Origin: Chiridota heheva
Lineage: Eukaryota > Echinodermata > Holothuroidea > Apodida > Chiridotidae
Assembly (NCBI GenBank): GCA_020152595.1
Contig: JAIGNY010002177.1
Coordinates: forward strand, 1-64,000
Direction: 5' to 3'
DNA length: 64,000 bases
Shown: positions 1 to 64,000 of the stretch, in pieces
Layout: the number at the start of each line of letters is the position of its first letter
Position numbering within the stretch: position 1 is the stretch's first letter
Translations under genes and position numbers: made by a program
The notes under the pieces: model-generated
What the model was told of the DNA's origin: nothing
What the model saw: the letters and a program-made list of their open reading frames with translations, nothing else
The model's database searches: none

Positions 1-1530
1 GAAATTTTATGTTATTTGGAATATCATGTCATGTAAAATTTCCTGTCATGTGAAATTTTGTCATGTGAAATGTCATGTCCTGTGAACTTTCATGTCATGT
101 GAAATTTTATATTATGTGAAATTTCATGTCATGTGAAATGTCATGTCATGTGAAATTTCCTGTCATGTGAAATTTTATGTCTTGTGAAATATTGTCACGT
201 GAAATTTTAATGTCATGTGAAATTTCCTGTCATAAAACTTGATGTCATGTGAAATTTCCTGTCATGTGAAATTGTATGTCTTGTGAAACTTTGTCATGTG
301 AAATTTTATGTCATGTGAAATGACATGTCATGTGAAATTGTATTTCATTTGAAATTCTGTCATGTGAAATGTCATGTCATGTGAACTTTAATGTCATGTA
401 AATTTTTTTCATGTGAATTTTTGTCATGTGAAATTTCATGTCATGTGAAATATCATGTCATGTAAAATTTCCTGTCATGTGAAATTTTGTCATGTGAAAT
501 GTCATGTCATGTGAACCTTCATGTTATGTGAATTTTTATGTCTTGTGAAATATTGTCATGTGAAATTTTATGTTATGTGAAATGACATGTCTGTGAAATT
601 GTATGTCATTTGAAATTCTGTCATGTGAAATTTTGTCAAGTGAAATTTCATGTCATGTGAAGCTTCCTGTCATGTGAAAACTTTGTCAAGTAAAATTTCG
701 TCTAAGAAATTTCATGTCATGTAAAATTTCCAGTCACAAAATTTCATGTCAAGTGAAATTTCCAGTCATGTGAAGTTTTTGTCTTGTGAAATATTGTCAT
801 GTGAAATTTTATGTCATGTGAAATGACATTTCATGTGAAATTGTATGTCATTTGAAATTCTGTCATGTGAAATTTTGTGAAGTGAAATTTCATGTCATGT
901 GAAATTTCCTGTCATGTGAAATTTTGTCTTGTGAAATATTGTCATGTGAAATTTTATGTCATGTAAAATGTCATGTCATGTGAAATTTCATGCCCTGTGA
1001 AATGTCATGTCATGTGAAATTTTGTCATGTGAAATTTTATGCATCGTGAAATTTCATGTCATGTGAAATTTTGTCATGTGAAATTATGTCATGTGAAATT
1101 TCCTGTCATAAAACTTCATATCATGTAAAATTTCCTGTCATGTGAAATTTTGTCATGTGAAATTTCATGTCATGTGAAATTTTTATGTCATGTGGAATTT
1201 CCTGTCATAAAACTTCATGTCATGTAAAATTTCCTGTCTTGTGAAATTTTATGTCTTCTGAAACATTGTCATGTGAAATTTTATGTCATGTGAAATGACA
1301 TGTCATGTGAAATTGTATGTCATTTGAAATTCTGTCATGTGAAATTTTGTCAAGTGAAATTTCATGTCATGTGAAGCTTCCTGTCGTGTAAAATTTTATG
1401 TCATGTGAAATTTCGTCACGTGAAATTTCATGTCATGTAATATTTCCTGTTATGTGATATGTCATGTCATGTGAAATTTTGTCATGTGAAGTTTTGTCAT
1501 GTGAAGTTTTGTCATGTGAAATTTCATGTG
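1..1530. repeat. Degenerate minisatellite, TGTCATGTGAAATTT-type unit
   Basis: About 1.5 kb of imperfect tandem copies of a 15-20 bp unit of the form TGTCATGTGAAATTT with variable endings (CC, CA, TA, G). It begins at or before the left edge of the window. Copies vary in length and sequence, so the array looks old. Short open frames here are repeat artefacts. No gene is visible. Confidence 0.9.
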
Positions 1531-1535
1531 ATGTG

Positions 1536-1645
1536 AAGGAGGGGTTGTAAAGGAGGGGTGATAGGGGAGGGAGGGGGTGATGGGGGAGGGGAAGGGGGTG
1601 AGGAGGGAAAGGGGTGAGGAGGGAAAGGTGAGGGGGGGGCAATTG
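1536..1645 (+). repeat. G-rich purine tract
   Basis: The plus strand is almost pure G and A with many runs of three to eight G (GGGAGGG, GAGGGAAAGGGG). It directly follows the 1-1530 minisatellite. The runs could in principle form G-quadruplexes. No coding sequence is supported. Confidence 0.75.
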
Positions 1646-2555
1646 TGAGAAGGGTCAAATTGTGATGTCAAGGTTCAGAATTTAGATGAAGGAAAACGGT
1701 GGGCGTTTCAGCCATTCCCAGTCCTTTTTGAGGGGTCGAGAGGGAAGATCCTTGTTGCAATGGTGGGAAATAGGCGAAACAAAGGAGAGGAAATATTACT
1801 TGGCAATACTTCACATAGAACAAATACATTCTCCCCATAAACCTTTGCATATAGACCCACTCTCCTTGGGATGCCCACCACAAGACAATGAAGCACCAGG
1901 TATCATTTTCTAGTCTGTGGTGTGACTTGGTTCAGGCTTGACCCTGAATCTTTGGGCTAAATAACCATCTGAAAAATCAATGAGGATGGAAACTTTCAAA
2001 AAGAAGTTTTAAATCAGTTTAATTAGTTCCAAAAGTATTATCTTTTTTTTTTCTCCAGTCAGTTTATAGCTTTAACAAAGTTGCCAACACAATGCTAAAA
2101 CAGCTACAGAAAAAAACTCAAAATACTTCAAAGGTGAATTCAGGATGAGATTAATCACAATGGGTGCACTGGAAATTGATTCAAACAATACAGAAGTAAA
2201 ATTAGCACACCAATACTTTCCACGACTTAATGACCTCGATTGACCATCCTTACATCCACCTTTGGAATACTTTAATTTGAGAAAAGCAATAAATAAGACA
2301 CAATGGAGACAGATTTAACAATAATAACTCTTGTTATCTTCAAATGCAACAAAATAAGAACCAATAAAAATACATCTTTATCAAGTTAACCTGAATAAAG
2401 GGTGGTGCTTATGTAAGTCTATCAATACACAATATAAATATAAACAGCTGGCAAAAAAACTCCACATTAAGTGTGTATTACTGTAAGTTTCTTTAATATT
2501 ATTTGTTATAAATATAAAAAATCTGACACTTCTATAGAATTAAAATGAATGGCAC
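1646..2555. other. AT-rich stretch without recognised gene
   Basis: No conserved protein signature, splice-bounded frame or clear repeat was recognised here. Short open frames overlap on both strands and have no recognisable domain. Confidence 0.5.
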
Positions 2556-2800
2556 TTCCTCGTATCACACAGACAGCCTTAAATATATACAGTATATGTC
2601 ACCCAGACAGTCTTTAATAGACAGCCTTAGATATATACAGTATATGTCACCCAGACAGTCTTTAATAAAACCAATGTCACCCAGACAGCCTTAGATATAT
2701 ACAATATGTCACCCAGTCTTTAATAAATACAATATGTCACCCAGAAAGCCTTAGATATATACAGTATATGTCACCCAGACAGTCTTTAATAAAACAATAT
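2556..2800. repeat. Short tandem repeat, TATGTCACCCAGACAG unit
   Basis: Four to five imperfect copies of a 40-65 bp unit containing TATGTCACCCAGACAG, TCTTTAATA and TTAGATATATACAGTA. A stray partial copy (ATATGTCACCCAGTC) lies near 3085. The spacing varies between copies. Confidence 0.75.
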
Positions 2801-5340
2801 ATGTAAACCAAACCGGCTTTAATATAATAATACTAATAATACACATATATTTATAACGCGCCCCTTTGAACTAAATCGTCAGGAGCGCGGAACAGTAAGT
2901 AAAGTAAATGATAAGATAAATGAAACAAATGAAGTATAAAACTAGAAATTTAAAAGCAAAAAATTGAAATACCTAAAATATAAATACGCAATTAATCAAT
3001 TCATAATTCATAGGCTAAACTAAAGATTAAAAGCTGAACATGCTAAATAAGAATTATAAACAAATAAAGTAAAACAAATAAATATATGTCACCCAGTCTT
3101 TAATACATACAATATAATGGACTTTCCACTTTACACAAATAGAAAACCAGACAGATACAAACAAGGCAAAACTTTATACTATGACTACTTTGCACAGGAA
3201 GCTCACAAGTGATAAATCATGGTACTTCTTAAAAAAAATAGACACATTTTCTCATTCTTTACTGTTCATATGTACATTTATAGTTGTAAAACTGTACATA
3301 GCTAGTATATGTCAAAAAATAAATAAACTGTACAGTTCAAAAAGTACAAACATGAAGAGCACAAATATCATGTTGTTATTGGCTACCAACACTTTAAACA
3401 TACTACAGTTTTACACAGCTTTTTTTTTTTTTTTTTACACAGCTGCATTACAAAATAACTTTAAAAAAAATTACATTTATGTGGCTATTGTACACACCAA
3501 CTCTATTCATTGTGACCAATTAATTTATGGGCAGGTCATGTCAGGTACAAGAAAATTTAAAAGTTGTTGTATTCTGAATTTACAGCTCTTTGTAAACAAC
3601 TTAAAACCTGTTTATAGAAAAGTAATCAATTATGTCCTCCCAAGGTACAAGTAAGAAAGAAAAACATTGATTGTAACATCTTTATCACTTGAATAACATG
3701 TGTTTCTTTACCAGCCAATTACATTTGGAGCGACAAACTTATTTGTACTTTTCACAACTTCTCCACAATCATCCGCAATTTAATGATAAATAATAAAGAC
3801 ATCATTGCTAATTCAAGTGAATGTATATGGCAAACAATAGTCTTGTAGGCTAACTGCTCTTCAGCACTTGTTAAATTTGTCCATGCCCATAGCCACTTGC
3901 AGGACCCATGCCACTCATTTGTGAATACACTACCTGGACGGCCCCTGGTTTCAGTAAATTCACTTTCAGGATTTAAACTGGACATCACTTATCTTCAATG
4001 CTACTAACTGATCACTCAATGAAAAACACATGACTTGTCCTTTTCCTTAAAAAATCGTTCCAGTAAATCATGACCACAAACTTACTGTAGCAAATAATGA
4101 GACCACTTATCTTACTTAAAGTAACTGCTTAACCAGGAGGGGGGGCCATTGATAAGGGAATTTGATTCTAATTACTTGTGGTTTTCATAATAAAGAAAAT
4201 AAAAAAGCCCGAGCTTATTTATCAGGTCGGGTCTGACTGTTTGTTAATGCACAACTAATGAGTAGCAGATCATACAATATATTAGAAGGAAAGGGGGTGG
4301 TAAGTGGCATTCAATAAAAGCCCAGCAATGGTTAATGAAATGACAGGCGTCATGACATTTTCACTTTTGACATACTTACCAATGGCTGCTAAAAAGAGCT
4401 CGTAATAGTTTTTTGGTTAAAAATATAAAAAAAACCATTTAGTATTTAGCATTCATCCATCACTGTACTGATGCATATGTACCTGTGAAAATAAAAAAAT
4501 AAAAAAAGATGTTTGAGTAATCATGAGAAAAAAATCATACTGTACATAAACTATTATATACTATATATATGAACCAAACTTGAAAGTGCTCAAGGGATTA
4601 GTGGAAAGAATACAAGTCATCATTGGCACGTAAGTTACTGCTTGCTGGAATGGTTAACTTGTTCTAGATATAAAGAAAACAGCAAGAAAAGACTTTGGTA
4701 CCTGTACAAATAATAAATTAATATAATGAATGTTCTAAAAAAACGTTATTCTTTCTCAATTTGTATCACACACATGCATTCTTTAAACAAAGAAAATGAA
4801 TACACTGTACATTAAGGCAGGCATTTGTACTGGCATCAGATATGGCAAATGAAAAACATACTGATCTTTAGCACACACATGATATATAAAAGTAAAAAGA
4901 TAGGGATCCAAAAAGTTGTAAATGTTATATGTCTCTAGATGTACACAGTTACTGGTATGGTAAAGCTTTTAAAATAAAAAAGGAAGTAAAAGCTTTAGCA
5001 CTTGTAAATAGCAGCTCCATGGCAAAATTAAAAACACTTAGTAAGCCTCACAATACAATGTCTCAAACAAAGGCAACTGAAAGTCAATAAAAGGCAGGCA
5101 AGTACTTTTATTATGTGCTTTTTACTTCATAGGGAATATAATTTCTGATAAGCTCCATTTTGCATTGCCCATCATATATACACATTAACAATTTAATACA
5201 AATTCAATACTACAATTCATGGTTTCCATTAATCTAGAGTTTTATCAAATTGTTACTTAATACAGTAACACTTAAATGAATTTTTTAAATGTAAACCATG
5301 AATTGCATTTACAAAATAAGCCTTCCAAAATATAATATTT
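2801..5340. other. AT-rich stretch, no supported gene
   Basis: A long AT-rich stretch with homopolymer runs. Short open frames exist (for example 3181-3654 plus and 3752-3988 minus), but none shows a known domain or good splice context. Part of it may be the 3' UTR of the minus-strand exon at 5346-5545. A TTTATT at about 5107 reads AATAAA on the minus strand, a possible polyadenylation signal. Confidence 0.45.
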
Positions 5341-5345
5341 AGGTT

Positions 5346-5545
5346 TTAACTCATGGGAAACTCTTGGATGATACTGTAAAGATCACCAGAATCAAACACC
5401 ATCTCAACTCCAACTCCCTCTTCAAAGTCATTTTGTTCCTCGCAATCATCATTGTCAGCCACACTGATACCCCCCAAAACATTGGGACCATAATCTGATT
5501 CATTGGAACTGAAATAAGATTCATCTGAAGTAACTTGGGAATCAT
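5346..5545 (-). CDS. Candidate terminal coding exon, acidic serine-rich C-terminus
   Basis: On the minus strand a pyrimidine-rich tract ending in CTCAG precedes an open frame that enters in phase 1 and runs 65 codons to a TAA at 5346-5348. The peptide is rich in Asp, Glu and Ser (DSQVTSDESYFSSNESDYG), with later pieces NDFEEGVGVEMVF and DLYSIIQEFPMS at the end. An acidic tail with a final hydrophobic motif resembles an activation domain or an interaction tail, but I do not recognise the family. An inverted-repeat element starts only about 15 bp upstream of the acceptor. No upstream exon was found, so this could also be a chance open frame. Confidence 0.4.
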
Positions 5546-5555
5546 CTGAGAGTAA

Positions 5556-6130
5556 AAGCTTCTAGGTCTTACTACTTATTATACACATCCCTCAGTGCAG
5601 CTTGACATTGGGATTGCCGTACGACAGGGGAGAATACTGGACCTTTGGTGTAATAATAAATACACCAAAATTTGGAGCTTCGTATTCATTAAGATCCATG
5701 GAGGCCGCCATTTTAAGTGTAGTGATAACGTTAAGTCAATGGGGATTTTTAATGAGAACGCGGGGAGTATTTTTAAAACGAAAAACCAATATTAAATGAA
5801 TATTCATTAGATTTACCCGCAGATTTTTCAATTCAATTGTGGACTTCTCGATAATATAACAAAAGACTTCCGTTGACCTTTTGAACAACCCTCTCGACAC
5901 AGGATTTCATGATGGCTTAGTCATCGCTGATACCATGTACATATATCATACGTTACATTACACAATTACTACCGTTCTCTTAGTAAAAATCCTATTCATA
6001 TAACGTTATCACAAGTTAAAATGGCGGCCTCCATGGATCTTAATAAATACGAAGCTCCAAGTTTTGGTGTATTTTCTTACTACACCAAAAGTCCAGGATT
6101 CTCCCTGACTGACGAGGGTTGTTATAGATT
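5556..6130. mobile_element. Inverted-repeat (MITE-like) element
   Basis: Two arms of about 120-150 bp, near 5610-5745 and 6003-6125, are reverse complements of each other. Each arm carries ACACCAAAA, GGAGCTTCGTATT and AGATCCATGGAGGCCGCCAT. The spacer between them is about 250 bp. The AAAATGGCGGCC segment in the arms is a strong YY1-like motif. Sequence next to the left arm (TTATTATACACATCCCT) recurs near 6970. No transposase frame is present, so it is non-autonomous. Confidence 0.7.
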
Positions 6131-6845
6131 AGGTACAATTCCTATGTTTTTTTTAAATTCACATGTTGTATAAAATTGATGATTGGAAAATAACGTACTT
6201 TTTCGATATAGTTATATCACTTAGATTAATAATACACTTTTCCAATAAAAACTTTCCCTAAATATTTACCTATTTAGCACCACACAGGATAAAGTTCTCT
6301 GAGATTCATATTTTGGTCGCCATTTTTCACCGCTTGTTTGTGATTAATTATTCAATGTTCGCAAAATTTGTCTAAAATGTTCCACTAAACTGCAAGTTGA
6401 TTTTTCACCGGCAACATTTAAATCTTTGTTCATATAATTTTATTAAATAGTTTTGCAAAAAAAAAACTGTGTGCGAAAACATATAAAACATCAAAAAATG
6501 TTTAGATTATATAATTGTACTTTATAAGTATTATCTTAATATTTTCCCTCAAATAATCTAAAATATAATACCCCTGCTAAAATATTATAGCCCCGATGAC
6601 AGTGTTTTGAACTGACTGTACTTTAAAGAGCTCGTCAGCAATTTTTACGGAAAGAAAAGTAATCCAAAATAATTCAATAAAAATAACTAAAATCACCTTA
6701 AAAACAGTTTTTGAGGACATGAATGGGCTTCAAACATTGACTTTAATCATTGTGGGCGAAAAAGAAGATAGAATGGCTTTGTTTTCATTCAGATCTTAAA
6801 ACTGAGATTTTCCTATACTTTTCAGACCTCGCTTAAAACATTACA
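6131..6845. other. No supported gene
   Basis: AT-rich sequence without recognisable coding frames, repeats or RNA genes. Confidence 0.45.
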
Positions 6846-6867
6846 GGAGGGTATAGGATTTTGTAGC

Positions 6868-7100
6868 ACCCTCGGATGGCCAGTCATCACTAACGGCAGC
6901 GCAGCCATACTAACAAGCTGGCATCAGTCCGACGGTACTACAGGGAGTACTAGGTCTTACGTAGTTATTATACACATCCCTTAGTACGGGTTGACATTGG
7001 GGTTGCCATATGGCCAGCCACCACTAACGGCAGTCATACTAACACGGCTGACATCAGCTCGGCGGTACTACGGGAAGTACTACTATTAGGCCTAGGTCAA
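6868..7100. repeat. Two-copy direct repeat of about 130-150 bp
   Basis: The block with GGCCAGTCATCACTAACGGC, CATACTAACAAGCTGGCATC and GGTACTACAGGGAGTACTA (6875-6955) is repeated in diverged form at about 7010-7090. Between them lies TTATTATACACATCCCTTAG, also found next to the inverted-repeat element near 5577, which suggests related mobile DNA. Confidence 0.65.
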
Positions 7101-7883
7101 AATACAGATAATTTGTTTTTTCTAATGTAAAATTAAAAAGACACATTGTGAAACTGAGGCATACCCCTTGCATACCCCCAGAGATAAACAACTGCTATAG
7201 ACAACTCATTAGTACTGATAGTAATGCTATGCTCAATGGCAAATTGTCTTAAGAAGAGTTAGCATGCACTTGTAGGCCTAATGTCATTACAGCCTGGCTA
7301 AATAAATGATAGGCGTACTACTAGTACTACTAAGTATATTCGTTAGGGAACAAACACTGAATACAGAACTGAGTGATTTGTAAGAATAACAAAACAGGAA
7401 GAAGAAAAACTAAGCCCGAATGTTAGATTAGGCTCTGATATAAATATCAACTGGCATAAAATTGCATGATGGTTAGTATTGCACCTTCTCGACCCTAAGC
7501 TCCTGTATCAATAGGTACGATAAAAATTGATGTGGGTACTACAACACGTTAGGCTGCGATAAGGAGCCCCAAACCGGAAGTCCCACAAAAATATTAAATT
7601 TACAAGAAACATCACATTTAACAAGTGGGAAAGTAAGATTGAACGATAAGTTAAACTTTCAGCCGTTACATGGTACAATTTTCAAGTCCATATCTGGCTG
7701 TCTATGAGAAATTCACAAAACCAAAAGTGCAGACTCGCCACTCACCTCTAAAGCAGCCCATAGAAATGGGATTGCAGTTAAATGCACCTATTTGATCGCA
7801 AAAATGTGCTGAATATCCATATCTCTACACGCACTACATATTCAACACCTCTATTTTCCACTGGTAGCCATGTAATTTTGATT

Positions 7884-8509
7884 TGACGTCACTAAATCTG
7901 AATATTCAGTATCAAATACTGACTGATAATTCGAGGTAGCTCAAAACTGCATCTTCGGAGTTACTGCAAAACGACTTCCGGGTCAGCTTTAAATGTTCAA
8001 TCAACAAGGAATAACGGCGGTATAGCGAGGTCAGATTTCCTACTGTCAATGGAAGTGTCAAAACTGCTCCTTTGTCGCACAGCTTGTTCACCGGTTGGTT
8101 TCTCGTCATATCATTATTCAAATGGCGTCATAGAATGTTTCTCATCATATCATTGCTCATGTGACGTCATATAACAACAGAAAATGTGTTCTTCTTTAAC
8201 TTCATCCCTCACCCGGGCCTCTTTGCGTAAAACATGACCGACGCCGTCACCGATTATACTGCCCGACCTGAAATTGTTCGTCCTCGCTGTATTGTCAGAT
8301 TTTCAGGGTATTTTTTTTGACCCCCAGCCTATAAATCTAAGTAAACATTTACTCACCTTCTGCGATATTACTGTCAAGAAGCACGGGGTTTCCTTCCCAG
8401 TGCGTTAGCATGCCGTCATCATCAAATGTGACGTCAAGCCGTCCCAGATACTTCCCATTCTGTCCGCTTTTCACGACCAATGCTTTATCATTAGTATGTA
8501 ATGACGTCA
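7884..8509. promoter_or_regulatory. Cluster of four perfect TGACGTCA palindromes
   Basis: TGACGTCA, the CREB/ATF consensus, occurs at 7884-7891, 8162-8169, 8429-8436 and 8502-8509. The last two lie inside the 5'-nucleotidase exon. A perfect 8-mer is expected about once per 65 kb in random sequence, so four in 630 bp is notable. Whether they act as an enhancer or simply reflect a short repeated motif cannot be told from sequence. Confidence 0.35.
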
Positions 8510-8557
8510 CAACCGTTGGATATGGTCCTGGAGGTTTTTCTCTTGATGGTGGTGTCC
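8357..8557 (-). pseudogene. 5'-nucleotidase (CD73/NT5E family) exon B, partial gene
   Basis: This 201-nt minus-strand exon has a good acceptor (CTTTCTCAG) and donor (GTGAGT) and enters and leaves in phase 1. The peptide contains PPGPYPTVV, GKYLGRLDVTFDDDG and GNPVLLDSNIAE. These match the stretch of ecto-5'-nucleotidase that follows the N-terminal metallophosphatase domain and leads to the substrate-binding C-terminal domain (the family pattern includes PPSKE, KYP, FGKYLG and GNPILLNSSI). In the family the enzyme is a GPI-anchored dimer that hydrolyses extracellular AMP to adenosine. This exon is intact. The neighbouring exon at 9740-9919 carries a stop codon, and no further exons of the gene were found, so I treat the pair as a broken or partial copy. 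A functional alternative splice form is possible but less likely. Confidence 0.72.
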
Positions 8558-9304
8558 CTGAGAAAGAGGCATAATGTAGAAATCTTTAAATGATTAGTAA
8601 GCTCTACTGTGTGACTACAGAATAGTTGTCACATCACATCCTCACATTATTCAAAAGTTGTATGTGTTTTTCTGATGTGATTTGTGGCTTAAAATCCATT
8701 GGATATGTCTGGACAGTAGCAAAACAGAACGTAGTAAAGGAACTATAATCTACCACCTGAAGAAATTTGAATTGAAAAGTTCAAATGAGAATTTCTTTGT
8801 TGAGAAAATGAGGACGATGGGACCAACCTTCTATATAGCAGACTTTGCATAATTGTCATTTTCATACATATAAGATAGACCTTAACTTAACATAACAAAA
8901 TTACGGGCTTAGAAAGGTTAGTCACCCCATAAAAATCCCACCACCACCACCACCACAAAAAAAAAAAAAAAATGAAGTGCCGAATATCTCATCAAGGGAA
9001 TACGATATTGAAGGAGTTTTTCTTAAAGTCCTCATTCACGCAAAATGAACACTGAATTAATCCTGAGCTACATAATATTATAACTTACATCGATGTTTCC
9101 AAAATGTATTTTAATACACTTGATTGGCTTAGCGTATGATGGAGGCCAACGTAGCAAACACAGAACAGTGAATAAACTATAGTGCAATAATTCTTTCTGT
9201 TCAAGTGATATCCACTCTCAAAATTGCCAAACAATTCATGAAAATATCTAGTATTGATGATCACAGTAAGGTTGACCTGTTGCCACCTGTAACATACTAA
9301 TTTG

Positions 9305-9705
9305 TTTACAAATTTTAATCATGATGAAAATCTGTTGCAATCGATTTTCATTCCAAAATTATCACGTCACTTGAAATCACTCATCCATAACAAACAGACC
9401 ATTCACTATTAAATACCATCCTATTTGTAAATTACTTCAAGCCAGAAACATTGACCGCAGGGAAATACTTTGTCCTTGGTTGAGTGTGAAAGTCATTCAA
9501 GCTACAGGTAAATTTGTTTAATATCAATGTCACATTATGACCATGGAAAGTGAGGTTAAGTGTGTGCATGGTAGAAATAAGATATCACTGGTGTAATTGC
9601 TTGTGCTGGATTGTGGTTTCTGTTGTGAGCAATATAGACCCCGACTTATTTGAAATTTTGTCGGGATTAAGATAGAGAATGTATTGTGAGGTTTAGACTT
9701 AATGT
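9305..9705 (+). repeat. Dispersed repeat R-A, copy 1 (empty-site form)
   Basis: About 400 bp with CTTCAAGCCAGAAACATTGACC, TGCTGGATTGTGGTTTCTG and GCAATATAGACCCCGAC recurs at 28225-29045 and, in part, at 36310-36490. This copy lacks the roughly 410-bp insert seen in the 28 kb copy, so it gives the pre-insertion state. It lies in the intron-like interval between the two 5'-nucleotidase exons. It ends near a poly(A) run (9718-9735). Confidence 0.7.
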
Positions 9706-9739
9706 GTATTTTGTATTAAAAAAAAAAAAAAAAAATTAC

Positions 9740-9919
9740 CCGTTTACAGGAATTCGTCCGAGTGCCCACCGACCACGACATCAACGCCTCGTATTTGAGT
9801 AGCTATCTGCAGATTTACGTCAGAGCTTCCAAGAACAATAATCTTGTTTATGCCATCAGATTCAGGCTTCTTTACTTCTGATCTAATGGCAGAAATTTCA
9901 TCACTAAAACTTAGTTTGC
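9740..9919 (-). pseudogene. 5'-nucleotidase (CD73/NT5E family) exon A with nonsense codon
   Basis: The 180-nt minus-strand exon follows the acceptor TTTTTACAG. Its peptide runs KLSFSDEISAIRSEV, then INKIIVLGSSDVNLQ and VRGVDVVVGG-type sequence ending GVDVVVGGHSDEFL. This is the end of the metallophosphatase domain of ecto-5'-nucleotidase. Two lesions stand out. The family LGHSG, whose His is a metal ligand, reads LGSSD here. After FL, the conserved Tyr codon is TAA (9744-9746), followed by ACG G and a donor GGTAAT at 9740/9739 whose phase fits exon B exactly. A donor GTAAAC at 9747 could skip the stop but would break the frame with exon B. The second metal His (GGHS) is kept. It looks like a decaying paralogue. 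Confidence 0.72.
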
Positions 9920-10699
9920 CTGTAAAAATGAAAATGAAAGTGTTGCTTCGAATGGAATCTGTCGGTCAACAAACATTGCGCTTTTGTCTTCTTCCCTCTG
10001 GGCACAGGGGCCAAGTTCCCTTTTCCACTCCCAATAAAAACATTAAGGAGTAACATTTTTCGAGAAGTTGTCTTATAAATTTGGGAAATTTCTTTCAATT
10101 GTCGCAGAAGTGTTCTTAAAATTGTTGGAAATTTCCTTCAATTTGTGTAAATTTAATTCATTTTCGTGAAGTTTTCTTCAAGTTTCGTGCAATTTCCTTC
10201 ATTTTCTATACATTTTTTTTAATGTCGCCAAATTCTACCAAAATTATCAATACTTTTGATAGAGACTCATACATTTTTTAGGTTTGTTGGGACAAATAAT
10301 AAAATTTGTCCCCCCTCCCCCACCCCCAACTGCCCAATGTCAAATATCTTCCTACGACGCTGCAGTCATCGGTTAAACGTAAACTGGTAAGCAGGTAAAT
10401 GGTCTCATGTCAGCAGGTAGAGATTTCACCAAAAAGAGTAACGGAAAGGTATCGTCCCATAAATAATTCAGAAGTGAACGGCGCCGTGGTGGCTACGTCA
10501 CTTCCGGTTTTCAATTTTCCTAATTGATCTGTTTATTGCGGGAAATATGTGCTGTTATCGAAAACACATACCTATAGGATACGTTAGGATGATACTGGAT
10601 ACAGGTCGCAAAACATCAAGTTCCAGTTCTGTGTTAATGTTGAACCATGAAGATAATAACTGAGAATAGCTCCATGGTTAAACTAATTAATATAGGCAG

Positions 10700-11864
10700 C
10701 TTCGTGGTCAAACCTTAAAGGCTCTGAGCTCCAGAAATTGGTTTCAAAGCCATTGGTGCTTCTTGCTGTAACGGAAGTGTTGCTTAAGGAGTTCAAATGG
10801 CTAACTACCCGATGGCTAAATATGTTACGACGCAATATCGTGTTGGCTCTATAGACAGAAAAAAAACTTGAGTTGATGGCCGCGTGTTGCAGTGACAGAA
10901 GGTTAACAGATTGAGAATAGAGGACACTCTAGGATCATAGAAACCATTTAGTATCTTCAAGACTTCAATCGTGTCACATCTAAGTCTTCTGGAGGAAAAA
11001 GTAGGAAGCTTGAGTCTCTGGAAACGATCTTGGTAAGAGAGATTCTACCTTAGTTACACGTCGCTGAACATTCTCTATTGCAACCAAATGCTTCTTTTTG
11101 AAAGGATGCCAGATGGTATTAGCAAACTCAAGGTGTGACCTCACCAATAATTTAAAAAAGGATGACCAGATTATCTTCATCAATATAAGTAAATGTGCGT
11201 CGGATTAGACTAAGAATGCTGTTGGCTTTCTTGACTTTGGAATTGATGTGACCATCAAAGGAGAGCTGAGAGTTAACCAATACACCTATCTTTAGCATCG
11301 CAAGCATGAGATAAGAACTGAATTGAATTACTACTATCATTCACCATGTGACAGTGTGGTAGGTGAACAGGTAACTTGAGTTGATAAAGAGAACCTGTCA
11401 CTTCGTAGGGGGGAATCTCACCAACTAAACATCAGACAAATTTTGAAGCGAGTCGAGATCATCCTGTAGTAATTGATAGTCCATATTAGTATAAATAGGC
11501 CTGAATATTTGGTGTCATCTGCAAATAGGAGAGCATTGGATTCCACGTTGATTGGCAGGTCATTAATATATATGACTAAGAGTACTGGTCCTAAAACGCT
11601 ACCCTCGGGATGCCACTAGTTATATCATCCAACAAGATAATCATCCGTTGTAATAATCACTCTCTGCAAACGGTTTAAGAGAAAGGACTTCAACCAACCA
11701 AATAAGAGGTCACGAAAACCATATCCACGGAGTTTAGTCAGTAGTCGCTTATGAGGAACTGTGTTAAAAGCTTTCGTGGAATTTATTAGGACGGTATCAA
11801 CTGGTATCTTGCCTAATCTTATCATCTCTATCACAGAGAAAGAGGCAGTCGGGGCAAAGCAATC
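10700..11864 (-). mobile_element. CR1-like LINE, 3' part of ORF2 (outer element)
   Basis: Minus-strand peptides in shifting frames match the reverse transcriptase core and tail of a CR1/Rex-type non-LTR retrotransposon. STKAFNTVPHKRLLTKL stands for the usual DFSKAFDTVPH (palm motif). It is followed by GYGF and WLKSFLLNR, then SQLSFDGHINSKVKKAN, then RSHLEFANTIWHPFKKK with ENVQRRVTK, and after 10980 RRLRCDTIEVLKILNGFYD. Several frameshifts and stops make it inactive. Its 5' part continues at 12880-13962; a second LINE sits between. Confidence 0.85.
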
Positions 11865-12773
11865 TCCTATTGCTGAAATAAGGTCTTGGATAGTCAAGAA
11901 TAATCTCAGGATCAATGACTCCAAGACTGAATTTCTTCTAATTGGCACTCGTCAGCAATTAGCTAAAGCTGGAGTCCAATCCATCAAAGTTGGTGATGAT
12001 GAAATAAAACCATCTGTTAGTGTAAACAATTTAAGTGTATATTTGGACAATCACATGTCTATGAATATTCATATTGGGAAAGTTTGTTCCAAAGCTTATC
12101 ACGGTCTTTATAACATTCGTCAGACTGCCAAATATCTAAATGTAGATTCCATGAAAATCCTTATTAATGCTTTTGTTAAAGGTAACATTGATTATTGTAA
12201 TTCACTTCTTGTTGGCCTACCTGATTATCAACTTTACAGAATTCAAAGAACTGAAAAATACTTAATGGTGCTGCTCGGTTGATTTTCAGACTACCAAAAT
12301 TTTCTCACATTAATGCTGTTTTGAAGTCCCTTCACTGGTTACCAGTCAAACAAAGAATTGATTATAGAATTATTTTACAAGTTTTCAAGTCCATTAAAGG
12401 CCTTGCTCCACATTATTTATGTGAAATGGTAGTTAAAAAACCATCCCGCTATAACTTTCGTTTCAAGTCCCTATTTGTTCCCCGTATTAAGCATACAACT
12501 CTTGGCGAAAGGGCCTTTGCTTATAAAGTCCTTGGTTGTGGAATTCACTCCCAACTGAACTCAAATGTATTAATAATGTATCCCTCACTTTCTTCAAAAC
12601 TAAGCTTAAAACTTTGTTTGTTTAAAAAGACATTAATCTAATGTGCAGCTTGATCCATTGTACTTCTTTTTTTGTTGTCCTTCCTGTATTCTTATTTTTG
12701 TTTTCGTATCTAATTTCCTTGTATGTAAAGCGCTTTTGAATGTTTTTACAAAATTAGCGCTATATAAATGTAT

Positions 12774-12870
<97 letters not shown>

Positions 12871-12872
12871 CA
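11865..12872 (+). mobile_element. LINE 3' fragment inserted into the outer LINE
   Basis: The plus strand encodes the C-terminal part of a non-LTR RT: RSWIVKNNLRINDSKTEF, NIDYCNSLLVGLPDYQL, then after a frameshift SLHWLPVKQRIDYRI and TTLGERAFAYKV. The 3' end carries AAGCGCTTTTGAATG and TTAGCGCTATATAAATG, typical of L2/CR1-like tails, and finishes in a roughly 95-bp (ATT)n tract (about 12776-12870). The outer LINE resumes on both sides with complementary RT motifs, so this is a nested, 5'-truncated insertion in the opposite orientation. Confidence 0.85.
12771..12870 (+). repeat. (ATT)n microsatellite tail of LINE
   Basis: About 100 bp of uninterrupted ATT trinucleotides directly after the LINE 3' terminal motif. 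Such tails are typical of L2/CR1-type retrotransposition. It makes a poly-Tyr open frame, which is an artefact. Confidence 0.95.
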
Positions 12873-12877
12873 AAAAC

Positions 12878-15418
<2,541 letters not shown>

Positions 15419-15424
15419 CTATAG

Positions 15425-18400
15425 CTTCAGTGTTTGAAGCCAGTCGCAGTGTTTGAAGCCAGTCGCAGTGTTTGAAGCCAGTCGCAGTGTTTGAAGCCAG
15501 TCGCAGTGTTTGAAGCCAGTCGCAGTGTTTGAAGCCAGTCGCAGTGTTTGAAGCCAAGTGTTTGAAGCCAGTCGCAGTGTTTGAAGCCAGTCGCAGTGTT
15601 TGAAGTCGCAGTGTTTGAAGCCAGTCGCAGTGTTTGAAGCCAGTCGCAGTGTTTGAAGCCAGTCGCAGTGTTTGAAGCCAGTCGCAGTGTTTGCCAGTCG
15701 CAGTGTTTGAAGCCAGTCGCAGTGTTTGAAGCCAGTCGCAGTGTTTGAAGCCAGTCGCAGTGTTTGAAGCCAGTCCAGTGTTTGAAGCCGCAGTGTTTGA
15801 AGCCAGTCGCAGTGTTTGAAGCCAGTCGCAGTGTTTGAAGCCAGTCGCAGTGTTTGAAGCCAGTCGCAGTGTTTGAAGCCAGTCGCAGTGTTTGAAGCCA
15901 GTCGCAGTGTTTGAAGCCAGTCGCGGTGTTTGAAGCCAGTCCAGTGTTTGAAGCCAGCGCAGTGTTTGAAGCCAGTCGCAGTGTTTGAAGCCAGTCGCAG
16001 TGTTTGAAGCCAGTCGCAGTGTTTGAAGCCAGTCGCAGTGTTTGAAGCCAGTCGCAGTGTTTGAAGCCAGTCGCAGTGTTTGAAGCCAGTCGCAGTGTTT
16101 GAAGCCAGTCGCAGTGTTTGAAGCCAGTCGCAGTGTTTGAAGCCAGTCGCAGTGTTTGAAGCCAGTCGCAGTGTTTGAAGCCAGTCGCAGTGTTTGAAGC
16201 CAGTCGCAGTGTTTGAAGCCAGTCGCAGTGTTTGAAGCCAGTCGCAGTGTTTGAAGCCAGTCGCAGTGTTTGAAGCCAGTCGCAGTGTTTGAAGCCAGTC
16301 GCAGTGTTTGAAGCCAGTCGCAGTGTTTGAAGCCAGTCGCAGTGTTTGAAGCCAGTCGCAGTGTTTGAAGCCAGTCGCAGTGTTTGAAGCCAGTCGCAGT
16401 GTTTGAAGCCAGTCGCAGTGTTTGAAGCCAGTCACAGTGTTTGAAGCCAGACAGTGTTTGAAGCCAGTCGCAGTGTTTGAAGCCAGTCGCAGTGTTTGAA
16501 GCCAGTCGCAGTGTTTGAAGCCAGTCGCAGTGTTTGAAGCCAGTCGCAGTGTTTGAAGCCAGTCGCAGTGTTTGAAGCCAGTCGCAGTGTTTGAAGCCAG
16601 TCGCAGTGTTTGAAGCCAGTCGCAGTGTTTGAAGCCAGTCGCAGTGTTTGAAGCCAGTCGCAGTGTTTGAAGCCAGTCGCAGTGTTTGAAGCCAGTCGCA
16701 GTGTTTGAAGCCAGTCGCAGTGTTTGAAGCCAGTCGCAGTGTTTGAAGCCAGTCGCAGTGTTTGAAGCCAGTCGCAGTGTTTGAAGCCAGTCGCAGTGTT
16801 TGAAGCCAGTCGCAGTGTTTGAAGCCAGTCGCAGTGTTTGAAGCCAGTCGCAGTGTTTGAAGCCAGTCGCAGTGTTTGAAGCCAGTCGCAGTGTTTGAAG
16901 CCAGTCGCAGTGTTTGAAGCCAGTCGCAGTGTTTGAAGCCAGTCGCAGTGTTTGAAGCCAGTCGCAGTGTTTGAAGCCAGTCGCAGTGTTTGAAGCCAGT
17001 CGCAGTGTTTGAAGCCAGTCGCAGTGTTTGAAGCCAGTCGCAGTGTTTGAAGCCAGTCGCAGTGTTTAGCCAGTCGCAGTGTTTGAAGCCAGTCGCAGTG
17101 TTTGAAGCCAGTCGCAGTGTTTGAAGCCAGTCGCAGTGTTTGAAGCCAGTCGCAGTGTTTGAAGCCAGTCGCAGTGTTTGAAGCCAGTCGCAGTGTTTGA
17201 AGCCAGTCGCAGTGTTTGAAGCCAGTCGCAGTGTTTGAAGCCAGTCGCAGTGTTTGAAGCCAGTCGCAGTGTTTGAAGCCAGTCGCAGTGTTTGAAGCCA
17301 GTCGCAGTGTTTGAAGCCAGTCGCAGTGTTTGAAGCCAGTCGCAGTGTTTGAAGCCAGTCGCAGTGTTCGAAGCCAGTCGCAGTGTTCGAAGCCAGTCGC
17401 AGTGTTCGAAGCCAGTCGCAGTGTTCGAAGCCAGTCGCAGTGTTCGAAGCCAGTCGCAGTGTTCGAAGCCAGTCGCAGTGTTCGCCAGTCGCAGTGTTCG
17501 AAGCCAGTCGCAGTGTTCGAAGCCAGTCGCAGTGTTCGAAGCCAGTCGCAGTGTTCGAAGCCAGTCGCAGTGTTCGAAGCCAGTCGCAGTGTTCGAAGCC
17601 AGTCGCAGTGTTCGAGGTTCGCCAGCCAGTCAGTGTTCGGGAAGCCAGTCGCAGTGTTCGGCCAGCCAGTGTCAGTGTTGAAGCCAGTCGCAGCCAGTCG
17701 CAGTGTTCGAAACCAGTTAGTGTTTAAAACCAGCCTAGTGTCTGAAGCCAGTCAGTGTCTGAAGCCAGTCAGTGTTTGAAGCCAGTCAGTGTTTGAAGCC
17801 AGTCAGTGTTTGAAGCCAGTCAGTGTTTGAAGCCAGTCAGTGTTTGAAGCCAGTCGCAGTGTTTGAAACGAGTCGCAGTGTTCGAAGCCAGTCGCAGTGT
17901 TCGAAGCCAGTCAGTGTTCGAAGCCAGTCAGTGTTCGAAGCCAGTCGCAGTGTTTAAAGCCAGTCACAGTGTTTGAAGCCAGACAGTGTTTGAAGCCAGT
18001 CGCAGTGTTTGAAACCAGTTAGTGTTTAAAACCAGCCTAGTGTCTGAAGCCAGTCAGTGTTTGAAGCCAATTATAGTGTTTGAAACCAGTTAGTGTTTGA
18101 AGCCAGTCAGTGTTTGAAGCCAGTCACAGTGGTTGAAGCCAGTCGCAGTGTTTGAAACCAGTCAGAGTGTTTGAAGCCAGTCCGTGTTTGAAGCCAGTCA
18201 GTGTATGAAGCCAGTCACAGTGTTTAAAGCCAGTCGCAGTGTTTGAGGCCAATCACAGTGTCTGAAGCCAGTCGCAGTGTTTGAAACCAGTCAGAGTGTT
18301 TGAAGCCAGTCACAGTGTCTGAAACCAGTCACAGTGTCTAAAGCCAGCCAGTGTCTGAATCTAGCCAGTGTCTGAAGCCAGCCAGTGTCTGAAGCCAGCC

Positions 18401-19325
18401 AGTGTCTGAAGCCAGCAACAGTGTCTGAAGCCAGTCACAGTGTCTGAAGCCAGTCACAGTGTCTGAAACCAGTCAGTGTTTGAAGCCAGCAACAATGTCT
18501 GAAGCCAGCCAGTGTCTGAAGCCAGTCACAGTGTATGAAGCCAGCCTAGTGTCTGAAGCCAGTGTTTGAAGCCAGTCACAGTGTTTGAAACCAGTTAGTG
18601 TTTGAAGCCAGTCCGTGTTTGAAGCCAGTCAGTTTTTGAAGCCAGTCACAGTGTTTGAAGCCAGTCAGTGTTTGAAGCCAGTCAGTGTTTAAAGCCAGTC
18701 AGTGTTTGAAGCCAGTCAGTGTTTGAAGCCAGTCGCAGAGTTTGAGACGAGTCACAGTGTTTGAAGCCAGTCGCAGTGTTGAAACCAGTTAGTGTTTGAA
18801 GCCAGTCAGTGTTTAAAGCCAGTCGCAGTGTTTGAGGCCAATCACAGTGTCTGAAGCCAGTTGCAGTGTTTGAAACCAGTCACAGTGTTTAAAGCCAGTC
18901 ACAGTGTCTGAAGCCAGACACAGTGTCTGAAGCCAGCCAATGTCTGAAGCCAGTCACAGTGTCTGAAACCAGTCAGTGTTTGAAGCCAGCAACAGTGTCT
19001 GAAGCCAGCCAGTGTCTGAAGCCAGTCACAGTGTGTGAAGCCAGTCACAGTGTCTGAAAGCAGTCAGTGTTCGAAGCCAGTCAGTGTTAAAACCAGTCAG
19101 TGTTTGAAGCCAGTCAGTGTTTGAAGCCAGTCGCAGTGTTTGAAGCCAGTCGCAGTGTTTGAAGCCAGTCGCAGTGTGTGAAGCCAGTCAGTGCTTGAAG
19201 CCAGTCAGTGCTTGAAGCCAGACAGTGCTTGAAGCCAGTCAGTGCTTGAAGCCAGTCAGTGCTTGAAACCAGTCAGTGCTTGAAACCAGTCAGTGCTTGA
19301 AACCAGTCAGTGCTTGGAGGCAGTG
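15425..19325. repeat. Large minisatellite, 19-bp unit AGTGTTTGAAGCCAGTCGC
   Basis: About 3.9 kb of tandem units. From about 15425 to 17360 the 19-mer is almost perfectly homogeneous, about 100 copies with a few deletions. From about 17365 to 17620 the copies carry TTCGAA in place of TTTGAA. From about 17700 to 19325 they are heterogeneous: units often lack the CGC or GCA step (16 bp), with TCTGAAGCC, GTTTAAAGCC and finally TGCTTGAA variants. Because 19 is not a multiple of three, each strand cycles through three frames and gives long repetitive open frames (15419-16435 minus, 17330-17779 plus). These are not genes. Confidence 0.97.
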
Positions 19326-20400
19326 GAATTCGAATCCAAGGTACCACCTACCCCACCCTACCCCCGCTGCTGGAAATTTTAGGGAAAAGTCAGAAGTTTT
19401 GAAGATTCAGCTTTGGAAATTTCGAATATTTTGAGAATAAACTTTTGAGGAAAAAAGTCAATATTTTGAGGGAAAATTCCAGAAATTTGGGCGGAAACGT
19501 CAAATATGTTAAAGAAAAGTTTCGAAAATTTTGAGGAAAAAGTCGAGAAAAAAACTGGATAAATGAGTGAATTATAATATAATTATATTTCAGTTTTTGG
19601 AAATTTTGTGATACTTTTTTCCAAGATGGCTGGTACAAGTGAACTCTAAGACAGATCACTTTCATCAGGATTGCCAAAACAACATACACTGGGCAGATTG
19701 TCCATTTTTTTTTTATAGATTTCCGGCCCCACCCACTTAAGTTATCCCACAAAGGAGGGGGGGGGGGGGACAAAATAATTGGCAACCTTTATCACAACAA
19801 AATAAATTCTGAGAGGAAAAAAAAGTTAACGATTCGGAGATGGACTAACATGTACGTTTCGTTACACATTTCCCCTGATGTACATGTATATGACTATCAT
19901 CTCACAAATGACTCAATCAGGAAGTGGGAGCATGTACACAGCTTCTTTGCTGTGGCTTCAAACCCCCCCCCCCCCCTCCAATACCTTCCCCTCTTTCTTC
20001 TACTCTCCCCTCCCCAAATCCATACACTATCGTGATAGAACAGTAACATTTATGTGGTTCTTCATGCTTGCATGTAGGGAAAATAAACATGTAGATAACC
20101 AAAACATGTATTTATTCCAAGAATATATTACACAAGGAATGTTAGGACTAGGATGTGACATCACAATTTGTCTGATTTCAGTCGTTTCTACACAAATGAG
20201 ACTGAGATTTGAACTTTTCTCCTTAACAAAAAAAGATTTTTTAATTGTTTCTGCACCACTTTGTTATCTTATCACCCTTATATACATATATGTGGGGATG
20301 AGATATTGTAGTCACTTTGCTGTATTGGAAAATAATTGCCTGTACCTCCTACACTACATGGCCGGCCATCCCTCATGATATTAGGGGAGCTGGTTGGCCC
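19326..20400. other. Low-complexity and single-copy sequence, no supported gene
   Basis: 19380-19560 holds loose repeats of GAAAATTTTGAGGAAAAAGT type. There are poly-G (19754) and poly-C (19962) runs. 20140-20270 resembles the right half of the TTAA MITE family (GATGTGACATCACAATT, GATTTCAGTCGTTTCTACAC, CTCCTTAAC). Short open frames have no recognisable domain. Confidence 0.5.
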
Positions 20401-20880
20401 ACCAGGGGGTCTCATATGATGACCTCATATTAGGGGTCATGAGTCTTTGCAACGGGACAAAATTTGGTGACTTGTGTCTGTCTGTGTGTGTGTGCGTATG
20501 CAACAATTTTGTGTCGTTTATAACTCAAAAACTGTAATACACACATGGACCAAAATTGGTGGACGGGTACTTTTGTCTCCACGGTTTTGGGACACAAAGG
20601 TAAAATGAAACAAGTTTTTGGTGATGGCTGTATCTTTTGAAGAAATTACTTTGCATCTTTACAAATTGCATAGGTGGGTAAGTAAAAATAATTGTGAAGT
20701 CAAAAGGTCAAAGTGCTTTTTATGCAAGCGCCATTTTAAACTGAAAAACTACATGACCTATATCAACCCTATGTTGTACTTTGATACCTTGGTACATGAA
20801 TTTGTGTCCGTAGACTCTGGGGTCAAAAGGTCACAGAGCTATTGACCACTTTTCATCATTTACCCCTATAGTTATGGAAT
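20400..20880 (+). repeat. Dispersed repeat block with TTGGTACATGAA motif, copy 1
   Basis: Contains a CTGTCTGTGTGTGTGTGC tract, TATAACTCAAAAACTG, and near 20780 a block with GATACCTTGGTACATGAA and CTCTGGGGTCAAAAGGTCAC. The last block recurs at about 21535-21605 and 21815-21875, on the other side of the 28-bp array. Confidence 0.65.
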
Positions 20881-20894
20881 GGTGTGACGTGAGC

Positions 20895-21488
20895 ATGGTG
20901 TCATTAGGGGGCGTGAGCATGAATGGTGTCATTAGGGGGCGTGAGCATGAATGGTGTCATTAGGGGGCGTGAGCATGAATGGTGTCATTAGGGGGCGTGA
21001 GCATGAATGGTGTCATTAGGGGGCGTGAGCATGAATGGTGTCATTAGGGGGCATGAGCATGAATGGTGTCATTAGGGGGCGTGAGCATGAATGGTGTCAT
21101 TAGGGGGCGTGAGCATGAATGGTGTCATTAGGGGCGGAGCATGAATGGTGTCATTAGGGGCGTGAGCATGAATGGTGTCATTAGGGGCGGAGCATGAATG
21201 GTGTCATTAGGGGCGTGAGCATGAATGGTGTCATTAGGGGCATGAGCATGAATGGTGTCATTAGGGGCGTGAGCATGAATGGTGTCATTAGGGGCGGAGC
21301 ATGAATGGTGTCATTAGGGGCGGAGCATGAATGGTGTCATTAGGGGCGGAGCATGAATGGTGTCATTAGGGGGCGTGAGCATGAATGGTGTCATTAGGGG
21401 GCGTGAGCATGAATGGTGTCATTAGGGGGCGTGAGCATGAATGGTGTCATTAGGGGGTGTGAGCATGAATGGTGTCATTAGGGGGGTA
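20895..21488 (+). repeat. 28-bp minisatellite (GGTGTCATTAGGGGGCGTGAG)
   Basis: About 21 tandem units of 25-28 bp, each with GGTGTCATTAGGGG followed by GCGTGAGCATGAAT or a shortened CGGAGCATGAAT. Unit subtypes are grouped: GGGGGCGTGAG units lie at both ends and shorter GGGGCGGAGC units in the centre. This suggests local expansions. Confidence 0.95.
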
Positions 21489-21880
21489 CTAATTTGTACT
21501 AATTTGTGTGCCACTCTATACCAATCCTGTTTGTATCATGATACTGTGGTACATGAACTCTGTCCCGTAAACTCTGGGGTTAAAAGTTCAAAGGTCACAG
21601 AGCTAGTGACCCTTTTAACCATTTCTCCCATAGTTTTAAAGCGGTAAGATGGTGGTGTCATATAGTTGTGTAAATAAATGCCAACAAATTTCAGATGTTG
21701 TTTTGGTGGTTAGGGTCAATGGTCAAATAAGCGATTTTAGGGGGTAATTACTAATTTGTATAATTTAGTACCACTTTAAACTCCAAGAGGGCAAGATCTG
21801 TGCCAACCGTATCTTGTACCATGATACCTTGGTACATGAACTTGTGTCCTGTAAATTTGCGGTCAAATGCCACAGAACTA
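21489..21880 (+). repeat. Dispersed repeat block, copies 2 and 3
   Basis: Two further diverged copies of the TACTAATTTGT / GATACTGTGGTACATGAAC / CTCTGGGGTTAAAAG block seen at 20720-20870. The ancestral block was therefore at least triplicated, and the 28-bp array grew between copies 1 and 2. Confidence 0.7.
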
Positions 21881-22010
21881 CTTTGAAGTCATTTCCCCCC
21901 ATATTTTTGGAAAGGTAATTGTCGCAGCACTCATCCATTTATATACTTTGAAGTCATTTCCCCCCATATTTTTGGAAAGGTAATTGTCGCAGCACTCATC
22001 CATTTATAAC
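21881..22010. repeat. Recent 65-bp tandem duplication
   Basis: The segment from ACTTTGAAGTCATTTCC to GCAGCACTCATCCATTTATA occurs twice back to back (about 21881-21944 and 21945-22009) with virtually no difference. This indicates a very recent duplication or an assembly duplication. Confidence 0.92.
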
Positions 22011-22054
22011 TCTTCAAAACCTTCCTTCAACTATTATGTCGTCATCTGACATGG

Positions 22055-22165
22055 AGTGAGGTGGGGAGGGGAGGGTTGGAGTGAGTGTGGATGATGAGGG
22101 TGAGGGGGGGGGGTGGAGGGGGGGGGGGTGGAGTGGGGGTGTGGATGATGAGGGTGAGGGCATGA
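22055..22165 (+). repeat. G-rich tract
   Basis: Purine-rich plus strand with G runs of up to ten, and GTGGATGATGAGGGTGAGGG present twice. It has G-quadruplex potential and no coding content. Confidence 0.8.
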
Positions 22166-22516
22166 TGAGGGAAATTTGACATAAATTAAGTAAAACAAAA
22201 ATAAGTCTTGATCCAGAGACCAATGAAAAATCTTTCAAATAGAAAAGAATTCTGAACAACTTGTAATTTTCTTCATTTCTCTGTGATAAATACAAGTGAG
22301 TTAAAAGTGAATACTACAGATCTTGCTGAAGTTGAATTATACAAAAAGTTATTAGAAGTTAGGCAGCCGAAGGCTAAGATTATTACAAATATTACAATAG
22401 GAACCTTGATGTCTATAAATATATCAATCATCACTGTTGTGAAGAGACTATTTGGATGGTACTGAACTAGTGTAGCACCACCAGAGTTTCAAAAGTGAAC
22501 ACATATTTGTCTTAAT

Positions 22517-23060
22517 TTAAAGGAATATTCCGCAAGATATTTTATATGATAGCTAAAGCTAAATCCTTCCGAGCCATTAGGCTCATAGGGCCAATGCTTA
22601 TCCCCGGTTTCCATGGCGCAAGCGGATGAGATTACATGCCTGCCCTTGGATGGGACACCAGTCCATCGCAGGTTAACTTCCCAGCAGTGCTGGTACTCAT
22701 TTCATAGCTGAGTAGATTGAAGCAAGGAAAGTGCCTTGCTGAAGGAAACAATGCAGCACTCGCGGCAGGAATCGAACCCAGTACCTATTGCATGATTCCT
22801 TAACCACTGCACCTCATTCATATGATAGAAGACAATTCATAAGAAACATTGTGGTGAAAAATTACATTGATATCATGTTCTGTTCAGAAGATGTACATTT
22901 CATAGGTGCGCTTAAAAGTGACTGGTGTAGGAAGTCTATTCCAATATTGTGATGTCATATAAAAACTTCCAAGACAATTCTTCTGTATTTTTTAAAAACT
23001 TAATTACATCTTACTAAGTGATTGAAAACATTTCTTTCTAATATAAAAGTACCTTTAATT
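22517..23060. mobile_element. TTAA MITE M1 (left end clear, right end uncertain)
   Basis: The left end is TTAA followed by AGGAATATTCC, the same terminus as M7 (57156). A SINE is nested inside (22553-22819). The right end may be the ACCTTTAA near 23055. The interior carries AAAGTGACTGGTGTAGGAAG and TTGTGATGTCATA, related to the other TTAA MITEs. No transposase frame is present. Confidence 0.6.
22553..22819 (-). mobile_element. tRNA-derived SINE, copy 1, with 9-bp TSD
   Basis: Reading the minus strand from 22819, a tRNA-like head carries an A-box-like GTGCAGTGGTTAAGG and a B-box GGGTTCGATTCC. A conserved body follows (CCTTGC, ACACCAGTCCATCGCAGG and CGGTTTCCATGGCGC on the plus strand). ATATGATAG flanks both sides (22544-22552 and 22820-22828) as a target-site duplication. 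Related copies lie at 26058-26315 and 62690-62952. The family recalls SINEs common in marine invertebrates. Confidence 0.85.
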
Positions 23061-23229
23061 GTACACAGAGCCATAATTCCAACAGAATAAAAAAATTAAA
23101 AAATAAAAATACATATACAGTTTTGAAAAAACATTGTGGAGGAAAAGTATGGCCTCAATAGTGTATGACCAATACATTGACATTTAACATGTTCAGTGTG
23201 GCCTGCTGCAAGTTTTGATCCATTTAAGG

Positions 23230-23580
23230 TATTTCCCTGGATCTTTAGAGGTTTTAGAAAAAGAAATAAACAAAATTTGGTTTGCTAACTGTTCTGGGTA
23301 ACGGGAATCGGATTTACAAAGTCTGTAGCAGGCTCGTAGGAGCAAATTGTGATCACTATCTTGTCGTCACTCAGTATGTGTGTGTAGAAATATGTTTTGT
23401 TTAGTATAATACATTGACTGCATAGCGCTCACTGCCAGTTAGCTGCACTGTATACCGCGTAGGATTTCCCCACTTAGTTACGCAGATTTTGTTGCTAGGC
23501 AAACTCATGCGGTGATTGATTGAAAAAGCTGTCAATCATCTAACTCAGTGAGGTTAATTTGAATATCCTTATCCTACATT
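23230..23580 (-). repeat. THAP-bearing dispersed repeat, copy 1
   Basis: This is the reverse complement of the repeats at 37310-37770 and 60900-61360. Shared blocks include GTCAATCATCTAACTCAGTG, TTTGTTGCTAGGCAAA, CGCGTAGGATTT and GTCGTCACTCAG. The minus-strand frame keeps only the N-terminal part of the THAP-like relic (CSYE, then a frameshifted region matching the SDSRYPE-type segment). It lies outside LARGE. Confidence 0.65.
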
Positions 23581-23670
23581 GAGGGTGAACTTCTTCCAAC
23601 GTTTTCCATCTGAAATGCACTTTAAAAACATAAAACCCAAGCTTTCCATTTATTATATGTTGACGAAGCT

Positions 23671-24367
23671 TTAAAGGATAAGTTCAGTGGTTAAGCAAGA
23701 CTATCTTATATGAAAGAGGACTTCAAAAGAAACAAAATGGTGTAGAAAGCATTAAAAAATATTTTTTTGTTAAGGAGATATCAAAGGATAAGTTCAGCGG
23801 TCAAGCATGTTTATCTTATATGAAAGAGGACTTCAAAAGAAACAAAATGGTGAAGAAAGCATTCAAAAATCTTTTTCCATTAAGGAGATGCTGTATCTAA
23901 GTTTAAAGTTTTTTATCATTTGTGTAGAAACGACTAAAATCAAGACTACAGTAGTTGTGATGTCATTTCTTTTAGATTCCTCAAAGTCTTTATGTATTCT
24001 ATCATATTTTGTCCTGAGATTTTGTGGCTTAAAAACCATGAAATATGTCAAAAAAAAGTAGTACAACTGAATCTAGGAACGGGTATGTTTTTATAATGTA
24101 CCACTTGAAGAAAGTTTGAGGGGAAAAAAATTAAATATTGAAAAAATATAAATAAACCTTATTTAAAATACATAAACCAATTGTAAAGAATGTGAGGATG
24201 AAGATGTTAACTTTTAATAGTAGACTTACTATAACAGCTACTTCTACACAGATAAGACTGAACTTATCCTTTAAAATCTCCTTAACGGAATAAGATTTCA
24301 CCATTTTTTTGTTGAAGTCCTTTTTAATATAAGATGGACATGCTTGACCAATGATCTAATCCTTTAA
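23671..24367. mobile_element. TTAA MITE M2
   Basis: TTAA at 23671-23674 and again at 24364-24367. The left terminus is AGGATAAGTTCAGTGG and the right terminus is its reverse-complement type (ATGATCTAATCCT). The left arm is duplicated internally: a unit of about 112 bp with CTTATATGAAAGAGGACTTC and AACAAAATGGTG occurs twice. The right arm is inverted from about 24190. No transposase is present. A TTAA target preference is typical of piggyBac-type elements. Confidence 0.8.
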
Positions 24368-25615
24368 GAGATAAGCTTTTGAAGCCCCATCACTTTCAAT
24401 GAAAATAACGTTTCAAGTTTTCATTGTTGTGTCACTGCACAATGTTTTTATATTTTTTTATTTTTATGGATACACGCACACAGCAAGTTTTCATTATTGT
24501 TATTAGTATACAAGGCAAAATTGAATAGTTTTGGTAAGTGATATACATGCAGTGACGTAAATAAACATTTTTGTTTTCCACCTAAATTTCACGTTTCTGC
24601 TCTGTTCTGTCCTCTAAATGCCGAGTACCACGCACGGTACAGGAATGTAGGAAGCTTTCAAGAAGTGGAGGCACAACCTCTTAGTGGGCACTTTTCAAGT
24701 CATATGTCCCCCATCTCAATCTGTAGATAGAACAAGTGGGCCATAAACAACAAAGTAAAGTAAAAGGGGCACTTCATTTGTAGAATAGCGCACTTTTCCA
24801 ATGGGGACACATTATTCCTCCCGTACATGGGGACGGACAAAATTTGCCTGTTTCCTACTAAATGGGACAGTAATTGAGGGGCACTTTTCATTTTAAAAAG
24901 GAACTTTTGTCATTTAAAAAAAACGAGAGGCTCATTCCTCCAGTTCTCACCCTTTGAACAGGCATGTCATTATCCTGAATTCAGCCATAGGCTACTGGCT
25001 GAAAAACCAAGACATTTGCTGTGAAACTCTTCTTACAAGCAAATTTTTTTTTTGCCTATTTGTTAATTAACCATTTTTAATTCAGCTTTTGCTAAATATA
25101 CACATTCTGCACATATATAAGATGGTACAGTATAACAGGGTTCAAATACATATACAAAATGCTCATATTGAAAATATAGTATTTGAAGTAAATAAGCAGC
25201 ACCATTGGCTCTTAAAAATAGTTTGAAATAAGTTCAGAGATTAAATCCAGTATGGTAGACAATATGAATTCACCACACCAAATATACCTATACATCAGTA
25301 ATGATCAAAATGTTTTTATAACAGAGTGAAAGACTATATGATTTAGTGCTGTCATGACATGTTGATTATCGCCATTATCGTGTTATCTCTTTTCCCACGT
25401 CATGAAAAATCCCTCTCAACACATATATATGGCAATTTCAAAAAGTAATACTCAACTAAGAAATTTTGGCGCAACTAGGCTAGCCTACTTCGTATGTTAC
25501 AATTCTAAGGTTACGGTATTAAATCTGACAGTTAAGTTTAGGCCATTAGAAACGTGCAAAAATATCGTGAAACAAAAAACTAATTAAAAATCTTGCTCCT
25601 TCACCCGATAATGAC
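24368..25615. other. AT-rich stretch, no supported gene
   Basis: The minus strand at 24700-24891 contains an open frame with MYGRNNVSPLEKCAILQM that I do not recognise. Nothing else suggests coding or RNA genes. Confidence 0.45.
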
Positions 25616-25617
25616 AC

Positions 25618-25930
25618 GCTCCGATATAATTTGGCAAAAGAACACAAAATTTGCACAGAACATGCCTCCAAAGCTTTCACTTCGATAATTTATGGTAACA
25701 TCACGTTGGCTGAATTACCAAACACGTGCGTGATAGTCACGCGATCATGTCGTCTGCTAGATCTGCAAATCATTTTTTCTTGCATTCATCATAAAAGAAG
25801 TAGCTTTAGAGATATTAATAATTTGTCGTGAGTCAGTTTTCTTGAAAAGTATTGCGATATACCAATATACCGCAATATTTTTCTCCACGATAATCGATAC
25901 GTAATAGTGGCATGTCGTGACAGCACTAAT
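25618..25930 (+). repeat. Dispersed repeat R-D, copy 1
   Basis: About 310 bp matching 36490-36835 in the same orientation. Shared blocks include TTGGCTGAATTACCAAACA, GCGATCATGT, CTGCTAGATCTG and TTGCGATATACCAA. It has no coding content and no evident terminal repeats. Confidence 0.8.
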
Positions 25931-26057
25931 TTGATTCAGTCATTCCTAATCTCCACACGAGAATCTGTTTAGTGGTTTACCAGCATAACTTAATATAGAT
26001 CCTACTGCTACTCAATACAAAGCTTCACGACATAAAAACTTAAAATCTGTACTCGGA

Positions 26058-26315
26058 CCATAAAGGCCCATCAGGCCAGTGCTTATCCCCGGTTTCCATG
26101 GCGCAAGCAATGAAAGCACAAGACTCCCAATGGATTAGTCACCAGTCCATCGCGGGTAAACTCCTCCGCAGTGCTGGTACTCATTTTACAGTTGAGAGGT
26201 TTGGAACAAGCAGAGTAAATTTAGTGTCTTGCTAAAGGATACAATGAAGTGCCCGTGATGACGGGGTCGAACGTGGTACCTTTCATATACGAGCATGACG
26301 CCTTAGCCACTGCAC
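26058..26315 (-). mobile_element. tRNA-derived SINE, copy 2
   Basis: Same family as 22553-22819. It has CCGGTTTCCATGGCGCAAGC, CACCAGTCCATCGCGGG and GCAGTGCTGGTACTCATTT. On the minus strand the head reads GAGTGCAGTGGCTAAGG and the degraded B-box GTTCGACCCC. A clean target-site duplication was not found. Confidence 0.8.
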
Positions 26316-26432
26316 TCTTAATCTAAATGCTATACTTCCTACAGCTATTACTATTCAATATAAAGTGCCATGGCATGCATAATCCATGATTTTATTTTTG
26401 TACATATCGCCAATGAGACTAAGAAACCTCTT

Positions 26433-27007
26433 TTAAGGCTATTCCCATGTTTTTCATAACCTTTCATCAGAAAGAGAAAAATATTAGAAACAATTTAGTA
26501 CAAAAAATCATGTTGATATGTTATTCCTACCAGGAGATATTCAAATTTTAAGGTTAAAACAAATGCCAATAAACGAATAGGAAAAAGCTCAGTATGACAT
26601 CACAGCAACACATTTGTCCACAAAGTTTATGTATTTCATTAAAATCTATCATTCTTTTTTATTAGTAAAACCTGCTAGAAAAATAAATTGATGAAAGTTA
26701 GGTATTTATTTACATTGCCAAATATGCCCTACTTCAATAACTTTTGGAAAATTGTTTCTAGTCATACAAAAACAACCAATTAACGTTTAAAGAAATACAT
26801 AAACATATGCAATGGAATTGCCTCTATGACATCATTAAACACAAATTCATCATACTGTACAAAAACTTTAAAATGCAATTAGGAAATCCTTAAAAACCCA
26901 TCTCCTGAACGGAATATGATATCAACCTGATTTTTGTACAAAAATGGCTATAAAAGTATGCTCTTCCAAATCAAATTTTACAAAAAAACTTGGGAATATT
27001 CCTTTAA
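26433..27007. mobile_element. TTAA MITE M3
   Basis: TTAA at 26433-26436 followed by GGCTATTCCCATG, and CTTGGGAATATTCCT followed by TTAA at 27004-27007. The termini are inverted repeats of the M6/M7 type. The interior is AT-rich and mentions TATGACATCA twice in opposite halves. There is no open frame for a transposase. Confidence 0.75.
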
Positions 27008-28220
27008 AAACTTTTCAAATTCTTTTATCCAACTTTAAAAAGTTCACAAAGTAATTACAGAATATACATACGTTATTAAAGGAGCTCTCAAGCAAAAAGT
27101 GAGGCCGTTGTTTTGCTCAGTCACGGGAACTTTTGAAATAATACTACAGTATGTTGAGCGAAATGACCAGTTCCAAGAAAAACTTTCACAAAAATTCTGT
27201 GTACATAAAAAAATTACCGATGCCACCGAAAATTGGTAAAATCTAATGCTTCCACAATAAACAAGCATCGATATTGTTTTCATTAAACTCTTTAAGAAAT
27301 TGTAATGCTATTTGTGAGGGTGATTTTTCTAGCCATACTGCCATGTTGTCTGTTTACTCATAACTACTCAGAAACTTGGAAACTATTAAATATATGTTCT
27401 TTGCTAATAGTTTTTCTTTATAACAGGAACAACTGCAAATATGTTTTCTGTCTAACAGTGTCATTTTGATTTAATTTTGATATTGTGTTAAGATTTTATT
27501 ATAAGTTTAACAATTTTTAGTCATGAGACTAGTTCCACTAAAAATTTGAGTTCCATAATGTGTAAAATGGAATGTTATGTCGTACTTGCAGAGAATGATG
27601 GAATTTGTTGTTACATACTCGAAGATTCTAGTCTTACCTTGAGGCATGAAGGGCAAATTGACTTACTTGGAAAACACATGTTAATCCCTATTTACAAAGC
27701 CTACAAGTTATGCAATAATATTGGTGATCAAATTAATTTTGGCACTCTTTTGATCAAAATTGATAAAAAAAATAAGATAAAATGCTTTGAATGAACATAA
27801 ATTTGTACATTGAAAATGTAATTGCAAATTGTGCTGCAATCCTAAAACCTAAAAAACTAAAAATATGGGACAATTAAGAAATTATGAAATAAAAAAAACA
27901 CATTTTTCCTTGGAACTGGTCCACATACTGTAGTCTAATGTCTGAAACTCATGTCATTGCAAACTTACTCTTAAGCATTCACACAGTAAGAAATAATGAT
28001 GATTAATCTGAACATTCGTATCAATAGTTTTCAGTACCATCAAGTGCACAGAAAGTGTGCTTGAATATTCTTGAGACATGAGAAAAATACGCCCTCACTT
28101 TTATGCTGCCATCTCCTTTAAAATATCATCGGTGGTATAACTTAAATTTTGAACAATAAGAATGTATTATACAAATATCTATGAACATGAATATGTTAAC
28201 TAACATGAATATGTTTACAA
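27008..28220. other. AT-rich stretch, no supported gene
   Basis: An 82-codon plus-strand open frame (27546-27794) has no recognised domain and no splice context. The rest is AT-rich without clear repeats. Confidence 0.45.
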
Positions 28221-28224
28221 AAAT

Positions 28225-29045
28225 GTTTTGAAAATGCAAGATGAAAATCTGGTGCAATGGATTTTCAGTCCCAAATCCTCAAAGCCTACAAGGTTGAACA
28301 AAAACATCACTTAAAATCACTCATCAATAAACAAACAAAAGCTCCACTCTTAAATACCATTCTATTTGTAAATTATTACTTCAAGCCAGACACATTGACC
28401 ACACAGGAATACTTTTGTCCTTGTGTTGAGTGTGAAAGTCAGTGCAGCTAAAGAATTAGTAAAGGCACTGCTTAAAAATTTGTCATGCAAATTTTAAGCA
28501 ACAAATTACCACATTGTTCCACAAGATTAAATTTGCATCATAACATTGAGGTATAAATAGTTCTAAGTTAATATTTCATTTCACCTTTCCCCAACAGCAA
28601 AGACAAACAATTCCTGCATTGATTAGGGTTACTACTTATATTACAAGGAAAATGCCATTATATTCTAATGTGTGTGACTAAAAATACCATGCAACTTCAG
28701 TGGGAGTAGTTGTTATCTTGAAGGAGCCTAGGAAAGGTGAAAATGTATACAGTTTTGTGGTTTAAGAAACAAAGAAATATATAACTTTTACTTCGACCAG
28801 TTCTGCTCCATTTGACAGCTGGTTGAGATGTTCCTGGTTTTAAGCAAAGCCATTTCTAATAAGTGAAATTTGTTTACTATCAATGTCAGATTATGACCCT
28901 GAAAAGTGAGGTGAAGTGTGTGGAAATCCCTGTGTAATTGTAATTGCTTGTGCTGGATTGTGGTTTCTGCTGTGAGCAATATAGACCCCGACATTTGAGA
29001 TTTTGTCGGAGACAAAATGTATTGCAAGGTTTAGACTTAATGGAT
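28225..29045 (+). repeat. Dispersed repeat R-A, copy 2, with nested insert R-B
   Basis: The outer parts (28225-28445 and 28862-29045) match the copy at 9305-9705, with CTTCAAGCCAGACACATTGACC and GCTGGATTGTGGTTTCTG. The centre is an extra segment, R-B. Confidence 0.75.
28450..28862. mobile_element. Non-autonomous element R-B inserted in R-A
   Basis: About 410 bp beginning near GGCACTGCT and ending near AAGCAAAGCCATTTCTAA. It recurs independently at 55325-55735 and 61600-61925, and it is absent from the R-A copy at 9.5 kb. It has no open frame and no clear terminal inverted repeat. Shared motifs include GTGGGAGTAGTTGTTATCTT and TTGAGATGTTCCTGGTTTT. Confidence 0.75.
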
Positions 29046-29489
29046 AGTTTGGTGTTGTGTTTGTTTGTTTGTTGGAAAATATTTATGGTTCTATTGGTTA
29101 TAAGCGTGGGAAGATTGGGAATTCATGGGAAGGAAAAAAAATCATTAAAAAGAAGAAAAAAAAATAACATATATATATATATATATTTAGCTTTCTTGAG
29201 CAAACAACAGTATATGTGCTCTAAAAATGTCCCCCATGTAATTGTGCGATGGAAAGTACATTAAATTGCAAAAGAGGGCAGTATATAAAGATGTAATAAT
29301 TTCATTTATATTATTTCTGTCATGATTTTTGTGCAAAGATTTCCAACACATTTATTTAAACCGTGAGAAATTTCATAATTAATTCCAACTCCGCTTACTG
29401 TAAGTATTTATGTGTTACTTAGTATGGTATGATTTATAATTTCCCAACAGACCCTTCTTTGGAGTATTTACATATTAATCAGTTGTGGA

Positions 29490-29560
29490 GCAATGGTAGG
29501 AGACCCACCAGAAATCGAACCCACGATACTAGATTAGTAAGCCTGCCACGGAGGTCTGTC
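29490..29560 (-). repeat. Possible tRNA-like SINE fragment
   Basis: On the minus strand GTGGCAGGCTTAC and GGGTTCGATTTC resemble the A and B boxes of a tRNA promoter with plausible spacing. The flanks do not fold as a full tRNA, so this is at most a tRNA-derived repeat. Confidence 0.35.
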
Positions 29561-29639
29561 TTATTTTTTGAGGGATTTTGCCACCAGCAAGCCATTGAAT
29601 ACCTATGATAAGTTGAAATCTGCTATATATATATATATT

Positions 29640-29830
29640 TTGTTGTTGTTGAGAATTTGCATTGTCATGACACGACCTTGATTATTTGGTTTATTCCATT
29701 TTTACAACAGGTACATTTCTTATTCAAGTGATTAAAGTCAGGCCATTCCACTCGAGCCAAAGTCCTTTACCCAAGTGCATTAAATGTGTATATAAACACT
29801 ATGCCTAAACATTGAAGAGGGAGGCTCGTC
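29640..29830 (+). repeat. Copy of a repeat also found in a LARGE intron
   Basis: The segment with CCTTGATTATTTGGTTTATT, TTTTTACAACAGGT and CCACTCGAGCCAAAG recurs in pieces in the LARGE intron at 53270-53340, 53925-53960 and 54085-54170. Confidence 0.65.
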
Positions 29831-30439
29831 TCACGTAAAATACGGTTAAATTGGGGATGCAATAAATCACTTCTGGTTGTGGATGCAAATTGGGGAATGA
29901 CACAATGTTAATTTTGATGTCACGTTACTGTGATGAGAAACTTGTGTTTTTTTTATGGATGAAATATTAGTATTATAATATTCAATAATATCCAGATGAA
30001 AATAACTGAGAATAAAAAAAAGATAAAAGCAAATTTTGAAATAACGATTCTGACTGTTGGTTTGAAAAGTTCACAACAGTCACCTTCACAGCATTTATAT
30101 TAAAAACTTGCAATATCGCACAGCAAAATTTAACCAATCAAAAAATTTGAAAGAAGTTTCAAATATTGTGCCAATATGATGATTTCGCCTCTTTAATCTT
30201 TTAACCTAAAAAGGGGATGAATAAGAAAATAAATATCTTAAAAAAATTCAGTTGTAAAGATTAATGTTTTTCTATAACCTTGACCAAACATCGTTGTCTA
30301 TGGACATAGCCTCAAATATAGCTCCAGGTTCCACCCTGTCATGCCATTGCATTGATTTTATGATCATTTTCTCTTATATGTTAAAATCTTGTGTTAATAC
30401 TCACTGATAAAACAAATAAATGAAATAAATGAAAATGTT

Positions 30440-31018
30440 TTAAGGATTAGTTCAGTGGTCAAGCATGTCCCATCTTGTATGAAAGAAGACTTTAAAAGAA
30501 ACAAAATGGTGCAGAAAGCATTCAAAAATCTCATTCTGTTAAGGAGATATCCAAGTTGAAAGCTCTGTCTTATTTGTGTAGAAATGACTGGTGTAGTAAG
30601 TCTAGTATGGAAAGTTGGTGTCCTTATCCTCACATTCTTAACAATTGTTGATATATTTTAAGAAAGTTTATTTAATTCTTTCACTATTTAAATTATTTTT
30701 CCTTGAACTTTCTTAAGGTGGTATATTATAAACACCCTTCCTAGATTCAGTTTTACTACTTTTCAGACATATCCCATGGTTTTTAAGCAACAAAATTGCA
30801 GGACAAAATAATACAGTACATAAAGACTAAGGAATTTGAGGCTATGAAATCACAACTAGTCTGATTTCAGTCGTTTTTACACAAATGATACCAAACTTTC
30901 AACTAAGATATCTCCTTAATGGAATAAGATTTTTAAATGCTTTCTTCACCATTTTGTTTCTTTTGAAATCCTCTTTCATATGATATAGACTTGCCTGACC
31001 CCTAAAGTAATACTTTAA
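30440..31018. mobile_element. TTAA MITE M4
   Basis: TTAA at 30440-30443 followed by GGATTAGTTCAGTGG, and AAAGTAATACT followed by TTAA at 31015-31018. The left and right arms (30444-30640, 30830-31014) are inverted and share CATTCAAAAATCT, GTTAAGGAGATAT and related blocks. Same family as M2 and M5. Confidence 0.78.
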
Positions 31019-31555
31019 AACTTGCAAGCTTTCAAGTCTGTAATTTCAGTTATAAGATTATATTTTCCTAGAAACTTGACCGGATTTTGTTGTCTATGGT
31101 AACTGTCTGAAATCTAGCTTGAAGACTTTTCTGTGAACATTGCCTCATATTTTATAACTGAGGCATTTTGAGAATACAAGTATGGTATTTATAATACATT
31201 ACAGAGACTAACACAATTACTACAACTATAATATATACACTACTATAATACTAATAGTAGAACAAAATAAGTTACCATTTCGGCAATATATTGCATCTTG
31301 CATACTTTCCAACCAATCAGGGTCATCATACCAAGGTCAAGTCCCCCTTTCTACACTAAATGCAGGTGGGTGTTAAAAGCTAATCCACCATAACCCCAGT
31401 ATTTGGCATTAGCTTGGTTTTCCATTTGAGAACTAAAGCCCTGCTCAAAATACATTCTTTATTTCATTCTCATTGCACATAAAATACCTTTTCCCCATAA
31501 ACTGTTATAGCAACCACCACCTAGAACAATGATTTGTTATCCATAACCTAGAGTA
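31019..31555. other. No supported gene
   Basis: AT-rich single-copy sequence downstream of LARGE. No coding or RNA signal was recognised. Confidence 0.45.
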
Positions 31556-31559
31556 ATTA

Positions 31560-32345
31560 CCCAATTGTTGGATAAACAACCCAACCATCCACCCCAAATG
31601 TTAAATAAACAACCTAACTATGCACCCCATAAACAACCCAACCATGCACCCCAAATGTTGGATAAACAACCCAACCATGCACCCCAAATGTTGGATAAAC
31701 AACCACACCATGCACCCCAAATGTTGGATAAACAACCCAACTATGCACCCCAATTGTTGGATAAACAACCCAACCATGCACCCCAATTGTTGGATAAACA
31801 ACCCAACCATGCACCCCAATTGTTGGATAAACAACCCAACCATGCACCCCAATTGTTGGATAAACAACCCAACCATGCACCCCAATTGTTGGATAAACAA
31901 CCCAACCATGCACCCCAATTGTTGGATAAACAACCTAACCATGCACCCCAAATGTTGGATAAACAACCCAACCATGCATCCCAAATGTTAGATAAACAAC
32001 CCAACCATGCACCCCAAATGTTGGATAAACAACCCAACCATGCACCCCAAATGTTAGATAAACAACCCAACCATGCACCCCAATTGTTGGATAAACAACC
32101 CAACCATGCACCCTAATTGTTGGATAAACAACCCAACCATGCACCCTAATTGTTGGATAAACAACCACACCATGCACCCTAATTGTTGGATAAACAACCA
32201 CACCATGCACCCTAATTGTTGGATAAACAACCACACCATGCACCCCAAATGTTGGATAAACAACCCAGCCATGCACCCCTAATGTTGGATAAACAAGCCA
32301 ACCATGCACCCCAAATGTTGTATAAACAACCCAACCATGCACCCA
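31560..32345. repeat. 33-bp minisatellite (GTTGGATAAACAACCCAACC)
   Basis: About 24 units of 33 bp: GTTGGATAAACAACCCAACC followed by ATGCACCCCAAAT or ATGCACCCCAATT. Subtypes are clustered: AATTGTT units in one run, CCACACC units in another, CCCTAATT units near the right. Because 33 is divisible by three, long open frames appear on both strands (for example 11-residue LDKQPNHAPQM repeats at 31565-32116). There is no evidence of translation. It lies about 1 kb downstream of the LARGE stop codon. Confidence 0.95.
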
Positions 32346-32491
32346 CAAATTTACAATTAAATATCATGCTAGTACAATACAAGATAATTCAGGAACTCTC
32401 CTCCATTACTATCAGATTTCAAAAATGTATAATCTGTGTGTAAAATACCAAAGACATCCAAAACCCCTCTCAAACTTATACTTCTAAAAAC

Positions 32492-32497
32492 TTTATT
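32492..32497 (-). promoter_or_regulatory. Candidate polyadenylation signal for LARGE
   Basis: Reads AATAAA on the minus strand about 875 nt after the LARGE stop codon. Several other AATAAA sites exist further on, so the choice is a guess. Confidence 0.2.
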
Positions 32498-32799
32498 TGT
32501 CTTTGAAGTGACATGAATCTATAAGACTTTTGATTTCAAATGAATAGTTCTCTGCCCTTAATCTTTCTGGTTTAGCATTTCCAAAGGTTATCAAAACCAC
32601 TTTGGTAAATTATAGAAATTTTGACCATTGACCCCTCCTAAAATCACTCAAATTGTTGAATGTGCCCTCCACACAAAGCATGGGGAGATGACATCACCCC
32701 CCATATTCCAGAGGGATGACCTAAGGGGATGACAGGGGGACATGTTCCCCACTTTTCAGTAGAATTGTAAAAATCAAGTACATTTTGGGGAAAATGTTT

Positions 32800-33050
32800 G
32801 ATGACATGTCTCCCCACTTGATGGCATGTCTCCCCACTTGATGACATGTCCCCACTTGATGACATGTCCCCCCACTTTATGACATGTCCCCCAACTTGAT
32901 GACATGTCCCCCCACTTGATAACATGTCCCCCCCACTTGATGACATGTCCCCCCCACTTGATGGCATGTCCCCATTTGATGACATGATGACATGTCCCCC
33001 CCATGTCCCCCCACTTGATGACATGTCCCCACTTAATAATATGTCCCCCA
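32800..33050. repeat. 21-23 bp minisatellite, likely in LARGE 3' UTR
   Basis: About 11-12 units of the form CCCCACTTGATGACATGTCC with variable C runs. It lies 320-570 nt downstream of the LARGE stop, so probably within or near the 3' UTR. Confidence 0.92.
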
Positions 33051-33371
33051 CTTTCTGGATAAGAATTACAGCCCTGACACAAATGTCTTTCATCCAGCCA
33101 CAGACAACGAATAGCGACATAGATCCAGCCCACAATATTAGTAGTTATGGGGCAAAGCCTGATAACATGGCAATACCTGCACATATCACTACCCACAAGC
33201 ATTTTTCAAGCCTCTTTGTTACTCCTTCATATTAAATTGACTCAACCTTCCACTTCACCAACACTGCTTACTCGTAAACCTCAATTATGGACTTGTTTGC
33301 TTCACAGGCTCCTGTGGATCATATTTCTTCTTCGTCTATGACAGTCCACATCCAGGTTCTCAGCTTATGGG

Positions 33372-33465
33372 CTAACTATTAGCCACAGCCATGTACTTGA
33401 GAGCTGCAAATCCGTACTTCTTGGACATGTCTCGTTGGAACTCCTCCTTTAATGTTTGAAGACAC
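33372..33465 (-). CDS. LARGE1: LARGE exon, C-terminus and stop
   Basis: The acceptor CCTTCCAG precedes an exon entered in phase 2. The peptide is [19 protein letters not shown], then [11 protein letters not shown], then TAG at 33372-33374. It matches the family C-terminus ([20 protein letters not shown]), and the length is as expected. Confidence 0.93.
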
Positions 33466-36400
33466 CTGGAAGGAGAGAAGAGACATATTTCAGAATGTCA
33501 ATCAACAATCTTGAACACAACTTGGAACAATACATAGATACACACACATACACACACCCACACGTGCCCACCCACCCTCACATACATACACACACACACA
33601 CATACATACAATAGGCTTTATACTGTGCTATTCCATATAGACCAGTGCCCTCAATCAAGTTCACCAGCTGTCAATGAATCAGCACATATGAACTTGGATT
33701 TGACTAAGCCAGGACAGAAAGTGATTGAACAACGTGTTTTCACACTTCTCTTCTCGAATATAGTTCAGAGAACCAGGCAGGGCGTGACTGTCCTGCATTC
33801 ATGACCAATAGCTTAATGTCCCTTCCGAAGCTGGGACAGTGTGCAGCAATCAACATGGCATTGTCACTTCTCTCAACAGCTGAATGAGGAGTAAGAGCTG
33901 CAGACAAAATGCTTCTGCTTTGATGTTTGGATCTGTCTGCATAGCTGTGGAAAAATCTAATTAGACCTGACCAAGCCTTGAATCTGGGACCTCCAGCATT
34001 TCAGTCGTGCACTCTGCCAGCTGAGCTACCTTTCCTCCAATTCAGCGTACACATTTAGTGTTCTATTTCTTGGTTATATCCTTCCTCAATGTTTAACTTC
34101 CCGCCCTCTCCTACTTACAATTTTTCATTTGATTTGTTTTACAACCTAATTTTAGAAAAAAAACACGAAAAAAAAAAACATATTAACAACTAGAATTGTA
34201 GCACTTAGTAGTGTATACCTCCACCCACTTGATAATTCAAACATGCCTAAAAATTTGTAAAGTTCACCCCCATCCTGAATAGAATCTATCTAAGAAATCC
34301 TAAACCCACATAGTTTTATCCCCAAATCTTTTCCGCACTTTTAATCAGTATTTACCACTTGTATTGTTATAGACACTTCAGGTTATCCTACCTTCATTGT
34401 TTTCAGTTTTATTCAGGCTAAGCATTCATTGTTTGAGTTCTTTTCAAGCAAGATTCACATTCCATCCTTTTCCATTCATGTCAAAAGCAATTACCTACCA
34501 ATAGATTTGCTTTTTTTAGAGCCCAGAAATGGATTGCTCAGAAATCCTTTCAGGGCATGAATTCATTGTTCAGCACATTCCACTGGAAAGTTTGAAGTAG
34601 AAGTCTTGGCAAATCTCATCCAAAACATCCCCATCCCTCCATTTGTGCCCTTCCCCTATTTCAATGTCTCAAATTTAATCACCTCTGCGTTAAGTAGACA
34701 ACACAAACACAAAATTGAATCCAAATCCAATCATCAGTTCTTGAGATACGTTGATGGAAAACAAACAGACAAACGCAGGTGGAAAACACAATAATGCAGG
34801 CTAAAAATAACCTCCTTCCACCTTTAATGGTAGAGGTAATGATCAGGATCAGAAAAGGTTAAGATAGAAAGGTAGGGGAAATCAAGGAAATTATGCCCAT
34901 GCCCTAAGAATTAAAAAAATGAGAGAATATGGAGAAAAAAACCACTAAGAAAACTTGCCATCATTTATGATGTATCAATGCTGAATACTAGAAAATAGAA
35001 AAGAGGTTCATAACAGTTTTGAGAGTTTTCCAAAGTCTCTAGCAAGTTTGGTCCAAGATTTTAGTTTGCTTGGCAGTAGTTTCAAATGAATACCAGACAT
35101 AGACAATAATTTTCATTACAGTTAAAAGAGTTTATGTATCAACATTTTCCAAGCCAAATAAAAATTAAAAAAGTAGCATTTTTCAGGATTATTTGGCAAA
35201 GATCTCCTTTGACTTGAATTGTTTCAAATTAGACGAAGACCCCGCTCCAGTCTGTCTTTGCCAAGTCATGCACTCACTGACTGAACCTGTCTCAAGTACC
35301 CGCTCCAGTCTGTCATGCACTCACTGACTGAACCTGTCTCAAGTACCCGCTCCAGTCTGTCTATGCCAAGTCATGCACTCACTGACTGAACCTGTCTCAA
35401 GAACCCGCTCCAGTCTGTCTTTGCCAAGTCATGCACTCACTGACTGAACCGGTCTCAAGTACCCGCTCCAGTCTGTCTTTGCCAAGTCATGCACTCACTC
35501 ACTAAACCTGTCCCAAGAACCTGCTCCAGTCTGTCTGCCAAGTCATGCACTCACTCACTGAACCTGTCTCAAGAACCTGTCTCAAGAACCTGCTCCAGTC
35601 TGTCTATGCAAAGTCATGCACTCACTCACTGAACCTGTCTCAAGAACCCGCTCCAGTCTGTCTTTGCCAAGTCATGCACTCACTCACCGAACCTGTCTCA
35701 AGAACCCGCTCCAGTCTGTCTTTGCCAAGTCATGCACTCACTTACTGAACCTGTCTCAAGAACCTGCTCCTGTCTGTCTTTGCCAAGTCATGCACTCACA
35801 CACTGAACCTGTCTCAAGAACCTGCTCCAGTCTGTCTATGCCAAGTCATGCACTAAGTGACTGAACCTGTCTCAAGAACCCGCTCCAGTCTGTCTATGCC
35901 AAGTCATGCACTCACTCACTGAACCTGTCTCAAGAACCTGCTCCAGTCTGTCTTTGCCAAGTCATGCACTCACTCACTGAACCTGTCTCAAGAACCGGCC
36001 CCAGTCTGTCTATGCCAAGTCATGCACACACTCACTGAGCCTGTCTCAAGAACCCTCTCTAGTCTGTCTATGCCAAGTCATGCACTCACTCACTGAACCT
36101 GTCTCAATAACCCGCTCCAGTCTGTCTATGCCAAGTCATGCACTCACTGAACCAGGAGTTTCATACACACTGCAGTCAAAGCTGGGAACATCTCAGACTG
36201 TGTTGTTGGACAGATTCAAGACAAACAGTCCAGTCATTCAATACCTGTGTGCATCATCATCTTCTCTCAGCACCTTAGTAGAAGATTATTCCATCCCTAA
36301 AGCCACTGTAAACCATGTCAGATTATGACCATGGAAAGTAAGGTGAAGTGTGTGGAATTCTTTAGTGTAATTGCTAATTGCTTGTGCTGGATTGTGGTTT

Positions 36401-39400
36401 CTGTTCTGAGCAATATAGACCCCGACAGATTTGAGATTTTGTCAGAGCTTAAGACATAAAATGTATTGTGAGGTTTAGACTTAATGTTGGCAAAAAGAAC
36501 CAAAAAATGGCCCAGAACATGCCTCTCCTTCGATGATTCATGGTGACGTTGGCTGAATTACCAAACATGTATGTGATGCGTGATGAAATCCAGAACGTAA
36601 CATACTGTAGTCATGCGATCATGTGGTCTGCTAGACCTGGTCTGCTAGATCTGGAAATCTTTTTTTCTTGCGTTTATCATTCATGTATACATAAAAGAGT
36701 AGGCTTAGTGATATTAACAATTTGTTGTGAGTCAGTTTTCTTAAAAATACTGCGATATACCAAATATATCCCAATATTTGTCTCCATGATAATCAATACA
36801 TGATACATACAGCCACATCATGACAGCACTAAAACAAACAGATAAATTAACAGATTTAAAGCACTACTCGTGCATATAAACAAATAACTGGAATACCAGC
36901 ATTAGGTGATCAAAGATTCTTTCCGTTTTTTCAAAGACAAGTAAATAAACTTAGCTAAATTTAAAGTAGTGTTTTGGTCATTTAATTATAAAAGTAATTC
37001 AAAGGAATTGTTTGATGGGGACATGTAGAAAACAATGGGTAAAAAAGTGTTATGGATTTCTTTGCACAAAGTGCTTTCTAGTAAAAAGTGATACTCAATG
37101 AAGGTTACATAAGGTACATATTTTTAAGTTCCTTGGGAGATTACCAATACGACCAGTATTTACTTTTAAAGGCAGCATGCCACAACGAAGTTGAATAATG
37201 TTAGAACATAATATCGGGTCATCAAAAAATCCTAGATATTGTTCAAAACTAAGGTGACATTTAAACAACCTGTAGTTATAAAGAACCTCCATTGAATTAA
37301 GCTTTCTGGGTTTAATGATTGACAGTTTGTTTTAACCAATCACTGCACGAATTTGCCTAGCAACAAAATCTGCATAACTAAGTGGGGGCAAACATCCTAC
37401 GCGGTACTGGAACAGTACAGCTAGCTAGCGCTCATGTAGTCAATGCAACTTATTGTACAATTTTTTTTCTGCACACACAGACTGAGTGACGGCAAAATGG
37501 TGAACAAAAATTGTTCTTACGGGTTTATCAATCTGATTGCTCTTACCCAGAACAATTAGCAAACTGAATTTCGTTTATCCTATTTGCTAAAAACTCTAAA
37601 AATCCGGAGAAGTGCCATAAATGACTCAAAGCTTGCGGCAGGCCTCGCGAACATCTAAACGCCAACGCATTGGTATTGCATGATTGCGCATTTCAGTAGG
37701 TTTGTTTGCCCCACATAGTTACTGTGTTGTATATTTTGGGCGTGGCCTATTTGGAAACCTGAGAAGGTTAAATCTGTGCATCAATGTCAAACACACGTAA
37801 TGATAAGTCGTGTAAAAATACATGTTCTGAATGAAGAAAAAACAAAACTTACGATCTGTACTGTTCACTTGATCTGAACTTGGCGATATCGAAACTCGGA
37901 GTGTGCGGCATGTGAATGATGAAGGCATTTGGAAGTACGATGAATTCATTCCTGAAAATAGGAGAACAAAATTAAATCATTGGTGGTGGGGTGGCCGAAT
38001 GCTGTAAACTGCTATGTACCTGAACATTTTGAGAATGAAAACTAATCACTTTACATTTAATGAAAATAAAAGCAAAAAATTTAAGTAAACTTCCAGTTAG
38101 TAAATATAGGGGTATGGAATTTGTTTCTGTTGAATTAACCACTGATTAGATAATAATTGATGATCTTTTTAAAGAAATAAGGAATTTGGGGCAACAAGGC
38201 TAAATTTAGGCAAAACAGACAATGGAAAAGTCAAATATCATGAAAAAGCATGTAATTTGCTGGTAGTTCGCCAATTTCCTTGCTAAATTTGAGTGGAAAT
38301 CGCTACCGTGACCCTAACCTCGGAAATGTTGCCCGGCCCTGTTCCACTACACCTCACAGCACATGCTGTCAAGAAGGGGTGGCAAAATAAAACAATCATT
38401 GCTTGTGATAAATGTATTTTACAAAACATCCATAAATTATTGCCTCAGTTTACTGTTCTTTAGCGACAGTCAGTATCTCTGGTAAATTAATCTATCAGAA
38501 CGTTGGTGTGTCACTTAATTCATGCATGGTCACATGTTACCAAGTGACCAATTAGCCTCTGTATATTTTGCCCTTCATTTCTTTCAAATCAAGTAAATCA
38601 TTAAATTCATAACTTTGAAAATATCTTTTTTACCATATTTCAACCAAAATTACAACAATTTCCAGCAACAAGTGAAGGTAGAGATTTCGGCCACTGAAGA
38701 TGACTGATTTTCCACTAGCTGTAATGCTAAATAGTGTTTACTTTCACCGACAAACTGGTTGTTTTCACAGACAAAATCATGATGCACGCTATCAGGGTGT
38801 TTCAGCTGACGTCATGAGGTCACATGACTTTGTTTACATCGCCATTTTGTTGGGAAAAAAACACTGTCATCTGCTGTACACTTAATTAGACTTAGGTACA
38901 TTTGCATGTTGTTATATAAGATTTTTTTTGTAAGATGATTATGCCAGAATCTTGCTGTACCGTTGGTTGCACTAATAGATGTGTGCGGGGGAATAAAAAG
39001 ACATTTTCTCAATTTCCATCTGATCCTGATCGACGTTCGAATTGAGTTTCTGGCTTTCAACCTACGGTACACACTAAGATTTGCAGTTAGCACTTTATAC
39101 TGTATCAGGTATGTAGGCTTTGTCAGAGTAACGAACAATCAGATGGCATTAACCTGAAAGTTACTCTTCGTATACCCAGTGCCATATGTAAAACTTAACG
39201 AAAACATGACCTTGTTTTCAGCCATTCTGGGGTGCAAGATTTTTTTCTTTTGCTAATATATTCTCGAGGTCGGACATCCAGGAATGTTGTGATGCACGGC
39301 GACATAACAATGCTTTTTTTACAATTTCCAACTTCAGTCAAAGAGGAAAACAAACAGTCAGTTATCATTGCAGTCAATGGGAGAAAAAAATATTTTTTGT

Positions 39401-42400
39401 CATTTTTCAACAAATACTGGACATAATTTATTTTTCTTCAAATATGTGGTGTATTAGATAATAGTTTCAAACATATATGAGTACCATTAACTTCGCTGAC
39501 TGGCTGAGGCGACACAAATATTCTTAAAAAATATCCCATTGACTGTAATGATAAAGTTTTCCCTCCAACTTAGCAAAACCACACTCAGTTCATATGCGGT
39601 CACATCGACTCCGACCTCGAGAATCATAACAAAGCAGAAAATAATTAGATTTCTGGGAGTTTTTAGCTGAGGTATGTGCAATTTTGATCGAAATCACACA
39701 AAATCATGTTTTCTCCCAATGACGGAAAAGATAAGTCCCCTATAGATTGAGTTTCGGTTGAGCCCTATATAAAGCTTAGGCTCAAAATACAGCATATACA
39801 TTCAACTTGATCATTCATGAAAATAATAGATGGCGCTATTTAACTTACAGTTAAACTTAACAAGTTTTAGGGGATTCCCCAATGTCGAGATTTCTCGCCA
39901 TCAGTGTTCTACATATGTTTTCAATGGTGAGAAATCTCGACATCCGCATGATGAGGGTTAACGTTTAAAATACTACATCGTATATGCACAACCCCACAAT
40001 ACATCTTTGTTGTTATTTGGGCTTGTGATGTTCTTTATTTTCCCCGTTTTTTTTCTGTAATGCTTAGGCACCACTTTAAAAAAACTAACCTAGTGGATGC
40101 TCCACTACTGATCCAAATAGTTAATAAACACTTCCATAATTTTGCTGCAGTGTGCTAGTTCAATTTCATTTATAGCACAGGCCTCAATTGTATCAACTCT
40201 CAGGATTTCATGTAATTAAACCATTAAAGAGTAAAGAAGAATGATTAAGCAAAAACTGGACTCACTCCTGGGCATCAATCTCCATGATTTGCGACACTTT
40301 GTTCCATCCAAATCCTAAGAACCGTATGTCATAAGGAGGGCAGTCCTTCTTTTTAATTACTACATACGGCTCAAAGTCCTGTTCCCATTGTACCTACGGA
40401 TGAGGTGGTCAAAATATCACAAATTCAAATCGTTTAAAGGATTAGTTCAGGGGTGAAGCATGACCATCTTATATGAAAGAGGATTTTTAAAGAAACAAAA
40501 TGGTGAAGAAAGCATTCACAACTCTTATTCTGTTAAGGATATATTATAGGATTAGTTCAGGGGTCAAGCAAGACCATCTTATATGAAAGAGGATTTCAAA
40601 AGAAACAAAATGGTGAAGAAAGCATTCAAAAAATCTTATACCGTTAAGGAGATATTTAAGGATTAGTTCAGGGGTCAAGCAAGACCATCTTATATGAAAG
40701 AGGACTTTTAAAGAAACAAAATGGTGAAGAAAGCATTCAAAAAATCTTATACCGTTAAGGAGATATTTAAGGATTAGTTCAGGGGTCAAGCAAGACCATT
40801 TTATATGAAAGAGGACTTTTAAAGAAACAAAATAGTGAAGAAAGCATTGCAAAATCTTATTCCGTTAAGGAGATATTTAAGTTTAAAGTTCTGAATCAAT
40901 TGGGTAGAAATGACTGAAATCAGACTAGTTGTGATGTCACAGCCTCAGATTCCTGCAAGACTTTATGTATTCTATCACATTTTGTCCTTCAGTTTTGTGG
41001 CTTAAAAAAAAATCTAAAATCCCATCACATGTGTGATGTCTATGCAAATATGTAGTTAATTTCAAATCACTGTTCATTTATTTTATTGTTCATGTATACT
41101 TATCTGTAATTTTATTGTTATATGTACAGCGCCTTGAGTATCCATTAGGATGGATATGTGTGCGTTATAAATCTATTTATTATTATTATTTTTATTATCA
41201 TTATTACATAAAAAATGACTCAAGGCGACACAAAAATGCATATATATTTCAACGCAACTGTCTGAGAAAAATTCTGAAAGCCAGATGGCCGACCATTATT
41301 ACAAATGACGAAATATACAGAAAATCAGAACTAGAATCCGTTTTTTTTTAAAGAAGATGGAAAAATATAGGACATGTACTGCACAGAGATGCCACACATT
41401 ACACCAGAGTGGCTCTGCCCTGCATGGACCTCAGAGAGCAGAAGAAAGTGAGGAAGACCGAAAACAACCTGGAGACGGGAGCTTGAATAGGAGAGGGAAA
41501 TACTGGAAAGGAGTGGCTGGAACGAAGTCATTCAGGTGGCCCAAGACATGGAGACGGATGCTTGGATAGGAGAGGGAAATACTGGGAAGGAGTGGCTGGA
41601 ATGAAGTCATTCAGGTGGCCCGAGACCTGGAGACGGATGCTTGGATAGGAGAGGGAATTACTGGGAAGGAGTGATTGGATCGAAGTCATTCAGGTGGCCC
41701 GAGACCTGGAGACGGAAGCTTGGATAGGAGAGGGAACTGCTGGGAAGGAGTGGCTTGAACCAAGTTATTCAGGTGGCCCAAGACATGGAGACGGAAGCTT
41801 GGATAGGAGAGGGAATTACTGGGAAGGAGTGGCTGGAACCAAGTCATTCAGGTGGCCCAAGACCTGGAGACGGAAGCTTGGATAGGAGAGAGAAATACTG
41901 GGAAGGAGTGGCTGGAACCAAGTCATTCAGGTGGCCCAAGACCTGGAGACGGAAGCTTGGATAGGAGAGGGAATTACTAGGAAGGAGTGGCTGGAACGAA
42001 GTCATTCAGGTGGCCCGAGACCTGGAGACGGATGCTTGGATAGGAGAGGGAATTACTAGGAAGGAGTGGCTGGAACGAAGTCATTCAGGTGGCCCGAGAC
42101 CTGGAGACGGAAGTTTGAATAGGAGAGGGAATTACTGGGGAGGAGTGGATGGAACGGAGTCATTCAGGTGGCCCGAGACCTGGAGACGGAAGCTTGGATA
42201 GGAGAGGGAATTACTGGGGAGGAGTGGATGGAACGGAGTCATTCAGGTGGCCCAAGACCTGGAGACAGAAGCTTGGATAGGAGAGGGAATTACTGGGGAG
42301 GAGTGGATGGAACGGAGTCATTCAGGTGGCCCGAGACCTGGAGACGGAAGCTTGGATAGGAGAGGGAAATACTGGGAAGGAGTGGTTGGAATGAAGTCAT

Positions 42401-45400
42401 TCAGGTGGCCCGAGACCTGGAGACGGAGGCTTGAATAGGAGAGGAAATTACTATGAAGGAGTGGCTGGAACGAAGTCATTCAGGTGGCCCGAGACCTGGA
42501 GACGGAAGCTTGAATAGGAGAGGGAATTACTGGGAAGGAGTGGCTGGAACGAAGTCATTCAGGTGGCCCGAGACCTGGAGACAGAAGCTTGGATAGAAGA
42601 AGGAATTACTGGGGAGGAGTGGATGAAACGAAGTCATTCAGGTGGCCTGAGACCTGGAGACGGAAGCTTGGATAGGAGAGGGAATTACTGGGAAGGAGTG
42701 GTTGGAACGAAGTCATTCAGGTGGCCCAAGACCTGGAGACGGAAGCTTGGATAGGAGAGGGAATTACTGGGAAGGAGTGGTTGGAACCAAGTCATTCAGG
42801 TGGCCCAAGACCTGGAGACGGAAGCTTGGATAGGAGAGGGAAATACTGGGAAGGAGTGGTTAAAACGAAGTCATTCAAGTGGCCCGAGACCTGGAGACAG
42901 AAGCTTGGATAGGAGAGGGAATTACTGGGAAGGAGTGGTTGGAACCAAGTCATTCAGGTGGCCCGAGACCTGGAGACAGAAGCTTGGATAGAAGAAGGAA
43001 TTACTGGGGAGGAGTGGATGAAACGAAGTCATTCAGGTGGCCTGAGACCTGGAGACGGAAGCTTGGATAGGAGAGGGAATTACTGGGAAGGAGTGGTTGG
43101 AACCAAGTCATTCAGGTGGCCCGAGACCTGGAGACAGAAGCTTGGATAGAAGAAGGAATTACTGGGGAGGAGTGGATGAAACGAAGTCATTCAGGTGGCC
43201 TGAGACCTGGAGACGGAAGCTTGGATAGGAGAGGGAATTACTGGGAAGGAGTGGTTGGAACGAAGTCATTCAGGTGGCCCAAGACCTGGAGACGGAAGCT
43301 TGGATAGGAGAGGGAATTACTGGGAAGGAGTGGTTGGAACCAAGTCATTCAGGTGGCCCAAGACCTGGAGACAGAAGCTTGGATAGAAGAAGGAATTACT
43401 GGGGAGGAGTGGATGAAACGAAGTCATTCAGGTGGCCTGAGACCTGGAGACGGAAGCTTGGATAGGGAGAGGGAATTACTGGGAATGAGTGGTTGGAAAG
43501 TCATTCAGGTGGCCCAAGACCTGAGACGGAAGCTTGATAGGAGAGGGAATTACTGGGAAGGAGTGGTTGGAACCAAGTCATTCAGGTGGCCCAAGACCTG
43601 GAGACGGAAGCTTGGATAGGAGAGGGAAATACTGGGAAGGAGTGGTTAAAACGAAGTCATTCAAGTGGCCCGAGACCTGGAGACAGAAGCTTGGATAGCA
43701 GAGGGAAATACTGGGGAGGAGTGGATGGAACGAAGACATTCAGGTGACCCGAGACCTGGAGACGGAAGTTTGGATAGGAGAGGGAATTACTGGGAAGGAG
43801 TGGTTGGAACCAAGTCATTCAGGTGGCCTGAGACCTGGAGACGGAAGCTTGGATAGGAGAGGGAATTACTGGGAAGGAGTGGTTGGAACGAAGTCATTCA
43901 GGTGGCCCGAGACCTGGAGACGGAGGCTTGAATAGGAGAGGAAATTACTATGAAGGAGTGGCTGGAACGAAGTCATTCAGGTGGCCCGAGACCTGGAGAT
44001 AGAAGCTTGAATAGGAGAGGGAATTACTGGGAAGGAGTGGTTGGAACCAAGTCATTCAGGTGGCCCGAGACCTGGAGACAGAAGCTTGGATAGAAGAAGG
44101 AATTACTGGGGAGGAGTGGATGAAACGAAGTCATTCAGGTGGCCTGAGACCTGGAGACGGAAGCTTGGATAGGAGAGGGAATTACTGGGAAGGAGTGGTT
44201 GGAACGAAGTCATTCAGGTGGCCCAAGACCTGGAGACGGAAGCTTGGATAGGAGAGGGAATTACTGGGAAGGAGTGGTTGGAACCAAGTCATTCAGGTGG
44301 CCCAAGACCTGGAGACAGAAGCTTGGATAGAAGAAGGAATTACTGGGGAGGAGTGGATGAAACGAAGTCATTCAGGTGGCCCGAGACCTGGAGACGGAAG
44401 CTTGGATAGGAGAGGGAATTACTGGGAAGGAGTGGTTGGAACGAAGTCATTCAGGTGGCCCAAGACCTGGAGACGGAAGTTTGGATAGGAGAGGGAATTA
44501 CTGGGAAGGAGTGGTTGGAACCAAGTCATTCAGGTGGCCTGAGACCTGGAGACGGAAGCTTGGATAGGAGAGGGAATTACTGGGAAGGAGTGGTTGGAAC
44601 GAAGTCATTCAGGTGGCCCGAGACCTGGAGACGGAGGCTTGAATAGGAGAGGAAATTACTATGAAGGAGTGGCTGGAACGAAGTCATTCAGGTGGCCCGA
44701 GACCTGGAGATAGAAGCTTGAATAGGAGAGGGAATTACTGGGAAGGAGTGGTTGGAACCAAGTCATTCAGGTGGCCTGAGACCTGGAGACAGAAGCTTGG
44801 ATAGAAGAAGGAATTACTGGGAGGAGTGGATGAAACGAAGTCATTCAGGTGGCCTGAGACCTGGAGACGGAAGCTTGATAGGAGAGGGAATTACTGGGAA
44901 GGAGTGGTTGGAACAAGTCATTCAGGTGGCCCAAGACCTGGAGACGGAAGCTTGGATAGGAGAGGGAATTACTGGGAAGGAGTGGTTGGAACCAAGTCAT
45001 TCAGGTGGCCCAAGACCTGGAGACAGAAGCTTGGATAGAAGAAGGAATTACTGGGGAGGAGTGGATGAAACGAAGTCATTCAGGTGGCCTGAGACCTGGA
45101 GACGGAAGCTTGGATAGGAGAGGGAATTACTGGGAAGGAGTGGTTGGAACGAAGTCATTCAGGTGGCCCAAGACCTGGAGACGGAAGCTTGGATAGGAGA
45201 GGGAATTACTGGGAAGGAGTGGTTGGAACCAAGTCATTCAGGTGGCCCAAGACCTGGAGACGGAAGCTTGGATAGGAGAGGGAAATACTGGGAAGGAGTG
45301 GTTAAAACGAAGTCATTCAAGTGGCCCGAGACCTGGAGACAGAAGCTTGGATAGCAGAGGGAAATACTGGGGAGGAGTGGATGGAACGAAGACATTCAGG

Positions 45401-48400
45401 TGACCCGAGACCTGGAGACGGAAGTTTGGATAGGAGAGGAATTACTGGGAAGGAGTGGTTGGAACCAAGTCATTCAGGTGGCCTGAGACCTGGAGACGGA
45501 AGCTTGGATAGGAGAGGGAATTACTGGGAAGGAGTGGTTGGAACGAAGTCATTCAGGTGGCCCGAGACCTGGAGACGGAGGCTTGAATAGGAGAGGAAAT
45601 TACTATGAAGGAGTGGCTGGAACGAAGTCATTCAGGTGGCCCGAGACCTGGAGGCGGAAGCTTGGATAGGAGAGGGAATTACTGGGAAGGAGTGGTTGGA
45701 ACGAAGTCATTCAGGTGGCCCGAGACCTGGAGACGGAGGCTTGAATAGGAGAGGAAATTACTATGAAGGAGTGGCTGGAACGAAGTCATTCAGGTGGCCC
45801 GAGACCTGGAGATAGAAGCTTGAATAGGAGAGGGAATTACTGGGAAGGAGTGGCTGGAACGAAGTCATTCAGGTGGCCCGAGACCTGGAGACAGAAGCTT
45901 GGATAGAAGAAGGAATTACTGGGGAGGAGTGGATGAAACGAAGTCATTCAGGTGGCCTGAGACCTGGAGACGGAAGCTTGGATAGGAGAGGGAATTACTG
46001 GGAAGGAGTGGCTGGAACGAGGTCATTCAGGTGGCCTGAGATAGAGAAAAATGGAATTCTGTGATAATGGCCCCAATCTCCACAGGAGCGAGCGGTAAGG
46101 TAAGGTTGATTTGGAAAACATTTCCAAAATTAATAAATACCATCAACGTATCAATAGTATTATTTTTTGTTCCTAACACAGTAGTACTGACCCGTGATAC
46201 AGGAATCATGATCAACATCTCTACAGCACATATCTGCTCTGGGGAACTGTATATAACTTTTCAAATCTGAATTGGAAATTTCTGGAAAACTAATTTAAAT
46301 AGTGTCACATGGCTGAGATTCACGTGTCCCTAATGAACCAATCGTATACTGGGGGAATCTTATTGACCAATCAAATACTGGGGAATCTTGGCCGTCTGCA
46401 CAATTTATGCACAGTTTAGTATAAAAAAATGTTTTCAAGTGCGTTATACATGAAAGTAATGAAAGCGTGTATTAATGCTTACACTTTTTCCTCAAAACTG
46501 CACCTGATTGGTTGAGAAACAAAGAAAATATTACCCCACTACAGCATTTGATTGGTCGAGGTGCTGTAGAAATTACATTAGGAAAAACTGAGTTTGAAAA
46601 GATACATTCTATTTGACTAAAGTACTATGATATTGCTACTTTTAACTAATTCTTAAAAATGCATTATGTGACGTACTGTATAGGGTGTTGTGGCGGTCCT
46701 CCATCTTGCAAAGTTGGTGGGGGCATGGCCTTTCTGCCAAACGTGGTACCTGAAGGTGAAGAGAGTCCCCATGTCCAACTGGCGGATCAGCTCGACTTTT
46801 GACTTGGGAAAATTCACTCTGTATCGGAGGGTTTCAAATGCAGGCACAACTAAAGCCTAAGAAAGAAACGAAAGTGATCGAATGATTCATTTGATTGATG
46901 AGAATTTATACTGGTACATCGACAGGAAATGTTACATGGTGTCAAAGGCTGAATTATACCAAAATAATGTAAATGGTGAGACTGGGGAAAAAAGAAGGAT
47001 GCAAGCCACTTTAAATACAGTGATAAGACAAAATATATTAACATTGAATGTCTAAATGCAGATGACTGACAATAGAATTAAAAAACGGACAAATAATATG
47101 AACTCTTTTAACAAAAATAATTTAACTTAACCCTTCGTGCTCCACGTGGTCATGACACGACCAATTGGACATGCACTTTTCCAAAAATTATTTTACTCAA
47201 ATAGGCCCACAGCAGTAATCCTGGTATCACTTGAAAGTTTGTTTGTTTGTTTGATGAAGGCTTAATGACACCATGGCAGAGGGGGGTCAAATTGTGCCTG
47301 AGAGATAAGATCATTCCAGAGTAAGAAAGGAAAAGAAAAAAAACAGGGGGAGATTAAGAGAAACACAAGAACTAAAAGCCAGAAAGCTGGGATTGAGAGA
47401 GGAGGTGCATGGGTGAAAAAAACAAAGTAGAGAAAGGGGGGTTGGAGAGGAGAAGTAAATATGGTTGCAGAGGGAAGCATGATGAAGGAAGGAGATCATT
47501 TTTTAGATTCGGCTATTGAGTTGTGGGGAGGGAGGGAAGTTCTGGGAAGGTTGTAAAGGGGGCAAGCAAGGAGAACGTGAGGGACTGTGAAGGTGCAATG
47601 GCAATTGTTGCAGAGGGGTTTGGGGGAACCAATAAGGAGGTGAGAGTGACCTATTCTAAGACGGGTAATGTGAATGTTGTCAACACGGGAGCGGTTGTGG
47701 GAGGTGGGTTTGATCAGGATGGTGGAGTTTGTTATCAATTTGGGAGTTCCATGAGGTTTGCCAGCGGTCACGTACAAGGGAAGTGATAAGTGGTTTGATG
47801 TCACAAAGGGTTTTGGGAAATGGGGTAGGGAGGGGGAAAGGGGGGGGGGGGATTTGTAGGCAAGCTTAGCGGCTGCATCTGCCCTGTCATTGCCAAGAGT
47901 ACTTTTCCTGCAGAGGGTGGGCAAAAGGAGTTTCCGGAAGCGGAGGTGGGATGTGAAGTTATCCCATTTAGGATTGAGTAAAGAAGTAACAACAGCCTTG
48001 GAGTCGGAGAAGGTGGCAAAGTGGCTGAGTGCAGGGTACTCTATAAAGTCGAGGGCGAGGAGGATGGCCTTTGCCTCGGCTGAAAAGATGGACGAGTAGT
48101 CGGGAAGTCTGCTACTGAAGGTGATGTCTTAGATGGCGGCAGCAGCAGCTGTCTTGTTGCCTTCCTTGGAGCAATCAGTATAGATGGAGGTGTAGTTTGA
48201 GAATTGGACTTTGATTTGGTTGTGGAGATTGATGAAGAGGTTAGGGTGGATTTGGGTTTTGTGATGAGTGGAGAGGCCCAGGTGGATAGAAGGGAGGGGG
48301 GTGGCTCAAGGAGGAAAAGTGGGGCAGGAGAAGGTGCCAAGAGTGGCGGGGTTGATGCTGAGATGGAGGAGGTCTGATTTAATGCATAAGCTAAAGAAAG

Positions 48401-51400
48401 AAGATAGGGTTTTAGTCCTATCAAAAAGGGTGGAGAAATTGGGGTACCTAATGAGGTTGTAAACAGGGTTCTGGGTGTTGGTGAGGATTCTAAAAGCATA
48501 GGAGAGGCTAAGCATTCTACATCTAAGTAGAAAAGGGGGTTCGTTGGCTGGTAATTGGGGAGGTCCTGTAGGCACCTAGACAAAACCCGAGGGCTTCATT
48601 TTGGATGGTGTTGATGTGGTTGAGGTATGAGTTGTGAGCGGCACAGTAGACAATAATATTGCTGTAGTCAAGCTTGGCACGAATGGTGAGCCTGAAGATT
48701 TTGAACAGAGCATGGAGGTTTGCACCCCAAGTGGTGTTGAAGAGAAGGCGGAATATGTTAAGGGAGCTGTTGCATTTCTGTTTCAGGTTGGTAATATGTT
48801 GCTTGTAGGAGAGCTTGGGGTCTAGATTTCAACCCAGGAACTTTGTGTGTTCAACTTTAGGGACGCGATTGCCATTGAGCACGAGGTTCGGGTTTTGATG
48901 GAGGTTGTTGAAATGACAGAAGTGCATGCAGACTGTCTTTGGAGAATTTAAAACCGTTATTGTTGCACCAGACTTGCAGCTGGTTGAGGCTGAGTTGGAG
49001 TCTATTTTCGACAGGAGCAAAGCTAGGGGGGGGGGGAGTAGAAGATGGTGAAATCGTTCACGTAGAGGGTACGTTTGATGTTGGGGCCAAGGTTGTTCAC
49101 GATGTCATTAATACTCAGGTTGAAGAGAAGGGGGAGAGGATGCTGCCTTGGGGGACGCCCTTTTCTTGGGGGTACGAGTTGGAGAAGGTGTGGCCTATAC
49201 GAACTTGTAACTGCCTGGGTGAGAGGATGTTTTGAATAAAGATAAGGAGGTGGTCTCTGAGACCAATGGTGTAAAGTTTGGCGATAATGCCGTATTTCCA
49301 AGTAGTGTCGAAAGCTTTCTCGAGGTCAATAAAGATAGCAGTGAGGTGTTCCTTTTTTGCAAAGGATTCCCGAATAGCGGTGTCAAGCGTAATTAACTGG
49401 TCTAGGGTATTGCGACATTTCCAGAAGCCGCTTTGGTGAGGGGAGAGGATGCTGTTGGTCTTATGGAACCAGTTTAGTCTCTGGTTAATGATCCTTTCCA
49501 TAATTTTACAGAGACAGCAGGTGAGGGCGATGGGGCGGTAGCTGGAGGGGTCAGTACTGTCCTTTCCCGGTTTAGGGACAGGGGTGACAATAGCTGTCCT
49601 TCAGATAGGAGGAAAGGAGTGTGAGGACAAAATGTGGTTAAGGAAGGTGAGTAGGGTGGTGGTGGCCTTGTTGGGGAGGTGTTTCAGGAACTGGTAGGGG
49701 ATGTTATCTGGGCCCTTGGAAGTGCAGCCAGCATCGTGGATGGCTTGGTTTAATTCAGAAAGGGTGAGAGGGGTGTTATAGTATTGTCGGAGGGAAAGGT
49801 GGTACTCCGGGCTTCATTGCGAGCTTTTTTGGTTTTGAAAGCATTGGGGTAGTTGGCCGAGGATGAGATGTTGCTGAAAGAGGCAGCGAGGTGGTTAACG
49901 ATGACCTTTTTTTGCGGTGAGAAGGTTACCATTCCAGGAGAGATGGGAGACTTGCCCACCCTGCCGTGGAAGTGCTAACCATTCTCCAAATCTTCTTAGT
50001 TGGGGTGTTGGTGGTGAGAGAAGAGATGAAGTTGTTCCAAGTGTTGGTTTTACTGTCGTCAATAGTGCGCCTGGGTTTGGCACTGCTAATGCGAAAGAGG
50101 TTGAGCTTGTGGGTGGTCGGGTTAGTTTTTGAAGTTCCTGAGGGCCCTTTTCCTGTTCTTGATGGCGGTCATCAGAGAACCAGGGGTTGGGGGAGGGGTG
50201 ATTAGGGAATTTGGAGGTTTTAGGAATAGAGCAGGTGGCGATGTTGATAAGGATATTACTGAAGTTTGACATGGGATCCTCACCATCGAGGAGATGGGGG
50301 AAGAGGTGTGAGTTACAGAGGGTTTCGAAAAGGGGCAGTCAGCCTTCTCGAGGTTCCAATTGGGGGTGTGGTCAGTGGGGGTTTGAAGGTTGGAGTGTAT
50401 TAGAAGAAGGTAATGGTCACTACCACAGAGATCAGCAGTGACCCTCCAGCTAAAATGAAGGAGGAGGTTGGGGGAACAGATAGACAGGTCAATACAGGTA
50501 AGGGAGCCTGTAGCAGGATGAAGGTAGGACGGGGAGTTACTGTTAAGCAAGGAGAGGCTGTGCTGCCGAAGAGTGTTTTCGATGAGCTTGCCTCTGGGGT
50601 ATTAGAGCCCCACAGAGGTTTGTGGGCATTGAAGTCCCCAAGAAGAATGAAGGGGATGGGAGCTGAGAGATGAGGTTGTTAAGGCTGGTTGGCTGAATGT
50701 TGGAGTTGGGGATGATAGATATTGCCAAGAGTGATGATTTTGTGGAGGGAGATAGATATACAGATGGCCTGAAGGTCGGTGTGCACATGAACAGGGCTGT
50801 GTGGGATATTGTGTCTAACGAGAATAGAGACGCCCCCACAGGCCCTGTCGGCATCCACTTGATGTTTGTGATAGCAAGCAAAGTTGTTGAGGGAATAATT
50901 GTCAGTGGTTTTCAAGAAGGTTTCTTGTAGGCAGAAGACGACCGGGTTAAAGGTGGTGCCAGAAGGTCAATTTCTTTAGAATTGGCCTAAGGTTCCTTAT
51001 GTTCCATTGTCTAATGTTGTGAATGTTATTGTTATTGTTTATGTTGCATGCCATAAGGAGGAAGGGGTTATCTTAAGAAAGATCTGTTTGATCTGAGTTG
51101 GCTAAAAAAAAAATCTGCCTTGACAAGATTCAAACTCCTTATGTTTGACACAAAAGCAAATCGCTCAAAGCCCAATGGCCTTATGGATTGGCCACATCAA
51201 CACTGTAAGCGAGAATGTTGCTGCATTATTAACAGAGTGTGACATATGATCAAAAGAGGCGCATTTTGCAATTGATTGAAATTTCAACCAATCAGAAAAT
51301 TAGAACTACAATGTCCTTATGCCGATATCGCACCTTTAACTAATCCTTCAAATACAAATGCATCACCCACCTTCTTTGTTTTGTCCATCTCCTGCACCTC

Positions 51401-54400
51401 GATCATCCTCCTGAGGTAGCTGTATAAACCGTACATCGGCAGAAAATCAATATCCGACAGGAAGACGTAAGGAGTTTTTACATTGTTGAGGGCGACATTG
51501 CGTAGGTAATTTACAGGATAAAATTGCTGTCGGAAAAGAAAAGGAATTATACAGCCAGATCTTACAAATTCATCGAAATGAATATCTGCCCTACACAGAG
51601 AATCAAGCAACAAGTTTACTTTCTTGTTTGCACTCCATATTCATGAAACACACTTTCCCTTTGTATAAGTTATAAATTATCTTTGTTAAATGAATGCCAG
51701 CAGTCGTAAGAAATACATTGCGGCAAAGATTATGTTAATAGGTAATTAACAAGATAAAATTGCTTTCCAAAAAATAAAAAAAAAGTAATTATACAGCTAG
51801 AACTGAAATTTCATCAAACATTTAACTGCTTTGTACAAAAAAAGGTTTTATCATTTTTGCATTCCACATTTGTGAATCGCATTTTCTCTTTGTAAAAGTT
51901 AAAATTTTAAAAATTGTTATCTTTGATAAATGAACGGCAGCAGCTGTAAGAAATACAAACTGAGGGCAAGATTGTGTCTGAAATTAACAGAATAAAATTG
52001 ATGTTATAAAAATGGAATTATAAGACCAGAACTCAAATTTCATCAAAATAAATCAATGCAATGAATCCAGCAACTGAGGTTATTTCCTTTTTTGTACGCC
52101 AGCAGCCATAAGAAATAAAATGTTCAGAGTGACATTGTGTTGGTAATTTGCAAATAAAACAGCTGTTCAAAAAAAAATACAAACGGAATTATGTAGTTAG
52201 ATTTCAAAATTCATACAAGTGAATAACAATTGTGAATAACAAGCTTATTTATTGCGTTTTTTTCATCTTTGTACAAGCTACAATATTATTTTTGATAAAT
52301 TCATGCAAGCTGTAAGAAATACTTATTTCAAGATAAAATTTGCGAAAAAAATGGATTCAAACTGAAGAAATCGAAATAAATAACTGTTTTGGCAATCAGA
52401 TTCACATTTTAAATCATATCAGTCTTTGTACAAGCTACAATATTATTTTGATAAATGTACGCAAGGAGCTGTAAGAAATACTGTTGAGGGCAAGATTGCA
52501 TAGGTAAGTAACAAGATAAAATTGCTGTCTAAAAACATGGACTTAAATGGCACAAACTGAAGAAATCATTGAAATAAAGAACTGTTCCATTCAAAGACAT
52601 CAAGCAACAAGCTTATTTCATTTTGCATTCACATTTATAAATCATATCAGCCTTTGGTACAAGCTACAATATTATCTTTGATCAACGTATGCCAGAAACC
52701 AGAATGAATTTGGTAAACACTAAAACAATAAAGTGAATAATCCTTTTTAAAAGCAAAACTTGAATACAGATTGAATTGATTGTTTGTTTGTTTAATGAAG
52801 GCTTAACGGCACCACGACAACGAGGGTCAAATTGTGCCTGAGAGGTCAGATCATTCCAGAGGTAGGAAGAAAAGAAAATAGGAGGAGTCTGAGAGAAGTA
52901 CAAGGGACTAATAGCCCGGAATTCTATTGAAATTGAAATCTTGACAGACTATACTTTCCACAGAACATGACTTTAGTAAATTTTTCAATAATTTGTGTTT
53001 GTCTCTGACTTTTATAAGGTTACACATTATCCTTAATGCATGTAAAAGATGCAAAGCTTACTCATCATTGAATACTAAATGGTAGGTAGGCAACATTCTT
53101 CAAAGCCATAAGAACTCCATTTTTGGGGGGAAAAAATATGAAAAAAATATAAAAATAAAATCATTATCCCATTTCATGACTTTTCAAATGTTGCAAATCG
53201 TCCATAACGTATAAATTAAGGATGATTTTTCAGTGAAAGATGAATTATAACATTTGTTGGTAATACACTAACCTTGATTATATGGTTTATTCTAATTTTA
53301 CAACAGATGAATTTATTAATAAAGTGAAAAAATACAAGGAAATTATTTTGTTTTTTAAAATTCTTTTTCGATGGTGTTTATGCATTCTAAAACTTACTGA
53401 TCATTAAATACTATATGGTAGGTAGGCAACATTCTTGAAAGCAATAATAATTCCATTTTTTGAAAAAAAATATAAAAAAGATCTAAAAATAAAATCATTA
53501 ACATTTAATGACTTTTTAAATGTTGCAAACTATTGCATAAATCAAGGATGATTTTTCAGTGGAAGATGGTTTAATCCTACCTTTTTATATGGTTTAGTCT
53601 ATTTTTACAACAGAATCTATTATTAAAGTAAAAAATACAAGAATATTGTTTTGTTTAAAAAAATTCTTTTAGATGTTGTTTATGCATTTTAAAACATACT
53701 GATCATTGAATACTATATGGTGGGTAGGCAACATTCTTGAAAGCCATACAAATTCCATTTTTTAGAAAAAAATATGAAAAAGATCTAAAAATAAAACCAT
53801 TATCCCATTTCATGACTTTTCAAATGTTGCAGATCGTCCATAACGCATAAATTAAGGATGATTTTTCAGTGAAAGATGAATCATAAAATTTCTTGGTAAT
53901 GCACTACCTTGATTATATGGTTTAGTCTATTTTTACAACAGGTGAATTTATTAATAAAGTGAAAAAATACTAGGAAATTATTATTTAAAAAAAATTCTTT
54001 TTAGATGTTGTTTATGCATTTAAAACAATCTTAACACAGAAATTTTATACAAAAAAGTTTAAAATTTTGGCATCTGCTTATAAAATTGGGCCATTTCACT
54101 CGAGCCAAAGTTTGTTGCCCAATGCATTACATGCATATATAAACACTCTCCCTCAACATTAATCAAATATCACATAAAGCACACCTACCCCATCTTTGAA
54201 TACTATATGGTAGCCCACATTCTTGCGACCCATAAGAATATCAGACCCAAAAGCATAGTGAAGAAACTGCTGGGCCTCCCCGTCTGATATATACAAAGCT
54301 AGACTTATGGGCCCTGTCGAAAAAAGAAAAAAAAAAAGTTGTCAATTTTTTTTCTTCCTCCAGTATCATTTGCCTGTAATTGAATAAGATGCTGAGGTTG

Positions 54401-57400
54401 TTAAATTTAGGGTCTGTATGACATGTAGCAATTTCCATCTTGGTTTAAAGTAACATTCCCATGGAATTTACCTCATTCCTAGAAGAAGGTTATTGAAAAA
54501 ATTTCTTGCCCGCATAAAAAGATATTCAAGATTTTTCTTGCCCGCATAGAAATGACTTTTGTACTACTGTAAGTCTAATTCATCATTATGATATCACCAC
54601 AGCGCTTTCTGTACTAAACTTGATGTATTTCTTTGAAAATTAATTGCCAACATTTCATAATTCAAATATACTGTAAGTAACAAGAACAGATTGGAAAACA
54701 TTACTGTAAATTATATTCTACACTATTCTTGATATTTCTTGGCGAAAAAAAGAAAATATGGAATTAATTTTCAAAGAAATACATCAAGAATAGTACAGAA
54801 AGTGCTGTGATGACATCATAATGATAACTAAGACTCACACCAACAATCTCTTTTACAAAGACATAAAAAACCTCTAAAATTCAATACCTTCTTGTAGGAA
54901 AAAGATGTAACTTGGTTTTTACACCAATCTGTTTCTTTTATTGTCCTCTATCAATTATATTAAAATAAAATTCCATGGGAATATTTCTTTAAAGAGCATG
55001 CCAATCTAAACAGATCGTTTTTTCTCATTTTGAAAAAGCACTTTTAGTTCTTGAGCTGTTGCCGATCAAAGTTTCACTACACTAATCCTCTTCATTCCCT
55101 GTGGAACATAAAGCCGCAACCATACTCTGCCATCTTGTCCGTTCCCGGGCAGCTAGCTGCCTGTACTTCTCCCTAAGAGAGGCCAATCTCATTTAATTCC
55201 CCAACAACCCCATCAAAGTTTGATCAACTTTTAATTTATGCAAAATTTGTGATGTATGACTGGGCCGACAGCTTGTGGTCCTTTGTGTGTAAACCTCAAT
55301 ACATTGAAAACAAGGGACAAATCTACCATTGGTAACAGCACTGCTAAAAAATTTGGCCTCCAATTTTCAAGCAACAAATTAACTACATCATTCAACAAGA
55401 TTACTTTGCATCGTAACATTGAGGTATAAATAGTTCTATGCTCATACTTCATTTCACCTTTCCTTAGCAGCAAAGACAAACAATGTCAGCATTGATTACA
55501 GTTACTACTTATATTACAAAGGATTGCCATTATATTCAGATGTGTGTCACTAAAAATACCATGTAACACCAGTGGGAGTAGTTGTTATCTTAAAGGAGCC
55601 TTGGAGAGGTGAAATTGTATATAGTTTTGTGGTTAGGGAAACAAAGAAATATATCACTTTGACTGACGGTCCCTGCTCCATTCGAGGGCAGGTTGAGATG
55701 CTCCTGGTTTTAAGCAAAGCCATTTCTAAAGACTAGGATATTGATCAAGAGTATGGTAAAGACTATAAACTTTTGGTCAGAATTTGCTAGCACCACATCA
55801 AAGAATTTTGATCAACATTAAAAAAAAAAAAAAAAATTACAAAAGAATATATGAAGGTCGCCCAGTCAACACAAAATTTGCATATAATATGCAAATTGAT
55901 GCCTGAGATTGAAAATCTGCTGTAAAAATGTGCAATGTTTAACTAATTTTGATGACATTTTTGCTACAATGGTTTTTAATCAAGCATTTGAGCTAATTTT
56001 GCCTCTACACATCCATATATCTTAAAAAATTAGGCGTACAGTATACAGTGTGATGTCATACTTGCAAGAAAATACTTATAGCCTCATTCTCCAGTCTGTT
56101 ACGTGTGTGACAGACTGTGGATGGCTCTGTAGTGGAAACCTATTCAGAAGATATTTTGATGAAATGTTTTGCTACAATGGTTTGTAATAAAGCATTTGAG
56201 CTAATTTTGCCTCTACATATCCATATATCTTGAACAAATGAGCCGTGCAGTATACAGTGTGATGTCATACTTAATCCAAGACAATACTTATTGCATGCTT
56301 CTCCAGTCTGTTACGTGTGTGACAGACTGTGGAGTGGTCCTGAAGTGAAACCTATTCCTAAGATACTCACCTTCCCAGTGTTTACATATTGCCTCTAACA
56401 TTTGAAGCCTATCTATAGAAAGCTGTGCAACTAAAGTAAGATCGTTGGGTTTCTAGAAGGGTGAAAAGAGAAAGAGAAATGGTGGTCAGAAGGTTATGGG
56501 GGAAACATGTGCTGTGAACATAGAATCAAGATTGCATGGAAAGCATGACTTTGAATGATAATAAAAGTAAATAATAATGACACTAATAATAATAATCGTT
56601 GTCTTTGTCACCAACGCCGATGTTTTTGTTGTCATAGTCGACGCCATCATCATCACCATGATAATAATCATCATTGTCATGATTATAATTATCGTCAATG
56701 TTGTGATCATCAGCACCATCATCGTAATTGCTGTCGCCGTGATCATCATCATCATCATCAACAACATCATCATCATCGTAATTATCATCATCCTCATCAT
56801 CATGGTGTCTTTTTAAGAGCTTAATCAAAATGCAGATACTTTTTGTGTATAAACCATTTCACAAACTAAAAACATTCTTGAGTCTTGGGACTATATTTGA
56901 CAACACAGCCATCATGCGCAGCAGTCGTTACATGCAAGAGAAGAATTTGATAATATGGAGTCTGTATGAAATTATCTAATCACTGGTACAGGTAGCCTCA
57001 TAATTCCATGGGCGGAGAGGGGGGGCGAAGAGGGGGGGGGGAGAGAGGCGCATGCTTTTACAGACCTTCCATAAAGAAATTTAAAAAAAAACACTATTGA
57101 TCTGTATTCTGTGCTTGAATCTTTACAAGATACAGTTCATGCATCCTGGCAACTATTAAAGGAATATTCCTGTGAATTGTCATTTTCATATATATGATAG
57201 AGGATTATTAAAGAAACAATTTTGTGTAATAATGATGTTGATATTTTTCCGTTTCGGAGTTCTAGCATTTCAAAGAGTGCACGAATGTGTTAAAAAGGGA
57301 CCTCGCAGTGTACAGTGTGATGTCATAAAGACAGATTCAAGAATTTTTTTTGGCATTTTTATAAAACAAACCAATTTTTTTTTCTCTCTAATACTTTTGA

Positions 57401-60400
57401 GTGTAGGTGATGTCATAAAGGCAGATTCAAGAAAATTCTTTAGCACTTTAATTTAAAAAAAAAAATCTTTAATACTTTTGAGTGGAGGATACATGAGCAG
57501 ATTGGCAAAGCATGTTCTTATAAAGTGCATATTATACCTCATCTCAATAAATAAACAAAAAATAAACCAGACATCGCAAAAGATACTAATCCCCTCGCCG
57601 CTAATAACATGCTTTCCAGCCTCTGTCACACCTGCCATCCCACCCTCTGTTCCACATGCCATATCATGCTACTTCCCTCCCTACAGGAAATCATACATGA
57701 AACTCCAGATACCATTCCACCACATGACCCATATGTTATCAGACCTGCAATCAAGATGGCATCCCATCATAGGCCTTGCCACCCTGTCCCATATACCGTC
57801 ACCCTGTCCCACATGCCATCCCTCCCTGTGCCACATCACATGCCATCCCTCCTTGTACCAAGAGCCATCTCACCCTAAAAGTGAGAAAGTAATAGGCCTC
57901 TTGGATCATCATGAATATTCCTTTAAGTCTTTACTAATCTATATTCTGTGATTTAATCATTACGACAGTGCGTGTGACGATGCATCAAGGCAACTATAAA
58001 GTCTTTACTAATCTATATTCTGTGATTTAATTATTACGACAGTGCGTGTGACGATGCATCAAGGCAACTATAAAGTCTTTACTAATCTATATTCTGTGAT
58101 TGAATTCATTACGAGGACAGTGCGTGTGACGATGCATCAAGGCAACTATAAAGTCTTTACTAATCTATATTTTGTGATTGAATTCATTACGAGGACAGTG
58201 CGTGTGACGATGCATCAAGGCAACTATAAAGTCTATACTACTCTATATTCTGTGATTGAATTCATTACAAGTACAGTGCGTGTGACAATGCATCAAGGCA
58301 ACTATAAAGTCTTTACTAATCTATATTCTGTGATTGAATTCATTACGAGGACAGTGCGTGTGACGATGCATCAAGGCAACTATAAAGTCTTTACTAATCT
58401 ATATTCTGTGATTTAATTATTACGACAGTGCGTGTGACGATGCATCAAGGCAACTATAAAGTCTTTACTAATCTATATTCTGTGATTGAATTCATTACGA
58501 GGACAGTGCGTGTGACGATGCATCAAGGCAACTATAAAGTCTTTACTAATCTATATTCTGTGATTGAATTCATTACAAGTACAGTGCGTGTGACAATGCA
58601 TCAAGGCAACTATAAAGTCTCTACTAATCTATATTCTGTGATTTAATTATTACGACAGTGCGTGTGACGATGCATCAAGGCAACTATAAAGTCTTTACTA
58701 ATCTATATTCTGTGACTGAATTCATTACAAGGACAGTGCGTGTGACGATGCATCAAGGCAACTAAAGTCTTTACTAATCTATATTCTGTGATTGAATTCA
58801 TTACAAGGACAGTGAGTGTGACGATGCATCAAGGCAACTATAAAGTCTTTACCAATCTATATTCTGTGATTGAATTCATTACGAGGACAGTGCGTGTGAT
58901 GATGCAACAAGGCAACTATAAAGTCTTTACCAATCTATATTCTGTGATTGAATTCATTACGAGGACAGTACGTGTGATGATGCAACAAGGCAACTATAAA
59001 GTCTTTACCAATCTATATTCTGTGATTGAATTCATAACGAGGACAGTGCGTGTGACGATGCATCAAGGCAACTATAAAGTCTTTACCAATCTATATTCTG
59101 TGATTGAATTCATTACGATGACAGTGCGTGTGACGATGCATCAAGGCAACTATAAAGTCTTTACTAATTTATATTCTGTGTTTGAATTCATTACAGGGAC
59201 AGTGCGTGTGATGCTGCATCAAGGCAACTATAAAGTCTTTACTAATCTATATTCTGTGATTGAATTCATTACAAGGACAGTGCGTGTGACAATGCATCAA
59301 GGCAACTATAAAGTCTTTACTAATCTATATTCTGTGATTGAATTCATTACGAGGACAGTGCGTGTGACGATGCATCAAGGCAACTATAAAGTCTATACTA
59401 ATCTATATTCTGTGATTGAATTCATTACGAGGACAGTGCATGTGATGCTGCATCAAGGCAACTATAAAGTCTTTACCAATCTATATTCTGTGTTTGAATT
59501 TATTACGAGGACAGTGCGTGTGATGCTGCATCAAGGCAACTATAAAGTCTTTACTAATCTATATTCTGTGATTGAATTCATTACGAGGACAGTGAGTGTG
59601 ATGATGCATCAAGGCAACTGTAAAGTCTTTACTAATCTATATTCTGTGATTGAATTCATTACGAGGACAGTGCGTGTGATGCTGCATCAAGGCAACTATA
59701 AAGTCTTTACTAATCTATATTCTGTGATTGAATTCATTATGAGGACAGTGCGTGTGACGATGCATCAAGGCAACTATAAAGTCTTTACCAATCTATATTC
59801 TGTGATTGAATTCATTATGAGGACAGTGCGTGTGACGATGCATCAAGGCAACTATAAAGTCTTTACTAATCTATATTCTGTGATTGAATTCATTACGAGG
59901 ACAGTGCGTGTGACGATGCATCAAGGCAACTATAAAGTCTTTACCAATCTATATTCTGTGTTTGAATTCATTACAGGGACAGTGCATGTGATGCTGCATC
60001 AAGGCAACTATAAAGTCTTTACTAATCTATATTCTGTGATTGAATTCATTACGAGGACAGTGCGTGTGACGATGCATCAAGGCAACTATAAAGTCTTTAC
60101 TAATCCATATTCTATGATTGAATTCATTACGAGGACAGTGCGTGTGACGATGCATCAAGGCAACTATAAAGTCTTTACTAATCCATATTCTGTGTTTGAA
60201 TTCATTACAAGGACAGTGCGTGTGACGATGCATCAAGGCAACTATAAAGTCTTTACTAATCTATATTCTGTGATTGAATTCATTACAAGTACAGTGCGTG
60301 TGACAATGCATCAAGGCAACTATAAAGTCTTTACTAATCTATATTCTGTGATTGAATTCATTACAGGGACAGTACGTGTGATGCTGCATCAAGGCAACTA

Positions 60401-63219
60401 TAAAGTCTTTACTTATCTGTATTCTGTGTTTGAATTCATTATGAGGACAGTGCGTGTGACGATGCATCAAGGCAACTATAAAGTCTATACTAATCTATAT
60501 TCTGTGATTGAATTCATTACGAGGACAGTGCGTGTGACGCTGCATCAAGGCAACTATAAAGTCTTTACTAATCTATATTTTGTGATTGAATTCATTATGA
60601 GGACAGTGCATGTGATGCTGCATCAAGGCAACTATAAAGTCTTTACTTACAGCAATGTACTGATAATCAAGGTAGTAAAGATGTGTTCGGTGCATGAGGA
60701 TCCTCTCTCTCCTGAATTCATAACATGCATCATCTTCATCCAAGTTTCTCAACTAGAAAGGAAATCAAGAAGAAAATTCATTTTAAAATCGATATGATGG
60801 TAGATGAAACACTCATAAACAGATTAGAGAAATCCTTGCATGTGATTGGTAGACTAGAAAAATATACTCATGTTCGAATACAATTGACCTAACTGAGTTA
60901 GTTGATTGACAGCTTTTTCAACAGAATCACCATACGAATTTGCCTAACAACAAAAACTGCGTAACTAAGCAGGGCAAAATCCTACGGGGTTCTAGTACAG
61001 TACATTTCAGTTATCTCTATGATCTAGCTAGAGGTGCGCACTCATGCAGTCAATGTTATTTACTGCACAAAACAAATTTTCTGCATACAGAAACTGAGTG
61101 ACGACAAGATGGTGAACAAAAGAATACACCTACGGGCTTTGTAAATCCGATTCCCTTTACCTAGAACATTTAGCAAACAGTATTTTCTTGATTGCTTTTG
61201 CTAAAATCTCTAAAGATCCGGAGAAGTGCCATAAATGGATCAAAACATGGTACAGGCCACATCAGCATCTAAATGTCAATGCATTAGTCATCCATGATGC
61301 GGATTTGAAGTTTGTTTGCCCCACCTAGTTACCGTGTTGCTATGGTGGGTGTGGCTTATTTCCGTACTCGGAGAGGTAAATTAGTAGATATCATAAAAAT
61401 ATTTTGCGCATAGTTTCTACACTTGTAAGATTTCTGATATGAACAAACTCTGCGCCATTCACTCAAATGGAAATTCACCAGTGTTGCATACAGTCAACTT
61501 ATCATTGAGCTTCTTTTTTTGTAACAATTCTTTGGTGAGATTGAGAACAACCCATACTAGAGGAAAATGTAGTAAAGGATCATTTTCATGCTCTTCCTTT
61601 TCATTAGTACAGACACTGCTTTAAAACTTTTGCAAATTTCAGACTACAAATTATATGCATCATTCCACAAGATAAACTTTGCTTCAAAGGACATTTCATA
61701 CTCCTTGGGAAATGCTGCTCCTCTTTAAAAAAACGCTTTCGTGTTAGGTGGAAATCAATAATATGGTTCATTGAACAGCTTGTATGAAGTGTTGAACAGA
61801 TAGCAGTTTTGTGGTTTTGGGAAATAAAGAAAAAGATAACTGTTACTTCAACTGACAGCTCTGCTCTTTGTGAAAGCCGGTTGAAGTGTCCCTGGTTTTA
61901 AGCAAAGCCATCTCTAATGTCTTGAAAAACATGTAGTTTGCTTGAAACACAAAAGACAGTGTATATCAAAATACTGCATACATACTGTATATCACTTTAT
62001 ATGCATTTTTTTGCACCTGGATGTATAGCACTAGATAACTTAGATTCTGCTGGTGCACATATAAAAGCTTCCAAATTATTCTAATAAATCACATAAATCA
62101 TTCACTTTTGTTTCATTTTGGTTCGTGGGGAGAATAATTTTGTGATCAACATGCCATTTCAAACTTAGGCAATTTTTTATTTGAATTTGATTAGTATTTA
62201 TGAACCAGAATCAAGTCAAAAGGTGCCTTGGTCTCTATGGCTCATTCAAAACCAGGTATGACATCCAGAGAATAGGCATAGGCCTAAGATGTTAGCAGAG
62301 GCATACCAGCCTATCTGTGACTGCACTGCGTTACTGACTGCACTGCAGCAAAGCCCTGCTTAGCATAGTCCTTGGGACTTGAGAATGGTCTTGGTTTGAT
62401 GAAGGCTTAACGGCACCATGACAACGAAGGTCAAATTGTGTCTGAGAGGTAAGATCATTCTAGAGGTAGAAAGGAAAGGAAACAGGGGGAGAATGAGAGA
62501 AATTCAAGAACAAAAGGTCAGAAAGCTGTGATTGAGAGGGAAGGTGCATTGTTGAAACAAAAACAAAGTAGAGAGGGGGTGGAATAGGAGATTTAAATAT
62601 GGTTGTAAAGGGAGGCATGATGAAGGAAAGAGATAAAATGCTTTGAGAAAGTTCTGCCTTTGAAAGCACTATATAACTTAAGTAAAATGCCATCAAGCCT
62701 GGAAGGCTAACAGAGCTGGTGCTTATACCCATTTCCATGGGGCTAAGTGGACGAGAATACTTGACTCCAATGCATGGGACATCAGTCCATCACATCAAGT
62801 CCCAGATGAACCTGGTGCTCATTCACAGCTGAGTGAACAAATAGGATAAAGTGTCTTGCTCAAGGACACAGCGCAGGGCCCTGGGTGAAATTCCATCCCG
62901 GTACCTTTTGATTACAAGACCGACACCTTAACTACTGGGTTACTGCACTCGCCATCTGTCCAATTACCAATTACCTTTAAGTAAAACTATATTTCACATT
63001 TATAGACTGATAACTTTTTGAATACCTTCACTTGAAGCGTCTGATTGACTTTCCCATCCTCGCAATTAAACAGCTCCCTCCTGAGCAGATTGCCGTCGTA
63101 CTCCAAGAATGTGAGGTACAGATTCCTGAAGAACTCAAGTGTTTGTTCTTTACTTTTAGCTTCTGAGGGGAATTCCAGTGAATGGCTTTGAGAAGATCTG
63201 TTTCATCTGTGTAGCAAAG
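33372..63219 (-). CDS. LARGE1: LARGE-type matriglycan synthase gene, last nine coding exons
   Basis: Gene-level entry; exons are listed separately. In the family LARGE is a Golgi type II membrane enzyme with two catalytic domains. A GT8 domain adds xylose, and a GT49 domain adds glucuronic acid, building the repeating Xyl-GlcA chain on alpha-dystroglycan that binds laminin-type ligands. The window holds roughly the last 390 residues: the end of GT8, the linker and all of GT49. All introns are GT-AG and the phases join without gaps (0,0,0,1,0,0,0,2,2). The conserved DIDFLP metal-binding motif of the second domain is present. The transmembrane and GT8 N-terminal exons lie beyond 64000. The symbol follows vertebrate usage; LARGE1 and LARGE2 cannot be separated here. 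A one-base deletion in the first exon shown needs resolving. Confidence 0.93.
33535..33615. repeat. CA-rich microsatellite
   Basis: Imperfect ACAC and ACATAC repeats in the LARGE intron, about 70 bp upstream of the last-exon acceptor in gene orientation. Confidence 0.85.
33955..34045 (-). repeat. tRNA-derived SINE head or tRNA pseudogene
   Basis: On the minus strand GGTAGCTCAGCTGGCAGAGT is a near-perfect tRNA A-box and D-arm, and GGTCCCAGATTCAAGG resembles a B-box. The anticodon and acceptor stems do not pair well, so it is not a functional tRNA. A SINE body may extend leftward toward 33640. Confidence 0.6.
34100..35230. other. LARGE intron, no supported feature
   Basis: Intronic sequence between the 58-bp array and the tRNA-like head. 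No gene or clear repeat was recognised. Confidence 0.5.
35245..36160. repeat. 58-bp minisatellite in LARGE intron
   Basis: About 15 units of roughly 58-65 bp, each with CACTCACTGAACCTGTCTC, AAGAACCCGCTCCAGTCTG and TCTATGCCAAGTCATG. Some units are shortened. Unit variants (TCTTTGCC or TCTATGCC, CCCGCTCC or CCTGCTCC) alternate. Confidence 0.93.
36310..36490 (+). repeat. Dispersed repeat R-A, partial copy 3
   Basis: Matches the right half of R-A at 9.5 and 28.9 kb: GATTATGACCATGGAAAGT, GCTGGATTGTGGTTTCTG and GAGGTTTAGACTTAATG. It runs directly into R-D. Confidence 0.75.
36490..36835 (+). repeat. Dispersed repeat R-D, copy 2
   Basis: Matches 25618-25930: GTTGGCTGAATTACCAAACA, GCGATCATGTGGTCTGCTAG, TGCGATATACCAA. 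In this copy CTGCTAGATCTGG is locally duplicated. Confidence 0.8.
37310..37770 (+). repeat. THAP-bearing dispersed repeat, copy 2
   Basis: Same family as 23230-23580 and 60900-61360. The plus strand begins a frame MVNKNCSYG at 37498. After frameshifts it gives NPEKCHK and [10 protein letters not shown], which fit the C2CH THAP pattern (Cys-x-x-Gly-Cys start, DPEK-x-x-x-W-I, then a Cys-x-x-His region, here decayed). Stops and shifts make it non-coding. Its right end is about 80 bp from a LARGE exon donor. Confidence 0.65.
37853..37951 (-). CDS. LARGE1: LARGE exon (EFIVLPN segment)
   Basis: Acceptor ATTTTCAG, donor GTAAGT, phase 2 in and phase 2 out. The peptide reads [20 protein letters not shown], then [12 protein letters not shown]. 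It matches the GT49 region [19 protein letters not shown] of the family. Confidence 0.94.
38807..38849 (+). promoter_or_regulatory. CRE plus YY1-like sites upstream of THAP relic
   Basis: A perfect TGACGTCA (38807-38814) and a GCCATTTTG (38841-38849, YY1-like) lie 90-130 bp before the THAP start codon. This layout fits a TATA-less promoter, but no expression evidence exists. Confidence 0.3.
38941..39108 (+). pseudogene. THAP-domain first exon with two nonsense codons
   Basis: An ATG opens [13 protein letters not shown], then [16 protein letters not shown]. This is the start of a THAP zinc-binding domain (C2CH, DNA-binding). The next codon is TGA (39043-39045), where the invariant Trp (TGG) belongs. 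The frame continues [10 protein letters not shown], then TAG (39088-39090), then HF, exactly the Cys-x-x-His-Phe end of the domain with the variable residue replaced by a stop. The exon closes with CAG and a GTATGT donor. About five residues between the Trp position and the Pro are missing. It lies in a LARGE intron on the opposite strand. No downstream exon was recognised. Confidence 0.72.
39255..39645. repeat. Imperfect inverted repeat
   Basis: Arms near 39255-39400 and 39500-39645 are diverged reverse complements, sharing CTCGAGGTCGGA, CATTGCAGTCAATGGGA (CATTACAGTCAATGGGA) and ATATTTTTT. The spacer is about 100 bp. No open frame is supported. It may be a MITE or a diverged gene-fragment duplication. 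Confidence 0.55.
39882..39943. repeat. Short strong hairpin
   Basis: ATGTCGAGATTTCTCGCCAT (39882-39901) pairs with ATGGTGAGAAATCTCGACAT (39924-39943). One position differs and makes a G-U pair in one RNA sense. The loop is 22 nt. Confidence 0.75.
40266..40393 (-). CDS. LARGE1: LARGE exon (DFEPYVV-FGWNK segment)
   Basis: Acceptor CCGTAG, donor GTGAGT, phase 0 in and phase 2 out (128 nt). The peptide has [20 protein letters not shown] and [19 protein letters not shown]. The EPYVV and GFGWNK blocks are highly conserved in the GT49 domain. Confidence 0.95.
40434..41030. mobile_element. TTAA MITE M5 with four tandem subunits
   Basis: TTAA at 40434-40437 then AGGATTAGTTCAGGGG. The left arm of about 110 bp occurs four times in tandem (starting near 40434, 40549, 40657 and 40769), each with GGATTAGTTCAGGGGTCAAG, CTTATATGAAAGAGGA and GTTAAGGAGATAT. 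The family interior follows (GTTGTGATGTCACAGCC). A right terminus was not found. It starts about 40 bp upstream (gene sense) of a LARGE acceptor. Confidence 0.75.
41110..41205 (+). mobile_element. LINE/SINE 3' end with ATT tail
   Basis: TGTACAGCGCCTTGAGTATC and GTGCGTTATAAATCTATTT followed by TTATTATTATT is the typical 3' terminus of L2/CR1-like elements. Only the last 90 bp or so are recognisable. Confidence 0.6.
41215..41463 (+). mobile_element. Non-LTR retrotransposon ORF2 C-terminus, left flank of satellite
   Basis: Plus-strand translations, with small frameshifts, give [32 protein letters not shown]-type sequence, then [11 protein letters not shown]. This is the conserved C-terminal tail of endonuclease-RT non-LTR elements (CLR-x-I, W, ITN-x-E, RR-W-x-IGH, RGRP-x-TWRR). 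It runs without a break into the first unit of the 79-bp array. Confidence 0.8.
41464..46041 (+). repeat. 79-bp satellite, about 58 copies, derived from LINE ORF2 tail
   Basis: About 4.6 kb of 79-bp units. Each has CTGGAGACGGAAGCTTGGAT, AGGAGAGGGAATTACTGGGA, AGGAGTGG and AACGAAGTCATTCAGGTGGC. In one frame a unit reads TWRRKL, ERE, then [16 protein letters not shown], which is the LINE C-terminal signature. Unit variants form blocks that recur in the same order several times, so there is higher-order structure from later segmental duplication. Since 79 is 3n+1, the many 63-codon open frames are artefacts. The array sits in a LARGE intron, antisense to the gene. Confidence 0.95.
46042..46090 (+). 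mobile_element. LINE ORF2 C-terminus, right flank of satellite
   Basis: After the last unit the frame WNEVIQVA continues, with one stop codon in place of Gln, as [12 protein letters not shown]. This is the usual end of this class of ORF2 (AQDREKWR). The array is therefore bounded on both sides by the same ancestral reading frame. Confidence 0.75.
46091..46676. other. LARGE intron, no supported feature
   Basis: Intronic sequence between the satellite and the next exon. TTGACCAATCAAATACTGGG and similar short motifs recur, but no element was defined. Confidence 0.45.
46677..46856 (-). CDS. LARGE1: LARGE exon (PAFETLRYR segment)
   Basis: Acceptor TTTCTTAG, donor GTACGT, phase 0 both ends (180 nt, 60 codons). 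The peptide has [20 protein letters not shown], then [32 protein letters not shown]. These are signature blocks of the LARGE GT49 domain. Confidence 0.96.
47243..51065 (-). mobile_element. RNase-H-bearing LINE (I/Nimb-like), near-complete ORF2
   Basis: Minus-strand order: APE endonuclease ([10 protein letters not shown] near 51000; FCLQETFL near 50935, with the catalytic Glu; [18 protein letters not shown]; then [18 protein letters not shown] near 50440, with the SDH motif). Next is the RT ([52 protein letters not shown]). Last is RNase H, ending [13 protein letters not shown] (about 47890). It closes in a CAAACAAACAAAC tail at 47243. The YADD box reads YVND and there are many stops and frameshifts, so it is inactive. 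No ORF1 is seen, so the element is 5' truncated at about 51065. It fills most of a LARGE intron in the same sense as the gene. Confidence 0.88.
51371..51526 (-). CDS. LARGE1: LARGE exon with DID motif
   Basis: Acceptor TTCCGACAG, donor GTGGGT, phase 0 both ends (156 nt). The peptide is [20 protein letters not shown], then [20 protein letters not shown] and [15 protein letters not shown] is the metal-binding triad of the glucuronyltransferase domain. The upstream intron contains several degenerate copies of this exon's first 50 or so bases together with its acceptor. Confidence 0.97.
51715..52560 (-). repeat. Degenerate tandem copies of the LARGE DID-exon 5' edge
   Basis: At least four copies of the acceptor-side edge of the 51371-51526 exon lie in the intron: near 51722-51765, 51960-52010, 52120-52170 and 52485-52540. 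Each contains a version of GGTAATTAACAAGATAAAAT / TGCTGTC, which on the minus strand is (A)CAG followed by CAATTTTATC, as in the true exon start. The copy at 52.5 kb keeps AGACAG and CAATTTTATCTTG. Intron sequence next to the exon (GCAACAAG, CTTTGTA-AAGTTA, TGCCAGCAG-CGTAAGAAATAC) repeats along with it. The frames are broken. Confidence 0.75.
52785..52925 (-). mobile_element. 3' fragment of the RNase-H LINE
   Basis: GTTTGTTTGTTTAATGAAGG, then GGTCAAATTGTGCCTGAGAG and GATCATTCCAGAGGTAGG match the 3' end of the element at 47243-51065. It is a severely 5'-truncated insertion with a short CAAA-type tail on the minus strand. Confidence 0.85.
53061..53765 (-). repeat. Degenerate tandem copies of the preceding LARGE exon's 3' edge
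   Basis: Three copies (about 53061-53125, 53396-53462, 53696-53762) of ATCATTGAATACTATATGGT, GGTAGGCAACATTCTTGAAA and GCCATA mirror the donor-side end of the exon at 54189-54313. Each is followed, in gene sense, by a donor-like GTAAGT, GTATGT or GTAAGC. The repeat unit of about 300-335 bp also carries intron sequence (TAAATTAAGGATGATTTTTC, TTTTACAACAG). Confidence 0.8.
54189..54313 (-). CDS. LARGE1: LARGE exon (PISLALY segment)
   Basis: Acceptor TTCGACAG, donor GTAGGT, phase 1 in and phase 0 out (125 nt). The peptide has [20 protein letters not shown], then [20 protein letters not shown] and G. It matches the family's PISLALYLSDAEAQQFL and NVGYHIVYKEG at the start of the GT49 domain. Confidence 0.96.
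54445..54992. mobile_element. TTAA MITE M6
   Basis: TTAA at 54445-54448 then AGTAACATTCCCATGG, and CCATGGGAATATTTCT then TTAA at 54989-54992. The arms of about 210 bp are inverted. AATTCATCATTATGATATCA, TTTCTGTACTA and TTGATGTATTTCTTTGAAAA on the left return as their complements on the right. A TTAA target site fits piggyBac-type transposition. It lies in a LARGE intron. Confidence 0.85.
55325..55735. mobile_element. Element R-B, copy 2
   Basis: Same element as 28450-28862: ACTGCTAAAAAATTTGG at the start, GTGGGAGTAGTTGTTATCTT inside, AAGCAAAGCCATTTCTAA at the end. Confidence 0.75.
55945..56366. repeat. 212-bp tandem duplication abutting a LARGE exon donor
   Basis: Two copies (about 55945-56153 and 56154-56365) share TTGCTACAATGGTTT, CATTTGAGCTAATTTTGCCT, GTATACAGTGTGATGTCATA, and a short hairpin CAGTCTGT / ACAGACTG. 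The second copy ends at the sixth base of the intron that starts at 56370 (gene sense). Confidence 0.88.
56371..56452 (-). CDS. LARGE1: LARGE exon (TLVAQLS segment)
   Basis: Acceptor CTTCTAG, donor GTGAGT, phase 0 in and phase 1 out (82 nt). The peptide is [20 protein letters not shown], then AICKHWE. It matches [20 protein letters not shown] at the start of the GT49 domain. Confidence 0.96.
56585..56815. repeat. ATC/ATT trinucleotide-rich tract
   Basis: Low-complexity ATC, ATA and CAC runs give His-, Ile- or Asp-rich open frames in different readings. These are not genes. Confidence 0.9.
57095..57926. mobile_element. TTAA MITE M7 inserted in the 78-bp repeat
   Basis: TTAA at 57156-57159 then AGGAATATTCC, and GAATATTCCT then TTAA at 57923-57926. 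Left of the element, 57095-57155 is a diverged 78-bp repeat unit (TGTATTCTGTGCTTGAATC, CATCCTGGCAACTA). Right of it the next bases are GTCTTTACTAATC, the continuation of the same unit. The interior has a roughly 100-bp tandem duplication (GTGATGTCATAAAG, CAGATTCAAGAA) and a degenerate CCCACATGCCATC tract (57620-57870). Confidence 0.85.
57927..60648. repeat. 78-bp minisatellite ending at a LARGE splice donor
   Basis: About 35 units with GACAGTGCGTGTGACGATGC, ATCAAGGCAACTATAAAGTC, TTTACTAATCTATATTCTG and TGATTGAATTCATTACGAG. The first units lack four to five bases; the rest are 78 bp, so the plus strand stays open for 669 codons (58788-60797). That frame has a 26-residue period, is antisense to LARGE and has no known domain. 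The last unit merges with the GTAAGTAAAG donor of the LARGE exon at 60651. Confidence 0.95.
60651..60752 (-). CDS. LARGE1: LARGE exon ([13 protein letters not shown] segment)
   Basis: Acceptor TTTCTAG, donor GTAAGT, phase 0 both ends (102 nt, 34 codons). The peptide is [20 protein letters not shown], then [14 protein letters not shown]. It matches the linker between the two catalytic domains ([27 protein letters not shown]). Confidence 0.96.
60900..61360 (+). repeat. THAP-bearing dispersed repeat, copy 3 (best preserved)
   Basis: Plus strand: an ATG at 61109 gives MVNK. In another frame CKSDSRYPEHLAN-type residues follow, then [14 protein letters not shown] and [12 protein letters not shown] (61205-61310). 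Cys-x-Tyr-Gly-Cys, DPEK and the Trp of WIK fit a THAP zinc-binding domain, with the final Cys-x-x-His decayed. The flanks shared with 37.3 kb include TGATTGACAG, GAATTTGCCTA and GTTTGTTTGCCCCACCTAGT. Confidence 0.65.
61600..61925. mobile_element. Element R-B, copy 3 (diverged)
   Basis: GACACTGCTTTAAAACTTTT at the start and CCTGGTTTTAAGCAAAGCC near the end match R-B at 28450-28862. The middle is shorter. Confidence 0.65.
62397..62640 (-). mobile_element. 3' fragment of the RNase-H LINE
   Basis: GATGAAGGCTTAACGGCACC, GTCAAATTGTG and GAGGCATGATGAAGG match the 3' end of the element at 47243. It is 5' truncated. Confidence 0.85.
62690..62952 (-). mobile_element. tRNA-derived SINE, copy 3
   Basis: Same family as 22553-22819: TTTCCATGGGGCTAAGTGG, GGGACATCAGTCCATC, GTGTCTTGCTCAAGGACAC. 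The minus-strand head reads GTGCAGTAACCCAGTAGTTA then GGTACCGGGATGGAAT (decayed B-box). Confidence 0.75.
63026..63219 (-). CDS. LARGE1: LARGE exon with one-base frameshift
   Basis: Acceptor TTTCACACAG, donor GTATTC after AAG. The peptide starts [20 protein letters not shown], then LKVKNKH. The next codons must read (x)[19 protein letters not shown] and [18 protein letters not shown], which lies in another frame. One base is missing between 63138 and 63139, just after the His codon. The exon is 194 nt, while phase 0 ends on both sides require 195. This is the end of the GT8 domain (family: [20 protein letters not shown]). Everything else in the gene is intact, so a sequencing or assembly error is the first explanation. 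A true null allele is the alternative. Confidence 0.93.
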
Positions 63220-63279
63220 CTGTGTGAAAGATAAGGAGAACATTAAACACACATCCCAAAGTTTCTCTTTCTTTAAGTT

Positions 63280-64000
63280 TGTTTGTTTGGTGAGGGCTTA
63301 ACGCCAACAAGACAGCGAGGGTCAAATTGTGCCAGAGAGGTTAGATCATTCCAGAGATAGGAAGAAAAGAAAATAGGAGACTGAGAGAAACATGGGGAGT
63401 TGGGATCAAGAGAGGAAGTGCATGGGTGAAAAAAAGAGGCAAAAGTAGAGAAGGGTGGGAGAGGAGGACTAAACATGGTTGTAGAGGGAAGCATGATGAA
63501 GGAAGGGGATCATTTTATCCAGAGGATTTTCTGGAAGAGCTTGGCTATCGAGTTGCAGGGAGGGGGGAGGCGAGGAAAGCTCTGGGGAAGGTTCTACAGG
63601 GGCAGGCAAGGAGGATGTGGTGGATTGTAAGAGTGCAATGGCAATTGTTGGAGAGGGGTTGGAGGGAGCCAATAAGGAGGTGGGAGTGAGTGAGGTGGGT
63701 GTGACCTATTCTAAGGCGGGTAATGTGGATGTTGTTGACATGGGAGAGATGTGGATGGTGGATTTGATCGGAATGGTAGGTTGGATGATGTGGAGTTTGT
63801 TATCAATTTGGGAGTCCCATGAGGTTTGCCAGCGTTCATAAACAAGGGAAGCAATAAGTGGTTTGATGTCAGAAAGGGTTTTGGGAAAGGGGGTAGGGGG
63901 GAGGTTGAGGGCAAGCTTAGCGGCTGCATCAGCCCTGTCATTGCCAGGGATGCCCACATGGCTGGGTATCCAGAAGAAAAGAATACTTTTCTTGCAGAGG
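63280..64000 (-). mobile_element. RNase-H LINE 3' part, running off the window
   Basis: Begins with GTTTGTTTGTTTGGTGAGGG (3' end, CAAA-type tail on the minus strand). It includes [15 protein letters not shown] near 63920, the RNase H end motif, and continues past 64000. It lies in a LARGE intron in the same sense as the other copies. Confidence 0.88.

Follow-up and report, generated by a model that had tools for sequence, protein, structure and literature searches.

A 79-bp minisatellite within the tail of a truncated LINE copy of Chiridota heheva and its unarrayed relatives across the genome

Introduction

The starts of minisatellites are poorly understood, because the single-copy ancestor has usually been lost. 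Human tandem repeats derived from transposable elements (TEs) have grown at or after the insertion of single TE copies, and the survey describing them lists 300 that are flanked by direct repeats of 5-20 bp and 6,817 of 7,276 that are unexplained by known initiation models (PMC3389668). According to the same survey, known mechanisms account for only 6% of human TE-derived minisatellites; a model based on direct repeats of 5-10 bp and hotspots in some TEs are described, and the formation of Alu minisatellites via short direct repeats is credited to Jurka and Gentles (cited in PMC3389668). Satellites can also derive from LINE ORF2. The examples given in a second source are PROsat of Phodopus, Pvc20 of the seal and chicken HinfI, from the CR1 3'UTR/ORF2 (PMC9659126), and two further articles review the same field (PMC12628747; PMC6947457). 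No report of the series of LINE-tail arrays described below was found in the literature searched, whose coverage leaves out most subscription journals.

The Array and Its Host Element

The window analyzed here is a stretch of 64,000 nucleotides of Chiridota heheva DNA (contig JAIGNY010002177.1, positions 1 to 64,000). It contains one tandem array of period 79, to which TRF assigns 58.0 copies with 91% matches (Table 1), and alignment bears out the first-pass annotation in placing this array within a LINE tail. Cut at the unit start, it comprises 58 head-to-tail units (copy number as assembled) of about 4.6 kb in total, with 34 distinct sequences and a mean pairwise difference of 8.1%. Spacing is exactly 79 bp in 52 of 57 cases and 76 to 78 bp in the remainder, and a 23-base segment of the unit matches the window 56 times at up to three mismatches, against an expectation of 0.00 from 100 shuffles.

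Alignment to a LINE tail consensus reveals that the array splits the tail of a 5'-truncated non-LTR retrotransposon, which begins at consensus position 11 and finishes with GGTAAGGTAAGG. The match spans 41205-46105, somewhat more than the 41215..46090 originally given. As had been proposed, a single LINE tail is the source of the unit and of both edges, judging by this alignment and by the unarrayed state of the sequence in other genomic copies, and the unit corresponds to a defined segment of the consensus (Table 1). The window copy diverges from the consensus by 10.2%, within the 5 to 13% found among the examined copies, with 25 differences over 248 positions of its left flank. Pfam searches of the window LINE tail, of the tails of two other copies (L055 and L033) and of the upstream ORF of a third (L053) returned nothing above cut-off. 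The sister copy L053 has an RVT_1 match at 7066-7461 (E 3.8e-10), upstream of its LINE tail at 7682-8103, which makes the element a non-LTR retrotransposon of which the window copy is a truncated example without the reverse transcriptase (RT). We take the element to be RTE-like. Minus-strand reading frames, at least one of them from another retroelement, occupy 47496-50601, where RVT_1 is matched at 49115-49600 (minus strand, E 7.1e-23) and an RNase-H-like match below cut-off lies at 47496-48128 (minus strand).

Table 1. Features of the LINE copy in the window and arrays formed from the LINE tail at other loci.
Location	Strand	Feature	Period and copies	Basis or breakpoint overlap
41205..41466	+	Left part of 5'-truncated LINE copy, ORF2 C-terminal coding remnant, to ...GRPKTT		Consensus alignment from position 11; translation; same stretch adjoins the unit in other genomic copies
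41467..46041	+	Tandem array, 34 distinct units	79 bp x58	LINE tail consensus positions 277-355; TRF, unit splitting, junction pattern
41467..41545	+	Unit 1, among the least derived units, TAG in ORF2 frame		Translation, unit comparison
42573..45961	+	Interior units U15-U57, on average more derived, multi-unit block repeats		At lags 9 and 21, as many as 5 successive units match
46042..46105	+	Right-hand remainder of this LINE copy, ORF2 end and GGTAAGGTAAGG tail		Consensus alignment ends at 46105; similar tail ends many other copies
L013		LINE-tail array	15 bp x10.9	
L028		LINE-tail array	138 bp x2	Overlap 1 base
L031		LINE-tail array	59 bp x14	Overlap 1 base
L040		LINE-tail array	TRF periods 17, 30 and 34, x2 to 2.4	
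L041		LINE-tail array	23 bp x35	Overlap 3 bases
L044		LINE-tail array	38 bp x12	Overlap 7 bases
L045		LINE-tail array	23 bp x64 to fetched end; x66 in the longer L059, with LINE again at its end	Overlap 6 bases, right edge from consensus
L046		LINE-tail array	23 bp x32	

Flanks and unit had been read as one continuous ancestral frame. This describes the LINE tail consensus, which is open in a single frame over 43-46 residues and changes frame farther upstream. In the window copy the ORF2 peptides quoted by the first-pass annotation are present in the left flank and right edge, and the ORF2 frame resumes after the last unit, but the same translations contain in-frame stops that the annotation had omitted. 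The frame was probably broken already at the birth of the array: TAG is present in all 58 units, and the LINE base is missing from every unit at 8 of 79 sites (a locus-private state in the one stretch tested) and present in 1 of 58 at a ninth. Since 79 is not a multiple of 3 (3 x 26 + 1), the frame shifts from one unit to the next, and 35 to 60 stops across the array in each of the six frames rule out a coding repeat. There is no indication of a function for the array, which most likely arose neutrally in a genome where minisatellites form often.

Unarrayed Relatives and Growth in Situ

The 1.1-Gb genome (3744 contigs) was searched with 401 bp of the array. Among the best candidates, which were scored, 18 hits fell in the window array, and each of 25 other contigs had one match, about 55 to 85 bp long. 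Twenty of these 25 loci were fetched first and aligned to a query made of the left flank, one unit and the right flank; in every case the alignment crosses the unit, at 71.5 to 83.5%. Matched LINE sequence borders the unit left and right in 16 of the 20. It is practically confined to the right side in L014 and L025, starting within 6 bases of the unit, and to the left side in L017 and L021, ending within about 8 bases past it. The unit is single in 19 of the 20 loci and double in L028, inside that locus's own 138-bp duplication. When the left flank plus unit 1 served as the query, the best 40 of 72 candidates yielded 39 places outside the window contig, so the LINE family exceeds the sample. 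The examined set comprises 45 distinct other LINE loci, in which L009, L011, L017 and L019 were replaced by the longer fetches L055, L054, L052 and L053.

TRF detects no 79-bp array in these 45 loci, one of which runs into N (L050) and two of which lack most of the unit (L031 and L043). Nor did the genome searches, in which the best candidates were scored, find a 79-bp array elsewhere, whether flanked by LINE sequence or not. The evidence for absence elsewhere is strong, though incomplete since the best candidates alone were scored. The unit is a TE segment, the rest of the TE flanks it and other copies hold it unarrayed, as expected of a TE-derived minisatellite. The dispersed LINE copies preserve the single-copy ancestor of the array, which makes breakpoints, shared mutations and growth pattern readable and allows several births in the same sequence to be compared.

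Was the array formed at this locus, or did it arrive with the element? The pattern spanning a unit-to-unit junction has 59 genome matches, 56 in the array and 3 elsewhere at the two-mismatch limit, and the reversed-pattern control gives 2. With the junction search returning one locus, the array is better termed a long single-locus minisatellite than a "satellite", the name first given to it, since it is not genome-wide. The variant pattern AACGAAGTCATTCAGGTGGC, across a GAG-to-TTC change that comprises three adjacent changes and resembles one complex event, has 57 genome matches, 56 of them in the array (reversed control, 1). At least that stretch of changes therefore belongs to the window LINE copy, and the reading of the unit-common changes as the mark of a LINE subfamily is ruled out for the one stretch tested. 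With the junction pattern and the tested stretch of unit-common changes private to the locus, the array very probably grew in situ from one decayed copy.

The competing account is that the duplication was already present in the LINE and arrived by retrotransposition as part of an array-bearing subfamily, as has been suggested for human LTR12 (PMC3389668). Transposition may indeed have carried one array of the family, since L046 and L058, both with 23-bp arrays, have a unit variant and an 8-bp insert in common. For the 79-bp unit, transposition is highly improbable and is rejected on the junction counts, the few matches away from the window being at control level; the TRF result for the other LINE loci points the same way.

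Relative to the LINE consensus, the founder unit has changed at about 9 of 79 bases, and the units lie a further 8% from this founder. Together these changes exceed those of the left flank, so a simple clock fits badly, and some "founder" changes may have spread while the array was young, or mutation is faster within it. Decay probably preceded duplication, and gene conversion could have spread some of the early changes.

Other Arrays in the Same LINE Tail

Tandem duplications of LINE-tail sequence occur in 8 of the 45 other loci, with periods of 15, 23, about 33, 38, 59 and 138 bp (Table 1). Excluded from this count were L030 and L038, whose 14-bp x1.9 repeats within the tail are too short; L039, where an insert has its own arrays with units that are not LINE-tail; L015, whose array adjoins the tail; L027, with 15 bp x2.9 just beyond the tail; L050, which runs into N; and L058, which came from a directed search. 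In the region 1025-1365 of L058 a 23-bp x6.6 array lies 5' of the LINE tail, and the stretch before it, which we take to resemble the N-terminal part of RT, perhaps belongs to an internally deleted element. In L015 the abutting array (1-1335) has 31 copies of a 43-bp unit that reads DLDYADDM, presumably the RT active-site box, suggesting an array derived from a LINE RT domain.

The motif CCAGAG occurs twice in the LINE consensus, 23 bp apart. Three loci with 23-bp arrays, L041, L045 and L046, differ from one another by 14.0 to 16.3%, and none is among another's seven nearest copies, so separate origins are favored; the variant and insert common to L046 and L058 count against full independence, and the array may have moved with the element.

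Arrays in the LINE tail (15.27 kb) were compared with those in the flanks of the same 45 loci by one-sided binomial tests. At 1.9 copies or more, 10 arrays lie in the tail and 73 in the flanks (1.26-fold, p 0.30), or 8 and 73 (1.00-fold) without the two arrays of the non-LINE insert in L039. At 2.9 copies or more the figures are 7 and 38 (1.71-fold, p 0.14; 1.46 without L039), at 5 or more 6 and 24 (2.34-fold, p 0.064) and at 9 or more 6 and 18 (3.14-fold, p 0.023); counting the three 23-bp arrays as one reduces the last two to 1.56-fold (p 0.28) and 2.09-fold (p 0.15). With an excess of 1.0- to 3.1-fold depending on threshold, and mostly not significant, a special tendency of the tail is not established, and the case for it as a preferred array site is weakened.

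Could the ORF2 end of this family nevertheless give rise to minisatellites repeatedly? Beside the 79-bp array stand no fewer than six other periods (15, 23, about 33, 38, 59 and 138 bp), sizes from a dimer to about 66 copies and a 23-bp array that may have arisen more than once at CCAGAG, and we keep the idea as a tentative and somewhat doubtful reading, at odds lowered because the excess over the flanks is mostly not significant. If true, it would offer replicate births in a single genome with a known ancestor, and the rules of initiation would be open to direct measurement.

In large part the picture is of a genome making arrays in many places, with LINE copies marking the ancestral sequence. 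Minisatellites make up about 24.5% of the window. A 78-bp array of 35 copies occupies 57925-60647; its period is divisible by 3, and an open frame of 683 aa (58746-60797) runs through most of it. A TA run of about 620 bp lies at 13963-14586. A common dispersed sequence is present at 23673-23889 and 40437-40881, with 2 and 4 copies of a unit of about 110 bp, and related sequence flanks the LINE on both sides in L014, on another contig.

Initiation and Growth

With breakpoint overlaps measured from hand-chosen edges, the edges and junction of the 79-bp array have a single base, A, in common. The near-identical CAACCTGGAGACGG and CAAGACATGGAGACGG that the first-pass annotation offered as microhomology for the first exchange mark where units 1 and 2 begin, one copied from the other, rather than the breakpoints. 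Slippage between short direct repeats, as in the Haber-Louis model, agrees with some sister arrays. Edge repeats within its 5-10 bp range occur at L044 (7 bases, GATAGAG, 38-bp array) and at L045 (6 bases, right edge from the LINE consensus), where CCAGAG is intact as in the consensus, 3 of its bases remaining at L041. As the seed of the 79-bp array such slippage is very unlikely, given the one-base overlap, outside that range, and given that, at offset 79, exact repeats in the LINE tail consensus reach at most 4 bases, those of that length lying away from the breakpoints. The overlap instead makes an event of end-joining or template-switch type the most likely origin of the first duplication.

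Template switching might also have occurred during insertion, the reverse transcriptase jumping back on the RNA near its 3' end in target-primed reverse transcription, with expansion following later. Within the 427-bp tail examined, the window array and the 8 other arrays built of LINE-tail units are all confined to the final ~215 bp, and the one-base overlaps of the 79-, 138- and 59-bp events could arise in this manner. However, the sample was picked by similarity to the window tail, so that the rest of the LINE was scarcely covered, the array adjoining the tail in L015 looks RT-domain-derived from what is presumably an RT motif, arrays form in non-LINE flanks as well, and the unit-common changes resemble post-insertion decay. 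We therefore regard a jump during insertion as unlikely.

The account that we consider very probable begins with a 5'-truncated LINE copy, about 0.4 kb of tail, that would have inserted at this locus and then decayed. A 79-bp piece of the ORF2 end would next have been tandemly duplicated in situ, and two adjacent copies could then have expanded to 58 units through ordinary homologous exchange or slippage, with later exchanges duplicating blocks of several units. At 23 informative sites the mean number of derived states is 4.5 in U1-14, 6.5 in U15-57 and 4 in U58. The longest runs of matching units, with at most one difference each, span five units, a length reached in 1 of 500 shuffles of unit order. 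Outer units nearer the LINE, together with block repeats, fit unequal exchange or block duplication, which would leave the ends less homogenized.

Comparison With Known Systems

The window array is a clear and unusually legible example of a known process, the birth of a TE-derived minisatellite, and several such births have taken place in this LINE family. As with human TE-derived tandem repeats, the array grew within a single TE copy; unlike the human set, in which the unexplained repeats mostly have two units, the arrays here lie at a LINE ORF2 end in a 1.1-Gb genome and reach up to about 66 copies (PMC3389668). The family resembles Alu, as that survey portrays it, in that one TE family seeds arrays and the 23- and 38-bp arrays have direct repeats at their edges, and the 79-bp array differs from Alu minisatellites in having none (PMC3389668). 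Like the units of PROsat, Pvc20 and HinfI, the unit derives from, or is similar to, part of a LINE ORF2. Those three are listed as satellite DNAs of a species (PMC9659126), whereas the window array is one locus with the LINE still attached on both sides.
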